Shown: positions 1 to 64,000 of the stretch, piece after piece | Layout of the letters: each line of letters starts with the position of its first letter | Numbering within the stretch: the first letter of the stretch is position 1 | The notes under the pieces: generated by a model | Told to the model about the DNA's origin: nothing | The model's database searches: none | Seen by the model: only the letters and a program-made list of their open reading frames with translations | Origin: Roseivivax jejudonensis | GTDB taxonomy: Bacteria > Pseudomonadota > Alphaproteobacteria > Rhodobacterales > Rhodobacteraceae | Direction of reading: 5' to 3' | Assembly (NCBI RefSeq): GCF_900172265.1 | Contig: NZ_FWFK01000003.1 | Location: 372,001-436,000, forward strand | DNA length: 64,000 nucleotides | Made by a program: the position numbers and the translations under genes

Positions 1-523
1 AATGCGCGATGAAGCGCGCGCCGATCGTGCAGCGCGCGCCGATCTTCGCGCCGGCATGCAACAGGCTGCCCGCGCCGATGCTGGTGCCCCAGCCGACATG
101 TGTCTGTGGGCCGATCACCGTGCCGTCACCGATCACCACGTCGGCCCCGATCACGCTGAACGGTCCGACGCTGACATCCGCGCCGAGCCGCGCGGACGGG
201 TCGATCACCGACATCGGGTGGATGCCGCGCGGATAGCCCTGCCCCGGATCCATCATCTCGGACAGGGCCGACAGGGCGTAGCGCGGGCGCGGCGCAAGGA
301 TCGCGGCGTCGAGGCCCATCCCTTGCCAGTCGGCCTCGGCCCAGAGCATGGCGGCGCGGGCGCGCCCCTTCGGCAGCGCCTCGGCGTATTCCGGCTTCAT
401 CGCCATGGCGAGCTGGTCGGGGGCCGCGTCGGCCGGCTCGGCGACGCCGGTCACGGCAAGGGAGGTGTCGCCCGCGGCGTCGAGCCCGAGCGCGGCGGCG
501 ATGTCTGCGATGGTGTGCGTCAT
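1..523 (-). CDS. lpxD: UDP-3-O-acylglucosamine N-acyltransferase (LpxD), 5' part only
   Basis: The gene runs off the left edge, so only about the first 174 residues are visible. LpxD adds the second 3-hydroxyacyl chain to UDP-3-O-acylglucosamine in lipid A synthesis in the cytoplasm. The first ~100 residues resemble the LpxD N-terminal domain. They are followed by hexapeptide repeats of a left-handed beta helix (VIDPSARLGADVSVGPFSVI, then further I/V-G-x turns through GAGSLLHAGAKIGARCTIG). The start ATG at 521-523 has GGAGG five bases upstream, and that site lies inside a hairpin that follows the stop codon of the upstream L,D-transpeptidase gene. It is the second gene of a leftward pair. The family call is solid; a second LpxD-like paralogue cannot be excluded because the C-terminus is missing. 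Confidence 0.85.
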   Translation of the reverse strand, partial: MTHTIADIAAALGLDAAGDTSLAVTGVAEPADAAPDQLAMAMKPEYAEALPKGRARAAMLWAEADWQGMGLDAAILAPRPRYALSALSEMMDPGQGYPRGIHPMSVIDPSARLGADVSVGPFSVIGADVVIGDGTVIGPQTHVGWGTSIGAGSLLHAGAKIGARCTIGARFIAH

Positions 524-528
524 GCGGG

Positions 529-552
529 CCTCCGGGCTGTGGTGCCCGGAGG
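529..552 (-). promoter_or_regulatory. Hairpin holding the lpxD ribosome binding site
   Basis: A perfect 9-bp inverted repeat (cctccgggc at 529-537, gcccggagg at 544-552) with a 6-base loop fills the gap between the transpeptidase stop (554-556) and the lpxD start (523). On the minus strand the 3' arm contains the lpxD GGAGG. No U-run follows, so it is unlikely to be an intrinsic terminator. The position suggests translational coupling: a ribosome ending at the upstream stop would hold the hairpin open. That role is inferred. Confidence 0.55.
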
Positions 553-553
553 T

Positions 554-2155
554 CTAGCTTTCCCCGCGGCCGAGAGCCACCCCCGCCCGGTCGAGCGCTG
601 CCCAGATGCGCGCGTCGCGGCCGTAGATGTCGTCACGGAATTGCACCCGCCCCTTCGCCTGGGTGAACGCCGTGCGGTAGATCAGGTGAACCGGCACCGG
701 CTGCTCGAGGTTCACGCGCGCCTCGTTGCCGTAGCGCAGACGTTCCTGGAAGAAGCCCTCCGGGTCGCTTGTCTGGCGCGCCAGCAGAGCATGCGCGAAG
801 CCAAACGGATCGCCGAGGCGGATACAGCCATGCGAATACGCGCGGCGGTCGCGGTCGAACAGGTGCTTGGTCGGCGTGTCGTGAAGGTAGATGTTGTACT
901 TGTTCGGGAACATGAACTTCACCTTGCCGAGCGCGTTGTTCGGCCCCGGCGGCTGACGCATGGAATAGGGAAAGTTCGATCCGAACCCGCGGCTGCGGTT
1001 CACGACCTGGCCGCGGCTGTTGATGATCTGAAGATGGCTGACCGCGTACGGGTTGCGACGCAACTGCGGCAGGTATTCGTTGCGGATGATCGATCGCGGC
1101 ACGTACCAGGCCGGGTTGATCACCATGTGGTCCATCTCGTCGGAGAACTCCGGCGTCCGGCGCCCGCCTTCGTCCGAGCCGATGACCGCCCGAGTCTCGA
1201 AGGTCAGCGTTTCGCCATCGTAGATCCGCGCCTTGAACTCGGGCAGATTCACCTTGATGTGGCGACCGTCCAGTCCCTCGGGACGATTGAGCCAGCGCTC
1301 GCGTTCCATCGCGACGAGAATCTGCTGCAGACGCTCCTCGGCCGAGACGTTGATGGCCGACAGCGTTGCGCCGCCCGCGATCCCGTCGATGGCCAGCCCG
1401 TGATCGGCCTGCAGGGTCTCGACAGCGGCTTCCATCTTTCGGTCGTAGGTGGCGGTCACCGTGGGAGCGAGGTAGCCCATCGCGATCAGGCGGTCGCGCA
1501 GCGCCACCACACCATCGCCCGTAGCGCCCCGCTCCATCTTGCCCGACGGGACCGCGGGGCCCCAGCCGCCGCGGGAGACCATGCGTTCGAACCGCATCTT
1601 CTCGCGCATGAGCCGGACGTATTCGCGGCTCTGCGGTGCAAGTGTGCGAAAAACGGCGCGCGGATCCCCTTCCTCGACTGCGGCGAGAAGCTCGGCCGGA
1701 TCGCGGGTCACGCGTTCGCGCTTGAGATCGGAATCGACCCGAGACGGATCGAGCGCACCGCTTCCGAGAGTGCGCGCGAATTCGAGATACGCCTCCGTCA
1801 GTGTCACATCCAGCAGCCCGCGATCGCGCGAGGTTCGGGCCGCGCGCATCTCGGCCATCAGGCGGGAGGGATCGAAGCGTGCGGCGGGAAGGCCGTGCAG
1901 GCTCGCTGTCCCGAGCGCCTCCAAAAGTGCCGCACGACGTGCTCGGTGCGTCTCGTCGGCCCCTGTCCAGAGTGGCTCGAACGAGCGGTCGCGGTAGAAC
2001 GCGGCGACGGCCTCGTCTCCCGAAACGGATTCGGCCACCGCCTGCTTGAACGCGGTGACCTGAGCCTGTCCGCTCGTGGGAGACACTGCGAGGAGCAGCG
2101 CGGCCGTGCCGGCCAAAAGAAACCGCTTCATCGCAGGGCTGGCCTGACGTCGCAT
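554..2155 (-). CDS. Murein L,D-transpeptidase (YkuD domain, YcbB-like)
   Basis: A 533-residue exported enzyme predicted to form or remodel 3-3 cross-links in peptidoglycan. A signal peptide is visible near the N-terminus (MKRFLLAGTAALLLAV, ending near GQAQ). A long helical scaffold follows, then a peptidoglycan-binding-like segment (LQADHGLAIDGIAGGATLS), and then the YkuD catalytic domain with the motif SHGCIRL carrying the nucleophilic Cys. Size and order match the large YcbB/LdtD group rather than the small ErfK group. I chose the ATG at 2155 because GGAG lies 8 bases upstream (2164-2167); the upstream in-frame start at 2188 lacks this, and 2131 is a third option. It stands first in a leftward pair with lpxD. 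Confidence 0.9.
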   Translation of the reverse strand: MRRQASPAMKRFLLAGTAALLLAVSPTSGQAQVTAFKQAVAESVSGDEAVAAFYRDRSFEPLWTGADETHRARRAALLEALGTASLHGLPAARFDPSRLMAEMRAARTSRDRGLLDVTLTEAYLEFARTLGSGALDPSRVDSDLKRERVTRDPAELLAAVEEGDPRAVFRTLAPQSREYVRLMREKMRFERMVSRGGWGPAVPSGKMERGATGDGVVALRDRLIAMGYLAPTVTATYDRKMEAAVETLQADHGLAIDGIAGGATLSAINVSAEERLQQILVAMERERWLNRPEGLDGRHIKVNLPEFKARIYDGETLTFETRAVIGSDEGGRRTPEFSDEMDHMVINPAWYVPRSIIRNEYLPQLRRNPYAVSHLQIINSRGQVVNRSRGFGSNFPYSMRQPPGPNNALGKVKFMFPNKYNIYLHDTPTKHLFDRDRRAYSHGCIRLGDPFGFAHALLARQTSDPEGFFQERLRYGNEARVNLEQPVPVHLIYRTAFTQAKGRVQFRDDIYGRDARIWAALDRAGVALGRGES

Positions 2156-2516
2156 CAAAGTCGCTCCATATTCATTAATGAATTCCACTTATTGAAAGTG
2201 GAGTCGGAAAGTTCTGCCAAGTCCATTCACAAACGCCTCAGATGCCGAAAACGGGCATTGCCTGATGCCCGGACGCATCGCCGCAAGGGTGAACGGAACG
2301 GGTACAAGCCCCGGAGTCTGGCGAAATTTCGGCGATATGCCGCCGATCCGACGCTGCTGCGGAACCAGAACCGCTCCTGTACTTTTCCGGCCGATTTCTG
2401 TGTGCAATAAAAATTAAGACATCTGGGGAAAGATGGCAGGGCCGGCGCAACGACGTCGGCGTATCGGCAGCAGTCAAGACAACGACTTCGGGACAGAAAG
2501 CGGGACAGTCACTCAC
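2156..2516. other. Divergent intergenic region between transpeptidase and M15 peptidase genes
   Basis: This 361-base stretch separates two divergent cell-wall genes. It holds a 14-bp palindrome (attcattaatgaat, 2170-2183) just upstream of the transpeptidase RBS, followed at once by a 7-bp inverted repeat (tccactt 2184-2190 / aagtgga 2196-2202). These are candidate operator or leader structures. No convincing promoter hexamers or small gene were recognised in the rest. Confidence 0.4.
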
Positions 2517-3086
2517 ATGACCGACGGAATCACTGGCAGCCTCTCGCGGCGCGGCCTTCTGAAGGCGTTCGCCGCAACCACTCTCACGGCAGCACCGACT
2601 TTCGCCAACGCCGCAGGCTTCCTGCGCGGCGGCGGCGATATCCGGCGCATCAAGATGTATTCCGGCCGCACCGGCGAGCGCATCGACATGATCTACTGGG
2701 TCGAGGGCGACTACATCGCCGACGCGGTCAAGGAGATCACCTACTTCATGCGCGACTGGCGCAATGACCAGGTCAAGGACATCGACCTGCGGACGATCGA
2801 CATCATGGCAGCCGCGCACAACATGATGGACTGCAGCGAGCCCTACATGCTTATCTCGGGCTACCGGAGCCCGGCGACCAACGCGATGTTGCGTTCGCGC
2901 TCCTCGGGCGTCGCAAAGAACTCGCGCCACCTGAAGGGCGAGGCCGCGGATTTGCGCCTCTCTTCGCGATCGGTGAACCAGATGGCGCGCGCCGCCGCCG
3001 CGTGCCGCGCGGGTGGCGTCGGCCGCTACACCGGATCCAACTTCGTTCACATGGATTGCGGCCCGGTGCGCAGCTGGGGAAGCTGA
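2517..3086 (+). CDS. Tat-exported DUF882/YcbK-type M15 peptidase
   Basis: A 189-residue protein of the DUF882 (peptidase M15A-like) family, which are periplasmic zinc-dependent murein hydrolase relatives. The N-terminus has a twin-arginine signal (SRRGLLKAFAATTL) with cleavage likely after TFANA. Probable zinc ligands are the His and Asp of SRHLKGEAADLRL and the His of NFVHMDCGP near the C-terminus. I chose the ATG at 2517, which puts the Arg pair about 15 residues in, as usual for Tat signals; the ATG at 2433 would add 28 atypical residues. It is followed by an intrinsic terminator and is divergent from the L,D-transpeptidase. In many bacteria the two families occur together in peptidoglycan turnover. 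Confidence 0.85.
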   Translation: MTDGITGSLSRRGLLKAFAATTLTAAPTFANAAGFLRGGGDIRRIKMYSGRTGERIDMIYWVEGDYIADAVKEITYFMRDWRNDQVKDIDLRTIDIMAAAHNMMDCSEPYMLISGYRSPATNAMLRSRSSGVAKNSRHLKGEAADLRLSSRSVNQMARAAAACRAGGVGRYTGSNFVHMDCGPVRSWGS

Positions 3087-3116
3087 GCAACCATCCGTCG
3101 TGGATGCATCGATCAG

Positions 3117-3137
3117 GGCGCCTTCGGGCGCCTTTTT
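3117..3137 (+). terminator. Rho-independent terminator after the M15 peptidase gene
   Basis: A 6-bp stem (ggcgcc at 3117-3122 and 3127-3132) with a TTCG tetraloop is followed by five T residues. It lies about 30 bases after the peptidase stop codon. Confidence 0.85.
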
Positions 3138-3233
3138 CGTTCGGGCCATCATGGCAAAGCAACACTGCGAACGACCGCATCGTTCCCGAGAGCACAACAC
3201 ATTCAATGCGTTGGAGGGTGTTGTGGAAGTAGG

Positions 3234-3310
3234 TGGCGCGGTTGACGGGGCTCGAACCCGCGACCCCCGGCGTGACAGGCCGGTACTCTAACCAACTGAG
3301 CTACAACCGC
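3234..3310 (-). tRNA. tRNA-Asp (GTC), copy 1
   Basis: On the minus strand the 77-nt sequence folds as a complete tRNA. It begins GCGGTTGTAGCTCAGTTGG, has the anticodon loop CTGTCAC (anticodon GTC, Asp), the T-loop GGTTCGAGCCC, discriminator G and an encoded CCA at 3234-3236. It is identical to copy 2 and separated from it by 35 bases. Confidence 0.97.
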
Positions 3311-3345
3311 GCATGGCGCCGGATGGCAGCGGATCGGACAGCATG

Positions 3346-3422
3346 TGGCGCGGTTGACGGGGCTCGAACCCGCGACCCCCGGCGTGACAGGCCGGTACTC
3401 TAACCAACTGAGCTACAACCGC
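3346..3422 (-). tRNA. tRNA-Asp (GTC), copy 2
   Basis: This is a second 77-nt copy with the same sequence, anticodon GTC and encoded CCA at 3346-3348. On the minus strand it lies upstream of copy 1, so the two are probably one transcript. The 173 bases between it and the pirin stop show no recognised feature. Confidence 0.97.
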
Positions 3423-3595
3423 ACATGCTGTCCGCCCGTGCTCGGGCGTGGGGCGGTTCTTAGGCGGGCCACTTCTGCACGTCAAGCGGATTTGGGCAGC
3501 TTTCGGAACAGATTCCGCGACCGTGGAACGCGCGGCCACAATCGCCGCCGCGCGCCGTGCGATAGGCCCGGCGAAGCGACAATCGCACCCGCCGT

Positions 3596-4534
3596 TCAGC
3601 GCTCCGGCAGCGGAATGAACTCCGCATCGTCGCCCGCCGGCAGTCGGAAGCGGCCATGCGCCCAATCCTCGCGCCGCCATGCCTCCTTCGCCTCCTCTAT
3701 CCGCTCTTTCGACGAGGCGACGAAGTTCCACCAGATATAGCGCGGCCCTTCGAGCGTCTCGCCGCCGAGAAGCATGACCCGAGCGCCCTGCCCGCCGGCC
3801 TTCATCGACACACGGTCGCCGGGACGGAACACCATCATGCGGCCGGCCTCGTAGGTCTCGCCCGCGATGGCGACGGATCCTTCGACGACGTAGACACCCC
3901 GATCCTCGTGGTCGTCAGGCAGCGGAATCTGCGCGCCCGGGTCGAGGACCGCATCGGCGTAGAACATCTCGGACGCGGTTTCGACCGGTGCCCGCTCGCC
4001 CCAGGCGGAGCCGAGGATCAACCGGACCTGCTTGCCCTCGCCTTCCATGAACGGCAGCGAGTCGCGCCCGGCGTGCTGGAAGAGTGGCGCGCGATCCTCG
4101 TGATCCTTCGGAAGCGCCACCCAGGTTTGTATCCCGAAGAACGGCATCGGCTCGGTCTGCGTCGCATCGTCGGTGCGCTCCGAATGGGTGATGCCGTGAC
4201 CGGCGACCATCCAGTTGACCGCGCCGGGCTCGATCCAGGCATCGGTGCCGAGGCTGTCGCGGTGGTGCATGCGCCCGCGGTAGAGGTAGCTGATCGTCGC
4301 GAGACCGATATGCGGATGCGGCCGCACATCGAGGCCCTTGGTCGGCAGAAGCTCCGCCGGGCCCATCTGGTCGAAGAAGATGAACGGGCCGACCATCTGC
4401 CGTCGCGGCGCCGGCAGCGCGCGACGCACCTCGAACCCGCCGAGGTCGCGGGCACGCGGGACAATGACCGTTTCGATGGAATCGACCTCGTCACCGGTCG
4501 GGCAGTGCGGGTCGAGTGCGGGGTTCCAACTCAT
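3596..4534 (-). CDS. Pirin family protein
   Basis: A 312-residue bicupin of the pirin family, cytoplasmic metal-binding proteins of which some have quercetin 2,3-dioxygenase activity. The N-terminal cupin holds the family pattern FIFFDQMGPAELLP followed by DVRPHPHIGLATISYLYRG with the metal-binding His residues, then GITHSER. The C-terminal cupin is degenerate, as usual. The ATG at 4534 has GGAGG 7 bases upstream; an upstream in-frame start would add 16 residues and lacks such a site. The gene stands alone, divergent from an ABC exporter operon. Its substrate cannot be told from sequence. Confidence 0.9.
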   Translation of the reverse strand: MSWNPALDPHCPTGDEVDSIETVIVPRARDLGGFEVRRALPAPRRQMVGPFIFFDQMGPAELLPTKGLDVRPHPHIGLATISYLYRGRMHHRDSLGTDAWIEPGAVNWMVAGHGITHSERTDDATQTEPMPFFGIQTWVALPKDHEDRAPLFQHAGRDSLPFMEGEGKQVRLILGSAWGERAPVETASEMFYADAVLDPGAQIPLPDDHEDRGVYVVEGSVAIAGETYEAGRMMVFRPGDRVSMKAGGQGARVMLLGGETLEGPRYIWWNFVASSKERIEEAKEAWRREDWAHGRFRLPAGDDAEFIPLPER

Positions 4535-4731
4535 CTTCGATCCTCCTGTCGGGATTGAAGCAAAGATAGCGCGTTGACACACGCGCGAAAGTCCTCAGAA
4601 AGCGCCGAATGGGTGCGCGATCGCACAGAGTGCGGCGCCAAGATGCCGCGCCGGGGCGACCTTTCCGGACACCGGGGCGCGCCTAGCTGACACCGGGCCG
4701 GTTGATGGCCGGACAGCACGACGGAGATGGA

Positions 4732-5381
<650 letters not shown>

Positions 5382-5385
<4 letters not shown>

Positions 5386-7784
5386 CGCGCACGGCGATCA
5401 TCGCGCTCCTGTCGCATTGGCGGCGACACCGGCTGCAGCTCGCAATGCTGCTGATCGGTCTGGCGCTGGCCACCGCGCTCTGGTCCGGGGTCCAGGCGAT
5501 CAATTCCGAGGCGCGCAAGAGCTATGACCGCGCCGCGGCCACGCTCGGGCAGGACACGCTCGACCGGCTGTCGGCCCCGGATGGCGTCACCCTGTCCGAG
5601 TTCGTCGAGCTGCGGCGCGCGGGCTACCTCGTCAGCCCGGTGATCGAGGGCAACTCGCGGATCGACGCGGCGCGACTGCGCATCCTCGGCGTGGATCCGC
5701 TGACCGCCCCGCCTCAGGCCGGGCTTGCCGCGCTGGCCGGCGACGGCGACGTTCTGGCCGACTTCCTCGGATCCGAGGGGCTCCTGCTGGTTGCGCCGGA
5801 AACCGCGGCGGAGCTGGACGGCACGGACCTGCCCCCGAGGCGCATCGCGGCCGACCTCTCGCCCGGCATCGCGATCACCGACATCACCACCGCCCAGCGC
5901 CTTCTCGACCGCGAACGCCTGTCCTACCTCAGCGTCTGGCAGCAGCAACCGGCGGGCCTTCCGCCCCTGGAGTCCGCGACGGACCTCGCGCGGACCACGC
6001 CGGAGGACGGCACCGACCTCGCGGAACTCACCGACAGCTTCCACCTCAACCTGACCGCGTTCGGCTTCCTCGCCTTTGGCGTCGGTCTGTTCATTGTGCA
6101 ATCGGCCATCGGCCTCGCGGTGGAGCAGCGGCGCCAGACCTTCCGCACGCTGCGTGCGCTCGGCCTTCCGTTGCGACGACTGGTGGCGCTTCTGGCGACG
6201 GAACTGGCTGCTTTCGCGCTGCTCGCCGGAACGGTCGGGCTGGGGCTCGGCTACGCCATCGCCGCCGCGCTCCTGCCTGGAGTGGCAGGGACCCTGCGCG
6301 GGCTCTACGGCGCGCCTGTGTCCGGCATGCTGAGCTTCGATCCGCTTTGGGCACTCGCCGGGCTCGGTCTCACGCTCGCCGGCACCGCCGTTGCCGGCGG
6401 ACAGGCGCTTTGGACTGTCGCCCGGATGCCGCTCCTCGCGCCGGCCCAGCCGCGGGCCTGGGCGATGGCGTCGGCCCGCACGTTGCGGCTGCAGGGCGCC
6501 GCGGCTCTCGTCCTCCTGACGCTCGCAGTGATCCTCGTGGTCGCAGGCGGATCGCTCCTCGCGGCGTTCGGGAGCCTCGCGGCGCTTCTGATCGGCTCGG
6601 CACTGGCGCTGCCACCGCTCCTGATCGGCGCGCTCCGCCTGGCGCGGCCGCTGGCGCGTGGGCCGGTGGGCGAATGGCTCCTCGCGGATGCGCGCCAGCA
6701 GGTGCCGGCGCTGTCGTTGGCATTGATGGCGCTCCTCTTGGCGCTGTCGGCGAACGTGGGTGTCGGCACGATGGTGGGCTCGTTCCGCACGACGTTCACC
6801 GGCTGGCTCGACCACAGGCTCGCGGCCGAACTCTACGTCACCGCACCGGACGAGGAAACGGCCGCGCAGGTGCGCGAGATCGCGGCGACGGACGCGCGCG
6901 AGATCCTGCCGTCGGCCTCGGTCGACCTGACGGTGGCCGGCCAGCCCGCCACCCTGATCGGGATCGCCGCCGACGCCGCGACCTTCCGCGAGGGCTGGCC
7001 GCTTCTGCAGGCGGAGCCCGACGTGTGGGACCGGCTCGCAGCCGGAGACGGGGTTCTGATCAACGAACAGCTGTACCGGCGCGAAGACCTCGAACTCGGC
7101 GCACCGCTGACCCTGGCCGAGGGATGGCGCCTGCCGGTCGCGGGGATCTACGCCGATTATGGCAACCCGCAGGCGCAGCTGATGATCGGCAACGCTGTCC
7201 TGTCGGACCGCTACCCGGACCTGCCGCAGCTGCGCTTCGCGCTGCGCATCGCGCCGGACGCCGCGCCGGCGCTGGCCGAACGCCTGCGGCAGGAGACCGG
7301 CCTGCCGCAGCAGGCAGTGGTGAACCAGGCCGAGGTCAAGGCGATTTCGCTGCGGGTCTTCGATCAGACCTTCCTTGTGACCGGCGCGCTCAACGTCCTT
7401 ACCCTCGGGGTTGCCGGCGTGGCCGTGCTGACCGCGCTCCTGACGCTGTCGGGTCTGCGCCTGCCGCAGCTTGCGCCCCTCTGGGCGCTCGGGATCCGGC
7501 CGGCGCGGCTCGCACGGCTCGAGGTCGCGCGAACCCTGATCCTCGCAGTGCTGACCTGGGCGCTGGCGGTGCCGGTCGGCCTCGCGCTTGCGTGGGTCCT
7601 GCTCGCCCGGGTGAACGTCGCCGCGTTCGGCTGGCGGCTGCCCATGCTCTACTTCCCGGCCGAATGGCTGTGGCTGGCGGCCGCGGCGCTCACCGCGGCG
7701 GGGCTCGCCTGCGTCTGGCCCGCCTGGCGCCTGACGCGCCTGCCGCCGGACCGTCTGCTGAGGATCTTCGCCAATGAGAGATAG
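5382..7784 (+). CDS. FtsX/MacB-type ABC transporter permease
   Basis: An 800-residue membrane protein with an N-terminal anchor (LQLAMLLIGLALATALW), a large soluble domain, then a cluster of hydrophobic helices near residues 220-330. A second block of helices, a second soluble domain and a C-terminal set of helices follow. This duplicated FtsX layout is typical of fused exporters of the MacB/LolCE class. It starts with GTG at 5382, overlapping the ATPase stop (GTGA); the reading frame stays open upstream, but that part is out-of-frame translation of the ATPase gene. Its end overlaps the next gene by 11 bases. The substrate is not known; coupling to a secreted AttH-like protein suggests export of a lipid or hydrophobic molecule, which is inference. 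Confidence 0.88.
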
Positions 7785-8835
7785 GATCTGCTGCGCCCTC
7801 GCCGCCGCGCTGTGGCTGGCCGGGCCTGCCCATGCACAGGGCTATGCCGGCCTCGGGGCCGAGGCCGGCGCCGAGTTCGCGATACCGCGCGCGGATACGT
7901 CGTTCGACTTTCCCGCCGATCACTTCGCGCATCCGGGCTATCGCATCGAATGGTGGTATCTCACGGCCAACCTTGAAGGCTCGGACGGCACACCCTACGG
8001 CATCCAGTGGACGCTGTTCCGATCGGCCCTCGCGCCGAGTCGGACGGACGGCTGGGAGACCGACCAGGTCTGGCTCGGTCATGCCGCCGTCACCACGCCT
8101 GATGCGCACCTCTTCGACGAGCGGTTTGCGCGCGGCGGCATCGGTCAGGCCGGCGTGGCCGAACCGTTCGACGCCTTCATCGATGATTGGTCGATGCGTT
8201 CGACCGGGGGCGACGATCCGCTCGACCGGATCGCGCTGACCGCGCGCGGCGACTCGTTCTCCTACGATCTCGCGCTCACCGCGGAGGGGCCGCTCATTCG
8301 CCACGGCGATGCGGGGTACTCGGTCAAGTCGCTTGAGGGCCAGGCAAGCTACTATTACTCGCAGCCCTTCTACGAGGTCGAGGGCACGCTGTCCCTGCCC
8401 CGTGGCGACATACAGGTCACCGGCAGCGCGTGGCTCGATCGCGAATGGTCGTCGCAGCCCTTGTCCGAGAACCAGAGCGGCTGGGACTGGTTTTCGCTCA
8501 CCTTCGACAGCGGCGCGAAGATGATGGCGTTCGGCCTGCGCACGGATGCCGAGGGCACGCATTTCACCTCCGCGACATGGATCGAACCGGACGGCGAGGC
8601 AACCGCCTACGGCGACGGTGCGGTCACGCTCACCACGCTCGAGACGGGAGAGGTGGCAGACCGCACGCTGCCGCTGCGGTGGAGGGTGGAACTGCCGGCG
8701 CGCGATCTCGACATCACGACCGCGCCGATCAACCGCGATGCCTGGATGGGCACGAGCTTTCCCTACTGGGAAGGCCCTGTCACGGTCAGCGGGAGCCATG
8801 CCGGACGCGGCTACCTGGAGATGACAGGCTACTGA
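7774..8835 (+). CDS. Secreted CrtC/AttH-like lipocalin-fold protein
   Basis: A 353-residue protein with a signal peptide (MRDRICCALAAALWLAGPAHA). The mature part matches the family of carotenoid 1,2-hydratase CrtC and Agrobacterium AttH, two lipocalin-like domains in tandem. Signature stretches are DHFAHPGYRIEWWYLTANLE near the N-terminus, the central GSAWLDREWSSQPL and GWDWFSLTFDSG. CrtC itself hydrates carotenoids, but AttH-type members next to ABC exporters have no assigned reaction, and no carotenoid genes are nearby. The start overlaps the permease end by 11 bases, so ATPase, permease and this protein form one operon. Acting as a periplasmic partner of the exporter is inferred from that order. 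Confidence 0.8.
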   Translation: MRDRICCALAAALWLAGPAHAQGYAGLGAEAGAEFAIPRADTSFDFPADHFAHPGYRIEWWYLTANLEGSDGTPYGIQWTLFRSALAPSRTDGWETDQVWLGHAAVTTPDAHLFDERFARGGIGQAGVAEPFDAFIDDWSMRSTGGDDPLDRIALTARGDSFSYDLALTAEGPLIRHGDAGYSVKSLEGQASYYYSQPFYEVEGTLSLPRGDIQVTGSAWLDREWSSQPLSENQSGWDWFSLTFDSGAKMMAFGLRTDAEGTHFTSATWIEPDGEATAYGDGAVTLTTLETGEVADRTLPLRWRVELPARDLDITTAPINRDAWMGTSFPYWEGPVTVSGSHAGRGYLEMTGY

Positions 8836-8927
8836 CTGATCGCGCGGAGGGGCTCACGATCCCTGGTGACGCCACCGCAATTTGCTGCCAACCTGCGCGC
8901 CGATGCCGGCGGCCGGAGCACACCATC

Positions 8928-9617
8928 ATGCAGCGATCGCAGATCAACGACATCCTCGCCGGTGCCGAGGCGATGATCCGCGCCCACGACGTGGCGCTGC
9001 CCCCCTTCGCGAACTGGAGCCCCGGGACATTTCGCGACCACGCCGGGACGGCTCGCCACCTTATTGACGCACGCTGCGGCTGGGACGTGACGGATTACGG
9101 CGCCGGCCGCTTCGACGAGATGGGGCTCGTGCTGTTCACGTTGCGCAACGGGCGTCTGGCCGACCTGCAGGCCGGCCGCGGCATGTGCTACGCCGAGAAG
9201 CTCCTGATCGTCCGCGAGGGTCAGCTCTCGCCGATGCACACGCATGCGCTCAAGGCCGAGGACATCATCAATCGTGGCGGCGGCACGCTGGTGGTGGAGC
9301 TGTTCGGATCGGGCGATGCGGGCGACTTCGCGCCCGACCGCGGCGTGCGGCTGCTGACCGACGGCCTATGGCGCGATGTAGCGCCCGGGGGGCGCGTGAA
9401 CCTCGCACCGGGCGAGAGCGTGACGCTCATGCCGGGCGACTGGCACGCGTTCTGGGCCGAGGGTGGCGACGTGCTCGTCGGCGAGGTGTCGACCGTCAAC
9501 GACGACGAAACCGACAACATCTTCCGCGAGCCCCTGCCCCGATTCGCCGAGATCGTCGAGGATGTCACCCCGACCCGCCTTCTGGTGAGCGACTACGCAG
9601 CGACGTTCGGCGGGTAG
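8928..9617 (+). CDS. D-lyxose ketol-isomerase family protein
   Basis: A 229-residue cupin matching the D-lyxose isomerase family (E. coli Z5688 group, about 227 aa), which interconverts D-lyxose and D-xylulose or D-mannose and D-fructose with a divalent metal. The family stretch SPMHTHALKAEDIINRGGG supplies the metal ligands (His 104, His 106 and a nearby Glu), and GDWHAFWAEGGDVLVGEVS carries the last His. The ATG at 8928 gives the usual family length. It follows the exporter operon after a 92-base gap in which no regulatory site was recognised, and it converges with the Crp/Fnr gene with only 3 bases between the stops. No sugar transporter or kinase is adjacent, so the physiological substrate is unclear. 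Confidence 0.85.
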   Translation: MQRSQINDILAGAEAMIRAHDVALPPFANWSPGTFRDHAGTARHLIDARCGWDVTDYGAGRFDEMGLVLFTLRNGRLADLQAGRGMCYAEKLLIVREGQLSPMHTHALKAEDIINRGGGTLVVELFGSGDAGDFAPDRGVRLLTDGLWRDVAPGGRVNLAPGESVTLMPGDWHAFWAEGGDVLVGEVSTVNDDETDNIFREPLPRFAEIVEDVTPTRLLVSDYAATFGG

Positions 9618-9620
9618 TTC

Positions 9621-10301
9621 TCAGGCCGCGCGGACCATGCGCTCGAGCCCCTCGCGCCCGGTCAGGCGCACCTCGCCGCGCGCCTGCTCGATCCAGCCGC
9701 GGCGATGAAACTCCGACAGGGTGCGCGAGATCACCTCGCGTGCAGTCCCGAGCTCGGCGGCCAGAACAGCGTGTGTCGCCCGCACCGTGTCGCCCGACCC
9801 CGCCAGTTCGAGCAGGCGCGACGCGAGCCGCACGTCGACACGCCGGAACACGATGTCGTCGATCAGGGTGAAGAGGTCGGTGATCCGGCGCGAATAGGCG
9901 GTGAAGACGAACTCCCGGAAGACCGGGGAGCGCGCGACGAGATCGTCGAAGGTGCGACGCGGGATCGCCACGGCGGTCACATCGGTCTCGGCGATGCCGT
10001 CTGCAGCGTAATCCTCGAAGGCCAGCATGCAGGCGGTCGTCAGCACGCAACTCTCGCCCGCATGCACGCGGTAGAGAAACACCTCGCGCCCGGTGTCCGA
10101 GCGTTGCTGCACCCGCACGGTGCCGTCGAGCAGCAGCAGCAGGTTGTCGGCCGACTGCCCGGGTGCGAAGATCTGCGTGTCTGCCGGCACCGACACGACC
10201 TGACTGCCGGCGACGAGATCCGCGCGGATCTCGTCAGGCAGCCGGCTCAGGCCCGGGAAACGCGCGATCCACGCGCCGCTTTCCGTCTCCGAATGGTGCA
10301 T
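9621..10301 (-). CDS. Crp/Fnr family transcriptional regulator
   Basis: A 226-residue regulator with an N-terminal cyclic-nucleotide-binding-like beta roll (residues ~20-120), a dimerisation helix and a C-terminal winged HTH with recognition helix region GTAREVISRTLSEFHRRGW. It lacks the N-terminal four-Cys iron-sulphur cluster motif of FNR; only two Cys occur, in ESCVLTTACML. It is therefore not FnrL, and its effector is unknown. I chose ATG 10301, which has GGAGGG five bases upstream. The reading frame continues upstream to 10475 only as a shadow of the next gene. It lies 76 bases downstream of the isoaspartyl peptidase gene on the same strand and may be cotranscribed with it, so a role in controlling cyanophycin use is possible but unproven. 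Confidence 0.85.
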   Translation of the reverse strand: MHHSETESGAWIARFPGLSRLPDEIRADLVAGSQVVSVPADTQIFAPGQSADNLLLLLDGTVRVQQRSDTGREVFLYRVHAGESCVLTTACMLAFEDYAADGIAETDVTAVAIPRRTFDDLVARSPVFREFVFTAYSRRITDLFTLIDDIVFRRVDVRLASRLLELAGSGDTVRATHAVLAAELGTAREVISRTLSEFHRRGWIEQARGEVRLTGREGLERMVRAA

Positions 10302-10377
10302 GCCACCCTCCGTCCTATCGATACGATACGCCTCGGAGCGTTGGGCGGCCCGCGCAGGCGCCGCCCGGTCGGCGCTC

Positions 10378-11310
10378 TCAGTAGATGGCCGTGCCGCGAT
10401 CGCCGCCTTCGACGGACCAGCCGCGATACATGCCCTCGCAATTGAACGGCAGCGCGATGCTGCCGTCCGCGCCAACCGCGATCAGCCCGCCGGAGCCGCC
10501 GATGCGTCCCAGATCGGTTCCGATGACGCCGCTCGCGGCATCGGCGAGCGACGCGCCGGTCAGGCGCATCCGCGCATCGATCTCGTGGGCGACCGACAGG
10601 CGCAGGAACGCCTCGCCGTCGCCGGTGGCCGAGACCGCGCAGGTGGAGTCGTCGGCAAAGGTGCCCGCGCCTATGATCGGGCTGTCCCCGATCCGGCCCG
10701 CCCTCTTGGCGGTCATCCCGCCGGTGGAAGTCGCCGCAGCGAGATGGCCATCGGCGTCCCGGGCGACGGCGCCCACGGTGCCGTGGCGCCGTGCGGGATC
10801 GTCGTCCAGCGTGCCGGCACGCTCCATCTCGAGCGTTTCCTGGAGGCTGTCCCACCGCTCCTGTGTGAAGAAGTGCTCGGCCTGAACGCTCTCGAGACCC
10901 GCGTCGCGCGCGACCGCGAGCGCGCCCTCGCCCGTCATGAGCACATGTAGCGTATTCTCCATGACGGCGCGGGCGGCCCGCACCGGGTATTTCGGCCCGC
11001 AGATCCCGGCGACCGCGCCCGCACTTCGGTCCCGACCGTCCATCACCGCGGCGTCCATCTCGTGCGTGCCGGCGTGCGTGAAGACCGCCCCCCGGCCCGC
11101 GTTGAACAACGGCTCGTCCTCCAGCGCGCAGACCGCCTGCGTCACGGCGTCGAGCGCGCTGCCGCCCGTGGACAGGACCGCTTCGCCCGCCGCGAGAACC
11201 CGGTCGAGCGCGGCGTTGACCTCGGCCTCGCGCCGGTCATCCATCCGCGCGCGCGGCAGAACGCCCGCGCCGCCGTGAATCACAAGCACGTATCCTCTCG
11301 CGTTCGTCAT
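10378..11310 (-). CDS. iaaA: Isoaspartyl peptidase / plant-type L-asparaginase
   Basis: A 310-residue N-terminal-nucleophile hydrolase. These enzymes self-cleave before a Thr and hydrolyse beta-aspartyl dipeptides. The N-terminus has the family start VLVIHGGAG, the cleavage site is RRHGTVGAVA with the catalytic Thr near residue 178, and the substrate loops GRIGDSPIIGAGTFAD and TGDGEAFLR follow. I chose ATG 11310; two upstream in-frame starts (11319, 11334) are possible. It is divergent from cyanophycinase, whose product is beta-Asp-Arg, so it probably completes breakdown to Asp and Arg. That fits the known role of this family next to cph genes. Confidence 0.92.
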   Translation of the reverse strand: MTNARGYVLVIHGGAGVLPRARMDDRREAEVNAALDRVLAAGEAVLSTGGSALDAVTQAVCALEDEPLFNAGRGAVFTHAGTHEMDAAVMDGRDRSAGAVAGICGPKYPVRAARAVMENTLHVLMTGEGALAVARDAGLESVQAEHFFTQERWDSLQETLEMERAGTLDDDPARRHGTVGAVARDADGHLAAATSTGGMTAKRAGRIGDSPIIGAGTFADDSTCAVSATGDGEAFLRLSVAHEIDARMRLTGASLADAASGVIGTDLGRIGGSGGLIAVGADGSIALPFNCEGMYRGWSVEGGDRGTAIY

Positions 11311-11493
11311 CGCTTCCATCCTTTTCGCGGTCATAAATTGGGCGATATTGTATGCGATGCCTATATGTGGTGTTGTATCCGCGCATCGTGTGCATGTCGT
11401 GCCCGATAAAGCTGCACCGGCTTAAGGCTTCGCTGGTTAAGCTGCCAGCATGTTGTGTAGTGCGTATACGGTGAAGGATAGGAGATTCGGTTG
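11311..11493. promoter_or_regulatory. Divergent iaaA/cphB promoter region with repeats
   Basis: This 183-base region must carry the promoters for both directions. It is richer in A+T than its flanks. It contains an inverted repeat gcttaa (11420-11425) / ttaagc (11437-11442) with an 11-base spacer, overlapping a direct repeat agctgc (11410-11415, 11440-11445) exactly 30 bases apart. These look like a regulator site, but the protein is not identifiable. AGGAG at 11480-11484 is the cphB ribosome binding site. Confidence 0.45.
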
Positions 11494-12354
11494 ATGAACA
11501 TGCCTGCAAAGCTCCGGACCGGGGGCGCCCTCGTGGCCATCGGCGGGGCCGAGGACAAGGCGTCGGATTACCGCATCCTGCGCCACGTGCTCGCGCTTTC
11601 GGGCAAGGAAGCGCCGGTCGTCGGGGTCATCACCACGGCGAGCAGCATTCCCGCCGATGTCTTCCAATCCTACAAGGATGCCTTCGGCGCGCTCGGCGCG
11701 GCCGAAGTGCTCGACATCCACATACGGGACCGCGCCCACGCGGAATCCGACGCGTTCGTCGACATGATCCGCCGCGCCGACGTGGTGTTCCTGTCGGGCG
11801 GCGACCAGATGCGTCTGACCAACGTTCTCGGAGCCTCGACCGCGCTCGACGTGCTTCGGTCCCGCAGGGCCGAGGGCACCGTGATCGCCGGCACCAGCGC
11901 CGGCGCCGCGTGCCAGTCGCGCACGATGGTCTACGGCGGCCCTGCCGACGACGCGCTGCGCAAGGGCGCGGTGAAGATGAGCGCCGGGTTCGGCTTCGTC
12001 GAGGATGTCATCATCGACACCCATTTCCTCGAGCGCGGGCGCTTCTCGCGACTGATGGAAGTGGGTGCCACCAACCCCGAATATCTTGGCGTCGGCCTTG
12101 GCGAAGACGCGGCCGTTCACTTCGACGGATCGATCCTGCGGGTCTTCGGCCCCGGGCACGTCATCCTCGTCGACAGTTCCGAAATAGGCGAGTCGAACGT
12201 CTTCGATCTCGCCGACGGGGAACCGGTCGCGGTGTCGGACGTTAAGATGCACGCGCTCGTCGATGGGTACGGTTACGATCTGAAGGAAGGTCGGGTCCTC
12301 AGACCGGACGAGCTCAAGGCAATTGGCCTGGAGCATAAGGTTGCATATACTTGA
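11494..12354 (+). CDS. cphB: Cyanophycinase (peptidase S51 family)
   Basis: A 286-residue serine exopeptidase that releases beta-Asp-Arg dipeptides from cyanophycin in the cytoplasm. The start GGALVAIGGAEDK, the stretch VFLSGGDQMRLTNVL and the nucleophile elbow GTSAGAA (Ser near residue 135) are characteristic of the bacterial CphB family, as are the later DTHFLERGRFSRL and GVGLGEDAAV. Length agrees with the family. I chose ATG 11494; TTG 11491 and ATG 11500 are close alternatives behind the same AGGAG. The coding end overlaps the cphA start by 14 bases, so degradation and synthesis genes are translationally coupled. Confidence 0.95.
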   Translation: MNMPAKLRTGGALVAIGGAEDKASDYRILRHVLALSGKEAPVVGVITTASSIPADVFQSYKDAFGALGAAEVLDIHIRDRAHAESDAFVDMIRRADVVFLSGGDQMRLTNVLGASTALDVLRSRRAEGTVIAGTSAGAACQSRTMVYGGPADDALRKGAVKMSAGFGFVEDVIIDTHFLERGRFSRLMEVGATNPEYLGVGLGEDAAVHFDGSILRVFGPGHVILVDSSEIGESNVFDLADGEPVAVSDVKMHALVDGYGYDLKEGRVLRPDELKAIGLEHKVAYT

Positions 12355-14989
12355 ACACCGCGCTTTGCGTGGACCAAACTACTACAGCCGATACCAATCC
12401 ATTTACATGCGGCTCGACATCCAGGAACTGGAGTCGCGGCCGAGCGATCAGGTGCCCGGCATCGCCGAGCGTCTCGAGACGCTGATACCCACGATACACG
12501 ACCACCGCTGCTCAGTTGGCGAGGCCGGCGGCTTTCTCCAGCGCGTGCGCAACGGCACGTATGCCGGCCATATGGTCGAGCATCTTGCCATCGAGCTGCA
12601 GAACCTCGTGGGCTTCTCGGTGGGCTACGGCAAGACCGTCGACAGCTATGACCCGGGCATATACAACGTCGTCTATCGGTACCGTGACGAGGCGACCGGC
12701 ATCGCCGCAGGCGAAGCAGCGGTCGATATCGTCAAGAAGCTGTACGACGGCGAGGACGTCGATCTCTCTCCGGTCATCGACCGGCTGAAAGAAGTCCGCG
12801 ACGCCAACGCTCTTGGCCCGTCCACCGGATCGATCGTGAACGCGGCCAAGGCGCGCAACATCCCGGCCTACAACCTGACCGAAGGCACCAGCTACACACA
12901 GCTCGGCCATGGCGTGAAGCAGCGCCGGTTCCAGGCGACGGTCACCGACGGATCCGGGATCATCGGCCACTCCATCGCCGACGACAAGGAATGGACGAAG
13001 CAGATCCTGGGCGACGCGGGCATTCCGGTGCCGCGCGGCCAGACCTGCTACTCCTGGGAAGAGGCCGAGGCCGCCGCCGATTGGATCGGTTGGCCCGTTG
13101 TCACAAAGCCCCTGTCCGGCAACCACGGACGCGGCGTGACGACCGGCATCGAGACCAAGGAAGACCTGCGGTCGGGCTACGACGCCGCCGTGGCGCGGGC
13201 CCGCGACGACTACGCCGGCGTCATCGTCGAGAGCTACATCACCGGTGAGGATCACCGAATGCTGGTGATCGGCGGAAAGCTCATCGCCGCCGCGCGTCGC
13301 CGCCCCGCCCATGTCGAGGGCGACGGCAAGCGCACGATCCAGCAGTTGATCGACGACGAAAACAAGGATCCCCGGCGCGGCGTCGGCCACGAGAACCTGC
13401 TGACGCAGATCAAGGTCGACGAGCAGACGCACCGGATGCTCGAACAGGCGGGGCTGTCTCTCGACACGGTCATGCCCGAGGGCGACATCGCGTTCCTCAA
13501 GTCGACCGCCAACATCTCGACCGGCGGCACTGCGACCGACCTCACCGACGAGGTGCATCCCGAGGTAAGGTTCACGATGGAGCGGGTCGCGCGGATCGTC
13601 GGGCTCGACGTGATCGGCATCGATCTTCTGTGCAAGACCGTGTCGGTCCCGCTAGACGAACAGTCGGCCGGCATCGTCGAGGTGAACGCCGGTCCCGGCT
13701 TCCGGATGCACATGTCGCCGACTCACGGCAAGCCGCGTGACGTCGGCGACGCGGTGGTCAACATGCTCTTCCCCGATCCGACCGATGACGGGCGCATCCC
13801 GATCACGGCGATCACCGGCACGAACGGCAAGACGACGACCACCCGCCTGACCACCCACATTCTGCGCCAGGCCGGCAACTCGGTCGGCATGGGATGCACC
13901 GGCACCGTCGAGATCGACAACAACGTCATCCTGCGCGGGGACTATTCCGGCCCCGCGGCGGCCCAGGCCGTGCTGCGCGAGCCAACGGTCGAGCACGCGG
14001 TGCTGGAGGTCGCACGGGGCGGAATCATGCGCCGTGGCCTCGGCTTTGACGAGGCGAATGTCGGCGTGCTGCTGAACATCGCGTCGGATCACCTGGGCGA
14101 GCGTGACATCCACACGCTCGAGGAACTCGCGCGATGCAAGACGGTCGTCGTCGATGCGGTCAAGCGCAAGGACGAAGGCGGCTATTGCGTGCTCAACGCC
14201 GACGATCCGTTGGTGATGGAGCATGGCACCTACTGGGCCCGGGGCGAGATCATCTATTTCACGATGGATCCCGAGAACCCGGCGCTTGCCTCGCACCTGA
14301 GCGAGCTGGGCATGGTCGTCACGGTCAAGAACGGCTGGATCGTGCTGCTGCGCGGCAAGGTCACCGTCGAGATCGCCGAAGTGAACGACGTGCCGATCAC
14401 CTTCGAAGGGCACGCGCCGTTCAACGTGCAAAACGCGATGGCCGCGACCGCCGCCGCGCTGGCCCACGGGCTCGAGATCGACGACATCCGCGCGGGACTT
14501 CTGACCTTCCACCCCACCCCGGCGCAAATGCCCGGTCGGACCAACTACTTCGAAGCGGACGGGGTGAAGTGCCTGATCGACTACGGCCACAACGTGCCGG
14601 CGCTGGTCGCGCTCGAACCGCTGGTCACCGGCCTCGGCACACAGCGCAAGATCGCCGTGTCCACCGCGCCCGGCAACCGGCGCGACGAGGATCTTCGTGG
14701 CCTCGGGGCGCAGCTCGCCAAGATGTGCGATGCCGTCTTCGTCTACGAGACGGATTCGCGCGGCCGGTCCGAGGGCGAGGTTGCGCAGCTCATCTCCGAC
14801 GGTGCGAAGGACGCCGGCTCGGCCGGTCGCGTCGAGATCATCATGAGCGAGGCCGACGCGGTCGAACGTGCGATGGAGGAAGCCCGCCAGGGCGATTTCC
14901 TGCTGCTGCTCGTCGACGACATCGAAGGCACGACCGCGCGCCTGAAGGGACGCAGCTTTCCTGAGCAGGCAAGCCTCGCGCGGACCTGA
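12341..14989 (+). CDS. cphA: Cyanophycin synthetase
   Basis: An 882-residue enzyme that builds cyanophycin (poly-Asp with Arg side chains) using ATP, in the cytoplasm. The N-terminal domain has the family stretch RALRGPNYYS and MRLDIQELES. A central ATP-grasp module contains WPVVTKPLSGNHGRGVTTGI and VEVNAGPGFRMHMSPTHG, and adds Asp to the backbone. The C-terminal Mur-ligase-like module has the P-loop GTNGKTTTTR (about residues 492-501) and SDHLGERDIHTLEELA, and adds Arg. No ATG matches the expected N-terminus. I placed the start at TTG 12341, which has GGAG 7 bases upstream and begins HILEHRALRGPN; TTG 12323 is a second choice. The start lies inside the end of cphB. A weak start codon after the hydrolase gene may keep synthetase levels low. 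Confidence 0.94.
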   Translation: MHILEHRALRGPNYYSRYQSIYMRLDIQELESRPSDQVPGIAERLETLIPTIHDHRCSVGEAGGFLQRVRNGTYAGHMVEHLAIELQNLVGFSVGYGKTVDSYDPGIYNVVYRYRDEATGIAAGEAAVDIVKKLYDGEDVDLSPVIDRLKEVRDANALGPSTGSIVNAAKARNIPAYNLTEGTSYTQLGHGVKQRRFQATVTDGSGIIGHSIADDKEWTKQILGDAGIPVPRGQTCYSWEEAEAAADWIGWPVVTKPLSGNHGRGVTTGIETKEDLRSGYDAAVARARDDYAGVIVESYITGEDHRMLVIGGKLIAAARRRPAHVEGDGKRTIQQLIDDENKDPRRGVGHENLLTQIKVDEQTHRMLEQAGLSLDTVMPEGDIAFLKSTANISTGGTATDLTDEVHPEVRFTMERVARIVGLDVIGIDLLCKTVSVPLDEQSAGIVEVNAGPGFRMHMSPTHGKPRDVGDAVVNMLFPDPTDDGRIPITAITGTNGKTTTTRLTTHILRQAGNSVGMGCTGTVEIDNNVILRGDYSGPAAAQAVLREPTVEHAVLEVARGGIMRRGLGFDEANVGVLLNIASDHLGERDIHTLEELARCKTVVVDAVKRKDEGGYCVLNADDPLVMEHGTYWARGEIIYFTMDPENPALASHLSELGMVVTVKNGWIVLLRGKVTVEIAEVNDVPITFEGHAPFNVQNAMAATAAALAHGLEIDDIRAGLLTFHPTPAQMPGRTNYFEADGVKCLIDYGHNVPALVALEPLVTGLGTQRKIAVSTAPGNRRDEDLRGLGAQLAKMCDAVFVYETDSRGRSEGEVAQLISDGAKDAGSAGRVEIIMSEADAVERAMEEARQGDFLLLLVDDIEGTTARLKGRSFPEQASLART

Positions 14990-15057
14990 CCGTCCGGTGA
15001 CGGATCTGCCGCGTCCGCGCACCCGCGCGGCGCGGCCAATATGATACAGGGGGACGC

Positions 15058-16356
15058 ATGACAAAGAACGTGTTCGTCGTCGGGATGAACGAACTCAACG
15101 CCGAGCGGCTGACCCGCTTGCGCGGCGTGGACGATGTGAAGTTTCATCCCCTTCTGACCCCGGCGCAGGTGTCGGAGACACAGGATTTCGACATCCCGGC
15201 CATGCTCGCCGAAGCCGAGGCGACGCTCGATGCCTTCGACGGCTCGATCGACGCGATCGTCGGCTACATCGACTTTCCGGTGTCCACGATGCTGCCGATC
15301 CTGTGCGAGAAATACGGCACGCCGCAGGCCTCGCTCGAAAGCCTTCTGAAGTGCGAGCACAAGTACTGGTCGCGCTCGGTGATGCGCGAGGCGATCCCGG
15401 ACCACATTCCGAAATTTACCGCCTTCGATCCGTTCGATGACAATGCTCTCAGCCGCATCGGCGAGGCGGAGCTGCGCTTTCCGTTCTTCGTAAAGCCGAT
15501 CAAGTCGTCGGGCTCGCGGCTCGGCTTCCGGATTGACAGCCCCGAAGACTTCGACTTCGCCATCGAGCGGCTCCGCGCCGAGATCCGCACCATCGGCGAG
15601 CCGTTCGATCACGTGTTGAACCAGGCCGACCTTCCCGACGAGATCCGCGCCGTCGAGGGTCACTACTGCATGGCCGAACAGGTGATCGGCGGGCGGCAAT
15701 GCACGGTTGAAGGCTACGTCCACAACGGAACCGTCGTGCCCTACGGCACCGTCGACTCCATCCGCTATCCGCAGGTGCTGAGCTTCTTCTACTACCTGTA
15801 TCCCTCGCAGCTTCCGCCGAAGGTGCAGGACAAGATGTACGAGATTACCCGCACGATCATGAGCCACATCGGCTACGACAACGCGGGCTTCAACATCGAG
15901 TATTACTGGGACGAGGTGCAGGACAAGATCTGGCTGCTGGAGATCAACACCCGCATCGCGCAGTCGCATTGCGACCTGTTCGAGATGGTCGACGGCGTCA
16001 GCCACCAGCAGGTGACGATCGACCTCGGGCTGGGGCGGAAGCCCGACATGCCGGAGGGCGAAGGCCCCGAAAGCGTGGCGGCCGAGTTCTTCTACCGGGT
16101 GTTCTTCCGCGACGCGACGGTGTCGCGCGCGCCCTCTCGCGCCGAGATCGAGGTCGCGGCCGAGCAGGTCGAGGGCACGCGGATCGTTTCCTACGTAAAG
16201 AAGGGCATGCAGTTGTCCGAACTGCCCGAGCAGGACGCCTACAGCTATGCGGTCGCCTCGGTCTGGATGGGCGCGAACAAGCAGTCGAAGCTCCTGTGGA
16301 ATTACGAACAGGTGATGAAGCGCCTCAACTACGAATTCGGCGACATCGTCGAGTAG
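15058..16356 (+). CDS. ATP-grasp ligase of unknown substrate, next to cphA
   Basis: A 432-residue protein with an ATP-grasp fold related to D-Ala-D-Ala ligase and bacilysin-type amino-acid ligases. Visible elements are FPFFVKPIKSSGSRLGF (ATP-binding Lys and glycine-rich loop, about residues 140-156), EGHYCMAEQVIGGRQCTVEG, and the metal-binding stretch WLLEINTRIAQSH, in which the EINTR acidic/Asn pair coordinates Mg2+. It begins 68 bases after cphA, has GGGGG 5 bases before the ATG, and is on the same strand as cphB-cphA and the hydrolase that follows. Such enzymes join a carboxyl group to an amine through an acyl phosphate. The context suggests a peptide or amino-acid ligase acting on cyanophycin or its products, but the sequence does not show which. 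Confidence 0.8.
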   Translation: MTKNVFVVGMNELNAERLTRLRGVDDVKFHPLLTPAQVSETQDFDIPAMLAEAEATLDAFDGSIDAIVGYIDFPVSTMLPILCEKYGTPQASLESLLKCEHKYWSRSVMREAIPDHIPKFTAFDPFDDNALSRIGEAELRFPFFVKPIKSSGSRLGFRIDSPEDFDFAIERLRAEIRTIGEPFDHVLNQADLPDEIRAVEGHYCMAEQVIGGRQCTVEGYVHNGTVVPYGTVDSIRYPQVLSFFYYLYPSQLPPKVQDKMYEITRTIMSHIGYDNAGFNIEYYWDEVQDKIWLLEINTRIAQSHCDLFEMVDGVSHQQVTIDLGLGRKPDMPEGEGPESVAAEFFYRVFFRDATVSRAPSRAEIEVAAEQVEGTRIVSYVKKGMQLSELPEQDAYSYAVASVWMGANKQSKLLWNYEQVMKRLNYEFGDIVE

Positions 16357-16429
16357 GAGCGCGCTGGACTTCGGCCCGGGGGGACGGCATGACAGCGCCG
16401 TGTCCCCCGATCCAGAACAGGCCCCCGAA

Positions 16430-18445
16430 ATGAAGATCGACACCGACCTGCCCCGCTCCGTGCGGGAGCTCGAACATGTCGAGATCCCGATGCCCGACGG
16501 CACCCGGCTCGCCGCGCGCATCTGGATGCCCGAGGATGCCGAAACGCGCGCCGTTCCGGCGATTCTCGAGTACATCCCCTACCGCAAGAACGACAAGACG
16601 CTCGAGCGTGACGCCGCGCGCGCGCCATGGCTCGCCGGTCAAGGCTACGCCTATGTCCGCGTCGACCTGCGCGGCACCGGCGAATCCGACGGTGTCATGG
16701 AGGATGAATACACCGAGATCGAGTTGCAGGACGGGTGCGATGTCATCGCCTGGATCGCCGATCAGACGTGGTGCGATGGCGGTGTCGGCATCGTCGGGAT
16801 CTCGTGGGGCGGATTCAACGGCCTCCAGATCGCGGCGCTGCGCCCGCCGGCGCTCAAGGCCGTCGTCACGATCTGCTCGACCGACGACCGCTATGCCGAC
16901 GACATCCACTACATGGGCGGCACGCTGCTGGTGGATCAGCTGTCGTGGGCCTCGGTCATGTTCGGGATCAACACGTTGCCGCCGGACCCCGCGCATGTTG
17001 GCGAGCGTTGGCGCGACTTGTGGGAGGCGCGGCTCGACGGCTCGGGCCTCTGGCTGGAGAAATGGCTGAACCACCAGACCCGCGACTCGTTCTGGCAGCA
17101 CGGTTCGGTCTGCGAGAACTGGGACGACATCGAGGTTCCGGTCTACGCGGTCAGCGGATGGGCCGACGGCTATTGCCGCGCGGTCTTTCGCATCGTCGAG
17201 AACCTGCGCGCCCCGGCAAAAGGAATCGTGGGCCCCTGGGCGCACCGCTATCCGCACCTGGGCGAACCCGGCCCCGCCATCGACTGGCTGACCGAGGAGA
17301 CGCGCTGGTGGGACCAGTGGCTCAAGGGCCGGGACACCGGCATCGCCGACGAGCCGAAGCTGCGCCTGTTCCTTCAGGACCACGCCGAACCCAAGAGCCA
17401 CTACGCAACGCGCGATGGCGTCTGGATCACCGAGCCATCGTGGCCGTCGCCGAACGTCACGCCGACCCGCTTCGCGCTGGGGGCGGACGGCACGTTGTCG
17501 CGCGACGGTGAGGGGCCGGACCATCCGTTGCGCCTGACCTCGCCGCTTTGGGTGGGCGTGCACGGCGGCAAGTGGTGTTCCTACGCGCATCCGGGCGACC
17601 AGCCCGGCGACCAGCGCCGCGATGACGCCGGGAGCCTCGTGTTCGAGACCGAGCCCCTCGACGACGACCTGTCGATCGCGGGGGACGCCATGCTTCGCCT
17701 GACGCTTCGCAGCGACCGGCCGGTGGCGCAGGTTGCCGTCCGGCTGATCGATGTCGCGCCCGATGGCGCCGCGACGCGGGTGAGCTACGGCTTGCTCAAC
17801 CTGACGCACCGCGAAAGCCACGCCCACCCCGAGTTGCTCGAGCCCGGGCACGACTACACGGTCGACGTGCCGTTCAAACACGTGGCGCAGACCTTCCGCA
17901 GCGGTCATCGGATCCGTCTCGCGATCTCGTCGAGCTATTTCCCGGTCGCATGGCCGGCGCCCGAACCGGTCGAACTCACGATCCATCCCGCGCGGTCGGA
18001 GCTGTTCCTGCCTCTCCGCGACGGATCGGTCGACCGGGCGCCCGACTTCGCGCCGCCGCGCGCGGGCGAGCCGCTGGAGATCGCGGTCGAGACCCCGCCG
18101 GCGGCGGAATGGCACGTGGCCGAGGATCGCGATACCGGCCGGGTCACCGTCACCGTGCGCGATCACGAGGGCGACGTGACCATCCCGTCGCAGGCGTTCC
18201 GCCACGCCGCCGAAGCCCGCGAGCGTTACTCGATCCTGCCCGACGATCCGACCTCGGCGACCGGCGAGGTGACGTGGATCCACGAGATGCGGCGCGAGGA
18301 CTGGAGCGTCCGGACCGAAACCGAGACGCGACTGACGTGCGACACCACGCATTTCCACGTCACCGCGCGCCTGCGCGCTTGGGAGGGCGACGCGCTCGTG
18401 CGCGACCTCGACTGGGACGTGTCGATCGCGCGCGACCGCGTCTGA
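16430..18445 (+). CDS. CocE/NonD family hydrolase (peptidase S15-like)
   Basis: A 671-residue alpha/beta hydrolase of the X-Pro dipeptidyl-peptidase/cocaine esterase family. The catalytic domain shows YVRVDLRGTGESDG, the nucleophile elbow GISWGGFNGLQ (Ser), and GPWAHRYPHLGEPG with the His. The C-terminal part is the jelly-roll domain typical of the family (FRSGHRIRLAISSSYFPVAW). No signal peptide is visible, so it should be cytoplasmic. I chose ATG 16430; GTG 16400 would add 10 residues and neither has a strong RBS. It is separated from the ATP-grasp gene by about 70 bases on the same strand. The pairing of a ligase and a peptidase/esterase after cphBA is unusual and its substrate is unknown. 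Confidence 0.82.
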   Translation: MKIDTDLPRSVRELEHVEIPMPDGTRLAARIWMPEDAETRAVPAILEYIPYRKNDKTLERDAARAPWLAGQGYAYVRVDLRGTGESDGVMEDEYTEIELQDGCDVIAWIADQTWCDGGVGIVGISWGGFNGLQIAALRPPALKAVVTICSTDDRYADDIHYMGGTLLVDQLSWASVMFGINTLPPDPAHVGERWRDLWEARLDGSGLWLEKWLNHQTRDSFWQHGSVCENWDDIEVPVYAVSGWADGYCRAVFRIVENLRAPAKGIVGPWAHRYPHLGEPGPAIDWLTEETRWWDQWLKGRDTGIADEPKLRLFLQDHAEPKSHYATRDGVWITEPSWPSPNVTPTRFALGADGTLSRDGEGPDHPLRLTSPLWVGVHGGKWCSYAHPGDQPGDQRRDDAGSLVFETEPLDDDLSIAGDAMLRLTLRSDRPVAQVAVRLIDVAPDGAATRVSYGLLNLTHRESHAHPELLEPGHDYTVDVPFKHVAQTFRSGHRIRLAISSSYFPVAWPAPEPVELTIHPARSELFLPLRDGSVDRAPDFAPPRAGEPLEIAVETPPAAEWHVAEDRDTGRVTVTVRDHEGDVTIPSQAFRHAAEARERYSILPDDPTSATGEVTWIHEMRREDWSVRTETETRLTCDTTHFHVTARLRAWEGDALVRDLDWDVSIARDRV

Positions 18446-18461
18446 GCTTCGACCATTTCAG

Positions 18462-18485
18462 GACCGGCCCCCTGCGGGGCCGGTC
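18462..18485. terminator. Perfect hairpin between convergent genes
   Basis: A 10-bp perfect stem (gaccggcccc / ggggccggtc) with the loop CTGC lies between the hydrolase stop and the VIT1-family stop, overlapping the latter. There is no T-run on either side, so it may act as a weak bidirectional terminator or an mRNA 3' end barrier. Confidence 0.5.
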
Positions 18486-19221
18486 ACCCGACCGCCGTCA
18501 TACCGAATCCCCGCAACACGATCCCCACAAGGTAGGCGACCGTCGCGGCAGCCCCGCCGATCATCAGCGTCTCGAGGCTCGAGCGCCACCACGACCGTAG
18601 CGACCAGCGGCTCTTGAGCGCTCCGATCGTCGCGAAGACCAGCGCGGTCGCGAATATGGACGCACCGAAAGGCGTCGGCAGGCCGAGCACGAACGGCAGG
18701 AGCGGCACCGCCCCTGCCGCTGCGAACGCCGCGAAGGTCACGAGCGCCGCACTGCCCGCGCGCGGCTCCGCAAGGCTGCGGCCGTGTCCGTCGGTCAGCA
18801 GAAGGTCGATCCACGCCTCGCGGCGCCGGCTGATCGCGGCAACCACGTCGTCGAGGATCGGCCCGTCCAGCCCCTTCGCCGCGAGGATCCGCGCGAGGCG
18901 GCGGCGGGCGTGCTCCGGCGCATCGGCAATCCTCTGGCGTTCGAGGTCTCGAAGCCGCGCCGAGTCGTCGGCCTCCGCCCGCCGCGCAGAGTAGTTGCCC
19001 AGCGCCATCGACACCCCGTCCGCCAGGAGGTTGGCAAGGCCGAGGACCAGGATCACCGCCTGCGGCAGCCCGGCCCCCTGCACGCCCGCCACGACGGCAA
19101 AGGTGGTCACCGCCCCGTCTACGGCGCCGTAGACCGCGTCGCCGAGGTGCCCGGGATCGCGGCGGGCGGCGTCCTCTGGCACGTCGGCTCCGGAGTCGCC
19201 GCCGCCGATCGCTTCGCTCAT
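18484..19221 (-). CDS. VIT1/CCC1 family iron/manganese transporter
   Basis: A 245-residue inner-membrane protein of the vacuolar iron transporter (VIT1/CCC1) family. The first helix has the family pattern GDAVYGAVDGAVTTFAVVAG and the second LGLANLLADGVSMALGNYSA. A charged helical loop rich in Glu and Arg (residues ~80-135), which carries metal-binding residues in plant VIT1, separates these from three C-terminal helices. Its start overlaps the cytochrome c stop as ATGA, so it is the last gene of the usp-orf-cyt-vit operon. Bacterial members are thought to move Fe2+ or Mn2+; which metal is used here cannot be read from sequence. Confidence 0.85.
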   Translation of the reverse strand: MSEAIGGGDSGADVPEDAARRDPGHLGDAVYGAVDGAVTTFAVVAGVQGAGLPQAVILVLGLANLLADGVSMALGNYSARRAEADDSARLRDLERQRIADAPEHARRRLARILAAKGLDGPILDDVVAAISRRREAWIDLLLTDGHGRSLAEPRAGSAALVTFAAFAAAGAVPLLPFVLGLPTPFGASIFATALVFATIGALKSRWSLRSWWRSSLETLMIGGAAATVAYLVGIVLRGFGMTAVG

Positions 19222-19631
19222 TCAGTGGCCTGGATGCTTTCGATCCACGCGGTCAGGTCGGCGATCGACCGGCTCGTCACCACGGGCTGACCGCTGTCGG
19301 TCTTGCCGATCGCGACCTCGACATCGAAAAGCGGCCCGAAGACCGGCATGATGACCCCGTGACCGCGCACCTCGGCGCGCCCGTCGATCTGCTGCATCAC
19401 CTCCATCTCGGGAAAGGTGCCCCCGGCACGCGCGGTGAGGCCGGTCAGGTCCGCCGGCGGCACCGACAGCAGGTCGGCGAAATCGCCGTCACCGTGTCCG
19501 GCCGGTCCGTGACAGGACTCACAGAAGACGGAATAGACCGCCTGCCCCGCTTCGATCGAGGGCGGGTCGGTCGGTTCTTGAGCCCACGCCGGCGCGGCGA
19601 GGATCGCGAGGACAAGACATTCTGGGCGCAT
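19218..19631 (-). CDS. Periplasmic c-type cytochrome, single haem
   Basis: A 137-residue protein with a signal peptide (MRPECLVLAILAAPAWAQ) and one class I haem-binding motif CESCH near residue 40, followed by GPAGHGDGDFADLL. A Met-containing segment near MPVFGP would supply the sixth ligand. I chose ATG 19631, where AGAGG lies 7 bases upstream; an upstream start would add 13 residues in front of the signal. It is the third gene of an operon headed by a universal stress protein, and its control by an FNR-type promoter fits a role in low-oxygen electron transfer. The partner oxidase or reductase is not in the window. Confidence 0.87.
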   Translation of the reverse strand: MRPECLVLAILAAPAWAQEPTDPPSIEAGQAVYSVFCESCHGPAGHGDGDFADLLSVPPADLTGLTARAGGTFPEMEVMQQIDGRAEVRGHGVIMPVFGPLFDVEVAIGKTDSGQPVVTSRSIADLTAWIESIQATE

Positions 19632-19679
19632 TCTGAAACCTCTTCGAAGTTGGTGGCCACGGCCGGACACCGGGGCAGG

Positions 19680-19967
19680 TCACACCGGCCGCGGAAGACG
19701 AAGCACGATCCGGCGCAGGGTCGAAGTCTGCGTCCGGGCCGCGCCGAGATACGCGTTGCGCGCGACGTGCAGCGCCTCGATGGCGCGGGCCCGCTCCTCG
19801 TAGGCGCGGCGCACGCGCGACCCGGCATGCCCGGTGCGCCAGACGATGCGCATTTCGGTGTCCGGTACGAATGCCGTCGCGTGGCGAAGCGTGAGCTGCC
19901 ATCGCCGGTCGGCCTCGAGCCAGCGGCGATAGGCCTGCAGGTAGAGACGGCGAGCGGTGCGTGTCAC
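19680..19967 (-). CDS. Small basic protein of unknown function (95 aa)
   Basis: I do not recognise a family. The 95-residue product is strongly basic, rich in Arg, Ala, Leu and Trp, and predicted mostly helical, without a signal peptide or membrane segment. The start is GTG 19967, supported by a strong GGGAGG ending 7 bases upstream and by the position between the Usp gene (28-base gap) and the cytochrome c gene (48-base gap), all on the same strand. These features make it a real gene rather than a chance reading frame. Co-transcription under the FNR-type promoter suggests a role in low-oxygen adaptation, but no more can be said. Confidence 0.7.
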   Translation of the reverse strand: MTRTARRLYLQAYRRWLEADRRWQLTLRHATAFVPDTEMRIVWRTGHAGSRVRRAYEERARAIEALHVARNAYLGAARTQTSTLRRIVLRLPRPV

Positions 19968-19995
19968 GGTTGTTCCTCCCCTCTCGTGCGGCGCG

Positions 19996-20829
19996 TCATT
20001 TCGAGAACAGGACCGGGAGCGGACAGTCCGACAGAAGCTCCCGCGTCACGGCGCCGACGACGAAATCGTAGGCCCGGGAATGGCCGAAGGCCCCGGTGGC
20101 GATGAAGCTTGCGCCGATCTCGCGCGCCTCGCGCAGGATGATCGCCGCCGCGCCCTCGCCATCCGGTTCGCGGTGAGTGACCGTCACGGTCAGCCCGTGG
20201 CGCGCCAGCGCCGCGGCCACTTCGTTCATCGGGCCGTCGGCCAGGTCATGCGCGCTTCGGGCGCCGACGTTCAACAGCGTGACCTCCGCCCCCGGGTCCA
20301 GAAGCGGCACCGCGTCGAACGCGGCGCGGGCGGCCTCGCGCGTGCGGCTCCAGCCGATCAGCGCGCTTTGCCCGACATGTTCGAGCGTTTCGGAGGGCGG
20401 TACGAGCAGCACCGGCCGTCCCAGCCCACGGATCACCTGTTCATGCACGTCATCGATCTGGTGCACGTACTCGGTCGGCCGCGCGAGCAGCACGAGATCC
20501 GCGGCGCGGCCGGATTCCAGGATGCGCTCGGCGACAGTCTGGATGCCGCTCCTCACGAAGCGCCATTCGCCACGCACGTCCTCGGCCTTGACCGCGGCAT
20601 CGAACGCCGCGCGGATCTCGTCGGCGCGCGTGTCCTGCTGCCGGGTGATCTGGGCAATGACCTCGCCGGCCATGTAGCTTCCGAGTGCGGGGTAGTAGCG
20701 CGGATCGGAGCTGACGGCGACGCCGAGCAGATGCGCGTCGCGCAGACGCGCGAGAGTCGCGGCAGCGCGGCACAAGGGCTCCGGAGGCTCGACGGAGGTG
20801 AAAACGGCGGCGATCGTCTTGAGGGTCAT
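19996..20829 (-). CDS. Tandem universal stress protein (UspA family)
   Basis: A 277-residue cytoplasmic protein made of two Usp domains. The first (residues ~1-140) is degenerate and ends in a segment like RPVLLVPPSETLEHV. The second ends with the canonical nucleotide-binding pattern GAFGHSRAYDFVVGAVTREL followed by CPLPVLFSK. Two-domain Usp proteins of this size are common in oxygen-limited growth in Rhodobacterales. I chose ATG 20829 with GGAG 9 bases upstream. It is the first gene of a leftward four-gene operon, and upstream lies an ideal FNR box positioned for class II activation. Confidence 0.9.
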   Translation of the reverse strand: MTLKTIAAVFTSVEPPEPLCRAAATLARLRDAHLLGVAVSSDPRYYPALGSYMAGEVIAQITRQQDTRADEIRAAFDAAVKAEDVRGEWRFVRSGIQTVAERILESGRAADLVLLARPTEYVHQIDDVHEQVIRGLGRPVLLVPPSETLEHVGQSALIGWSRTREAARAAFDAVPLLDPGAEVTLLNVGARSAHDLADGPMNEVAAALARHGLTVTVTHREPDGEGAAAIILREAREIGASFIATGAFGHSRAYDFVVGAVTRELLSDCPLPVLFSK

Positions 20830-20853
20830 GCGACACATCTCCCTTCTGCGTTC

Positions 20854-20902
20854 GGGAGAGATTATGAGCGAAACCGCTGCGCCGATCCTTGATCCGCATC
20901 AA
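20854..20902 (-). promoter_or_regulatory. FNR/FnrL-dependent class II promoter of the Usp operon
   Basis: TTGATCCGCATCAA at 20889-20902 is a perfect match to the FNR consensus TTGAT-N4-ATCAA. On the minus strand a -10 element CATAAT (20866-20861) follows. A start about 7 bases further, near 20854, places the centre of the FNR box (20895.5) at -41.5, the standard class II activation position. The inferred leader to the ATG at 20829 is about 25 bases. Confidence 0.85.
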
Positions 20903-20984
20903 CACATGCGTAGACGCAGTGACGAGCGCACGCCGGGCAGAAATTCGCCCGGCGACGGAGGACCGCCACCGGGCGCGCGTGCCG

Positions 20985-22784
20985 TCACGACAGGTGATGC
21001 ACCTCCTGAAGACCGTAAACCGGCGTCTCGAGTCCCTCCATACGCGCCTTCAACTGCAGCGCGAGATAGAGCGAATAGTGCCGCGACTGGTGCAGATTGC
21101 CGCCGTGGAACCACAGGTTCGGCTGCTGGGTCGGCTTCCACATGTTGCGCTGTTCGCCCTCCCACGGGCCCGGATCCTTGGTGGTGTCGGACCCCAGGCC
21201 CCAGACCTTGCCGACCGTGTCGGCGACCTCCTGGCTGATGAGGTCGGCGGCCCAGCCATTCATGCTGCCGTAGCCGGTGGCCAGAACCACGAGGTCGGCC
21301 TCGAGCCGCGTGCCGTCGGAGAGCACGACGGCATTTTCCTCGAAGTGGTCGACCTGCCCTTTCGCAAGCTTTACCTCGCCGTCGATGATGAGCTGGCTCG
21401 CGCCCACGTCGATGTAGTAGCCCGATCCGCGGCGCAGATACTTCATGAACAGGCCCGAGCCGTCATCCCCCCAGTCGAGGTCGAAACCGGCCTTTTCCAG
21501 CCCCTCGTAGAACGCGGCGTCGCGCTCTCGCATCTGGTCGTAGAGCGGGATCTGGAACTCGTGCATGATCCGGTAGGGCAGCGAGGCGAAAATCATGTCC
21601 GCCTTCTCGGTGGTGATCCCGTTGGCGACCGCCTCTTCCGAGTAGAGCGCACCGAGACCGATCTCCATCAGGCTGTCCGAGCGCACGATATGCGTCGATG
21701 ACCGCTGCACCATCGTGACATCGGCTTCGGCCTCCCACAGCGCGGCACAGATATCGTGGGCCGAGTTGTTCGACCCGACGACGACAACCTTCTTGCCGGT
21801 CCAGGCATCCGGTCCCTCGTGTTCGGACGAATGCTGGATCGTGCCCTTGAAGCTGTCCATGCCGGGAAACTCGGGCATGTTGGCTTTGCCCGACATGCCC
21901 GTGGCGAGCACGAGCTGCGTGGGGTTCAGGGTGATCCGCTCGCCATCGCGGTTGACCTCGACAGTCCAGGTGCCCGACGCCGCGTCGAAGCTGGCGCGCT
22001 CGACCTCGGAGCGGGTCCAGTAGTTGATCTCCATGACCTTGGTGTACATCTCGAGCCAGTCGCCGATCTTGTCCTTCGGCGTGAAGACGGGCCAGTTGTC
22101 CGGGAACTTCAGATACGGCAGGTGGTCGTACCAGATCGGGTCATGCAGGCAGAGCGACTTGTACCGGCTGCGCCACTGGTCGCCGGGGCGGTCGTGCTTG
22201 TCGAGCACGATCGTCGGCACGCCGAGTTGCCGAAGGCGGGCGCCGAGCGCGATGCCGCCCTGCCCGCCGCCAACGATCACCGTGTAGGGCTGCGTCTCGT
22301 GCCCGAGCGCGGCTTCCTCGGCCTCCCGACGTTCCTTCCACGTCGCGCGGTGCTTGTCGGCGCCGTGCTCGGCGCCCATCGGTCGGCGCGTTCCCCGGTT
22401 CTCCTCGAAGCCCTTGAGCTCCTGCATCGCGGTCAGGAGCGTCCAGATCCTGTCGTCCTTGAGCCGCATCAGACCCCATCCGCGGCCGGCGCGCGTTTCG
22501 AACGTGATCCAGGCGGTGATGACCCCGCCGTCCTCGGCGGGGACCTCTCCGTCCTGGATCCGGAAATTGCCGGGGCGCGTGTGCGACAGCTGCTGCGTGA
22601 GCATGTCGGCAACGCCGTCCGGCCCCTCCACGGTCTTCAGGTTCCAGGTCACGGCGACAAGATCGCGCCAGTAGCTGTCAGTGGCGAACAGGGCCGTGAC
22701 GGCCGCCACGTCTCCGGCCTCCAGCGCCGCATTGAGACTGGCCAGCACCTCCTCCGTGCGGGTCGTCGCGGTCGAATCGAGCAT
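20985..22784 (-). CDS. Flavin-containing monooxygenase with N-terminal NTF2-like domain
   Basis: A 599-residue flavoprotein. Residues ~1-125 look like a SnoaL/NTF2-like domain (EVLASLNAALEAGDVAAVTA, FATDSYWRDLVA). The rest is a CzcO/FMO-type monooxygenase with the FAD-binding GGGQGGIALGARL (residues ~172-184), an FMO-like segment around SLCLHDPIWYDHLPYLKFP, the NADPH-binding VVVVGSNNSAHDICAAL, and a C-terminal VVLATGYGSMNGW. I chose ATG 22784, which has an AGAGGAGGAG tract ending 5 bases upstream; an upstream start would add 45 residues from outside the family. The gene lies 139 bases downstream of the AcoR-like regulator on the same strand and may be its target. The substrate is unknown; oxygenation of a ketone, amine or N-hydroxylation are all possible. 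Confidence 0.88.
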   Translation of the reverse strand: MLDSTATTRTEEVLASLNAALEAGDVAAVTALFATDSYWRDLVAVTWNLKTVEGPDGVADMLTQQLSHTRPGNFRIQDGEVPAEDGGVITAWITFETRAGRGWGLMRLKDDRIWTLLTAMQELKGFEENRGTRRPMGAEHGADKHRATWKERREAEEAALGHETQPYTVIVGGGQGGIALGARLRQLGVPTIVLDKHDRPGDQWRSRYKSLCLHDPIWYDHLPYLKFPDNWPVFTPKDKIGDWLEMYTKVMEINYWTRSEVERASFDAASGTWTVEVNRDGERITLNPTQLVLATGMSGKANMPEFPGMDSFKGTIQHSSEHEGPDAWTGKKVVVVGSNNSAHDICAALWEAEADVTMVQRSSTHIVRSDSLMEIGLGALYSEEAVANGITTEKADMIFASLPYRIMHEFQIPLYDQMRERDAAFYEGLEKAGFDLDWGDDGSGLFMKYLRRGSGYYIDVGASQLIIDGEVKLAKGQVDHFEENAVVLSDGTRLEADLVVLATGYGSMNGWAADLISQEVADTVGKVWGLGSDTTKDPGPWEGEQRNMWKPTQQPNLWFHGGNLHQSRHYSLYLALQLKARMEGLETPVYGLQEVHHLS

Positions 22785-22923
22785 CGGATCTCCTCCTCTG
22801 AGCGTCGTGCAGGTGAAATATCGCGGGCTCGTCCGGGGCCGATCCATCGCAACGGACGCGCGACCGTCGAAAAATCCGTTGCTGCAGCGCGGCATGTTGC
22901 GCGCGCAACGCCTGCGCAACGGG

Positions 22924-24657
22924 TCAGTGCGGCGGGTGGATCCCGGCCCGGCGCAGCCGTCGCAGGACCGTCGAGCGATTGACGCCGAGCCGCCGCGCGG
23001 CGCGCGACATGTTCCAGCCGCAGGCCTCCATCACCTGTTCGAGCGATCCCTCGCACTCGGGGCCGGCGCTGCCCGCCGCCGCGACCGGAACCGGCAGATC
23101 CGGCAGGTCGATCACGTGGCCCTCGCACAGCGCCAGCGCGACATCGATCACCTGCTCGAGCTCTCGCAGGTTGCCGTCCCACGTCCGCCCGAGAAGATCG
23201 GCCCGCGCGGCCGGCGACAGCCGCATGCCGTCGGGGGCGCGCTGTTTCAGGACGCGGTCGAGCAGCCAGCCGAGATCGCGCCGCGCCCGCAGCGGCGGCA
23301 GGTCGAGCGCCGCGCCCGCGAGCCGATGAAAGAGCGGCCGCGGCAGCGGCAGGTCGGCCGGTGCGAAACAGGTGGTCGCCACGGGCCGCAGGCACCCGCG
23401 CAGGTCCAGAAGCGCCGCCAGCGCGCCCGCCGTGTCCTCCGGCAGGTCCTCCACCCGGCGCAGCAGCAGGGTCGTCGATCCACTTACCGCGCTCGTGGCC
23501 GCCTGCAGCTCCGCAACGCCCAGGCCGGCACAGTCGAGCGACACGAGGCCGCTGGCGGATCCCGCGACATGGATCGCGCGCGCGAGCCGCGTCTTGCCGG
23601 TGCCGGTCTCGCCCGAGATCACCAGCGGAACACTGGTCCGCGCGAGCTTTGCCGCCTGATCCAGCACCCGCGTCATCGCCGCGTCCTCGCCGGCCAGGCC
23701 AGCGAGCGCCCCGCCCTTGCGGCCGTCGCGGAGGATCGTCCGGGGCGCCTGCGGCGCGATGGCGTGTCCGAACAGCGCGCCGCCGTCCTGCATCTCGATG
23801 ATCCGATCCTCCGTCGGGCGATCACGCATCAGGTCCGGCAGGTCGTCGACCGACAGGCCGAGCACATCGTCGATCCGCTGGCCGATGATCGGCCCGCCTT
23901 CGGGAAACAGTCGCCTCGCTGCCCGCGTGTAGCCCAGAACCCGGCCCGAACCATCCAGCCGGATCGCCGCCTCGGGATCGACATCCAGAAATTCGGGGCT
24001 GTTGGACAGTCGCAAGACCCAGTCGCGGCGACTCTCGGCCATGAGGTTGGCCATCTCGACGCGCCGCGCGGCATTGGTCACGAGGCTCATCGCGAGGTTC
24101 TGGCTCCGCTTCGGCGCGGGCGAGCGCAGAAGCGAGATGTCGAGCACCGCAGCCAAGCCGCCGATGCTGTCGAAGATCGGCGCCGCCGTGCAGCTGAGCG
24201 TCGTGTGCGCGTTGCCGAAATGATCATCCTGGTGAACGGTGACGGGCTCGCGGGTGACGATGCAGGCGCCGACGCCGCAGGTTCCCGCGAGGTCCTCGGA
24301 CCAGTTGGACCCCAGATAGAGCCCCGCCGCACGCAACTCGTCCACGAACAGGTCGTCGCCGAAGAAGTCGACGCAGATCCCCTGCGCGTCGGTCAGCAGA
24401 AGCACGTAGTTCTGGCCAGACACCTGCCGGAACAGGCTCTGGAGACTGGTGCGGGCCGCACCGATCATCCACTCCGCCTGCGCCCGGTGGTCGCGCAATT
24501 CGGTCTCGGTCACGATATGGGCCGGATCGTTCCGCATCGGATCCATGCCGTAGACCTCGACGCAGCGCCGCCAGGACGCGGACACGAAGCTGTCGCGCCC
24601 GGTCTGGGCGCCATCGAGAACCTGCTCGATCTCTGCGGCGTGCCGGAAATCCGCCAT
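22924..24657 (-). CDS. AcoR-like GAF regulator with a degenerate AAA+ domain
   Basis: A 577-residue regulator resembling acetoin-type AcoR proteins. It has an N-terminal helical/GAF sensory region (residues ~1-190, with GTCGVGACIVTREPVTVHQD), a PAS-like middle (~215-290), an AAA+ remnant (~325-500) and a FIS-type HTH at the C-terminus (NMSRAARRLGVNRSTVLRRL). Walker A is intact (GETGTGKT, 349-356). The segment that should hold the sigma-54 contact GAFTGA is missing, and where Walker B reads FLDE in the family it reads STTLLLRRVEDL. It therefore should not remodel sigma-54 holoenzyme. The start ATG 24657 has GGAGGAG upstream. The 194 bases between it and the preceding fad operon end show nothing recognisable. 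It probably controls the adjacent monooxygenase gene. Confidence 0.85.
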   Translation of the reverse strand: MADFRHAAEIEQVLDGAQTGRDSFVSASWRRCVEVYGMDPMRNDPAHIVTETELRDHRAQAEWMIGAARTSLQSLFRQVSGQNYVLLLTDAQGICVDFFGDDLFVDELRAAGLYLGSNWSEDLAGTCGVGACIVTREPVTVHQDDHFGNAHTTLSCTAAPIFDSIGGLAAVLDISLLRSPAPKRSQNLAMSLVTNAARRVEMANLMAESRRDWVLRLSNSPEFLDVDPEAAIRLDGSGRVLGYTRAARRLFPEGGPIIGQRIDDVLGLSVDDLPDLMRDRPTEDRIIEMQDGGALFGHAIAPQAPRTILRDGRKGGALAGLAGEDAAMTRVLDQAAKLARTSVPLVISGETGTGKTRLARAIHVAGSASGLVSLDCAGLGVAELQAATSAVSGSTTLLLRRVEDLPEDTAGALAALLDLRGCLRPVATTCFAPADLPLPRPLFHRLAGAALDLPPLRARRDLGWLLDRVLKQRAPDGMRLSPAARADLLGRTWDGNLRELEQVIDVALALCEGHVIDLPDLPVPVAAAGSAGPECEGSLEQVMEACGWNMSRAARRLGVNRSTVLRRLRRAGIHPPH

Positions 24658-24851
24658 CGTCGCTCTCCTCCCGGCGGGCAGGTTAGCACAACCGTGACGG
24701 TCCCCGGGAAACGACTTTCGTCGGACGCTGGCGGGTCTGCATCTTTCCGCTGGTATCGGACCCCGCCTGCCGGCAGCCGAATATCGCCGGACACAGGTGG
24801 CCGATACTGCCCCGGAGGCAGGAGATCAGGGAGACACGCCACGCACCGAGG

Positions 24852-26687
24852 TCAGCGCAGCGGACGGCTCTCCTCGAGCGCACCGGCCAGCGCGGCGGCC
24901 TTGAATGCCGACCGGATGTCTTCGGGCGGTTCGAACCCCATTCGTTCGAGCGCGGCCGCATGATGGCCGCGTTTCGACCACCCACGCCACGCCAGCCGCA
25001 TAAGGTCACGGCGCGATGCGCCGGCCGCCTTCAGCCTGGTCAGAGCCGGCAGGAGCCGGCGCTCCGTTTCGTCGAAGTCGGTCCCGAAGGGAAAGTCCGG
25101 CAGCGCGTCGGTGCGATACGGGCTCAGCCACGCGCTCAGCGTCTCGGGTGTGTTGGACCGTCGCGCCGGCGCAATCTCGTGATCTTTCCGGATCTTGCCG
25201 GCCGCCTTTGCCGTGTCGAGCAACTCGGCCTGAAAGCGGCTGTCCGCGATCTCGAGCAGAGCGGCAATCGACTCCGCGTCCGATTTCCCCCAGAGATCGG
25301 CGATCCCGTATTCGGTCACGATGATATCGCGCATGTGGCGCGGGATCGTCTCGTTCGCCTGCGTCCAGACGATGTTGCTTTCGGGGCCCGAACCGGTCTG
25401 CCGGGTGGCGGGCAGCGTGATGATCGATCGTCCGTCCGCAAGGGCATGGGCCTGCGCGACGAAATCGTTCTGGCCGCCGACCCCGCTGACCACCTGCCCG
25501 TCCGGCTTCGTATCGGACAGAGCGGCCCCGAGGAGCGTGACCTTCATCGTCGAGTTGACGAACCTTGCTTCGGTGCGCGCCACCCGCTTTCCGGTCTCGT
25601 CGCCAAGAAGCGTGTTCGTATGGCTCACCGGCGACATCGCGATCTTTGCGCGCCGCGCGGGGCCGAGATCGCGCAGCCGCGCGTAGAACGCCCGGCTTTC
25701 GACGAAGAAACCGGCATGGATCGCGGCGCCGTCGACCTCGCGTCGTATGATCCCGGCCTCGAACAGTTGCAAAAGCCCGTCGACCAGCATCTCGGTGACC
25801 GCGTACAGGCCCGCGTCGAAGGGCGCGTCCTCTCCGAACCCGTCGTCGGGAAACGGACAGGACGCGTGGATCGCTCGGATTTCGCCGCGGTCGCGGAGCA
25901 GCAGCGACCGGGCCACCGCGTCGCCAATGGCGCCGATACCGATCTGCAGCGTGCCGCCGTCGGGGATCAGCCGCGACACGTGCAGCCCGATCGCGTGCGC
26001 GGCGTCGTCCACCGGTTGCTTGACCGCCGAAAACAGCTCGAACGGCTCGGGCGGCTCGAAAAGAATGTCGGCCTCGGCCTTGGGAAACGCCGCGGCGCCC
26101 TGCATGAAGGGCAGTTGCGTGTTGGTCTCTCCGACGAAGAGCGCGTCGAGGCGGCCGTCGCGGCGCATCTCCATCAGGTCGGCGGTGATGTCAGGATTGC
26201 ACGAGACGCTCAACCGGTCGCCGTCCCGCGCCACGAGGTGCAGGATCAGGTTCGGTTTCTGGGCCAGCAGAACGTCGCGGGCATTGCTGTAATTGACCGA
26301 AACGTAATCCTGTTGTGCCGGCGCGACCCCGAGCCATCGGCCCGCCAGGAAAAAGAACTCGCGAACCTCGATATTGGCGGGCAGCGTTCCGTCGCGGATC
26401 ATCGCGGCGTAGTCGAACTGCGGATAGGCTCCGAACAGCCGGTCCATTGCGGGCTCGAGAAAACGCCGCTGCATGTCCGACGACGGGGTCGGCCTCTCGA
26501 GCGTGAGCGCGGTGAAGATCGACACGCGGATCTCCGGAGTGTCGCGCGCCAGCCGCGTCAGCGCGTTGACGAGCGTGACCGGCTTGCCGAGGCCGAGCGG
26601 CAGACCGACGCGGATGTCGGTGCCGAGCCGCGCGACGATCTCACGGGCGGTGGCGGCCGCATCGTCGAGGCAAGTCGGCTCACTCAA
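24852..26687 (-). CDS. Acetyl-CoA hydrolase/transferase family protein
   Basis: A 611-residue member of the acetyl-CoA hydrolase/CoA-transferase superfamily, recognised by the N-terminal RVGLPLGLGKPVTLVNAL, the central GIGAIGDAVARSLLLRD, and the C-terminal domain with VVSGVGGQNDFVAQAHAL and DIIVTEYGIADLWGKSD. Such proteins move CoA between acetyl-CoA and other acids or hydrolyse it. I placed the start at TTG 26687, which overlaps the stop of the upstream 3-hydroxyacyl-CoA dehydrogenase gene by 8 bases; no ATG fits, and the frame upstream is a shadow. It is the last gene of the fad operon, so it may recycle CoA or pass on acyl groups from beta-oxidation. The exact acceptor is unknown. Confidence 0.8.
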   Translation of the reverse strand: MSEPTCLDDAAATAREIVARLGTDIRVGLPLGLGKPVTLVNALTRLARDTPEIRVSIFTALTLERPTPSSDMQRRFLEPAMDRLFGAYPQFDYAAMIRDGTLPANIEVREFFFLAGRWLGVAPAQQDYVSVNYSNARDVLLAQKPNLILHLVARDGDRLSVSCNPDITADLMEMRRDGRLDALFVGETNTQLPFMQGAAAFPKAEADILFEPPEPFELFSAVKQPVDDAAHAIGLHVSRLIPDGGTLQIGIGAIGDAVARSLLLRDRGEIRAIHASCPFPDDGFGEDAPFDAGLYAVTEMLVDGLLQLFEAGIIRREVDGAAIHAGFFVESRAFYARLRDLGPARRAKIAMSPVSHTNTLLGDETGKRVARTEARFVNSTMKVTLLGAALSDTKPDGQVVSGVGGQNDFVAQAHALADGRSIITLPATRQTGSGPESNIVWTQANETIPRHMRDIIVTEYGIADLWGKSDAESIAALLEIADSRFQAELLDTAKAAGKIRKDHEIAPARRSNTPETLSAWLSPYRTDALPDFPFGTDFDETERRLLPALTRLKAAGASRRDLMRLAWRGWSKRGHHAAALERMGFEPPEDIRSAFKAAALAGALEESRPLR

Positions 26688-28755
26688 GATCCGACCAGCC
26701 CCGGTCCGGCTCGAAGCGCTTGCCCTGGCGCGCGGCGAGGCTCGCGAGGCGGTCGCCGATCTCGCCGGGACCGCGCGTTTTGGAATAGTGCATCGGGCCC
26801 CCGCGGAACGGCGCGAAGCCCGTCGCAAAAATCATCGCGCCGTCGATCTGGTCGTCGTCCCGCGCGACGCCGGCGCGCAGACATTCGACGCACGCGTCGA
26901 GCATCGGCAGGATCAGACGGTCGATGAGCTCCGGGTCGGCGTCGCCATCGCCGATGTCGGGGGCGCCATCGCTCCAGTCGTAGAAGCCCTTTCCGGCCTT
27001 CTTGCCGGTGTTGCCGCTGTCGACCTTCTGGCGCAACCAGCCCGGAACCTCGGCCATCGGCGCGTCGAGGTCGGCGGCGAGGCTGTCGGCGACATGCAGG
27101 CAGATATCCAACCCGACCTGATCGGCGAGTGTCACCGGACCCATGGGCATCCCGAAGCGCAGCGCGGCGCGGTCGATGTCCTCCTTCGACACGCCCTCGT
27201 CCATGAGCGTCATCGCTTCCATGAGATACGGGGTCAGGGCGCGGTTCACGAGAAAGCCCGGCGCGTCCGCCACGGACGCCGGGAGGCGCCCGATCTCACC
27301 GCAGAACGCCGCGAGCCGGTCGCTGACGTCCTGCGCCGTGTCGGGATGCGACACGACCTCCACCAGCTGCATCTTCGGCACGGGATTGAAGAAGTGCAGC
27401 CCCGCGAAGCGACCGGCGTCGGGGGCGACCTTCGCCAGTGCAGCCAGACGCAGGCTGGAGGTATTGGTGGAGAGGATCGCTCCCTCCTTCATCCGGTCGG
27501 CGAGGTCGGAATAGATCTTCTCTTTCACTCCGGGGTCTTCCGGGCCCGCCTCGATCACCAGGTCGGCCCGCGCGATCCCGTATCCGCTCGGGTCCGGCAT
27601 CAGCCGGTCGATCGCATCGCGCGTCTCGGCCGACGTCAGGTGCGCGCCCTTGCATGTCTTGTGTGCCCGCCGCAGCGCCGCGCCCAGTTGCGCGGTGTCG
27701 ACGTCACCAAGCGTCACGGTCTTGCCCTTGATCGCCGTCCAGGCCGCGATGTCGGCGCCCATCTCTCCGGCCCCGATCACATGGACCCGAGTGATCCCGC
27801 TCTCGCCCTGCGCGGCCTCTCGCAACGACTGGCGCAGGAAGAAGACGCGAACCAGGTTTCGGGCGGTGTCGGTCTCCAGCAGCTTCGCGAAGCTCTCGAT
27901 CTCCGCGGTCTGCATGGCCTCGGGATTCCCACCATGCTCTTCCCACAGGTCGATCAGCGCGTACGGCGCGGGATAATGATCCGGCGCGGCGCTCTTGGCG
28001 GTTTCTCCACGCATCTTTCGCGCGGCGATCTGGCGCGCCGGCTTGAGCGCGAGAGCACGCGCCTTCACGCCGGTATCGCGGTCCGGCGCGTCGCCGGACG
28101 CGAAGGCGCGCACGGCCGCGGCCACGTGGCGCTCCTCGGTGACGGTATCGGCAATCCCGAGTTTCCGGGCTTTGCGCGTGTGGGCGGTCTTCCCGGTGAG
28201 CATGAGCGTCATCGCCTCGAGCGGGTCGATGAGTGCGGGCAAGCGGAACGTGCCCCCGAGCCCGGGATGGAGGCCCAATTGCACTTCGGGAAAGCCGAAC
28301 GAGCCGCCGTCGATCAGGATGCGTCGATCACATGCGAGCGCCAGTTCGAACCCCGCGCCGAGCGCCGCACCGTGCACTACAGCGATGGTCGGGCATTCAA
28401 GACGCGCGATCCGGTCGAGAATCCCGTGACCTTGGCGAAGGAGATCCGCAGCGCCGCTCTCGGCCATGTCCGCAAAGCCAGAGATATCCGCGCCCGCCGC
28501 AAAGCCCGACAATTTGGCCGAGCGGATGACGACCGCCTTCGGCCGTTCACGCTCCAGCCGTTCGACATGATCAACAAGCTCGCGAATGACCGCCTCCGAC
28601 ACGGTGTTCGTACTGCTGCCGGCGACGTCGAGCGTGAGCCACGCGATCCGGTCGCCATCGGTCGCCGCGCGCCAGTTCTGCGCCGGCGCGATGTCCTCGG
28701 TCGGGCCGAGTTCGAGCTTGGTCTTGCCGAGATGCGTCAGAACCGGTCCGGTCAT
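26680..28755 (-). CDS. fadJ: Enoyl-CoA hydratase / 3-hydroxyacyl-CoA dehydrogenase (FadJ/FadB type)
   Basis: A 691-residue bifunctional beta-oxidation enzyme. The N-terminal crotonase domain shows FAAGADISGFADM and the oxyanion-hole stretch VVHGAALGAGFELALACD, then FPEVQLGLHPGLGGT. The dehydrogenase part starts with the NAD-binding VHVIGAGEMGADIAAW (about residue 300), continues through LHFFNPVPKMQLVEV with the catalytic His, and ends with two C-terminal helical domains (FLVNRALTPYLMEAMTLMDE). The start at 28755 overlaps the thiolase stop as ATGA. Together with the thiolase encoded upstream it should form the soluble trifunctional complex converting enoyl-CoA to acetyl-CoA. Confidence 0.92.
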   Translation of the reverse strand: MTGPVLTHLGKTKLELGPTEDIAPAQNWRAATDGDRIAWLTLDVAGSSTNTVSEAVIRELVDHVERLERERPKAVVIRSAKLSGFAAGADISGFADMAESGAADLLRQGHGILDRIARLECPTIAVVHGAALGAGFELALACDRRILIDGGSFGFPEVQLGLHPGLGGTFRLPALIDPLEAMTLMLTGKTAHTRKARKLGIADTVTEERHVAAAVRAFASGDAPDRDTGVKARALALKPARQIAARKMRGETAKSAAPDHYPAPYALIDLWEEHGGNPEAMQTAEIESFAKLLETDTARNLVRVFFLRQSLREAAQGESGITRVHVIGAGEMGADIAAWTAIKGKTVTLGDVDTAQLGAALRRAHKTCKGAHLTSAETRDAIDRLMPDPSGYGIARADLVIEAGPEDPGVKEKIYSDLADRMKEGAILSTNTSSLRLAALAKVAPDAGRFAGLHFFNPVPKMQLVEVVSHPDTAQDVSDRLAAFCGEIGRLPASVADAPGFLVNRALTPYLMEAMTLMDEGVSKEDIDRAALRFGMPMGPVTLADQVGLDICLHVADSLAADLDAPMAEVPGWLRQKVDSGNTGKKAGKGFYDWSDGAPDIGDGDADPELIDRLILPMLDACVECLRAGVARDDDQIDGAMIFATGFAPFRGGPMHYSKTRGPGEIGDRLASLAARQGKRFEPDRGWSDLE

Positions 28756-30038
28756 GCGGCCTCCAGCAGCATTGCTCCGCCCTGCCCGCCGCCGATGCAT
28801 TCGGTCGCAATGCCGCGGCGGGCGCCTTGGCGTTTCATCGCGTTCGCCAGGTGCAGCACGATGCGATTGCCGCTCGTGCCCACCGGGTGACCGAGCGAGA
28901 TCGCCCCGCCATCGACGTTCAGGCGGTCGCGATCGATCTGTCCGAACGCGGCGTCGAGGCCCAGCACGTCGCGGCAGAAGCTTTCGTCGTCCCACGCGGC
29001 CAGGCAAGACAAGACCTGTGCGGCGAACGCCTCGTTGATTTCCCAAAGATCGATGTCCGCGCCGCCCAGACCGTTGCGCTTCGCGATCGGCGTTGCCGAT
29101 AGGACCGGCCCGAGGCCCATAATCGACGGATCGAGCGCGGCCCAATCGCTGTCGGCGATCCGGGCAAGCGGCGTCAGACCGTGCTCCTCGACCGCGGCCT
29201 CGGAGGCGAGCAGCGTCCACGAGGCGCCGTCCGTGATTTGCGACGCGTTGCCGGCCGTTACCTTGCCATACGGTTTCTCGAACACGGGTTTCAGCTTTGC
29301 CAGCGCGTCCATGTCGCTGTCCGGACGTACCCCGTCATCGCTGTCGTGCACGCCGCCATCGCTGTCGAAGGCCGGTTCGACCTCGCCTGCGAGCCACCCC
29401 TCGGTTTGCGCGCGGGCCAGACGGTGATGGCTTTCAACCGCGTAGGCGTCCGCGTCCTCTCGCGAGATTCCGAAACGATGGGCCAGCACTTCGGCGGTCT
29501 GGCCCATGTTGAGTTCGGTAATCGGGTCGGTCAGCCCCCGCTCGAGGCCGATGACCGGCTTGAGGAACCCTGGGCGCAGGTCCTTCATGTGCTTGGCCAT
29601 GTCGACGGCACCCTTGGCTTGCGCCAGGCCGGCGTACCATTCGACGGCCTCGTCACGGAGAACCAGCGGCGAATGGCTGAGCGCCTCCGTCCCGCCGGCA
29701 AGGATCATGTCGTGGGATCCGTCGCGAATGTAGCGGTACGCCGTGTCGATCGACTGCATCCCCGATCCGCAATTGATCTGCATGGTGAAGGCGACGGTCT
29801 GCGTCGGCAGTCCGAGTCGCAGTGCCGCGACCCGCGCCGGGTTCATCTCGTCCGCGATGACGTTCACGCAGCCGAGGATCATGAGATCGATCGCTGTCTC
29901 CGGCAAGGGGTGCCGCGCGAGAAGCGGACGCCCGCACTGGACCGCGAGATCGACCGGCGTGAACGGGCCGGGCTTGCCCCGCGCCTTGAGGAACGGCGTG
30001 CGGGCGCCGTCGACGAGGTAGACGGGTCGTCCTGTCAT
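28752..30038 (-). CDS. fadI: Acetyl-CoA C-acyltransferase (3-ketoacyl-CoA thiolase, FadI-like)
   Basis: A 428-residue thiolase that cleaves 3-ketoacyl-CoA to acetyl-CoA and a shortened acyl-CoA. The nucleophilic Cys sits in QINCGSGMQS near residue 90, the general-base His in GGAISLGHPVGTSGNRIV, and the second Cys in ATECIGGGQGGAML at the C-terminus. The length matches the FadI (long-chain) subgroup more than PhbA-type biosynthetic thiolases. It starts with ATG 30038, overlapping the acyl-CoA dehydrogenase stop, and its own stop overlaps the fadJ start, so the three genes are coupled in order fadE, fadI, fadJ. Confidence 0.92.
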   Translation of the reverse strand: MTGRPVYLVDGARTPFLKARGKPGPFTPVDLAVQCGRPLLARHPLPETAIDLMILGCVNVIADEMNPARVAALRLGLPTQTVAFTMQINCGSGMQSIDTAYRYIRDGSHDMILAGGTEALSHSPLVLRDEAVEWYAGLAQAKGAVDMAKHMKDLRPGFLKPVIGLERGLTDPITELNMGQTAEVLAHRFGISREDADAYAVESHHRLARAQTEGWLAGEVEPAFDSDGGVHDSDDGVRPDSDMDALAKLKPVFEKPYGKVTAGNASQITDGASWTLLASEAAVEEHGLTPLARIADSDWAALDPSIMGLGPVLSATPIAKRNGLGGADIDLWEINEAFAAQVLSCLAAWDDESFCRDVLGLDAAFGQIDRDRLNVDGGAISLGHPVGTSGNRIVLHLANAMKRQGARRGIATECIGGGQGGAMLLEAA

Positions 30039-32284
30039 TCCGCGGCCTCCGGTGCCCTGCGCGCCGGCAGATCGTAGTCGGGGAAGTAGCCGGCGAGCGT
30101 TTCCGGCGCGAAATCATCGACCGCGACGACGCGGTCCACCGCCGCCTGCATCGCGTCGAGTTCCGTCTTCTCCTCGGACGAGATGATGCCGGCTTCGAGC
30201 CCCCTCTCGGCGGTCATGTCCGCCTCGCGCAACCGCTTGCGGATCGGCTCGGCGGCGATGACCCGTTGGAACGCATCGTCAAGCTGACGGACGCCGTCCC
30301 GATCGCAGCCGCCGAACAGGCGGCCGACGATCCTGTCGCGCGTGTCCGAGGGCGCCATCAGGTACTCCGCGCAGGCGCGGGTCAGGTGATCGTCGGGACC
30401 GCGCGACGTGCCGCCGGGCCGCGTCACCACGCGAAGCAGCGTCGCCGCCCAGCGGACCGGGAAGTTGGCGAGGACCTCGTCCATGCTCCGGCGGATGCGC
30501 GCCAGCGCGCTGTGCGCGGCATGTTCGAGCAGCGGCAGGTCCGACTTCGGCCGCCCGTCATCGTCGAAACGTTTCAGCGCCGCCGTCAGGATGTAGAGAT
30601 CCGACAGAACGTCGCCCATGCGGGCCGAGATCATTTCCTTGCGCTTGAGGTCCCCGCCCAGCGTGAGGAACGCCATGTCGGCGGTCAATGCATAGGCCGC
30701 CGACCAGCGCGACACCTGCCGGTAAATCCATGTCGCCCCACCGGCGAACGGCGCCGGCGCCACCCGGCCGCCGGTCCAGGCCCGCCCGAGCGCCCGGAAA
30801 AACGTCTTGGTCGAGTGACTCACGTGCCGCCAGAAGTGCGTATCGAACGCCTCGAGCGATTTGGCGTCGTCTTCCTCTTCCAGCGCCTGCATCTCGTCCA
30901 GCAGGTGGGGATGCGCGCGGATGGATCCCTGCCCGAAGACGATCAGATTGCGTGTGACGATGTTCGCCCCCTCCACGGTGATGCCGATCGGGACGGCCTT
31001 GTAGAGCGGCGCGAGGTAGTTCGACGGCCCGTCGATGACGGCCTTGCCGGAATGGATGTCCATCGCATGGTTCAGCGCCTCGCGCATCCGCGTGGTGCCG
31101 TGCAGCTTCATGATCGCGGAAATCACCGCGAGCGACCGGCCCTCGTCGAGACCGGCGCAGGTCAGACGGCGCGCAGCGTCGAGTTCGTAGGACCCGGCGG
31201 CAAGCCGGCCGAGTGGCGCCTGGATGCCTTCGAACCTGCCGATCGGCAGGCCGAATTGCTCGCGCACCCGCGCATACGCGCCCGAGGTGTGGGCGGAAAG
31301 TGCGACGGCCGCTGCCGACAGCGACGGCAGCGAGATCCCCCGCCCGGCGGCCAGCGCGCTCATCAGCATCATCCAGCCGCGGCCGGCGAACGTGTCGCCG
31401 CCGATGATGTGGTCGAGCGGCACGAAGACGTCGTGGCCTTCGGTCGGACCGTTCTGGAACATCGTCGATGCGGGGATATGGCGGCGCCCTGTATCGACGC
31501 CTGGCAGGTCCGTCGGCACCAGCGCGCACGTGATCCCGATATCCTCTTCGTCGCCGAGAAGACCGTCGGGATCGCGCAGCTTGAACGCGAGGCCGAGCAC
31601 GGTGCAGACCGGCGACAGCGTGATGTACCGCTTGGCCCAGTTGAGGCGGATGCCGAGCACGTCCTCGCCGTTCCAGGTGCCGCGGCAGACCACACCGCTG
31701 TCGGTCATCGCCGACGCGTCGGAGCCGGCCTCCGCGCTCGTCAGGGCGAAGGCGGGCAACTGGCGACCGTCCGCAAGGCGCGGCAGCCAGTGCTGCTTTT
31801 GCTCGTCGGTTCCGAATTGCATGATGAGTTCGCCCGGCCCGAGCGAGTTCGGAACCATGACCGTGACCGCTGCCGCCACCGAGCGCGTCGAGATGTAGCG
31901 AACGACCTCGGAATGCGCGAACGCCGAAAAGCCGAGCCCGCCGTGATCTTTCGGGATGATCATCCCGAAAAAGCCCTTTTCGCGCAGGAACTGCCAGACC
32001 TCAGGCGGGAGGTCGGCGCGCTCGTGATTGATAGACCAATCGTCGATCATCTCGCAGAGCTGCGTGCACGGGCCTTCGAGGAACGCCTGCTCCTCGGCGG
32101 TCAGCGTCGGCGTCTCGACGGCCGACAGCTTCGACCAGTCGGGATTCCCGGAGAAAAGCTCGGCATCCCACCAGACCTCGCCGGCCGACAGTGCTTCCGC
32201 CTCGGTCTTCGACAGTCGCGGCAGCGCGCCCCGCGCCCAACGGTGGATCGGCTTGGTGATGTAATCCTGACGAAAACGGCTCAT
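30035..32284 (-). CDS. fadE: Acyl-CoA dehydrogenase (FadE type)
   Basis: A 749-residue flavoenzyme of the FadE class, larger than ordinary acyl-CoA dehydrogenases (about 380-600 aa) because of a C-terminal helical extension (DUF1974-like, from about residue 460). The N-terminal and middle domains show GFFGMIIPKDHGGLGFSAFA, PAFALTSAEAGSDASAM (flavin/substrate contact) and the helical C-terminal domain around EQFGLPIGRFEGIQAPL. It catalyses the first step of beta-oxidation. I chose ATG 32284; the frame upstream to 32455 is not homologous in style and the RBS is weak. It is the first gene of the operon and must be transcribed from the 500-base divergent region next to putP. Confidence 0.9.
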   Translation of the reverse strand: MSRFRQDYITKPIHRWARGALPRLSKTEAEALSAGEVWWDAELFSGNPDWSKLSAVETPTLTAEEQAFLEGPCTQLCEMIDDWSINHERADLPPEVWQFLREKGFFGMIIPKDHGGLGFSAFAHSEVVRYISTRSVAAAVTVMVPNSLGPGELIMQFGTDEQKQHWLPRLADGRQLPAFALTSAEAGSDASAMTDSGVVCRGTWNGEDVLGIRLNWAKRYITLSPVCTVLGLAFKLRDPDGLLGDEEDIGITCALVPTDLPGVDTGRRHIPASTMFQNGPTEGHDVFVPLDHIIGGDTFAGRGWMMLMSALAAGRGISLPSLSAAAVALSAHTSGAYARVREQFGLPIGRFEGIQAPLGRLAAGSYELDAARRLTCAGLDEGRSLAVISAIMKLHGTTRMREALNHAMDIHSGKAVIDGPSNYLAPLYKAVPIGITVEGANIVTRNLIVFGQGSIRAHPHLLDEMQALEEEDDAKSLEAFDTHFWRHVSHSTKTFFRALGRAWTGGRVAPAPFAGGATWIYRQVSRWSAAYALTADMAFLTLGGDLKRKEMISARMGDVLSDLYILTAALKRFDDDGRPKSDLPLLEHAAHSALARIRRSMDEVLANFPVRWAATLLRVVTRPGGTSRGPDDHLTRACAEYLMAPSDTRDRIVGRLFGGCDRDGVRQLDDAFQRVIAAEPIRKRLREADMTAERGLEAGIISSEEKTELDAMQAAVDRVVAVDDFAPETLAGYFPDYDLPARRAPEAAE

Positions 32285-32784
32285 GGCCCGGCCCCATGTT
32301 GAATGACCTTGTCTGAATAACGAGCGGCGCCGCCCTTCGGGTTCCTGCCGACCCGTTCGCTGCGACCGCAGGCGCGGCGGACGGCCCGACCGGAATCGGG
32401 ACTGCAGACGGGTGCGACGGCTGAAATTCCCCGTCTGCGCCGCCCGCACGCGCAATAAGATTATTTTTACTTATCAGGGTATTGTATGGATGTCCTAAGT
32501 TGTCGGGCGCTCGAACGGCGGCAGCAATGCGGCGGCGTTGAACTCTTCGGTCCCAACCCGCCGATGCTCGACCACCGCGGCGCGGCGGGTGCGATGCCTT
32601 GGCAAGCCATCAGTCGCACCCGGGGACCGATGCGACCGAACCAAAGCGCCTTGGATCACGCTCCGGGCGGGTGGAGCGCTCTTCACGCAAAACTTGATCG
32701 AATGTGAAAGTCAGTCATGGTCGGACGCACGTCAGGCCAGAAGAGCCATGTCGGTTTAAACACGAAACAGCTCGGAGGGCCTTG
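32285..32784. other. 500-base divergent intergenic region between fadE and putP
   Basis: Promoters for both operons should lie here. An A+T-rich island at about 32453-32485 stands out in GC-rich surroundings and includes the inverted repeat ataag (32455-32459) / cttat (32470-32474). This is a plausible regulator site or promoter core. Short reading frames of 60-75 codons occur on both strands between 32486 and 32707, but they have no ribosome binding site or recognisable family and I do not call them. GGAGG at 32773-32777 is the putP ribosome binding site. Confidence 0.4.
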
Positions 32785-34254
32785 ATGTCTTTAGGAGTTC
32801 TAATCAGCCTCGCGGCGTACTTCATTCTGATGCTCGGGATTGGCGTCTACGCCTACAAGAACGCGACGGGCAATTCGGAGGAGTACATCCTCGGCGGACG
32901 CAACCTTCCCCCGGCTGTCGCCGCGCTGTCGGCAGGCGCCTCCGACATGTCCGGCTGGCTGCTTCTCGGCCTTCCCGGGGCGCTCTACGCGTCCGGCCTC
33001 GTCGAAGCGTGGATCGGCATCGGCCTCTTCATCGGGGCGCTCGTCAACTGGATCGTGGTTGCGCCGCGTCTGCGCGAGCAGACGGAACGTTATGACAATT
33101 CGCTCACGATCCCGGCGTTCCTCGCCAACCGTTTTCCCTCTCAAGGAGGGACGCTGCGCATGGTTTCGGCGGTCATCATCGTGGTCTTCTTCGCAGTCTA
33201 TACCGCCTCCGGTCTCGTCGCGGGCGGCAAGCTCTTCCAGAGCGCGTTCGACGGCAGCTACCAGGTCGGCATCTGGCTGACCCTCGGCGTCGTGCTCGCC
33301 TACACGGTGGTGGGAGGCTTCCTCGCGGTGTCGCTGACCGACTTCTGCCAGGGCCTTATCATGATGCTCGCGCTCATCATCATGCCGGCCATCGTGCTCT
33401 ATGCCGGCGAAGGCGGCGGCTTCGGTCAGGCCCGCGAGACGTTGTCGGGCATCGAAGGATTCACCCTCGGCTGGTGGACCTCGGACATGACCTTCATCGG
33501 GTTCATCTCGCTCCTGGCATGGGGCCTCGGATATTTCGGCCAGCCGCACATCATCGTCCGGTTCATGGCCGTCAAAAGCGTCGCCGCGGTCTCGACCGCG
33601 CGTAACATCGGCATGGCGTGGATGGGCATCGCGCTGATCGGCGCGATCGGCGTCGGCATCTTCGGCCGCGCTTATGTCGAGCGGAACGGCGTGTCGATCG
33701 AGGACAGCGAGACGATCTTCATCTACCTGGCCGAGAACCTCTTTCCGGGGCTGGTCACCGGCTTCCTGCTAGCGGCGCTGCTCGCAGCGATCATGTCGAC
33801 GGTCTCGAGCCAGCTTCTGGTGTCGTCCTCGTCGCTCGCCGAGGATTTCTACAAGCTCGTGCTCAACAAGAACGCGTCGGAGACGACCCTGGTGACCGTC
33901 GGGCGCATCGCCGTCGTTGCGGTCGGGATTGTCGCCGCGCTGATTGCCGGCGACCCCGAAAGCCAGGTGCTGGGCCTCGTATCGAATGCCTGGGCGGGCT
34001 TCGGTGCGGCCTTCGGCCCGCTGATGATCCTGTCGCTGACCTGGCCGCGCATGAACGGCGCCGGCGCGGTGGCGGGCCTCGTCGTCGGTGCTGTGACCGT
34101 CGGGGTGTGGATCTTCACACCGCTGAAGGCTGCGACCGGGCTTTACGAGATGATCCCGGGCTTCGCGTTGTCCTGGCTCGCCATCTACGCAGTCAGCCTC
34201 GCGACAGCCGATCAGGGCGAGTTCCGCTCCGCCCAGGCGTCACCCGCCGAATGA
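32785..34254 (+). CDS. putP: Sodium/proline symporter (SSS family)
   Basis: A 489-residue inner-membrane transporter of the sodium:solute symporter family with about 12-13 hydrophobic helices. Characteristic parts are SEEYILGGRNLPPAVAALSA and GASDMSGWLLLGLPGALY at the N-terminus (Na+/proline site region of PutP), TDFCQGLIMMLALI, GWGLGYFGQPHIIVRFMA-like sequence near residue 245, and IMSTVSSQLLVSSSSLAEDF, which matches PutP closely. I chose ATG 32785 with GGAGG 7-8 bases upstream. It is a single gene followed by a terminator. No putA or putR is in the window, so proline as substrate rests on family resemblance. Confidence 0.9.
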   Translation: MSLGVLISLAAYFILMLGIGVYAYKNATGNSEEYILGGRNLPPAVAALSAGASDMSGWLLLGLPGALYASGLVEAWIGIGLFIGALVNWIVVAPRLREQTERYDNSLTIPAFLANRFPSQGGTLRMVSAVIIVVFFAVYTASGLVAGGKLFQSAFDGSYQVGIWLTLGVVLAYTVVGGFLAVSLTDFCQGLIMMLALIIMPAIVLYAGEGGGFGQARETLSGIEGFTLGWWTSDMTFIGFISLLAWGLGYFGQPHIIVRFMAVKSVAAVSTARNIGMAWMGIALIGAIGVGIFGRAYVERNGVSIEDSETIFIYLAENLFPGLVTGFLLAALLAAIMSTVSSQLLVSSSSLAEDFYKLVLNKNASETTLVTVGRIAVVAVGIVAALIAGDPESQVLGLVSNAWAGFGAAFGPLMILSLTWPRMNGAGAVAGLVVGAVTVGVWIFTPLKAATGLYEMIPGFALSWLAIYAVSLATADQGEFRSAQASPAE

Positions 34255-34267
34255 CACGATATGGCAG

Positions 34268-34287
34268 AGGCCGGTGCGCCGGCCTTT
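34268..34287 (+). terminator. Terminator after putP
   Basis: A 7-bp stem (aggccgg / ccggcct) with loop TGCG followed by TT lies 13 bases after the putP stop. The T-run is short, so termination may be partial. The rest of the gap to the rhaK stop holds no other clear feature. Confidence 0.6.
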
Positions 34288-34396
34288 GCCACGCTCAAGA
34301 GCGCGCCGCAGTGGCCATTCGGTCTTTGTGGCGGAAAGATCCGCACGCCCCGCGCGACGCCTGGCCTATCGAGGACCGGTCTTGGAGCGTCATTGG

Positions 34397-35767
34397 TCAG
34401 GCGCCCGTGTCGAGCGCACGCCTCCAGTCCGCTGCGTATGCGCGCAGGCTCGGGGAATCCGAGGCGTACACGGCTTCGCCGCTCGTCGCGCCGGCCCCTT
34501 CCGCGAACAGCAGCGCCGCGCCGATGCTGGTTCCGGTCGCCGAGGTCATCGAGACCACGCCCTCGGGCCGCAGCGCGGCCAGCATGTCGAGATAGTCGGG
34601 ATTCCGCGCGAAGGGCCCCTCGACGATCACGGGGCCAGCGGCGCCGGCAAGCTCGAGACAGATATCGGTCATCAGCGCGAGGTACCACGACAGCGCGAGC
34701 ATTTCTTCGCCCACCGTCCCTGGCGTGCCATGCCAGCCGCCGGCGCGGCCCGCGAACGGGCCGGAGCCGCGTTCGATCCCCGGCATCAGCATTGTCCCGC
34801 GACGCAGGACCGCACAGCGGTCGGCACCCGTTGGCGCGGCGGTGCGCCCGTTGCGGATGACCTCGTATTCCCGGCCTCCCATGAAGCGCGCCGAGGGCAC
34901 CGGCTCTCCCCGCGCGTCGACGTTCACGAGCGTATCGCGCACCGGGTCCAGGGCGACCGGCGCGCCGCCGACCGCCATCGCGATCACCCAAGTGCCCGTC
35001 GAGACGACGGAAAACGGCGGCGTGCGCGACAGGATGTGCGGATACAGCGAGGCGTTGCTGTCGTGGATGCCGGTGGCCACCGGGGTCTGCGCCGGCAAAC
35101 CGGTCTGCCGCACGACCTCAAGCGTGAGGGATCCCAGAATGTCGGTCGCGCGCTTCGGCGGGGCCAGGCGACTTGCCAGGCCGAGCGTGTCCACCAGCGC
35201 CGAGGGACGGCCGGCCCACGGCCTCCAGAGATCCGTGTGACATCCGAGCGAGGTGACGTCGGTCGCGAGCTGATCCGTCAGGCGGAAGCCCCAGTATTGC
35301 GGGTAGGTCACGACATGCGCGAGCCGCGCATCGAGACCGGGATCGGTTTTCAGCATCCAGTTCAGCTGCGCCCCGAGGTTGAGTCCTGCCGGGAGCCGTG
35401 GCGTCCCCGTTTCGGTGAAATCGGGACGCAGCGCATCGTACTCCGCCCTCAGGCTGTCCGGCCCGTCATGTTCGTAGTCGAGCATGGGCGCGGCCAAATC
35501 ACCGTTGGCGTCGAGCAGGACTGCCGAGGCGCCGTGCGTTGTCACCGAGATCGCATCGATACCGTGCGCCGCGTGCAACCGCCTCAGACCCGCGAGGAAG
35601 AACGCCCAGTGACCATCGAGATCGAAATGCGGCCAGGGCGGGCCCGGAAGAACCGTGTTCGGCTGCGTCTCGACTGCGATCTCGGAGAGCGTTTCGGCAT
35701 CGACGAGCGCGAGCTTCGCGTTCGTCTTGCCGACGTCGAGCACGGCGATGTGGCGCGGTGCGATCAT
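34397..35767 (-). CDS. rhaK: Rhamnulokinase-type FGGY carbohydrate kinase
   Basis: A 456-residue FGGY-family kinase, predicted to phosphorylate L-rhamnulose at O-1 in the cytoplasm. The ATP-binding phosphate-1 motif appears at the N-terminus as [15 protein letters not shown], the catalytic-domain hinge as [16 protein letters not shown] with the base Asp, and STGTWVIAM follows. The start ATG 35767 overlaps the rhaM stop as ATGA. It is the last gene of the rhaRSTPQMK operon. In Rhizobium leguminosarum the homologous RhaK is needed for activity of the rhamnose ABC transporter as well as for phosphorylation, which fits the shared operon. The substrate is inferred mainly from context. Confidence 0.88.
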
Positions 35768-36081
35768 GCCAGGTGGAACATGCACGGCAGATCGACGGAT
35801 TTCGGCGATCCGTCGGCGTTCGTCTCCATGATGTCGGCCATGTGGGCCCACCATTTCTGCATTACCGGATGGCCCGGCAGGTCGTCCATCTCGTGGTCCG
35901 CGCGCCGCCAGAGCACGGCAAAGAGCGCGTTCGACTCGGCGTCGAGATGGATCGAGTAGTCCTGAACGCCGGCCCCGCGCAGCAGATCGACCAGTTCGGG
36001 CCAGATCGCATCGTGGCGGCGCCTGTATTCCTCGGCCATGCCCGGACGGAGCGACATGCGGAAAGCAATCTTCTCCATCAT
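35764..36081 (-). CDS. rhaM: L-rhamnose mutarotase
   Basis: A 105-residue dimeric ferredoxin-like-fold protein that interconverts the alpha and beta anomers of L-rhamnose. Family features are [20 protein letters not shown] with its catalytic His, [17 protein letters not shown] and the C-terminal [14 protein letters not shown]. Length equals the family norm (about 104). The start ATG 36081 overlaps the rhaQ stop as ATGA, and the stop overlaps the rhaK start in the same way. In Rhizobium the same gene is called rhaU. Confidence 0.95.
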
Positions 36082-37076
36082 GACCGCCGAAGCTTGGCCA
36101 CGAGGCGCGGGATCGCGATCACGCCGATCAGGAGCGCGCCGATGAAGATCGACATGACGATGCCCGGCACATTCAGAAGGCCGAGGCCGAAGGTCACCAT
36201 GCCCATGACGAGCGCGGCGATCACGACACCGAGGATCGAGCCCGAACCTCCGAGGATCGACACGCCGCCGAGGACCACCATGGTGACGACCTCGAGCTCC
36301 CACGCATAGGCGATGGAGGGGCGCGTCGAGCCAAGCCGCGCTGTCAGGCAGATCGCGGCGATGCCGGACATGAGCCCGGTCAGCAGAAACAGGATCATCT
36401 TCACCCGCTCCACCCGGATGCCCGAGAAGCGTGCCGCGGTCGGGTTGTTGCCGATCGTGTAGATGTGCCGACCGAAGTTCGTCTTGTGCAGCACCACCCC
36501 GTAGATGAGCGCGAAGACCGCGAAGAGCGTAAGCTCGAACGAGATCACCCAGAAGACGTAGCCGCGCCCGAGCCAGGCGAAGCTTTCGGGATAGCCGTTG
36601 AAGGCCTGGTCCCCGAGGACGATGTAGCTGATCCCGCGAAAGAGGCTCATCGTGCCGATCGTCACCACGATCGACGGCAGGCCGAGCCGGGTGACGAGCG
36701 CGCCGTTGAACGCTCCGCAGAGCAGGCCCACGGCGAGACCGATGGCGACGAGCCCCGGCGTGCCGACGCCGAACTGCAGCGCCCAGCCCATCGCGGTCGA
36801 GGCGAGCGCGATGATGCCGGCGACGCTCAGGTCGATCTCGCCCGAGATGATCAGGAGCGCCATGGCAAAGCCGATCATCGCCTTTTCGGTGAAGTTGAAC
36901 GTCGCGTCCGAGAGGTTCCAGGGATCCAGGAAATACTGGCTCGCCTGCGTGTTGGCGAGAAAGATCAGAACAGCGATGCCGAAGAGCAGAAGCTCCCAGC
37001 TTTTCAGGACGCGTGCCCCGCGGCCCGACAGGCGGTCCGGCAGGTGGCGGGGGCGTGTTCCGTCGGCGAGGCTCAT
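36078..37076 (-). CDS. rhaQ: Rhamnose ABC transporter permease RhaQ
   Basis: A 332-residue inner-membrane permease of the ribose/xylose/autoinducer-2 ABC family, with about 8-10 hydrophobic helices. The conserved EAA-like cytoplasmic loop region follows the pattern [19 protein letters not shown], and [18 protein letters not shown] is typical of sugar permeases in this family. Start ATG 37076 overlaps the rhaP stop as ATGA; its own stop overlaps rhaM. It forms the channel with RhaP, driven by RhaT and fed by RhaS. Confidence 0.92.
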
Positions 37077-38056
37077 GTGGCGTGCTCCGCGGATTTCAGG
37101 ATGATGCGGCCCTGTTTGCGGTTGCTCCGGGCGTTGAAGGCCACGGCGACGATGATCGCGGCACCCGAGATCGCGAGTTGCCAGAACGGCGAGATGCCCG
37201 CGACGGGCAGCGCGTTCTTGATCGTGCCGAGAAAGAGCGCGCCGAGCACGGCGCCCGTGACGGTGCCAAGTCCGCCAGCAATCGAGATGCCGCCGATCAC
37301 GCAGGCCGCCACGACGTCGAGTTCGAACCCGCCGGCGACGTCCACGTAGGCGACCGCGTAGCGCGACACCCAGAGGTAGCCGCAGAGCCCCGCCAGCCCG
37401 CCCGCGATGGTGAAGGCCGCGAAGCGCGTCTTGCCGACGTCGATGCCGGTATAGACCGCCGCGTGCGGGTTGCCCCCCACCGCGTAGAAGGCCCGGCCGA
37501 GCGCGGAGCGGTTCACCAGGACGGCGAAGCCCGCGATAACGGCGATGGCGATCCACGACAGGACCGGCAAACTGAGTATCTCGAACCGGGGCAGCGCCTT
37601 GTAGGCGGCCCCCATCTCGTGGCTGTTGACCCATTCGCCGCCCGAGACGAGGAAGATCAGCCCGCGGAAAATCGTCAGCGTGCCGAGCGTGACCACGATC
37701 GGCGGGATGTCGAGCTTCCAGACGAGCAGGCCGTTGAACGCGCCCATCAGGAGCCCGAGCGCGATCGCCAGCGCGATGAGCACGACGACCGGAACCCCCG
37801 GCATGGCGGCGTTTATCATTGCCGTGACCATGCCCGTCAGCGCGAGGTTCGAGGCAAGCGACAGGTCGATGCAGCGCGTCAGGATCACCAGCGTCTGCCC
37901 GAGCGCGAGGATGATCAGGATCGCGGTGTCGTTGAACACCGAGGCGAGGTTGCCGGGCGCGGCGAAGCCCGAAAACCGGCTTTCGACCAAAAGGATCAGG
38001 GCGATCAGCGCGGCGACGAGGATCGCCTCCCGGGACGTGACGAAGTCGCGGATCAT
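37073..38056 (-). CDS. rhaP: Rhamnose ABC transporter permease RhaP
   Basis: A 327-residue permease paralogous to RhaQ. Diagnostic stretches are [17 protein letters not shown] and [20 protein letters not shown], the sugar-permease version of the EAA loop. I chose ATG 38056 because GGAG lies 7 bases upstream; the TTG at 38101 in the same frame would add 15 residues translated from an intergenic motif. The stop overlaps the rhaQ start. The two permeases differ clearly in sequence, which suggests a heterodimeric channel as in the Rhizobium system. Confidence 0.92.
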
Positions 38057-38086
38057 GCGGCGCTCCGGCTGAAAGGACAGGATTTC

Positions 38087-38108
38087 GAGTATTTTTGCCA
38101 AGAAGAAG
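38087..38108. repeat. Candidate Rhodobacterales-type intergenic motif between rhaT and rhaP
   Basis: In the 67-base gap between the rhaT stop and the rhaP start lies a sequence reading gagtatttttgcc then aagaagaag on the plus strand. From memory, close variants of this A+T-rich element recur at gene ends in Rhodobacteraceae genomes. Only one copy was noticed in this window, so the repeat status rests on recollection and needs a genome search. Confidence 0.35.
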
Positions 38109-38123
38109 CCGCGGCGTGGTGCG

Positions 38124-39668
38124 TCATGCCGCCGCCTCCCCGTCGTAGCCGGCGGCGGCGCGGACGAGCGTTTCGGGGGTCAGGCCCTCGCGGTCGTATT
38201 CGGCGGCGATGCGGCCCTCGCGCATGACGATCACCCGGTCCGACATGCCGAGGATCTCGGGGATCTCGGAGCTGACCATGATGACCGACAGCCCCTCGGC
38301 GGCAAGCTCGGCCATGAATTCGTGCACCGCGGCCTTGGAGCCGACGTCGATGCCCTTGGTGGGCTCGTCGAGGATGATGACCCTGGGCCGCGTCGCCAGC
38401 CACTTGGCGATCACCACCTTCTGCTGGTTGCCGCCCGACAGTTCGCCCACGTTCTGGTCGAGCGACGCGGCGCGCAGGTCGAGCCGTTCGGTGTACTTGC
38501 GGGCAAGCGCGAATTCCTCGGCCATGCGCACGAAGCCCTTGTGCGAGGTTGTCCGCAGCGAGGGCAGCGTGATGTTCTGGAAGATCGGCATGGCGGTGAC
38601 CGCGCCCTGCGCGCCGCGGTCCTCGGGCACGTAGACGATGCCCTTCTCGATCGCCTCGACGGGCGAGCGGATGACCGCCACCTTTCCGTCGATCCGGCAG
38701 GCGCCCCTGGAGGGCCGCGTGACACCGAAGAGCGCCTGCATGAATTCCGACCGCCCGGCCCCGACGAGGCCGTAGAAGCCGAGGATCTCGCCCCGCCGCA
38801 GGGTAAAGCCGATATCGGCGAACTCGGTCGGGTGCGAGTACCCCGCGACGGTCAGCACGTCCGCACCGGGGCGGCGGTCCCGTTCGGGGAAGATCGTGTC
38901 GACGGCGCGGCCGACCATCTTCTCCACGAGCTGGGTCTCGGTCACGTCGGCGATCATCCCGGCCTCCACCATCTCGCCATCGCGAAAGACGGTGTACCGG
39001 TCGGCGATGCGGAAGATCTCGTCGAACTTGTGGCTGATGAAGAGGATCGCCTTGCCCTCGGCCTTGAGCCGCTCGACCAGTTCGTAGAGCTCTTCGATCT
39101 CCGCCGCGGACAGCGACGCCGTCGGCTCGTCCATGACGACGACCCGCGCGTCCACGGACAGTGCGCGGGCGATGGCGACGAGGTGCTTCGACGCGATGCC
39201 GAGGTCGCGGAGCACCGTCGAGGGGCCGATCTGCGCGCCGATCCGGGTCAGGATCTCCTTGGCTTTCGTGTTCATCGCCGCCCAGTCGATCAGGCCGAAC
39301 CGGCCGCGCGGGGCGTGACCGAGAAAGATGTTCTCAGCGACCGTCAGTTCGTCGAAGAGCACCGTTTCCTGGTGGATCGCGGTGACGCCGGCATCCGAGG
39401 CCGCGGTCGCGGTCGGAAACCGCGTCTCCTGCCCGTCCACCTCGATCGTGCCGCTGTCGGGCTGGTAGATGCCGGTCAGGATCTTCACCAGCGTCGACTT
39501 GCCCGCACCGTTTTCGCCGACGAGAGCGGTCACCTGGCCGGGATAGAGCTCTAGCTCCACGTCGCCGAGCGCGCGCACGCCCGGAAAGGTCTTGGTGATA
39601 CCCGACAGGCGCAGCACCGGTTCGGCCGGGACCGTCACGCCCTGAGCGATGTCGCTTGAATAGTTCAT
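38124..39668 (-). CDS. rhaT: Rhamnose ABC transporter ATP-binding protein RhaT (duplicated ATPase)
   Basis: A 514-residue ATPase with two fused nucleotide-binding domains, the normal layout for sugar importers of the RbsA/XylG class. The first domain has an intact Walker A (VGENGAGKSTL) and Walker B VVVMDEPTASLS. The second has a GLVGAGRSEFMQAL loop instead of a full Walker A, with the signature LSGGNQQKVVIAKWLA and IILDEPTKGIDVG. That asymmetry is usual in this family. Start ATG 39668 sits beside a GC-rich palindrome that covers its likely RBS. This is the ABC ATPase of Rhizobium nomenclature, not the E. coli RhaT proton symporter. Confidence 0.92.
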   Translation of the reverse strand: MNYSSDIAQGVTVPAEPVLRLSGITKTFPGVRALGDVELELYPGQVTALVGENGAGKSTLVKILTGIYQPDSGTIEVDGQETRFPTATAASDAGVTAIHQETVLFDELTVAENIFLGHAPRGRFGLIDWAAMNTKAKEILTRIGAQIGPSTVLRDLGIASKHLVAIARALSVDARVVVMDEPTASLSAAEIEELYELVERLKAEGKAILFISHKFDEIFRIADRYTVFRDGEMVEAGMIADVTETQLVEKMVGRAVDTIFPERDRRPGADVLTVAGYSHPTEFADIGFTLRRGEILGFYGLVGAGRSEFMQALFGVTRPSRGACRIDGKVAVIRSPVEAIEKGIVYVPEDRGAQGAVTAMPIFQNITLPSLRTTSHKGFVRMAEEFALARKYTERLDLRAASLDQNVGELSGGNQQKVVIAKWLATRPRVIILDEPTKGIDVGSKAAVHEFMAELAAEGLSVIMVSSEIPEILGMSDRVIVMREGRIAAEYDREGLTPETLVRAAAGYDGEAAA

Positions 39669-39736
39669 GGGACCCCCGGGGGTCTGCGGTGAAAGGAGCC
39701 GATCGCGCGGGACCGCGAGGCCCCGCGCGGACGAGA
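39669..39736 (-). promoter_or_regulatory. rhaS-rhaT intercistronic stem-loops
   Basis: On the minus strand, directly after the rhaS stop, there is a 7-bp stem (gcgcggg 39705-39711 / cccgcgc 39722-39728) with a 10-base loop. Closer to rhaT is a 14-bp palindrome gacccccgggggtc (39671-39684), whose GGGGG is the only Shine-Dalgarno-like sequence for rhaT. The first stem could protect the rhaS mRNA 3' end and the second could limit rhaT translation, both of which would favour excess binding protein over ATPase. These roles are inferred. Confidence 0.5.
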
Positions 39737-40732
39737 TCAGAAGATGCTCTTGAACTCGTCGATGTTGCTCTCGTCGTAGGTGAACGGCTCGGACATCGCC
39801 GCGCTGTTGGTCTCGTCCAGCGTCACCGAACCCATGCGGCCGGTGTCGATCTCGGCGCCGGGCTCTGCCGCCGCTTCGTCCGTGGCGAGCGCGTGGGCGA
39901 TCATTGCCGTGGTGTAGCCGAGGTCGACCGGGTTCCAGATGGCGAAGGACTTCGACGCCCCGCTTTCGATCGCGCCGGCCATCTCGGACGGCAGGCCGAG
40001 GCCGGTCACGTTCACCTCGCCGACCTTGCCCTCGTCCTGCACCGCCTGCGCGGCGGCGACGATGCCGACGGATGTCGGTGCGATGATCGCGTCGAGATCG
40101 GGGTAGGATTGCATCAGGCCCTGCGCCTCGCGGTACGACTTGTCGGCGAGGTCGTCGCCGTAGACCGTCGCCACGACCTCGATGTCCGGATACTCGCCCA
40201 TCACCTTTTCCATCTCCGCGATCCAGGTATTCTGGTTCGTGGAGGTCGAGGTCGCGGACAGCACGGCCACCTTGCCGCCGTCTGGCAGGTGATCGGCGGC
40301 GAGCTTGATGATCGTCTGGCCGATCAGCGCGTCCGAGGACGGGGCGAGGTGCATCTCGCGGCCCTCCGGCGCGACACCGGAATCCCACGAGATGACCGTG
40401 ATCCCGCGCTGCATCGCCTTCTGCAGGGCCGGCACCAGCGCGTCGGGATCGTTGGCCGAGACCGCGATCGCATCAACGCGCTGCGCGATGAGCGAATTGA
40501 TCACCTCGATCTGGCCTTCGGCGGTGGTCGAGGTCGGACCGGTATAGATGATCTCGGTGCCGCCGAGCTCTTCGGCCGCCTCCTCGGCGCCGCGGGCGGC
40601 GGCCTCGAAGAAGCCGTTGCCGAGCGACTTCGCGACGAGCGCGATGCGCATTTTGTCCTGCGCCACCGCGGTGGTGCCCATCAGCGACGCGGCAAGGCCG
40701 AGCCCGATGGCAAGACGTCTGGTCAGTGTCAT
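39737..40732 (-). CDS. rhaS: Rhamnose ABC transporter substrate-binding protein RhaS
   Basis: A 331-residue periplasmic binding protein with signal peptide MTLTRRLAIGLGLAASLMG cleaved near TTAVAQ. The mature protein follows the type 1 (ribose/autoinducer-2-like) fold: RIALVAKSLGNGFFEAAARG, IDAIAVSANDPDALV-like segments, and GITVISWDSGVAPEGREMH. Its place between rhaR and rhaT in a complete rhamnose locus supports L-rhamnose as ligand. It follows rhaR after 43 bases, in which a small inverted repeat (gaccgt 40753-40758 / acggtc 40772-40777) overlaps the rhaR stop. Note that E. coli RhaS is an unrelated regulator. Confidence 0.92.
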   Translation of the reverse strand: MTLTRRLAIGLGLAASLMGTTAVAQDKMRIALVAKSLGNGFFEAAARGAEEAAEELGGTEIIYTGPTSTTAEGQIEVINSLIAQRVDAIAVSANDPDALVPALQKAMQRGITVISWDSGVAPEGREMHLAPSSDALIGQTIIKLAADHLPDGGKVAVLSATSTSTNQNTWIAEMEKVMGEYPDIEVVATVYGDDLADKSYREAQGLMQSYPDLDAIIAPTSVGIVAAAQAVQDEGKVGEVNVTGLGLPSEMAGAIESGASKSFAIWNPVDLGYTTAMIAHALATDEAAAEPGAEIDTGRMGSVTLDETNSAAMSEPFTYDESNIDEFKSIF

Positions 40733-40775
40733 TTGCGTTCCTCCCTTGAAATGACCGTGGAAAATCGCCGGACGG

Positions 40776-41579
40776 TCAGCCCGCCTCGGCCTCCTCCTCC
40801 GCGGCGCCGACGGGCGCCACGATCAGCGACACGCCGGCGCTCTCCAGCATCACGGCGTGAGCATCGCTCACGCGATCGTCGGTGATCACTGTGTGCACCC
40901 GCTCGAGCGGACACAGGATCAGGCTCGACCGCTTCTCGAATTTCGAGCTATCCGCGAGGATGATGACCTCGTCGGCCTGCCCGATCAGCTTTTGCTCGGA
41001 CTGGATCACCAGCGGATCCGGTTCCATGATTCCGATCGGCGCCACGCCCTGGCAGCCCATGAACATGCGCCGCGCATAGAAGTTGCGGGTCACGTCGTTG
41101 TCGAAGGGCGACAGGATGATGTTCTGCTCGCGGTAGATCGTCCCGCCCGGCAGCACGACGCTGTTCTTGGTCTGCTTGAGCAGGTGCTCGGCGATCGGGA
41201 ACGAGTTGGTGAAGACCTGGCAACGGCGCGTCGCGAGCGGATGCACCATCTGGAACGTCGTCGTGCCGCCGTTGATGATGAGCGCCTCTCCGTCCTCGAG
41301 CAGGTCCACCGCGGCGCGCCCAATGGCGCGCTTTTGCGCCGCGTTCTTGGACTGGTTCACCGAGAACGGGCGGCCGAGCAGCCCCGTGACGGCCGGCGGC
41401 GCGACCGACTCCGCCCCGCCCCGCACGCGGCGCAGCTTCTTCTGCCTGTGCAGCGTGGCGATATCGCGTCGGATCGTCGCCTCCGAGCTTTCGGTCATCT
41501 CGACCATCTCGGCCACCGACACGAAGGGCTTGGCCCCGACGGCCGACAGGATGACGCGATGGCGCTCGTTCTCGTGCAT
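40776..41579 (-). CDS. rhaR: DeoR/GlpR-family regulator of the rhamnose genes
   Basis: A 267-residue repressor. The N-terminal DeoR-type winged HTH reads SVAEMVEMTESSEATIRRDI followed by KKLRRVRGG. The C-terminal sugar-phosphate sensor domain (ISOCOT fold) carries ALIINGGTTTFQMVHPL and ILADSSKFEKRSSL. I chose ATG 41579 with GGGAGG 5-6 bases upstream. It is the first gene of the leftward operon, so it controls itself and the transport genes, and it is divergent from rhaDI. The intergenic region contains symmetric repeats expected for its binding. Relief by a rhamnose catabolite such as rhamnulose-1-phosphate is likely by family analogy. Confidence 0.9.
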   Translation of the reverse strand: MHENERHRVILSAVGAKPFVSVAEMVEMTESSEATIRRDIATLHRQKKLRRVRGGAESVAPPAVTGLLGRPFSVNQSKNAAQKRAIGRAAVDLLEDGEALIINGGTTTFQMVHPLATRRCQVFTNSFPIAEHLLKQTKNSVVLPGGTIYREQNIILSPFDNDVTRNFYARRMFMGCQGVAPIGIMEPDPLVIQSEQKLIGQADEVIILADSSKFEKRSSLILCPLERVHTVITDDRVSDAHAVMLESAGVSLIVAPVGAAEEEAEAG

Positions 41580-41771
41580 GAATGCCTCCCTTGGAGTGGC
41601 AGCATGGCGCAGCGTTTCAATCATTGTCAATCACAAATGATCGGTTATGCGCTTTCTGCAGGCGCGAAATGATCGCTTATGATTGTTTGTGATTGACACT
41701 GGTGGAGCGCATGTCGATGCTGCGCACAACATCGCGATGGGCCGACGCGGGCCCGATGGGGAGGAAACGCC
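41580..41771. promoter_or_regulatory. Divergent rha promoters with symmetric RhaR operators
   Basis: Outer inverted repeat: tgtcaatcacaaa (41625-41637) and tttgtgattgaca (41686-41698), 13/13 bases, 48 bases apart. Each arm contains a TTGACA -35 box: leftward at 41630-41625 with a possible -10 CATGCT at 41606-41601 (18-base spacer), rightward at 41693-41698 with a possible -10 GATGCT at 41716-41721 (17-base spacer). Within each arm the hexamer-like tcaatca recurs 10 bases apart (41617, 41627), mirrored by tgattg (41680, 41690). An inner direct repeat aaatgatcgsttatg (41635-41649, 41667-41681) is 32 bases apart, about three helical turns. Repressor binding here would block both -35 boxes. The GGGGAGG before rhaD is at 41758-41764. 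Confidence 0.8.
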
Positions 41772-43874
<2,103 letters not shown>

Positions 43875-43911
43875 CAAGACCGCGGGCGACACGCCCCGCA
43901 AGGGAGGACAC

Positions 43912-45186
43912 ATGATCGACCAGAGCACTATCGCCGCCGCCAACGAGGCGGCGGACGCCGACCTGCGCGCCGACTACGACGCGCTGGGAGACCACCTGTC
44001 GCGGCGCGGCATCGACATCGCCGCGATCAAGGACAAGGTCGCGGCCTACGGCGTCGCGATCCCGTCCTGGGGCGTGGGCACGGGCGGCACGCGGTTCGCC
44101 CGCTTCCCCGGCGCGGGCGAGCCCGCGGGCGTGTTCGACAAGCTCGACGATTGCGGCGTGATCCATCAACTGACGGGCGCGACGCCGCGGGTGTCGCTGC
44201 ACATCCCGTGGGACGATGCCGACCCGGCCGACCTTCTCGCCAAGGCCGAGGAGACCGGCCTGTCGTTCGACGCGATGAACTCCAACACGTTCCAGGACCA
44301 GCCCGGACAGGCGCAGAGCTACAAGTACGGCTCGCTGTCCCACACCGACGCGGCAACCCGCGCGCAGGCGGTCGAACACAACCTCTACTGCATCGAGATG
44401 GGGCAGAGGATCGGATCCAAGGCACTTACGGTGTGGGTCGGCGACGGCTCCAACTTCCCCGGCCAGAGCAACTTCACCAAGCAGTTCGAGCGGTATCTCG
44501 AGAGTGCGAAACAGGTCTACGCCGCCCTGCCCGCGGACTGGCGCCTGTTCACCGAGCACAAGATGTTCGAGCCGGCCTTCTACTCGACCGTCGTGCAGGA
44601 CTGGGGCACCAACTACCTGATTGCCAGGGAACTCGGAGAGCAGGCCCACTGCCTCGTCGACCTCGGCCATCACGCGCCCAACGTGAACATCGAGATGATC
44701 GTCGCGCGGCTCATCCAGTTCGGCAAGCTCGGCGGCTTCCATTTCAACGACAGCAAGTACGGCGACGACGACCTCGATACCGCGGCGATCGATCCCTACC
44801 GGCTGTTTCTCGTGTTCAACGAACTGGTGGACGCGGCCGGCACCCCCGGCTTCGATCCCGCGCACATGCTCGACCAGAGTCACAATGTCACCGACCCGAT
44901 CGAAAGCCTGATGAACTCCGCGATGGAAGTGCAGCGCGCCTATGCTCAGGCACTGCTCGTCGATCGAACCGCCTTGGCAGGCTACCAGGACACCAACGAC
45001 GCGCTCATGGCGTCCGAGACATTGAAGACAGCGTTCAGGACCGACGTGACGCCAATCCTGAAAATGGCGCGCCGCGACCGAGACGCCGCCATCGACCCTG
45101 TCGCGACCTACCGGCGCTCCGGCTATCGCGCCAGGGTCGCCGAGACGCGTCCATCCTCGGATGGCATAGGCGGCGGGATCGTCTGA
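43912..45186 (+). CDS. rhaI: L-rhamnose isomerase (RhaI type)
   Basis: A 424-residue TIM-barrel isomerase of the RhaI group (Pseudomonas stutzeri/rhizobial type, distinct from E. coli RhaA), converting L-rhamnose to L-rhamnulose with Mn2+ or Co2+. Metal-site stretches are LFTEHKMFEPAFYSTVVQDW (Glu), LVDLGHHAPNVNIEMIV (Asp, His) and GFHFNDSKYGDDDLD (Asp residues). ATG 43912 has GGGAGG 5 bases upstream and lies 37 bases after rhaD. No terminator was identified after it; the island boundary begins about 215 bases downstream. Confidence 0.95.
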   Translation: MIDQSTIAAANEAADADLRADYDALGDHLSRRGIDIAAIKDKVAAYGVAIPSWGVGTGGTRFARFPGAGEPAGVFDKLDDCGVIHQLTGATPRVSLHIPWDDADPADLLAKAEETGLSFDAMNSNTFQDQPGQAQSYKYGSLSHTDAATRAQAVEHNLYCIEMGQRIGSKALTVWVGDGSNFPGQSNFTKQFERYLESAKQVYAALPADWRLFTEHKMFEPAFYSTVVQDWGTNYLIARELGEQAHCLVDLGHHAPNVNIEMIVARLIQFGKLGGFHFNDSKYGDDDLDTAAIDPYRLFLVFNELVDAAGTPGFDPAHMLDQSHNVTDPIESLMNSAMEVQRAYAQALLVDRTALAGYQDTNDALMASETLKTAFRTDVTPILKMARRDRDAAIDPVATYRRSGYRARVAETRPSSDGIGGGIV

Positions 45187-45401
45187 ACGGGAGGAAAACC
45201 AGCGTGTTCGGGGCGTTCCGGTCGGCGAAGCGCGTCGGCTCGAACATATCCGGATCGTTCACAGGGCTGCACTGCACCGCGCCGCGGGGATGCTCCGGGA
45301 CCGTCACGCACGTGGCGCGGAGCCCCTACGCCCAAGCGCTCGAGCCCATTGGTGGACGGCGAAACCCGACGCCCAATCGTCCTGAGGCGAAAGCTTGAGA
45401 A

Positions 45402-45416
45402 GTGGCGGAGAGGAAG
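45402..45416. repeat. Left attachment-site repeat
   Basis: gtggcggagaggaag, identical over 15 bases to 57095-57109. Bases on either side differ between the two copies, so the shared core is exactly this length. It reproduces the CCA, discriminator and acceptor-stem 3' strand plus three further bases of tRNA-Ser. Confidence 0.85.
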
Positions 45417-45547
45417 TCCGTAGAACTACCGTTCCTCGCTATCCGGTGTAGACCGCAAGCGTTCAAATTTCCGGTTCTATTTCAGATACTTAAGTTCCCA
45501 GCGCATCATTGCAGTTCGCACGCATCCGCGCTAAACCAGACAATGGT

Positions 45548-45566
45548 GTGGGAACAGATGTGGGAA
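45548..45566. repeat. Left end repeat, candidate integrase arm site
   Basis: gtgggaacagatgtgggaa contains two gtgggaa units 11 bases apart. The same arrangement, 17 of 19 bases identical and in the same orientation, occurs at 57021-57039 near the other island end. Paired short repeats inside both ends are what recombinase arm-binding sites look like; that role is inferred. Confidence 0.5.
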
Positions 45567-45570
45567 CGAG

Positions 45571-46767
45571 ATGGCCCTCAGCGTGCAAAAATTGAAATCC
45601 GCAGGTCCGGGTCGGCACGGCGACGGGCGCGGTCTTTTTCTCTATGTCAAAGCAACAGGCGCGCGGTCTTGGGTGCTGCGCTATCAGGTGCAGGGGCGGC
45701 GTCGCGATCTTGGGCTTGGAGCCTATCCTGACATTACGCTGGCTATGGCGCGCAACCGCGCCGCAGAGGCGCGGCGCCTGATCGCAGAGGGGCAAGACCC
45801 AATCGCCAAGAAGCAACAGGCCCAACCCAAAACTTTCAAAGAGACGGCGCTGGAACTGATCGAAAGCAAGCGCCCCGGCTGGAAGAACGCCAAGCACGCA
45901 GCCCAATGGACGGCGACGCTAGACGCCTACGTTTTCCCCAAGATCGGCCAGATGCAGGTGGCGCGGGTCGAAACAGCAGACGTGATCGCCGCGCTCACCC
46001 CGATCTGGACTACGAAACCCGAAACCGCCAGCCGTGTGCGGCAGAGGATTGAGGCGGCGCTGGATTACGCGACCGCGCTCGGCATCCGTGCGGGCGAGAA
46101 TCCAGCACGCTGGCGCGGGCACCTGGATCACCTTTTGCCGAAGCCATCCAAGTTACGCGCGGTAAAACACCACCCTGCCCTGCCGCACGTACAGATTGCC
46201 GATTTCATGGCCGATTTGGCGGCCCGCAATGGCGTGGCCGCACGCGCGCTTGGTTTCACGATCCTGACCGCGGCCCGGTCGGGCGAAACGCGCGGCATGA
46301 CATGGTCCGAGGTTGATCTAGACGCGCGCATCTGGACGATCCCAGCCGAACGAATGAAGGCGGGAAAGGAACATCGCGTGCCGCTCAGTGACGCGGCCAT
46401 CGCCCAGCTTGGCCCCCGCCGCGATCACGCGGCGCTGGTATTCGAAAGCGAAAGCAAACCGGGCAAACAGATTTCCGACATGAGCATGACCGCCGTTCTA
46501 CGGCGTATGGGCCGCGACGCGATTACCGTGCACGGGTTCCGCTCGACTTTCCGCGACTGGGCAGGTGAAACAACAGGCTTCCCGCGCGAGGTGATTGAAG
46601 CCGCGCTAGCACATGGCATCAAGGACAAGGCCGAAGCGGCCTATGCCCGATCCGACCTTTTCAAAAAACGACGCAAGCTGATGGGCGTGTGTGCTGAGGC
46701 TGCAATGCGATCAGGCCAAGGCGCAAACATTGTGACGTTAGCTGGCGGACCAATGCTTAGACGTTAA
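45571..46767 (+). CDS. Tyrosine site-specific integrase, DUF4102 (P4/CP4-57) class
   Basis: A 398-residue integrase. The N-terminal DUF4102 DNA-binding domain (residues ~1-85: GDGRGLFLYVKATGARSWVL, GLGAYPDITLAMARNRA) is followed by a SAM-like core-binding domain and a catalytic domain. That domain has all expected residues: Arg 236 in AARSGETRG, a Lys in RMKAGKEHR, His 321 and Arg 324 in HGFRSTFRDW, His 348 and the nucleophile Tyr 358. This class integrates into tRNA 3' ends, in agreement with the repeat found at tRNA-Ser. It sits at the end of the island far from the intact tRNA. The start at 45571 directly follows the 45548-45566 repeat, so that repeat could also affect its expression. Confidence 0.93.
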   Translation: MALSVQKLKSAGPGRHGDGRGLFLYVKATGARSWVLRYQVQGRRRDLGLGAYPDITLAMARNRAAEARRLIAEGQDPIAKKQQAQPKTFKETALELIESKRPGWKNAKHAAQWTATLDAYVFPKIGQMQVARVETADVIAALTPIWTTKPETASRVRQRIEAALDYATALGIRAGENPARWRGHLDHLLPKPSKLRAVKHHPALPHVQIADFMADLAARNGVAARALGFTILTAARSGETRGMTWSEVDLDARIWTIPAERMKAGKEHRVPLSDAAIAQLGPRRDHAALVFESESKPGKQISDMSMTAVLRRMGRDAITVHGFRSTFRDWAGETTGFPREVIEAALAHGIKDKAEAAYARSDLFKKRRKLMGVCAEAAMRSGQGANIVTLAGGPMLRR

Positions 46768-46834
46768 AGGAGTGCGGTTGTCCGCGGTAAGACTCGGCGA
46801 CCGCCTTTGACTATCATGGAGTCCCCCGCCACTC

Positions 46835-47458
46835 CTAATTGTCTTTTGGCTCCCAGTGAAGCGACACTACCTTGTGCCGAACCTTGAAATCCAAACCAGA
46901 AGATTCGTGTTTGTGGTTCGAAAGGAAAAAGAGGAGGTCCGTGCAAGGGCCGTCGCTTGTATTGACCTCAGGGTTTCGGACGACCAACTCTTCGCGCCAC
47001 TTGTTCAGCATCGCTTTGGCGTCTTTCACTTTGCAATAGATTAATACTTCCCCGTGGTCTTGGCCGGGAACGCCTGTTGAGTAACGCGTAGAAAGCTGCT
47101 GGAAGCCCTTGTCGAGCCACGAATAGTCATTGTGTTTTTTGGCCTCTGCGAGCCATAGGAAATCGTCTTTCCCTTCAACCAGAATATCACAGTGCCCGCC
47201 TACCGCCGCATCGTGAGTGGCTTTTATGCCGGAACTCGTGAGCATATCGCAAACTTGAACAGATAGCGAATTTTCGCTATCGGCTTGCTTCAAATCCCGG
47301 TGCCTGATTAGCCTATTGCAGGCGAAATCTACTGAGCGTTGAACCGCGTTGACCCTAGCACCATGATCTTGAGCGAATAAGAAATCTATTCCAGTTTCCA
47401 TGTGCGTCCCAGCGGCATGAAGGCGCAGGTAGGCAAGGGAGTCGGTGGACGGGGTCAT
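46835..47458 (-). CDS. Unrecognised PD-(D/E)xK nuclease-like protein coupled to the ISP enzyme
   Basis: A 207-residue protein that I cannot place in a named family. The centre has a plausible PD-(D/E)xK core: Asp 91 in GGHCDILVE, then Glu 105-x-Lys 107 in FLWLAEAKKH, with an upstream Glu near 62. A Gln-rich helix after it (KGFQQLSTRY) fits the fold, seen in many restriction and repair nucleases. Its ATG (47458) overlaps the stop of the ISP restriction-modification gene as ATGA, so the two are translated together. The gene is noticeably A+T-rich. It converges with the integrase gene. It may be an accessory nuclease, a sensor or an anti-defence countermeasure part of the same system; none is shown by the sequence. 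Confidence 0.65.
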   Translation of the reverse strand: MTPSTDSLAYLRLHAAGTHMETGIDFLFAQDHGARVNAVQRSVDFACNRLIRHRDLKQADSENSLSVQVCDMLTSSGIKATHDAAVGGHCDILVEGKDDFLWLAEAKKHNDYSWLDKGFQQLSTRYSTGVPGQDHGEVLIYCKVKDAKAMLNKWREELVVRNPEVNTSDGPCTDLLFFLSNHKHESSGLDFKVRHKVVSLHWEPKDN

Positions 47459-50400
47459 TGCACGCCCCCTCCAAAATGCTCCGTGTTAAGATGGAAGTAA
47501 GGAATGACGCGCTCCGATGCTCGGACAATCTCTTTGCGTGTGACTGGATGCAGAACAGTATCGATTTCCAATACCCTCTGGAAATCCTCGGGAGACAACG
47601 GGTGCCTTTTTGCAGTGTTATCGATGAACTCAGCAGTAGCCCGAAAGATCGCATATTCCGATTGAACCAGAATCGAAAGTGCAGCAACAACATCCGGAGT
47701 TAATTCAGTCTTACCTAGCATTTCCAGTATGTCGCTCACGCGCCAGCTCTTTGATGCCCTCGCATCGTTGGCCCTCAGTGCTTCGACAATCTTCAAAGCC
47801 GTCGTAGCAGCAGGCCGGTCCTTCCAATGCGCAGTGATGGCACGTTTCAAGTCTTCAACGGATAGGACTTTTGGCGAGTGATCAGCGTCAATATCTAGAG
47901 GGGGAAGCCCCCCTACGATTTTCATCGTCTCCAGGCTCACGGTGATCACGCGACGGAAGAGGTCGAGGGGATAGCGCGGGTCGCCGATGGTTTCGTTGGC
48001 GTAGTCGTTGGCGTCGTTGACGATGCCGCTCGCCTTGTCCTGTTTCACCACCTGCCGCTCCATCACCCATTCGAGGGCCGGCTTGCCGTTTACGACGTAG
48101 TCGTAGGCCTCGATGGGAATGTTCTGCATTGTAATGTTGTCGTTGTAGATGACGGTGGTCTTGTCCTTTTCCTTGCCCTTGCCGCCGAACTTCATCTTCT
48201 TGACGCGGTAGAACTTCACCGGGTCGTCCTGCGCCTCGTTGATCAGGGCGTGGTCGCCCTCCTTGAAGGTGACAAGATAGGGCTCCACGCTTTCGAAGTT
48301 CACATGCAGGTCGCCCAGGCGCCGGCCCGCGTCGCGGAAGGCGGCGAAATCGGCGAAGGTGCGGACCGCCGGGATGCGGGGCAGCGCCTTGGCAAGGTTG
48401 TTCTTGAACCGCTCGCGGTAGTCGGGCGCGTGCAGTAGGCCGTAGATGTAGTAGAACAGGTCTTCCTTGGTGATCGTCTCGCCCGGATAGGCGGCTTGGA
48501 AGTGGGCAAGCCCAGCGTCGGTGATGGCCTCGCGGCGCGTGAGTGCGGTTTCACCTTCCGGTGTGGCGAAGAGGCCCCCTTCGTGCTTGGTTTCTTCGTA
48601 GAGGTAGAGGGGAAAGCATTGGCCTTTTTCAATAGTATCTCTGCTCGGAAATGTCTCAAGCATTAGAGGAAGTGATCCGGCGCGACTTCCCACACCGGAA
48701 ACCATGAAAAAGCGATTCAACGTTTCGTTCGTCGGGAGGATTTTGTCGAATTGGCCCACGATCTCGTTGAAGTCACGAGAAAAGTGAAGCCAGCTAGGCG
48801 TAAATGGTCGGTAACTGGCCTTCACATTGCGACCACTTTTACTGGAAATCTGCTTTCCGCGCGCAACGTGTTTTTTGAACTCTCGGCTCCAACTGATCCT
48901 TTTGTCATCGTAACTGATGTACTTGTCGATTTCTTCTTTTTCAAAATGCCTTAGGCGCTCCACCTCATCATTGAAGAAGCGAATTGAGCGCTGAACATTA
49001 TTTTCGAGCTTTTCGAGCGATGTATTAAAAGCCCAAGCATCGCGGCCGGTCATGACGCCAACAGAATAATTCTCGAACAGCCCTACATCTTCGCCACGCT
49101 TCGCTCCAAGTATCGGAAACTTGTCAAAGCCCGGGTCGGCTTGGTCAAGCCAGTCATTTTGTGCATCCGGCACAATCCGCGTCCAACCCTGTTTGGCAGT
49201 TATGCCGCCAATCGAGCCGAAATGCCGGACGATATCCAGCTTTTCCTTCTGGCTTAAATAATCGCCGATGTCATGAAAGTGGATGCGGCCACGTTCAGTA
49301 GCGTCAGGATTCTTGACGAAAACCGAGATTGCAATGGGTGCGCGGCTGCCTGATCCGAATATTTTCCCGCCTTCCTTGCGGGACAGCTCGCCAGATGTTC
49401 GCTGATTGCCGCGAAGATGGAAAACGTAAAGGTCGCTGAACTCCTCCGCGAGGCATTCGCGCAGACCATCGGTGGCGTTGCCGTCCACCCAACCCGCGTT
49501 TGTGACATAGGCCATGACGCCTGCGTCCCCGATCCTGTCCGAGGCCCAGCGGATCGCACGGATGTAGCTGTCATAGAGCGCGTTCTTGAGCGTCGCCGAG
49601 GAATGAGCGGCGTAGCTGTCGCGGATCGCGGCGTCGAGCGTCGGGTAGGCGATGTTCGCCGCGTTGTCGTTGGCGCTGCCTTGCCCCGCCGAATAGGGCG
49701 GATTCCCGATGATCACGCGGATATCCAACGCCTTCTGCCGGGTCCGGCGCTCGGAGTTGTCGGGCAGAAGGTTCGCGACCATGTCGCGCTCCTGCTCGTA
49801 CATCTGGAACGTGTCGGTCAGCAGGATGCCGCCAAACGGCTCATAGGACGCGTCTTCACTCAATTCGCCCTGCATCAGCTCGTGATACACCGTCTCGATA
49901 TTGATGGCGGCGATGTAGTAGGCCAGCAGGACGATCTCGTTGGCGTGGATCTCCTCTCGGTATTTTCGCGCCAACTCGTCGGCGGCGATCAGGCCGGATT
50001 GCAGTAGGCGCGTGATGAAGGTGCCGGTGCCGGTGAAGGGGTCGAGGATGTGAACGCCCTCGGACCCGAGGGTCTGGCCGAACTGCGCCTTGAGTACGTC
50101 ATTGACCGAGTGGATGATGAAATCCACCACCTCGACCGGCGTGTAGACGATGCCGAGGCGTTGGGTCAGGACGGGGAAGGCCCCTTTGAAGAAGCTGTCG
50201 TAGAGCTTGTAGATCAGTTCCTGCCGTCCGTTGGCGGTGACCACGTCGGCCGCGCGCCGCTCAACGCTGGCGTAGAACTTTGACAGACTCTCGGACTCCT
50301 TGGCGAGGTTGTGCTCGTGGAGTTGCCCGAGCACCGTCTCCATCGCGCGGGAGACGGGGTTGGCATTGGTGAACTGGCTGCCCTTGAACAGCGCGTCGAA

Positions 50401-52767
50401 GACGGGGCGCGTGATGAGGTGCTGGGCCAGCATCTCGATCGCCTCGGCCTCGGTGATTTCGGGGTTGAGGTCGTCCTGCAGTTCGTCGAGAAACGCAAGG
50501 AAGGCGGTGCGTTCCGGCCCCTCCTGACCCACGATCGTGGTGATCCTGGTGATATGGGTCTGGGCGATCTTGGCTATATCCTTGGCCCAAGCATCCCAGT
50601 ATTCACGCGTGCCGCATTTCTGGACTATCTTGGCCATTATGGCGCGAGTGAACTCATCAAACACCATTTCGGACTGAGATTCCGGATTGGCGAGGTCGCG
50701 GCCTTCGGGACCTTCCTGACCGATACCGGCGCCCTTTTTCTCGGGCTTAGTCTTGGTCGTGGCGATGTCGTCCACTACAGCAGTCAGGTCTTTCAATTCG
50801 GACTCGGACGAGATGCGGACGAATGCCACTTTGTCGCTGATATCCTCGCCCAGATCTGCCTGATTGATTCTCGCGTCTAGGCGTTCGTCATGTGCGCGCA
50901 AAGCGTTGAGGATTTGCCAGACAACCTTGTAGCGTTCGTTATCGTTAAGCGCGTCCTCGGGTTTGGTGTCTGGCGGGATGGCGACGGGAAGAATGACATA
51001 GCCCAGCTTCTTTTCGCCAGCAGGGTCCTTGCGCATGACGCGCCCGACAGATTGCACCACGTCGATCTGGCTTTTGCGCGGGTGCATGAACATGATCGCG
51101 TCGAGAGCGGGTACGTCCACGCCTTCGGACAGGACCTTGGCATTGGTGAGAATGCGGCAGGTGCCGTCCCCCGCGTCCGCCTTGAGCCAGCTAAGTATTT
51201 CCTCGCGGGCGCTGGCGTTGTAGCTGCCGTCAACGTGCCGGACCTCGGGACTTAGGTGGCGCGCGTCGTCGATCAGTTCGCTTCCGGTGTATTCATCTAC
51301 CACCTTCGCGAATTCGTCCTCGATGATGCGAGATTTCGCGATGCTCTGACAGAAGGCTAGCGCGCGCTTCATCGGCTTCGGGTCGAAATCCAGGTCGGCG
51401 CGGATATCGCTCTTCGTGAGGGCCTTGTAGCAGCCGATGATCTTGGTCGCATCATCAAGGGTCAGCTCGGCTCCTTCCCTGAGGCGGCTCTGGATCGTCT
51501 TAGAAATCAGCCCTTCGTCTACGGCCAGCACGACAACCTTGTAGTCTGTGAGTTGGTCATTCTCGACGGCCCAGCCGAAACCCCGGTGGAAGAGGTCCGT
51601 GCCGAACTTTGCCTCGTCATCCATCGAGGCTAGCTCCGCATCGTGGTCATCAGCCTTGCGACGTGCCTCATCTCCGAAAATGCGCGGTGTTGCCGTCATG
51701 TAGAGCCGCTTGCGAGCGGCCACGTAATCGTTGCTGTGGATGCGTACGAAGTTGCTGTCGTCCTCGTCCTTGAGAGTGACACCAGTGGTGCGATGCGCCT
51801 CGTCGCATATCACAAGGTCAAACTCGGGGAGGTCGTGGTTCCGTTGTGCCTTCGTTAGAACGTCTATGGAGTGATAGGTTGAAAAGACGACGGTCATCTG
51901 TTCTGGGTCGGCCTCACCCACCTGCTGGGCCAATTTCGCGGGGTCGGTTGTTGCGGGAAATGCGAGGTCGTGGACATTGAGGTCCAGACTGTCGGCGTCA
52001 GCACGTCGGCCTACTCGGACATCGGAACAGGCGGAAAACGCGTTGAAGTCCTCTTGCGCGTCGTTCTTCCATTCGCGAACGGTCTGGGACATGAGGGCAA
52101 GCGATGGGACCATAAAGAGGACAAGCTTGCCAGCGCCGCCGATGTTCTCAGCGATGCGTAGGCCGGTGAAGGTCTTACCGGTGCCGCACGCCATAATCAG
52201 CTTGCCGCGATCCGCCTCCTCAAGCCCTTCGGTCACTGCCTTGAGGGCTTCGCGCTGGTGATCCTTCAGATCTTTCTTTGGGGCGAGGCTGATGGTCCCG
52301 GTGCGAAGAAATCGCGACCAGTCGATCCGGCTCGCGGCTAGTTCATTGATCCCGATCCGGTTCCAGTCCTTGGACAGGTTGTTCAAGGTCTCTTTTGTGT
52401 TGCGACCAAAATCACGCTGGGTCGTGTCAGCTATGATTAGGCGCGTGAACATGTCGCTAGAGGCGGCGGAGATGAAACTGTCGATATCCGGCTTCTGGAT
52501 CACATGAGCCGGCGCGTAGAACTTGCACTGTATCGCAGCATAGCCAGACCCATCCGCAAGGGTTGCCACGAGGTCGATCCCTGTGTCAGCGCTGCTCCAT
52601 CCCTGTTCCTTGGCCCATTCCGCGAAAGGCACGACGGCAGAATAGTACTGTTTCTGGGTGTCGTCGTACTCTAGGAAGACGCGGACCAGTCGCTCGAAGT
52701 AGTCGCCCTTCTCGCGTTCATTGGTTGCGGCGGCCCTATACCGCTCCAACAACGAAACAAGCTGCAT
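47455..52767 (-). CDS. Type ISP single-chain restriction-modification enzyme
   Basis: A 1770-residue protein with the domain order of type ISP enzymes such as LlaBIII. An Mrr-like nuclease has Asp 65 in TGIDLVAT and Gln 80-Cys-Lys 82. A superfamily 2 translocase has Walker A ACGTGKT (~193-199), DEAH (322-325), TATPR (~358-362) and a motif VI region VQSVGRVMR. A helical coupler follows, then an N6-adenine methyltransferase with ILDPFTGTGTF (~907-917) and NPPY (~1022-1025), and a target-recognition part with much lower GC (about bases 48600-49400). LlaBIII is about 1580 residues, so roughly the last 170 residues, also A+T-rich, are an extension. It methylates one strand and uses ATP-driven translocation for cleavage. 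Confidence 0.93.
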   Translation of the reverse strand: MQLVSLLERYRAAATNEREKGDYFERLVRVFLEYDDTQKQYYSAVVPFAEWAKEQGWSSADTGIDLVATLADGSGYAAIQCKFYAPAHVIQKPDIDSFISAASSDMFTRLIIADTTQRDFGRNTKETLNNLSKDWNRIGINELAASRIDWSRFLRTGTISLAPKKDLKDHQREALKAVTEGLEEADRGKLIMACGTGKTFTGLRIAENIGGAGKLVLFMVPSLALMSQTVREWKNDAQEDFNAFSACSDVRVGRRADADSLDLNVHDLAFPATTDPAKLAQQVGEADPEQMTVVFSTYHSIDVLTKAQRNHDLPEFDLVICDEAHRTTGVTLKDEDDSNFVRIHSNDYVAARKRLYMTATPRIFGDEARRKADDHDAELASMDDEAKFGTDLFHRGFGWAVENDQLTDYKVVVLAVDEGLISKTIQSRLREGAELTLDDATKIIGCYKALTKSDIRADLDFDPKPMKRALAFCQSIAKSRIIEDEFAKVVDEYTGSELIDDARHLSPEVRHVDGSYNASAREEILSWLKADAGDGTCRILTNAKVLSEGVDVPALDAIMFMHPRKSQIDVVQSVGRVMRKDPAGEKKLGYVILPVAIPPDTKPEDALNDNERYKVVWQILNALRAHDERLDARINQADLGEDISDKVAFVRISSESELKDLTAVVDDIATTKTKPEKKGAGIGQEGPEGRDLANPESQSEMVFDEFTRAIMAKIVQKCGTREYWDAWAKDIAKIAQTHITRITTIVGQEGPERTAFLAFLDELQDDLNPEITEAEAIEMLAQHLITRPVFDALFKGSQFTNANPVSRAMETVLGQLHEHNLAKESESLSKFYASVERRAADVVTANGRQELIYKLYDSFFKGAFPVLTQRLGIVYTPVEVVDFIIHSVNDVLKAQFGQTLGSEGVHILDPFTGTGTFITRLLQSGLIAADELARKYREEIHANEIVLLAYYIAAINIETVYHELMQGELSEDASYEPFGGILLTDTFQMYEQERDMVANLLPDNSERRTRQKALDIRVIIGNPPYSAGQGSANDNAANIAYPTLDAAIRDSYAAHSSATLKNALYDSYIRAIRWASDRIGDAGVMAYVTNAGWVDGNATDGLRECLAEEFSDLYVFHLRGNQRTSGELSRKEGGKIFGSGSRAPIAISVFVKNPDATERGRIHFHDIGDYLSQKEKLDIVRHFGSIGGITAKQGWTRIVPDAQNDWLDQADPGFDKFPILGAKRGEDVGLFENYSVGVMTGRDAWAFNTSLEKLENNVQRSIRFFNDEVERLRHFEKEEIDKYISYDDKRISWSREFKKHVARGKQISSKSGRNVKASYRPFTPSWLHFSRDFNEIVGQFDKILPTNETLNRFFMVSGVGSRAGSLPLMLETFPSRDTIEKGQCFPLYLYEETKHEGGLFATPEGETALTRREAITDAGLAHFQAAYPGETITKEDLFYYIYGLLHAPDYRERFKNNLAKALPRIPAVRTFADFAAFRDAGRRLGDLHVNFESVEPYLVTFKEGDHALINEAQDDPVKFYRVKKMKFGGKGKEKDKTTVIYNDNITMQNIPIEAYDYVVNGKPALEWVMERQVVKQDKASGIVNDANDYANETIGDPRYPLDLFRRVITVSLETMKIVGGLPPLDIDADHSPKVLSVEDLKRAITAHWKDRPAATTALKIVEALRANDARASKSWRVSDILEMLGKTELTPDVVAALSILVQSEYAIFRATAEFIDNTAKRHPLSPEDFQRVLEIDTVLHPVTRKEIVRASERVIPYFHLNTEHFGGGVQ

Positions 52768-53053
52768 TCTGTAGCATCCCCCCAGTGACGGATCGAATTA
52801 TCGACCTAAAGACCGCATCCGTACCTTACGCGTCTAGCTGCCAATGTCTGTCGTTTCCATAGCGTTTTCCGCGGTTGCATTGACGGAATGCTGTTCCTCG
52901 ACGGCTTGCTTACTGGTTAGCGCGACCTGAATTCTTGTGTGAAACCGTCCGGATGATGCGCACGTCAGAAACGGCCCTTTGAACGCGGGCAACTTGACGC
53001 GAACAACGGCGCGGACCTAGACTTGCCGCATTTAGGGGCAAAAGGCACAACAT
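52768..53053. other. Divergent intergenic region inside the island
   Basis: These 286 bases separate the leftward ISP gene from the rightward five-gene cassette and must hold both promoters. A short G-run (GGGGGG on the minus strand) near 52780 is the only SD-like sequence before the ISP start. No repeat, tRNA-like element or convincing promoter hexamer pair was recognised. Confidence 0.4.
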
Positions 53054-54274
53054 ATGGCATCGCTCAGTGGATTTTTACGCAAGGCACCGCCCGACCGTTT
53101 GCAGGCTTTCTTTCAAGCGAGGGGCGTCACGGCACCTGATGATTTCGACTGGAGCAGCAACGGGCGCGGCAAGAAATTCGTTCAATCCATCGAAAGCCTG
53201 GTGTCCGATTTACCAGACCGCTTGCAGGACAGACTGCGCGCCGAACTCGATCACCTGAGGACCCTCGCCGATAGCGACGGGATGAAAGGCGCCGAGGAAG
53301 TCTGCGCCGGTCAGGGCATCGACCTGGACGGATTGCAGGGCAACGAGGACGTGTTGCTGATGCTGGCGGTTGATTACCCTCAGGTCATCGACCGGGTGTC
53401 CGCGCAGACCTCGCTGATCCGGCACACTGGCGGCAGGAACTGGGCGGGATTCCAGTTCAAGGACGATGGTCGGTCATGGGCGCTCGATGACGAAGCGGCA
53501 CGCGACGCCTTCTTGCAAGACGCCGTAGAAATTCTGAAACTGCCCGAGCATCGCAAGCGCGAGGCCGACTGGTATCAATCCATCCGCATACATCCCGTCA
53601 CCAGCGAAGAAACCACGATCACGCAGGCCACGATCTATGTCGAGGAACGCGCGGCCAGCGAACTGGCCTTCGTGTCGGGCGCCACAGTGGAACGGCAGGT
53701 GGTGCCAAAGGTGCTGGAGGTCGGGCTGGCCTGCGATCCGCAGAGTCGCATGGTCGAGATTTGCGCCAAAGGTGGAAAGCGTGTGGGCGACCAATACGCC
53801 GAAGCGTTCACCAAGCGTTTCGCGCCGCACGCACCGCCGCCGGTCGAGGTGCCGCGCCGCGAGGTGTTGCTGTATACGCTGCGCGGTCTTCCCCGGTTCG
53901 AGACCGACCCCGCCGATGGGATCGAGGGTGTCGAGGTCTCATCGCTAGAGTTTTTCTCGACGGGAGGCGGGACCGCGCGGTTCGAACGGCGCGGCGACGA
54001 TGAGACCATCTATGAATTTCTTGGGCGACGCTTTGGGCCGCATTCCCCGTTGCAGGCGTATGGCTGGACGATTTACGCAGCCACGCTGCGGATCAAGCGT
54101 GCCGCACGTGATGGAACGCGCGGCAAGACGCTAACCGTCACCCTGCGCGCACCCAACACGACCACCTTGCCAAACACGACCGAGGCCGACCGACACTATG
54201 CTCTGGACCTTCTGGAACGCTGGGGCGTGATTGCCCCGCCGCCAGAGGACGTCGACGTGACCAAGGATTTCTGA
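53054..54274 (+). CDS. Unknown 406-residue island protein
   Basis: I do not recognise a family. The N-terminal quarter (residues ~1-95) is helical and acidic and begins MASLSGFLRKAPPDRLQAFF. The middle and C-terminal parts are rich in predicted beta strands, with patterns such as ITQATIYVEERAASELAF and VEVSSLEFFSTGGGTARF. No membrane segment, signal peptide, P-loop or nuclease motif is evident. The ATG at 53054 is preceded by a weak AAGG. The stop is followed one base later by the GTG start of the next gene, so the two are likely translated as a pair. The GC content is like the backbone, unlike the ISP target-recognition part. It is first in a five-gene co-directional group ending in a recombinase. 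Confidence 0.75.
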   Translation: MASLSGFLRKAPPDRLQAFFQARGVTAPDDFDWSSNGRGKKFVQSIESLVSDLPDRLQDRLRAELDHLRTLADSDGMKGAEEVCAGQGIDLDGLQGNEDVLLMLAVDYPQVIDRVSAQTSLIRHTGGRNWAGFQFKDDGRSWALDDEAARDAFLQDAVEILKLPEHRKREADWYQSIRIHPVTSEETTITQATIYVEERAASELAFVSGATVERQVVPKVLEVGLACDPQSRMVEICAKGGKRVGDQYAEAFTKRFAPHAPPPVEVPRREVLLYTLRGLPRFETDPADGIEGVEVSSLEFFSTGGGTARFERRGDDETIYEFLGRRFGPHSPLQAYGWTIYAATLRIKRAARDGTRGKTLTVTLRAPNTTTLPNTTEADRHYALDLLERWGVIAPPPEDVDVTKDF

Positions 54275-54275
54275 C

Positions 54276-55103
54276 GTGTCGCCCGTCGTGCTATTGTGTG
54301 GGATCATCGCTCAGTCCGGCAAGGTGTCGGCAACGACCTATCGAGACCTGGACGCCTATGGCCAACTCGTGACCACCGGCCTAGTGCGCCGGCAAGGGCT
54401 GGTCCAGTCCGTGCTGTGCGATGCCTGCGACATGGGGCACGACGCCGCAATCGTGTTCGATGACGGACGCTATGGCCACGTCTGCCCTGAGATCGGATTT
54501 GTCCCCGTCGAGCGGTCTGAGTTGATCGCGGTCGCGCCGGATTTCGAGGCGCTGGCCACGCAGATCGCCGCAGCCCTTGGGTGCAAGGCGCACGGGGCGC
54601 GCCGCTTGGCCGACCAGACCTGGCATATCGGGACGGTCAGGACTGCCACAGCCGACATAGCGGTGTTTTTCCATGCCCGTCTGCAAACGACGCAAGACCT
54701 GCAATCGCTGGAAACCGTGTTGCGCGACCAAGTGCGCACGCGGTTCGGGCTGGTGCTGACGGCGCGCGGCACCCTGCCGGTGCCAGGACTAAGCAGCGCA
54801 CCGCTCGATCAGGTGTTGGGGTTCGATCCGGCGCATGGCGGGCTGGTGGCCGAGGCTGACCTGTCCGTGCTTGTCGGCGCGCCGGTCACGCTCAAAGGCG
54901 GGCGCCCGGCCACTCATGCCGACCGCATCAAGGCAATCATCGCGGAGCGCTCCTCAAACGGGCGCACCGCAACCGGAAAAAATGCCGAAATCCGTGCGAT
55001 TCAATCGGAATATGCGGCGCAGTTTCCTGGTGGCCCGACGCCATCGCGCTCAGCAATCATGTATCATCTGCCCAAGTTGCCCGGTGGTCGAAAACCGGTC
55101 TAA
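54276..55103 (+). CDS. Unknown 275-residue protein with a possible zinc-binding motif
   Basis: I do not recognise a family. Residues 48-70 contain Cys 48-x2-Cys 51, His 55, His 68 and Cys 70, a pattern that could hold zinc. The C-terminal ~60 residues are basic and helical (HADRIKAIIAERSSNG, then EIRAIQSEYAAQFPGG) and resemble an HTH-like DNA-binding tail. It starts at GTG 54276, one base after the stop of the 406-residue gene, which indicates an operon. Together with that partner it forms an unassigned two-gene unit; nucleic-acid binding is the most that can be suggested. Confidence 0.72.
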   Translation: MSPVVLLCGIIAQSGKVSATTYRDLDAYGQLVTTGLVRRQGLVQSVLCDACDMGHDAAIVFDDGRYGHVCPEIGFVPVERSELIAVAPDFEALATQIAAALGCKAHGARRLADQTWHIGTVRTATADIAVFFHARLQTTQDLQSLETVLRDQVRTRFGLVLTARGTLPVPGLSSAPLDQVLGFDPAHGGLVAEADLSVLVGAPVTLKGGRPATHADRIKAIIAERSSNGRTATGKNAEIRAIQSEYAAQFPGGPTPSRSAIMYHLPKLPGGRKPV

Positions 55104-55175
55104 AACCTCGCCGCTGTTTTGGACCACCCGCAGTTCGCCATCGTCCGCCCATACCCAAGCAAAGGAGTATGGGCC

Positions 55176-55391
55176 ATGATGGACACCCCCGAACTGATTT
55201 CGCAAGCCATGCAGGTGCTGGCGGTTTCCCCCAACGAGGCGGCGCGGTTGTGCAGCATCGGTCGTACGACGCTCTACGCCGCATTGTCCGGGGGCGAGTT
55301 GAAGAGCGTCAAGATCGGCACCCGCCGCCTGATCACCATCGACGCCTTGCGCGACTGGCTCAAGCGCCACGAAACGCCGGCAGGCGAGTAA
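55176..55391 (+). CDS. Small HTH (excisionase-like) DNA-binding protein
   Basis: A 71-residue protein consisting of one MerR/excisionase-type winged HTH: VSPNEAARLCSIGRTTLYAA followed by a beta wing GELKSVKIGTRRLITI and the closing helix DALRDWLKRH. This is the HTH_17 pattern seen in recombination directionality factors and small regulators. ATG 55176 has AAAGGAG 8-9 bases upstream, an excellent site, after a 72-base gap. Its place before a tyrosine recombinase suggests that it directs excision or regulates the recombinase. Confidence 0.85.
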   Translation: MMDTPELISQAMQVLAVSPNEAARLCSIGRTTLYAALSGGELKSVKIGTRRLITIDALRDWLKRHETPAGE

Positions 55392-55398
55392 CGGCGCC

Positions 55399-55845
55399 GT
55401 GCCCAAGAACGCACGCCTGACAGGGATCAAGGCCCTGCGCTGCTACCGGGTCGAAGAGGCGGCGGAGGTTTCCGGCGTCTCGCCCCGCACGATCCGCAAC
55501 TGGATAGCGGACGGGCTGCCGGTTTTGGACGGCGAACGCCCGATGCTGATCCGCGGCGACGATCTGCAAGACTACATCAAGGGCACCCGCGCCAGCCGCA
55601 AGGTCAGTGTGGCCTTGGGCGAGTTCTATTGCCTTGCCTGCCGCAAAGCGCGCAAGCCCGCCGGGGGCTTTGCCGACTGCACAATCAAGGACGGGCGCGC
55701 GATGCTGACCGCCCTGTGCGAAGTCTGCGAAATCGTGGTCCACAAGCCGGTGTCCGTGGGGCGAATCCGCGAAATCGCACGGCTTCTGGACCTCACGACC
55801 ACGCCGCATCCGCTGCCCGACGCACCCGCGCGAAAGGAAGCGTAA
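55399..55845 (+). CDS. HTH protein with a C-terminal zinc-ribbon-like domain
   Basis: A 148-residue protein. Residues ~12-65 are a MerR/excisionase-type HTH (CYRVEEAAEVSGVSPRTIRN, then RGDDLQDYIKGTR). The second half contains Cys 78-x2-Cys 81 and Cys 107-x2-Cys 110, a likely zinc ribbon. The start is GTG 55399, seven bases after the previous stop; no strong RBS is visible, so coupling to the gene before it is likely. Two adjacent small HTH proteins before a recombinase suggest that both take part in site choice or control. I do not know a named family for this two-domain layout. Confidence 0.8.
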   Translation: MPKNARLTGIKALRCYRVEEAAEVSGVSPRTIRNWIADGLPVLDGERPMLIRGDDLQDYIKGTRASRKVSVALGEFYCLACRKARKPAGGFADCTIKDGRAMLTALCEVCEIVVHKPVSVGRIREIARLLDLTTTPHPLPDAPARKEA

Positions 55846-55951
55846 AAGCACATTAAGGAGGCGGACAGGCGTCCCCGTGTTCTTCCACTTCACGACACCA
55901 CCGCCCGGCAGGCTTTCGGGCACCCAAAATCAAGCGTTATCGGAGGACAGG

Positions 55952-56989
55952 ATGCGCAAGCGCCCCAATGAACAGAACGAACGGATCAAGCGCCGGTTCA
56001 TGGAATACCGCAAACATGCGCGGCAGTTGTCCGAGAAGTCCTTGGACAAGGAGCTGGCGGCGCTGGAACGCTTCGACGTCTGGAACGGGCGCAAGGATTT
56101 CGCGCGGTTCCATATCGAGTGGGCGATGGGGTTTCGCGCCCACCTGGAGCAGGCGAGGGCCGCGAACGGCAAGCCGCTTGGCAAATCGACCACCCGCGCG
56201 ATCATCGCAACGCTGAGGGAGTTCACGCTGTGGCTGTCGCAGCAGGATGGTTATCGTAGCCGGATCAAACCCGGCGACGCCGATTACTTCCGACTGTCTC
56301 GCCGCGACGAGGCAGAGGCCCGCGCGGCACCTGAACGACCGGCGCCGAGTGTGCGGCAGGCCAGGCGCACGCTGGCGATGATGCCCGCCGTTTCCCCGCG
56401 CGACTTGCGCGACCGGGCCGTCGTCGCGCTGTTGTGCCTGACCGGTATCCGGGTGTCGGCGCTGGTGTCGCTGCGCATCAAGCATGTCGATCTGGCCGAG
56501 AAATCAGTGACGCAGAATCCGCGCGAGGTCGCGACCAAGTTCGGCAAGCGGATAGAAACATTCTTTGCCAAGGGATTCGACGAGGCCGAGGCCACGCTGG
56601 CTGCATGGCTGGCACATCTCGACGCGGTTGAACTATACGGTCCCGACGATCCGCTGTTCCCCGCGACCGCTATTGCCCCAAGCGCCAATGACGGGTTCCG
56701 GGCAAGCGGATTCGTCCGCCGTCCGTGGCGCAGCACCGAATCGGTGCGCAAGATCGTGCGCGAGGCTTTCGAAGCGGCGGGCATCCCGAACTACGGTCCC
56801 CATGCGTTCCGCCACATGCTCGCTCGCGACGCCGCCAAGAACGCCAAGTCTGTTGCCGAACTGGTCGCCACTTCACAGAACCTGGGCCATACCGACGTGC
56901 TGACCACCCTGCGCAGCTACGGCCAGATTGACCGCGACCGTCAAAGGACGCTGATCACCGGCCTGACCGACGAAGACGTCACTGAATAA
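55952..56989 (+). CDS. Tyrosine recombinase at the tRNA-proximal island end
   Basis: A 345-residue phage-integrase-family protein, different from the integrase at the other end because it has no DUF4102 domain. A SAM-like N-terminal core-binding domain (residues ~10-110) precedes the catalytic domain with Arg 167 ([13 protein letters not shown]), a Lys near 196-199, His 284 and Arg 287 (HAFRH), His 313 (NLGHTD) and nucleophile Tyr 323 (RSYGQ). ATG 55952 has GGAGG 6 bases upstream. It ends about 100 bases from tRNA-Ser and is last in the five-gene group with two HTH proteins. It may mobilise that group independently of the DUF4102 integrase. Confidence 0.88.
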
Positions 56990-57020
56990 GAGAAGCCTCC
57001 CACGGCAACGGGCGTGCAAC

Positions 57021-57039
57021 GTGGGAACAAGTGTGGGAA
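57021..57039. repeat. Right end repeat, candidate integrase arm site
   Basis: gtgggaacaagtgtgggaa matches 45548-45566 at 17 of 19 bases in direct orientation, with the two gtgggaa units again 11 bases apart. It lies 56 bases inside the right attachment repeat. Confidence 0.5.
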
Positions 57040-57094
57040 TGCCCCGCGCGCCACTCGGAACTGTCCATATATTACAACGCTTTAGGCAATAAGT

Positions 57095-57109
57095 GTGGCG
57101 GAGAGGAAG
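57095..57109. repeat. Right attachment-site repeat within tRNA-Ser
   Basis: gtggcggagaggaag, identical to 45402-45416. All but the first base lie inside the 3' end of the tRNA-Ser gene, so integration here keeps the tRNA intact. Confidence 0.85.
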
Positions 57110-57185
57110 GGATTCGAACCCTCGAGACGGTTTCCCGCCTACACACTTTCCAGGCGTGCGCCTTCGACCACTCGGCCACCTCTCC
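57096..57185 (-). tRNA. tRNA-Ser (GGA), integration target of the island
   Basis: The 90-nt minus-strand sequence starts GGAGAGGTGGCCGAGTGG, has the anticodon loop CTGGAAA (anticodon GGA), the long variable arm typical of Ser tRNAs, the T-loop GGTTCGAATCC, discriminator G and an encoded CCA (57096-57098). Its 3' end faces the island. Confidence 0.97.
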
Positions 57186-57378
57186 GCCGGTGCGTCTACT
57201 GGATCGCGGGCGGGGGATGCAAGCGGCAAATCCTGCGGAGGACTTGCGCAGTCCGCGCGCGGGCGGATGCGGTGGGTCGCGTAGCCCTCGGCCATGTCCA
57301 CGTAGAGTGTCGATCGGCGCGCAGGGTTGGGTGCCGGCGGTGAGCCGATCGGGAATCATGCGTCGGCAGACGCAGCGC

Positions 57379-57474
57379 CGCCGGCATCGTACGATCACCG
57401 CACGCCGGCATCGTGCGACTGTCGCACGCCGGCGCCGTGTGATCACCGCACGCCGGAACGGTGCGATAACCGCT
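57379..57474. repeat. Tandem array of four 24-bp units
   Basis: Four imperfect copies with an exact 24-base period begin at 57379, 57403, 57427 and 57451. Each starts CGCCGG; copies 1-3 end in a conserved C-GCA and the core varies between GTACGATCACC, GTGCGACTGTC and GTGTGATCACC. Several copies hold small dyads such as TGCGACTGTCGCA. The array lies in the 300-base gap between tRNA-Ser and mscS, close to the mscS 3' end. The rest of that gap (57186-57378) shows no recognised feature. Confidence 0.8.
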
Positions 57475-57485
57475 TGACGGGCGCC

Positions 57486-59891
57486 CTACCCGTCCGGTTC
57501 GCCCGCGGCGCCGGGCCCGCGCTTGCGGGCCACCTGCGGCATGTCGCGCACGCGTTGTCCCTCCCCGGCGAAGGATCGGTGCGCAATGTCTTCCTCGCCG
57601 CGCAGCACCTCGGCGTTGCGGAACCAAACGTCGCGCTGCGGGAACGGGATCTCGATGTCCTCGGCCGCGAAGCGCTCGGCGATCTGGTGGTTCATCTCGG
57701 TCTTCACGACGAGGATCTCGAGGATGTCGACGAGGAAGACGCGGATCTCGAAGTTGAGCGCGGAGTTCTCGTAGCCGGCGAAGTAGATGAACGGCTCGGG
57801 GTTCATCAGCACCAGCGGATGCTGGCGCGCGATCGACATGAGGATGCGCTCGACCTTGCGGGTGTCCGTGCCGTAGGCCACCGAGATCGGAACGATCAGG
57901 CGCCCGATCGTCTTGCCGCGGGTGTAGTTCGTGACGGTCCCGGAGATGAAGTCGCCATTCGGAACGATCACGTCGAACATGTCGAAGGTCTCGATCCGCG
58001 TGGAGCGCACCGAGATCGCCTTGACGAAGCCGTGGGTGCCGTTGACCTCGATCCAATCGCCCTCGCCGATCGGGCGTTCGATCAGCAGGATGATGCCCGA
58101 GACGAAGTTCTGCACGATGTTCTGAAGGCCGAAGCCGATGCCGACCGACAGCGCGCCGGCCACCAGCGCGAGCGACGACAGGTTGATGCCCGCCACGGCG
58201 AAGGCTGCCAGCGCCGCGAGCAGGATCCCCAGGTAACCGAGCCCCGAGACGATGGCGTTGCGGCCGCCGAGGTCGATCTTCGTCTTCGGCAGGACCGCGC
58301 TGCGCAGGCCGCCCTGGAGAAGCCGCGTCAGCGCGTAGCCGATCACGAACACCATGACGAAGGTCAGCATGTTCGTGGGCGAAATCCGCGTATCGCCGAG
58401 CGTGAAGCCGGCGGTGAACACCGCCCATAGCTCGGTGAGGTCCGTCGTGCGCGCGCCCCAGACGAGAGCAAGGATCGGCAGCGCGGCGAGCGTCAGGAAA
58501 AAGCCCATCGCGACCGGCACGAGGCTGTTCGACTCCTGCACCGTACGTCCGGTCAGAAGCGCGTAGAGATCGCCGGTGAAGCGCAGCACGACGAGGATCG
58601 TTCCGCCGAGGACGAGCGTGCGCACTGCCGGATAGAGGAGATACTCCGCCAGGTTTCCGTAACCCGCGGCCGACAGGATCGGGGCCGCGAGCCCGATGAG
58701 CAGCATTGCCCGCCCAAGCACCCGCACGATGCGGATCCGGAACAGGATTCCGTCGGGCTGCGGGCCATCGGCGCTGTCGTCGATGGCCTCCGCGCGGCGG
58801 AAGATCTGCCCAAGCCGGAACAGAGCGAGGCCCGACAGCACGATGAGCGGGAAGTCGAGCACCGCGAGCGCCGCCTGATCGTATCCATCGAGTTCGGCGA
58901 GCGCGACGATCAGGCGACGCAGCACGAGAACGATGGCAAGACCGGCGAAATAGTATCGCGCCTCGCGCCGCCGGGGGCGCCCGATGGGCAGCGTCGCGAC
59001 ATCGTCGTCGGGCGAAAAGGTCTGCTCGGCGAGCCAGCGGAGGTAGAACAGAATCGCGAGCCAGACCGGCACGCCGTAGAGAAGCTGCAACGTCCTTTCC
59101 GTCACCAGCCCCGATGTCTCGACGGCGGTGATGACCAGCAGGATGCCGGTGAGCGGAAGGAAGATCTCGCCGAGCGAGAGCAGGAACCGCCAGACGCCCG
59201 TGCCCTTCCGGGTGCGCTTGCGCAGCCATCGGATGCCGACATCGGCCCAGTGCGCGCCGCGCGCGAGCAGAAGCAACCCCACCGCCACGAGCCCGATGAT
59301 CGCGGGCAATGCCGAGATCAGCTGGTCCCGCTCGGACGGCGAGATCCATCCGTCGTCCGGCACCGTGAACGACAGCTGCAGCGACGTCAGGAGCGCATCG
59401 ATCGCGGACGGCCAGTTCACCGGGTTCACCGGTGGCGGGCCCCGCGACAGCAGCCGCTGAGCCTGCCGCTCGCGGATCGTTCGGTCGATTTCGCCGATCA
59501 GCCCGTCGGCGCGGGTGAACGCCTCTTCGGCGGCGACAGCCGGCGCGCGGGCTTCGGCGAGTTGCGCCTCCAGTTCCTCGCGGCGCTGCGAAATCTCCGA
59601 GCGTTCCGTCCCGTCTTCCGGGGGCGCGCCCAGCGCGTCGATCTGCGCGCGCAGCGTCTCTGTGCGGGCGACCTCGGCATCGCGCAACGCGCCGAACTGG
59701 CTTCGATACTCCGCGATCCGCGCACGCAGGCGGTTCAGCGTGGCATCGCTGACATCCTCCTCGAGCAGCGCTTCCTCGGCGCGCTCGGCGGTCTCCTCCC
59801 AAGGGCGATAGTCGTAGCTGTCGTCCTGCGCCGCAACGCGTCCCGCGATCAGCAGCGGGAGCGCAAGGAGACAGAGAAACAGCGCCCTCAC
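57486..59891 (-). CDS. MscS-family mechanosensitive channel with DUF3772 domain
   Basis: An 801-residue inner-membrane channel. After a signal peptide (MRALFLCLLALPLLIAGRVAA) comes a periplasmic coiled-coil region (residues ~25-165) of the DUF3772 type, then about ten hydrophobic helices. The MscS core follows, with pore helix and beta domain reading SVGIGFGLQNIVQNFVSGI, ERPIGEGDWIEVNGTHG, VPNGDFISGTVTNYT, and a C-terminal alpha/beta domain. The size equals the large MscK/DUF3772 group, not the small MscS. It opens on membrane tension during hypo-osmotic shock. It follows cysK after 10 bases in the same direction, so it is the last gene of cfa-trgA-trgB-cysK-mscS. Confidence 0.92.
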   Translation of the reverse strand: MRALFLCLLALPLLIAGRVAAQDDSYDYRPWEETAERAEEALLEEDVSDATLNRLRARIAEYRSQFGALRDAEVARTETLRAQIDALGAPPEDGTERSEISQRREELEAQLAEARAPAVAAEEAFTRADGLIGEIDRTIRERQAQRLLSRGPPPVNPVNWPSAIDALLTSLQLSFTVPDDGWISPSERDQLISALPAIIGLVAVGLLLLARGAHWADVGIRWLRKRTRKGTGVWRFLLSLGEIFLPLTGILLVITAVETSGLVTERTLQLLYGVPVWLAILFYLRWLAEQTFSPDDDVATLPIGRPRRREARYYFAGLAIVLVLRRLIVALAELDGYDQAALAVLDFPLIVLSGLALFRLGQIFRRAEAIDDSADGPQPDGILFRIRIVRVLGRAMLLIGLAAPILSAAGYGNLAEYLLYPAVRTLVLGGTILVVLRFTGDLYALLTGRTVQESNSLVPVAMGFFLTLAALPILALVWGARTTDLTELWAVFTAGFTLGDTRISPTNMLTFVMVFVIGYALTRLLQGGLRSAVLPKTKIDLGGRNAIVSGLGYLGILLAALAAFAVAGINLSSLALVAGALSVGIGFGLQNIVQNFVSGIILLIERPIGEGDWIEVNGTHGFVKAISVRSTRIETFDMFDVIVPNGDFISGTVTNYTRGKTIGRLIVPISVAYGTDTRKVERILMSIARQHPLVLMNPEPFIYFAGYENSALNFEIRVFLVDILEILVVKTEMNHQIAERFAAEDIEIPFPQRDVWFRNAEVLRGEEDIAHRSFAGEGQRVRDMPQVARKRGPGAAGEPDG

Positions 59892-59901
59892 GGCACCTAC
59901 C

Positions 59902-60930
59902 TCACGTGTCCTCGAACACGCCCGGGATCGACGCCGGCGCGCGGTCGAGCCAGGGCGGCAGCGGCAGGTTCTTCTGCTTTAGGAAGTCGGGATTGAAGAG
60001 CTTCGACTGGTAGCGGTTTCCGAAGTCACACAGGATCGTCACGATCGTGTGGCCCGGGCCCATCTCCTGCGCCATTCGGATCGCGCCGGCGACGTTGACC
60101 CCGGTGGAGCCGCCCATCACCAGCCCCTCTTCCTGCAGCAGGTCGTAGACGATCGGCAACGCCTCCTCGTCGGGGATGCGGCAAATGAAGTCAGGCGTGT
60201 AACCTTCGAGGTTTGCTGTGATCCGGCCCTGCCCGATCCCTTCGGTGATCGAGTCGCCGGGGTTGTCCTCTCCGGTGTAGATCTTGTAGAGGCCGGCGCC
60301 TTCCGGATCGGCCAGTCCGACCTTCACGCCCTTCGGCTGCAACGCCTCGGCGACGCCCGCCACGGTGCCGCCCGAGCCGGCCGCGCAGATGAAGCCGTCG
60401 ACCTTGCCGCCGGTCTGCTCCCAGATCTCCGGGCCGGTCGTCTCCACGTGCGCCTGCCGGTTCGCGACGTTGTCGAACTGGTTCGCCCAGATCGCGCCGT
60501 GCGGCTCGGACTTGGCCATCTCCTCGGCCAGGCGCCCGGAATAGCGGACGTAGTTGTTGGGGTTCTTGTACGGCGCCGCCGGCACCTGCACGAGCTCGGC
60601 CCCCGCGAGCCGGATCATGTCCTTTTTCTCCTGGCTCTGCGTCTCCGGGATCACGATCACGGTATTGAAGCCAAGCGACCGCCCGACCAGCGCCAGACCG
60701 ATGCCGGTATTGCCGGCCGTGCCCTCGACGATCGTGCCGCCCGGCTCCAGCAGGCCTTTCTTCACCGCGTCACGAATGATGAAGAGCGCGGCGCGATCCT
60801 TGACCGACTGGCCGGGGTTCATGAATTCGGCCTTGCCGTAAATCTCGCAGCCGGTGAGTTCCGATGCCTTGCGCAGCCGGATCAGGGGCGTCTGGCCGAC
60901 GGCGTCGGCGAGGTCGGTCGCAATGCGCAT
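59902..60930 (-). CDS. cysK: Cysteine synthase A
   Basis: A 342-residue PLP enzyme that makes L-cysteine from O-acetyl-L-serine and sulphide. The PLP Lys is Lys 44 in NPGQSVKDRAA, substrate binding EGTAGNTGIGLAL and the phosphate-binding GSGGTVAGVAEAL follow. It is slightly longer than E. coli CysK (323 aa), as in other Rhodobacterales. ATG 60930 has GGAGG 6 bases upstream. In Rhodobacter sphaeroides cysK next to trgAB contributes to high-level tellurite resistance, and the same order is seen here. Confidence 0.95.
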   Translation of the reverse strand: MRIATDLADAVGQTPLIRLRKASELTGCEIYGKAEFMNPGQSVKDRAALFIIRDAVKKGLLEPGGTIVEGTAGNTGIGLALVGRSLGFNTVIVIPETQSQEKKDMIRLAGAELVQVPAAPYKNPNNYVRYSGRLAEEMAKSEPHGAIWANQFDNVANRQAHVETTGPEIWEQTGGKVDGFICAAGSGGTVAGVAEALQPKGVKVGLADPEGAGLYKIYTGEDNPGDSITEGIGQGRITANLEGYTPDFICRIPDEEALPIVYDLLQEEGLVMGGSTGVNVAGAIRMAQEMGPGHTIVTILCDFGNRYQSKLFNPDFLKQKNLPLPPWLDRAPASIPGVFEDT

Positions 60931-60985
60931 GAGAAGCCTCCGGAAGCTGTGCTGTGTCCGGGTGTAGGGCCGGGCCTCGGATTCC

Positions 60986-62104
60986 TCAAGCGGCTCCGCG
61001 CAGACGTCCGCGCTGACCCGCCAACCACAGCAGCATCATCACCAGCGGGCCGGCGTTGATCTCGCCGCTCTCGATCAGCGCCATCGCCCGGTCGAAGCCG
61101 ATCACGTGGCTGCGGATGTCCTCGTTCTCGTCCTCCGCACCGCCGAGCGTTCCGTCATGCGCCGACAGATCGGCGAGACCGAGGAAACAGTGGAAGAATT
61201 CGCTGGAATAGCCGGGCGAAGCGTAGACGGACACCATCGGCTCCATCGACCGGAGAGTCAGGCGCGCCTCTTCCTCCGCCTCTCGGCGGGCGGTGTCGGC
61301 CGGATCCTCGCCCGGGTCCACCAGCCCGGCGACGGGCTCCAGCGTCCAGGGCGTGGGATCATCGCGCAGGATCGGGCCGTAGCGCAGCTGCTCGATCAGC
61401 AGGACACGGTCGGTCTGCGGGTCGTAGGGCAGCACCAGGGCCGCGTCGAACGCGGCGAACCCTTCGCGGCTCACCTCCGCGCTCTCGCCGCCCGAGAACG
61501 TCCGGTGGCGCAGTTCGAAACGGCGCAGGCGGAAGAACCCGTCGAAGCCGGGCTTCCACGCGAGATGCGGAATGTCCACCCGCGTGAGACCCGAGCGCTG
61601 CGCCTGCGGCGCGCCCCGCCGCCCGAGGATGCGCGCCCAGGAGCGGGCCATTCGGGCAAACCGCGGGCCGCCGGGTTGCCCCGTCTCGTAGGCCGACATC
61701 GCCTCTTCGGCAGCGCCGGTCATGATCTCGCCCCACTGCGTGCGCCAGGCCTCGAAATCCCACGTGTCCGCGGGCCGCCAGTCCGGCGCGTCGGTAAAAT
61801 AGGCACGCGCCGTCGCGCGTCCATCGGCCGTCTCCACGTCGACCGCCTGCAGCGCGTAGCCGAAATCGCCCTCGTAGTAGTTGAGGCGCGCGAGGTCCTC
61901 CGCGTCGAGATCCGGAACCAGGAGCCCCGCCGCCGCCGTCGCGGGATCAGTCACCAGCATCGGGAAATCCTCGCCCGCGACACGGGCGGCGCGAAAGCCG
62001 GGAAGCGACGCCGCGCGCGCCGCGACAGCGCCGGCCGGACGGCCGAGCACACAGGCGAGCAGCGGGATGTGCCGCAACGTCCCGAACACGAAGAGGTCTG
62101 TCAC
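60986..62104 (-). CDS. trgB: TrgB: fused gamma-glutamylcyclotransferase-like and Nudix hydrolase
   Basis: A 372-residue two-domain protein. The N-terminal half (residues ~1-150) begins LFVFGTLRHIPLL, the AIG2/GGCT-like fold start, with a Glu in NYYEGDFGYAL matching the catalytic region of that family. The C-terminal half is a Nudix hydrolase of the ADP-ribose pyrophosphatase type with the Nudix box GLVDPGEDPADTARREAEEE, complete in its Glu residues. The position between trgA and cysK identifies it as the tellurite-resistance gene trgB. The biochemical link between nucleotide-sugar hydrolysis, gamma-glutamyl chemistry and tellurite is not established; handling of glutathione or redox-damage products is one possibility. 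Confidence 0.9.
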   Translation of the reverse strand: MTDLFVFGTLRHIPLLACVLGRPAGAVAARAASLPGFRAARVAGEDFPMLVTDPATAAAGLLVPDLDAEDLARLNYYEGDFGYALQAVDVETADGRATARAYFTDAPDWRPADTWDFEAWRTQWGEIMTGAAEEAMSAYETGQPGGPRFARMARSWARILGRRGAPQAQRSGLTRVDIPHLAWKPGFDGFFRLRRFELRHRTFSGGESAEVSREGFAAFDAALVLPYDPQTDRVLLIEQLRYGPILRDDPTPWTLEPVAGLVDPGEDPADTARREAEEEARLTLRSMEPMVSVYASPGYSSEFFHCFLGLADLSAHDGTLGGAEDENEDIRSHVIGFDRAMALIESGEINAGPLVMMLLWLAGQRGRLRGAA

Positions 62105-62111
62105 GGAGCCG

Positions 62112-62552
62112 CTATCTCCAGTTGCGGGCGGTAAGTTCCGTCAGATAGCCGACCACGATCGCCCCCGCCACCAGCGTCAGAGCAAAGTTCAGATCCACCA
62201 GCACGGCGGCGAACTCGACCATCAGCTCGAACACCGATGCCGCCGCCTCGATCATCGAGTCGTAGCGCCGGTCAAAGGCCCGCTCGACCATCTCGTCGAT
62301 AGAATGGACGGCAAGACAGCAGAACAGGCCGCTCACGACCCCGGTGACGCCGTTGGAGATCGCCGCGCTCATGCCGTGCCCGGCCCGCGCCCCCACGCTC
62401 AGCCATCCCGTCAGCGCCCCGATCCCGGCGTTGACGAGACTGAACGGACCGAACCGGTCACGGTCGGTCATCAGCTCCTTCACGAGTTCGGATGCATAAT
62501 ACGCCAACGCCGCAAGCAGGACGGCTGCGACGAATTTGGCGGCGGTGGGCAT
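62112..62552 (-). CDS. trgA: TrgA tellurite-resistance membrane protein
   Basis: A 146-residue inner-membrane protein with four predicted helices. It begins MPTAAKFVAAVLLAALAYYA, the very conserved TrgA N-terminus, and contains NAGIGALTGWLSVGARAG in the second helix region. I chose ATG 62552, which has the family N-terminus, rather than the extension to 62651. It lies 7 bases before trgB and 11 bases after cfa. In R. sphaeroides trgA and trgB together give tellurite resistance; the mechanism is unknown. Confidence 0.9.
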   Translation of the reverse strand: MPTAAKFVAAVLLAALAYYASELVKELMTDRDRFGPFSLVNAGIGALTGWLSVGARAGHGMSAAISNGVTGVVSGLFCCLAVHSIDEMVERAFDRRYDSMIEAAASVFELMVEFAAVLVDLNFALTLVAGAIVVGYLTELTARNWR

Positions 62553-62563
62553 GCGTGCGGGCT

Positions 62564-63772
62564 CTAGCTCGGTCGGGTCACGGTGATCTGCGTGACATCG
62601 CAATTGCCGCTCGCGAAGGTCGCGGCACAGGACGTCAGGTAGAAGTTCCACATCCTGCGGAAGCGCTCGTCAAAGCCCAGTTGCGCCACCTCGTCCCATT
62701 TCTCGTTGAATGTGTCGTGCCAGCGACGCAGCGTCTGGCTGTAGCTCTCGCCGAACTCGATCGATCCGGCGACGTCCAGACCGGCCCGCTCGATCTCCTC
62801 GCGCAGCACGACCGGCGAGGGCAGCATGCCGCCCGGGAAGATGTATTTCTGGATGAAGTCGACGCTGCGGCGGTAGATCTCCCACCGCTTGTGCTGGACG
62901 GTGATGACCTGCAGCGTCGCGTTCGCCCCCGGCTTGAGACGCTCTCGGACGGTCCGGAAATAGGTCGGCCAGTAGCGCTCTCCGACTGCCTCGAACATCT
63001 CGATGGACGCGATCCCGTCGTAGGTCCCGCGCTCGTCACGGTAATCCTGCAGCTTGAACGCGACCCGGTCCGACAGGCCGGCCCGCGCGATCCGCGCCTG
63101 CGCGTAGTCGTATTGCTCGCGGCTGATCGTCAGCCCGGTGACCTGCAGCCCGCGCTCCTTCGCCGCGTATTCCGCGAAGCCGCCCCAGCCGCAACCGATT
63201 TCGAGCACGTGGTCGCCGGGGCGCGCGCCCATCTGATCGACCATCGAGGCGTACTTGCTCATCTGCGCCCGCTCCAGGCTCTCCTGCCCGGTCTCGAAGA
63301 GCGCCGAGGAATAGGTCATCGTCTCGTCCAGCCAGAGCCCGTAGAAGGCGTTTCCGAGATCGTAATGGTGGGCGATGTTGCGCCGCGCCTGCCGCCTCGA
63401 ATTCGACTGCAGCCAGAAGCGCACCCGCTCGAAGGCGCGCACCAGCCCGATGCCGGAGAAATCGTCGTAGAGATCGTCGTTGTCGGCGTGGATCAGGTCC
63501 ATGAAGGCCATCAGGTCCGGGGTGGACCACCAGCCATCAAGATAGGCCTCGGAGAACCCCAGGTCGCCCTCGCGGATCAGCCGGGCGAAGAGATCGTCGT
63601 TGTGGATTTGCACCTCGGCGATCGGGCCCGGGTTGCGCCCCTCGGCACGGAAGGTCCGGCCGTCATCCAGCACGAAATCGACGCGCCCCCGGTTCATGCC
63701 CTGCGTCGCCGCGAAGACCTGCGGAAAGTATCGCGGCAGGTCCGCCTGGCCCGCGGTTTCGGTCAGGATCAT
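62564..63772 (-). CDS. cfa: Cyclopropane-fatty-acyl-phospholipid synthase family methyltransferase
   Basis: A 402-residue SAM-dependent enzyme that modifies double bonds of unsaturated phospholipid acyl chains at the inner membrane. The lipid-binding N-terminal part includes EGDLGFSEAYLDGWW, and the family stretch RRNIAHHYDLGNAFYGLWLD leads to MTYSSALFE. SAM binding is by VLEIGCGWGGFAEYAA. Later come IEMFEAVGERYWPTYF and FIQKYIFPGGMLPS. All are typical of CFA synthases; a few members add a plain methyl group instead of forming a ring. ATG 63772 is chosen over the extension to 63802. It is the first gene of the trg operon in this window. Confidence 0.92.
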   Translation of the reverse strand: MILTETAGQADLPRYFPQVFAATQGMNRGRVDFVLDDGRTFRAEGRNPGPIAEVQIHNDDLFARLIREGDLGFSEAYLDGWWSTPDLMAFMDLIHADNDDLYDDFSGIGLVRAFERVRFWLQSNSRRQARRNIAHHYDLGNAFYGLWLDETMTYSSALFETGQESLERAQMSKYASMVDQMGARPGDHVLEIGCGWGGFAEYAAKERGLQVTGLTISREQYDYAQARIARAGLSDRVAFKLQDYRDERGTYDGIASIEMFEAVGERYWPTYFRTVRERLKPGANATLQVITVQHKRWEIYRRSVDFIQKYIFPGGMLPSPVVLREEIERAGLDVAGSIEFGESYSQTLRRWHDTFNEKWDEVAQLGFDERFRRMWNFYLTSCAATFASGNCDVTQITVTRPS

Positions 63773-63908
63773 CGTCCGGTCGTCTCCCTGTCGTCGGTCC
63801 ACGCATCCACGTCGCGGCGCGGCGCGCGGTTTCGAAACGACGCTATAGAGGGATCGCGCCGCGGGGCAAGCGCACGGCCCGCCGCCCGGGCCCGCCTGCG
63901 CGCACGCG

Positions 63909-64000
63909 TCACGCCTCGGTCCCGAACAACGGGCTTGCGGCGGCCCGCATGCCGCGGACGCGGGCTTCGACCTTCGCGGCGCGCCGGCCGCTGCGGCCGG
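63909..64000 (-). CDS. Possible C-terminal end of a gene entering from the right edge
   Basis: On the minus strand an open frame enters at the right edge and ends with TGA at 63909-63911; its last residues read MRAAASPLFGTEA. It is only about 30 codons, very rich in Ala and Arg, and shows no family signature. It is called only because a frame on the same strand as cfa runs open to the edge. The 136 bases between it and cfa (63773-63908) hold no other recognised feature. Confidence 0.3.
   Translation of the reverse strand, partial: GRSGRRAAKVEARVRGMRAAASPLFGTEA

Follow-up and report, generated by a model that had tools for sequence, protein, structure and literature searches.

A tail-nuclease pair on unrelated carrier proteins suggests a portable alarm guarding phage targets

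Results

A type ISP restriction enzyme overlaps a small downstream gene

We analyzed a 64,000-nucleotide stretch of the Roseivivax jejudonensis genome (contig NZ_FWFK01000003.1, positions 372,001 to 436,000; the window), numbered from its first letter. An operon on its minus strand encodes a restriction-modification enzyme with a C-terminal domain B (X-B, where X is the carrier of B) and a small protein, C:

47455..52767, minus strand: type ISP restriction-modification enzyme with C-terminal B, 1770 aa (ORF list, Pfam, PADLOC)
52306..52665, minus strand: ISP nuclease domain Mrr_cat_2, residues 35-154 (Pfam, E 5.4e-31)
51682..52275, minus strand: ISP motor, ResIII part, residues 165-362 (Pfam, E 4.6e-24)
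50230..50601, minus strand: ISP coupler domain, residues 723-846 (Pfam PF22240, E 4.2e-48)
49684..50205, minus strand: N6 adenine methyltransferase domain, residues 855-1028 (Pfam, E 6.7e-5)
47959..49080, minus strand: target-recognition domain Type_ISP_C, residues 1230-1603 (Pfam, E 1.9e-100)
47473..47862, minus strand: domain B, adaptor-like, ISP residues about 1636-1765 (B profile, blastp, AlphaFold2, fold search)
47455..47458, minus strand (read 47458-47455): ATGA overlap of the ISP-B stop (TGA) and the C start (ATG) (sequence)
46835..47458, minus strand: C, predicted PD-(D/E)xK-fold protein, 207 aa (ORF list, alignment, AlphaFold2 model, structure comparison)
47033..47275, minus strand: predicted PD-(D/E)xK core of C, residues 62-142 (E62, D91, E105-x-K107, Q121) (alignment 74/74, model)

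Pfam identified Mrr_cat_2, ResIII, Helicase_C, ISP_coupler, N6_Mtase and Type_ISP_C, in this order. The nuclease, ResIII, coupler and specificity domains score far above the Pfam cut-off, and N6_Mtase reaches 22.8 bits (cut-off 20.4). In PADLOC the protein matches REase_MTase_IIG (2109 bits). The protein is a type ISP enzyme, as it combines an Mrr-type nuclease, an SF2 motor, a coupler, an N6 methyltransferase and an ISP specificity domain for target recognition in a single chain, like LlaBIII and LlaGI. In the available excerpts of PMC4872093, the TRD guide is the last part of LlaGI and LlaBIII, up to residue 1578. Unlike these enzymes, the window chain does not end with its specificity domain but continues for approximately 165 residues past Type_ISP_C into B, followed by the C gene. 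We take this extra stretch as a variant difference within type ISP, because the position of the chain end describes how the known members look and does not define them.

The sequence-only reading had proposed that the 1770-residue enzyme and the 207-residue protein share an ATGA stop/start, and the junction (gtgcaATGAccccg) bears this out. Such proximity is common among the loci (numbered L) in which B and C were found. When the nearest possible C start is taken, a choice that favours closeness, it lies at most 19 nt from the B stop in 108 of the 109 B-C pairs, a set that includes near-identical or duplicate records (L003 and L035 are one plasmid). A 4-nt overlap of B and C is present in 49 of these pairs. 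Together with the recurrence of C behind ISP genes (see below), this closeness points to more than a chance neighbourhood. The overlap occurs in L018 as well, that of L002 reads GTGA in the sequence, and GTGA is likewise found in L161.

The window operon is flanked by an integrase gene and by a second integrase gene beside tRNA-Ser. A search for att-like repeats around the island gave no convincing pair among the 20 families listed of 49. The 406-residue gene at 53054 was considered as a hidden copy of A, a protein encoded upstream of B and C in other genomes (see below), and this was not supported: the A profile gave no match and the hhalign probability was 0.2%.

Protein C is predicted to adopt a PD-(D/E)xK fold

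The nuclease-like core proposed for C, Asp 91 and Glu 105-x-Lys 107, was placed correctly: D91, E105 and K107 are invariant in all 74 rows of the C alignment, as are E62, G88, G118, Q121, R125, Y126 and P204. Besides the window, the alignment contains 73 of the 91 loci, the 18 excluded ones being near-duplicates or incomplete (L042, L061, L063, L065, L068, L070, L072, L074, L076, L078, L082, L085, L091, L092, L093, L102, L104 and L105). Structure prediction, suggested as a check on this core, agrees with it: the AlphaFold2 model (mean pLDDT 96.3, pTM 0.92) has the alpha-beta-beta-beta-alpha-beta order of a PD-(D/E)xK fold. The VIA list for this model is headed by OkrAI (Z 9.8), BamHI (Z 9.4) and BglII (Z 8.7). 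A Foldseek search with the model gave nothing at E 0.001 or better, though nucleases top the list. The 74-row profile had no match at E 5 among PDB sequences, and the sole Pfam match of the window C is chance-like (E 0.17). By fold order and catalytic residues, C most likely belongs to the PD-(D/E)xK superfamily, with a predicted nuclease activity.

The PADLOC candidate PDC-S54 matches 15 of the 74 C proteins weakly (best E 5.1e-6); one displayed match spans just positions 262-380 of 410, and the window C has no match. The name PDC-S54 was not found in the open-licence literature.

Domain B appears to be an add-on to the ISP enzyme

The B profile, which includes the window row itself, scores 121 bits on the window enzyme. 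In a blastp comparison within a set of 11 sequences, the window B matched the tail of an MmeI-type enzyme (E 2e-10) and the B of L005 (E 2e-5). Its homologues are the stand-alone B of three-gene A-B-C operons and the tails of several fusion proteins, among them MmeI, HsdR, FeeM and EF-Tu. The AlphaFold2 model of B (pLDDT 87) retrieved many winged helices in a fold search, a weak likeness with at best Z 6.0 and an rmsd of 2.5 over 63 residues. The best Foldseek match has E 0.63, and the B profile found two IHF constructs alone among PDB sequences (E 1.4 and 1.6).

We fetched 16 ISP-coupler regions from other genomes, of which 13 are readable to the C-terminus (L124, L130 and L133 are not); among the 13, L131 is split across two frames, and two are short, L137 with 1088 and L138 with 1038 residues. 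B is absent from all 13 of these ISP-coupler proteins of the window's class, and C was not found in the fetched stretches around them. A relative with a 93% identical coupler ends where the window enzyme continues into B, and its fetched stretch has no C. On these comparisons, B appears to be an add-on to the ISP enzyme.

B and C occur together on unrelated carriers

The earlier reading had asked how often homologues of C follow ISP genes elsewhere. Five further genomes (Ruegeria, Rhizobium, Bradyrhizobium, Sneathiella and a Rhizobiales bacterium) have C directly downstream of an ISP gene, and the refuting outcome named there, homologues that are never next to ISP genes, is thereby not observed. 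In the window and in these loci (L015-L019), B forms the C-terminus of the ISP enzyme. A role for C as partner of ISP enzymes as such was nevertheless not sustained, given the 13 ISP-coupler proteins that have neither B nor C and the predominance of another arrangement: in 75 of the 91 C loci, the protein A is encoded upstream of a separate B, followed by C. A is not a restriction enzyme, and the six A proteins scanned against Pfam gave nothing over the cut-off. The B of L037, L147 and L148 has a short N-terminal extension.

Other carriers of B were identified as well. B is fused to an MmeI-type enzyme and followed by C in L002 (two plasmid records with an identical match, one of them examined), to a type I HsdR with HsdM and HsdS upstream (L036), to a helicase protein adjoining an Eco57I-type methylase (L020), and to FeeM (L038). 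In L145 it is found on a third EF-Tu copy that shares 88% identity with each of the two other tuf copies in that genome, and in L146 on a second copy of ribosomal protein S3, 64% identical to the genome's other S3; the B match in L146 is weak and the final part of B is not seen. The HsdR, helicase, FeeM, EF-Tu and S3 fusions were each seen at one locus, and the MmeI fusion in the two plasmid records above, so that these may be single odd fusions. The module is rare among relatives too: in the genus with the EF-Tu fusion, C is present in 1 of 21 genomes, and in the genus with the S3 fusion in 1 of 6. In cyanobacteria, C is part of a single chain with NACHT and HEAT ahead of it (5/5 cases).

Two loci were kept apart. 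L021 was tried as an ISP case and is not counted as such, because its contig begins inside B and, in the first tree, its C groups with that of an A-B-C operon (L022). The frame upstream of C in L161 has 1208 residues and a ResIII domain (27.3 bits, cut-off 22.5) and resembles a type III Res subunit on visual inspection; as B is not significant there, the locus is outside the B-fusion count.

C is encoded on 32 viral contigs and in 16 plasmid records (13 of the latter examined), and tblastn found it in five phage records. Searching plasmids with the C of L145 and L148 (16 and 13 records) gave no new record. Scans of the genome and viral contigs with a single sequence found no relatives, whereas alignment scans succeeded; apart from the window's own genome, 61 related genomes gave no match to a single sequence. 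A DNA search of E. coli genomes with one Enterobacter A-B-C operon gave no match, distant homologues being outside the reach of such a search.

In PHROG, the A of L022 matches family 12777 (E 3e-49), the window B family 11490 (E 4e-6) and the window C family 9664 (E 4e-42), all three listed with function unknown. A description of a B-C module was not found in the open-licence literature, which leaves most subscription journals outside.

Carriers change repeatedly on the C tree

On a quick tree of C, built without bootstrap, a single clade of the restriction-linked C proteins (9 rows) is rejected (p-AU 6e-4), as is a single clade of all fusions (12 rows; p-AU 1.3e-4). The carrier label changes at least 10 times when L021, L055, L064, L095 and L097 are left out, and gain and loss are not distinguishable on this tree; in the change count of the first tree, L021 was entered as ISP and L055 left out. 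The divergence of B and that of C are correlated (r 0.72, n 90), against a maximum of 0.13 in 2000 permutations. This correlation shows that B and C are inherited together, not that they are in contact.

Discussion

The connection of C to the enzyme appears to run through domain B at the ISP C-terminus, which by homology is shared with MmeI, HsdR, helicase, FeeM, EF-Tu and S3 proteins, and this goes beyond the sequence-only reading. We give about an even chance to an explanation in which the ISP enzyme and the small protein C exemplify a portable B-C module: X is guarded, B relays, and C cuts upon attack. X, in the window the ISP enzyme, would be the bait or guarded protein, and B, an adaptor at its C-terminus, would bind C and communicate the state of X. 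C would be made beside X-B through translational coupling and held inactive by it. The trigger would be a phage factor that attacks X, an anti-restriction protein in the case of restriction enzymes and some other factor in that of the spare copies of EF-Tu or S3. The resulting change in X would pass via B and free or activate C, which would then cut nucleic acid and, as a second defence line, either stop the phage or kill the infected cell. The cyanobacterial NACHT-HEAT-C chains fit an effector role for C. More tentatively, and short of an even chance, B-C may be a general immune module with interchangeable baits (restriction proteins of four kinds, spare EF-Tu, spare S3 and an acyl-amino-acid synthase), with A as a dedicated sensor. 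The bacterium would then join B to any protein that phages target, and their attack would itself set C loose. Plant immune receptors with integrated decoys follow a logic comparable to that of a bait-fused B-C.

The sequence-only reading had suggested a second cleavage activity, modified-DNA sensing or restriction control for C; we favour a guard role over the first and the last, and modified-DNA sensing fits the EF-Tu and S3 carriers poorly. As an auxiliary nuclease tethered by B, C would make a second cut or degrade translocated DNA during restriction, not upon its failure. Several carriers are restriction proteins, ISP and HsdR with motor domains, the gene overlap would help to hold the ISP-B:C ratio, and BREX has auxiliary and backup nuclease effectors (excerpts of PMC12839542). 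We nevertheless consider this rather unlikely: by Pfam the EF-Tu, S3 and FeeM carriers have no DNA-recognition or restriction-motor domain, the scanned A proteins have no above-cut-off match at all, and a close ISP relative manages without B-C.

The order of B and then C, with genes overlapping or almost touching, would also suit an addiction module, in which X-B as antitoxin and C as toxin stabilise an island, plasmid or prophage and protect the carrier from loss. The phage-like and plasmid homes of C fit this, as does the position of the window operon between two integrase genes. Addiction alone leaves the repeated choice of a restriction enzyme or a core-protein copy as carrier unexplained, and it shares ground with the guard model, in which a trigger is added; we regard it as improbable. 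Least of all do we expect that B is no more than a tail for oligomerisation or DNA binding and that C travels along without any relation to it, the shared context being an accident of mobile elements. Plain DNA binding would agree with the weak winged-helix likeness of B, but the two sit together in 108 of the 109 pairs and co-diverge, which makes this very improbable.

The guard model has a counterpart in EcoprrI-PrrC, where an extra nuclease-type protein is likewise genetically linked to a restriction enzyme (PMC12409349, PMC12707154; excerpts of both), and where PrrC is held by EcoprrI and activated by T4 Stp (excerpts of PMC12409349). In the window the putative effector gene is linked to the restriction gene through the ATGA overlap, and the gene order is the same in the five other ISP loci. 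PrrC is a tRNA anticodon nuclease on a type I enzyme, whereas C has a predicted PD-(D/E)xK fold, and, unlike EcoprrI-PrrC, B-C is carried by restriction enzymes of several classes and also by proteins outside restriction. The PrrC family probably differs from that of C. By description, B-C can also be likened to Ronin and PARIS (AriA-AriB), in which an effector or toxin is linked to a sensor of anti-restriction proteins; Ronin resembles a restriction system that lost its restriction component (excerpts of PMC12409349).

Taken together, the tail-nuclease pair on unrelated carriers suggests a portable alarm guarding phage targets. If this is true, several restriction enzyme classes and copies of core translation proteins have each been connected separately to the same nuclease module, and guarding would be a plug-in function. 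The bait beside C would then reveal which host proteins phages attack, and the extra nuclease in some restriction systems would be accounted for. Even with the guard model wrong, three families listed without a function gain a common context and testable roles.

The operon of the ISP enzyme and protein C

The window carries a type ISP restriction-modification enzyme, whose chain has the complete set of ISP domains (Pfam), and the gene of protein C, with an ATGA common to the end of the former gene and the start of the latter:

47455-52767, minus strand: type ISP restriction-modification enzyme, 1770 residues (ORF)
46835-47458, minus strand: protein C, 207 residues, directly 3' of the ISP gene

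The C-terminus of the ISP chain lies approximately 165 residues beyond the specificity domain (TRD); for LlaGI and LlaBIII, an excerpt of PMC4872093 places the last part of the TRD up to residue 1578. Tyrosine integrase genes flank the region on both sides (45571-46767 and 55877-56989) and a tRNA-Ser(GGA) gene lies at one edge (57096-57185), which suggests an integrated island; among the repeat families listed there is no clear flanking att repeat. Just past the tRNA-Ser gene, head-to-tail repeats with a 24-nt period occupy 57379-57466. Two neighbouring genes (53054-55103, plus strand; 406 and 275 aa) run divergently to the ISP gene and match no Pfam family over its cut-off, and the 406-aa gene (53054 onward), considered as a candidate for protein A, showed no match to A.

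Fold and active site of protein C

No family was named for the window C by Pfam, PADLOC or NCBIfam, the lone Pfam match being chance-like (E 0.17). Across 74 aligned C rows, residues E62, G88, D91, E105, K107, G118, Q121, R125, Y126, and P204 are invariant. The AlphaFold2 model (pLDDT 96.3, pTM 0.92) arranges its elements in the PD-(D/E)xK order and places D91 and E105-x-K107 in strands. The top VIA-align match of this model was OkrAI (Z 9.8, rmsd 3.5, 142 residues), followed by BamHI (Z 9.4) and BglII (Z 8.7). Lower matches, which may reflect shared arrangement alone, were McrBC (Z 7.8), Can2 (6.4), NucC (6.0), the N-terminal region of the LlaBIII chain (5.4), and HamA (5.2); a Foldseek search returned nothing at E <= 0.001. 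Based on the invariant residues, the model and the structure matches, C is predicted to be a nuclease that has the PD-(D/E)xK fold and all its active-site residues.

Domain B at the end of the ISP enzyme

The ISP tail aligned with a stand-alone B protein (L005_B) over 129 columns, nearly all of B, with an E-value of 2e-5 and 24% identity. It also aligned, at E 2e-10, with the C-terminal end of an MmeI-family enzyme of Rhizobium phaseoli; both E-values were computed for a set of 11 sequences. The MmeI gene shares a GTGA with a C gene directly downstream. The B profile, of which the window row is part, scored 121 bits at residues 1636-1765. The AlphaFold2 model of B (pLDDT 87) has a weak winged-helix likeness (best Z 6.0).

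As a control, the window's class (taken to be the Alphaproteobacteria) was scanned for the ISP coupler, which was present in 17 of 372 genomes. Among the 16 other coupler regions compared, 13 were readable to the C-terminus (one split across two frames, and two of them short, at 1088 and 1038 residues); B is absent from all 13, as is C from the compared stretch. The ISP of genome G233, 93% identical to that of the window in the coupler and 66% in the specificity domain, ends at the point where the latter continues into B.

B and C as a unit

By tblastn, C was present in 16 plasmid records, 13 of which were examined. Eight are annotated with three genes, and C is the last gene in all of them (A approximately 350-380 aa, B 125-150 aa, C 210-270 aa); where the annotation has B and C alone (L010), A is present as an open frame. 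Alignment scans yielded 91 loci, 59 in genomes and 32 in viral contigs; 7 of the 91 are near-duplicates of others. Profiles placed A upstream of B-C in 75 of these loci; in four or five of the 75, A is disrupted or truncated at the contig edge. The other 16 comprise ISP-B (five), HsdR-B, helicase-B and FeeM-B (one each), NACHT-HEAT-C in one chain (five), B with a short extension (L037), and two cut contigs (L021, L055). In the PHROG collection A matches family 12777, B family 11490 and C family 9664, all three of unknown function.

The nearest C start lies at most 19 nt from the B stop in 108 of 109 B-C pairs, with a 4-nt overlap in 49. The sole pair with a gap of approximately 1.3 kb, in an Acinetobacter plasmid record (L011), has perhaps received an insertion. 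Distances of B and C are correlated at r 0.72 (n=90), against a maximum of 0.13 among 2000 permutations. Correlations were also seen for A with C (r 0.68, n=76) and for A with B (r 0.75, n=77). These values show joint inheritance and do not imply contact.

The C tree, made by a quick method without bootstrap that does not distinguish gain from loss, requires 10 or more switches of carrier label, counting short extensions and NACHT. A single clade was rejected for the restriction-linked C proteins (p-AU 6e-4) and for all fusions (p-AU 1.3e-4); an earlier tree, in which L021 was miscounted as ISP, likewise rejected one clade. The ISP-linked C proteins group together, with the helicase case inside the group at modest support. 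The B-C module is rare and scattered: C was present in 4/248 genomes of the family, 9/341 of the order and 7/398 of the phylum (overlapping draws), and in 1/385 of the class sample (smaller alignment), each count including the window's own genome.

Other carriers of B and C

In this analysis every carrier of B other than ISP is known from one locus, MmeI excepted: its match recurs in two plasmid records, one of them examined. In Sphingopyxis (L036), HsdM, HsdS and HsdR-B of a type I restriction system precede C. In Pararhizobium (L020), C follows a B-bearing helicase protein (ResIII 22.0 bits, slightly below the 22.5 cut-off) that adjoins an Eco57I-type methylase; its N-terminus appears GIY-YIG-like by eye. 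Bradyrhizobium algeriense (L038) has a FeeM acyl-amino-acid synthase domain joined to B, with C next. Two genomes of the window's family have translation proteins as carriers, each followed by C: an EF-Tu with all three domains, the GTP-binding motifs, and B at its end (L145), 88% identical to both remaining EF-Tu copies of that genome, and a second ribosomal S3 (L146), 64% identical to the other S3, with a weaker and shorter B. Five cyanobacterial NACHT-HEAT proteins (L039, L046, L047, L048, L063) end in C, with no B detected in them.

At L145 (G561, 434-8458), genes for an HD-domain protein and a GHKL-type ATPase precede those of EF-Tu-B and C, which a phage-integrase-family gene adjoins; the region is possibly a larger mobile defence cluster. 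At L161 (G906, 5264-9507), an open frame of 1208 residues contains a ResIII domain and by eye resembles a type III Res subunit; it shares a GTGA with a C homologue and has no significant B at its C-terminus. Genome G492 has three C places (L147, L148, L149), the last of which looks decayed; B in this genome has a short N-terminal extension.

Possible mechanism

The carriers have no common fold or reaction; four of them are restriction proteins, and two are extra copies of translation proteins. An auxiliary nuclease, ranked second, is a doubtful reading, as a C whose role is just to aid DNA cleavage at restriction sites is hard to square with such diverse carriers; addiction, ranked third, appears improbable. 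We rank a guard or integrated-bait mechanism highest, giving it an even chance, because the diverse carriers fit the idea of a watched carrier better and because of precedents.

Plant integrated decoys offer a comparison for the integrated bait. In bacteria, EcoprrI binds PrrC, which becomes active when T4 Stp inhibits EcoprrI, and anti-restriction proteins are sensed by PARIS and Ronin (both from excerpts of PMC12409349); backup nuclease effectors occur in BREX systems (excerpt of PMC12839542). The architecture and the predicted fold are the observed part, from which we infer all later steps of the guard mechanism: the carrier would be the thing watched, B would act as adaptor, and C would be the nuclease released or activated upon phage attack on the carrier.
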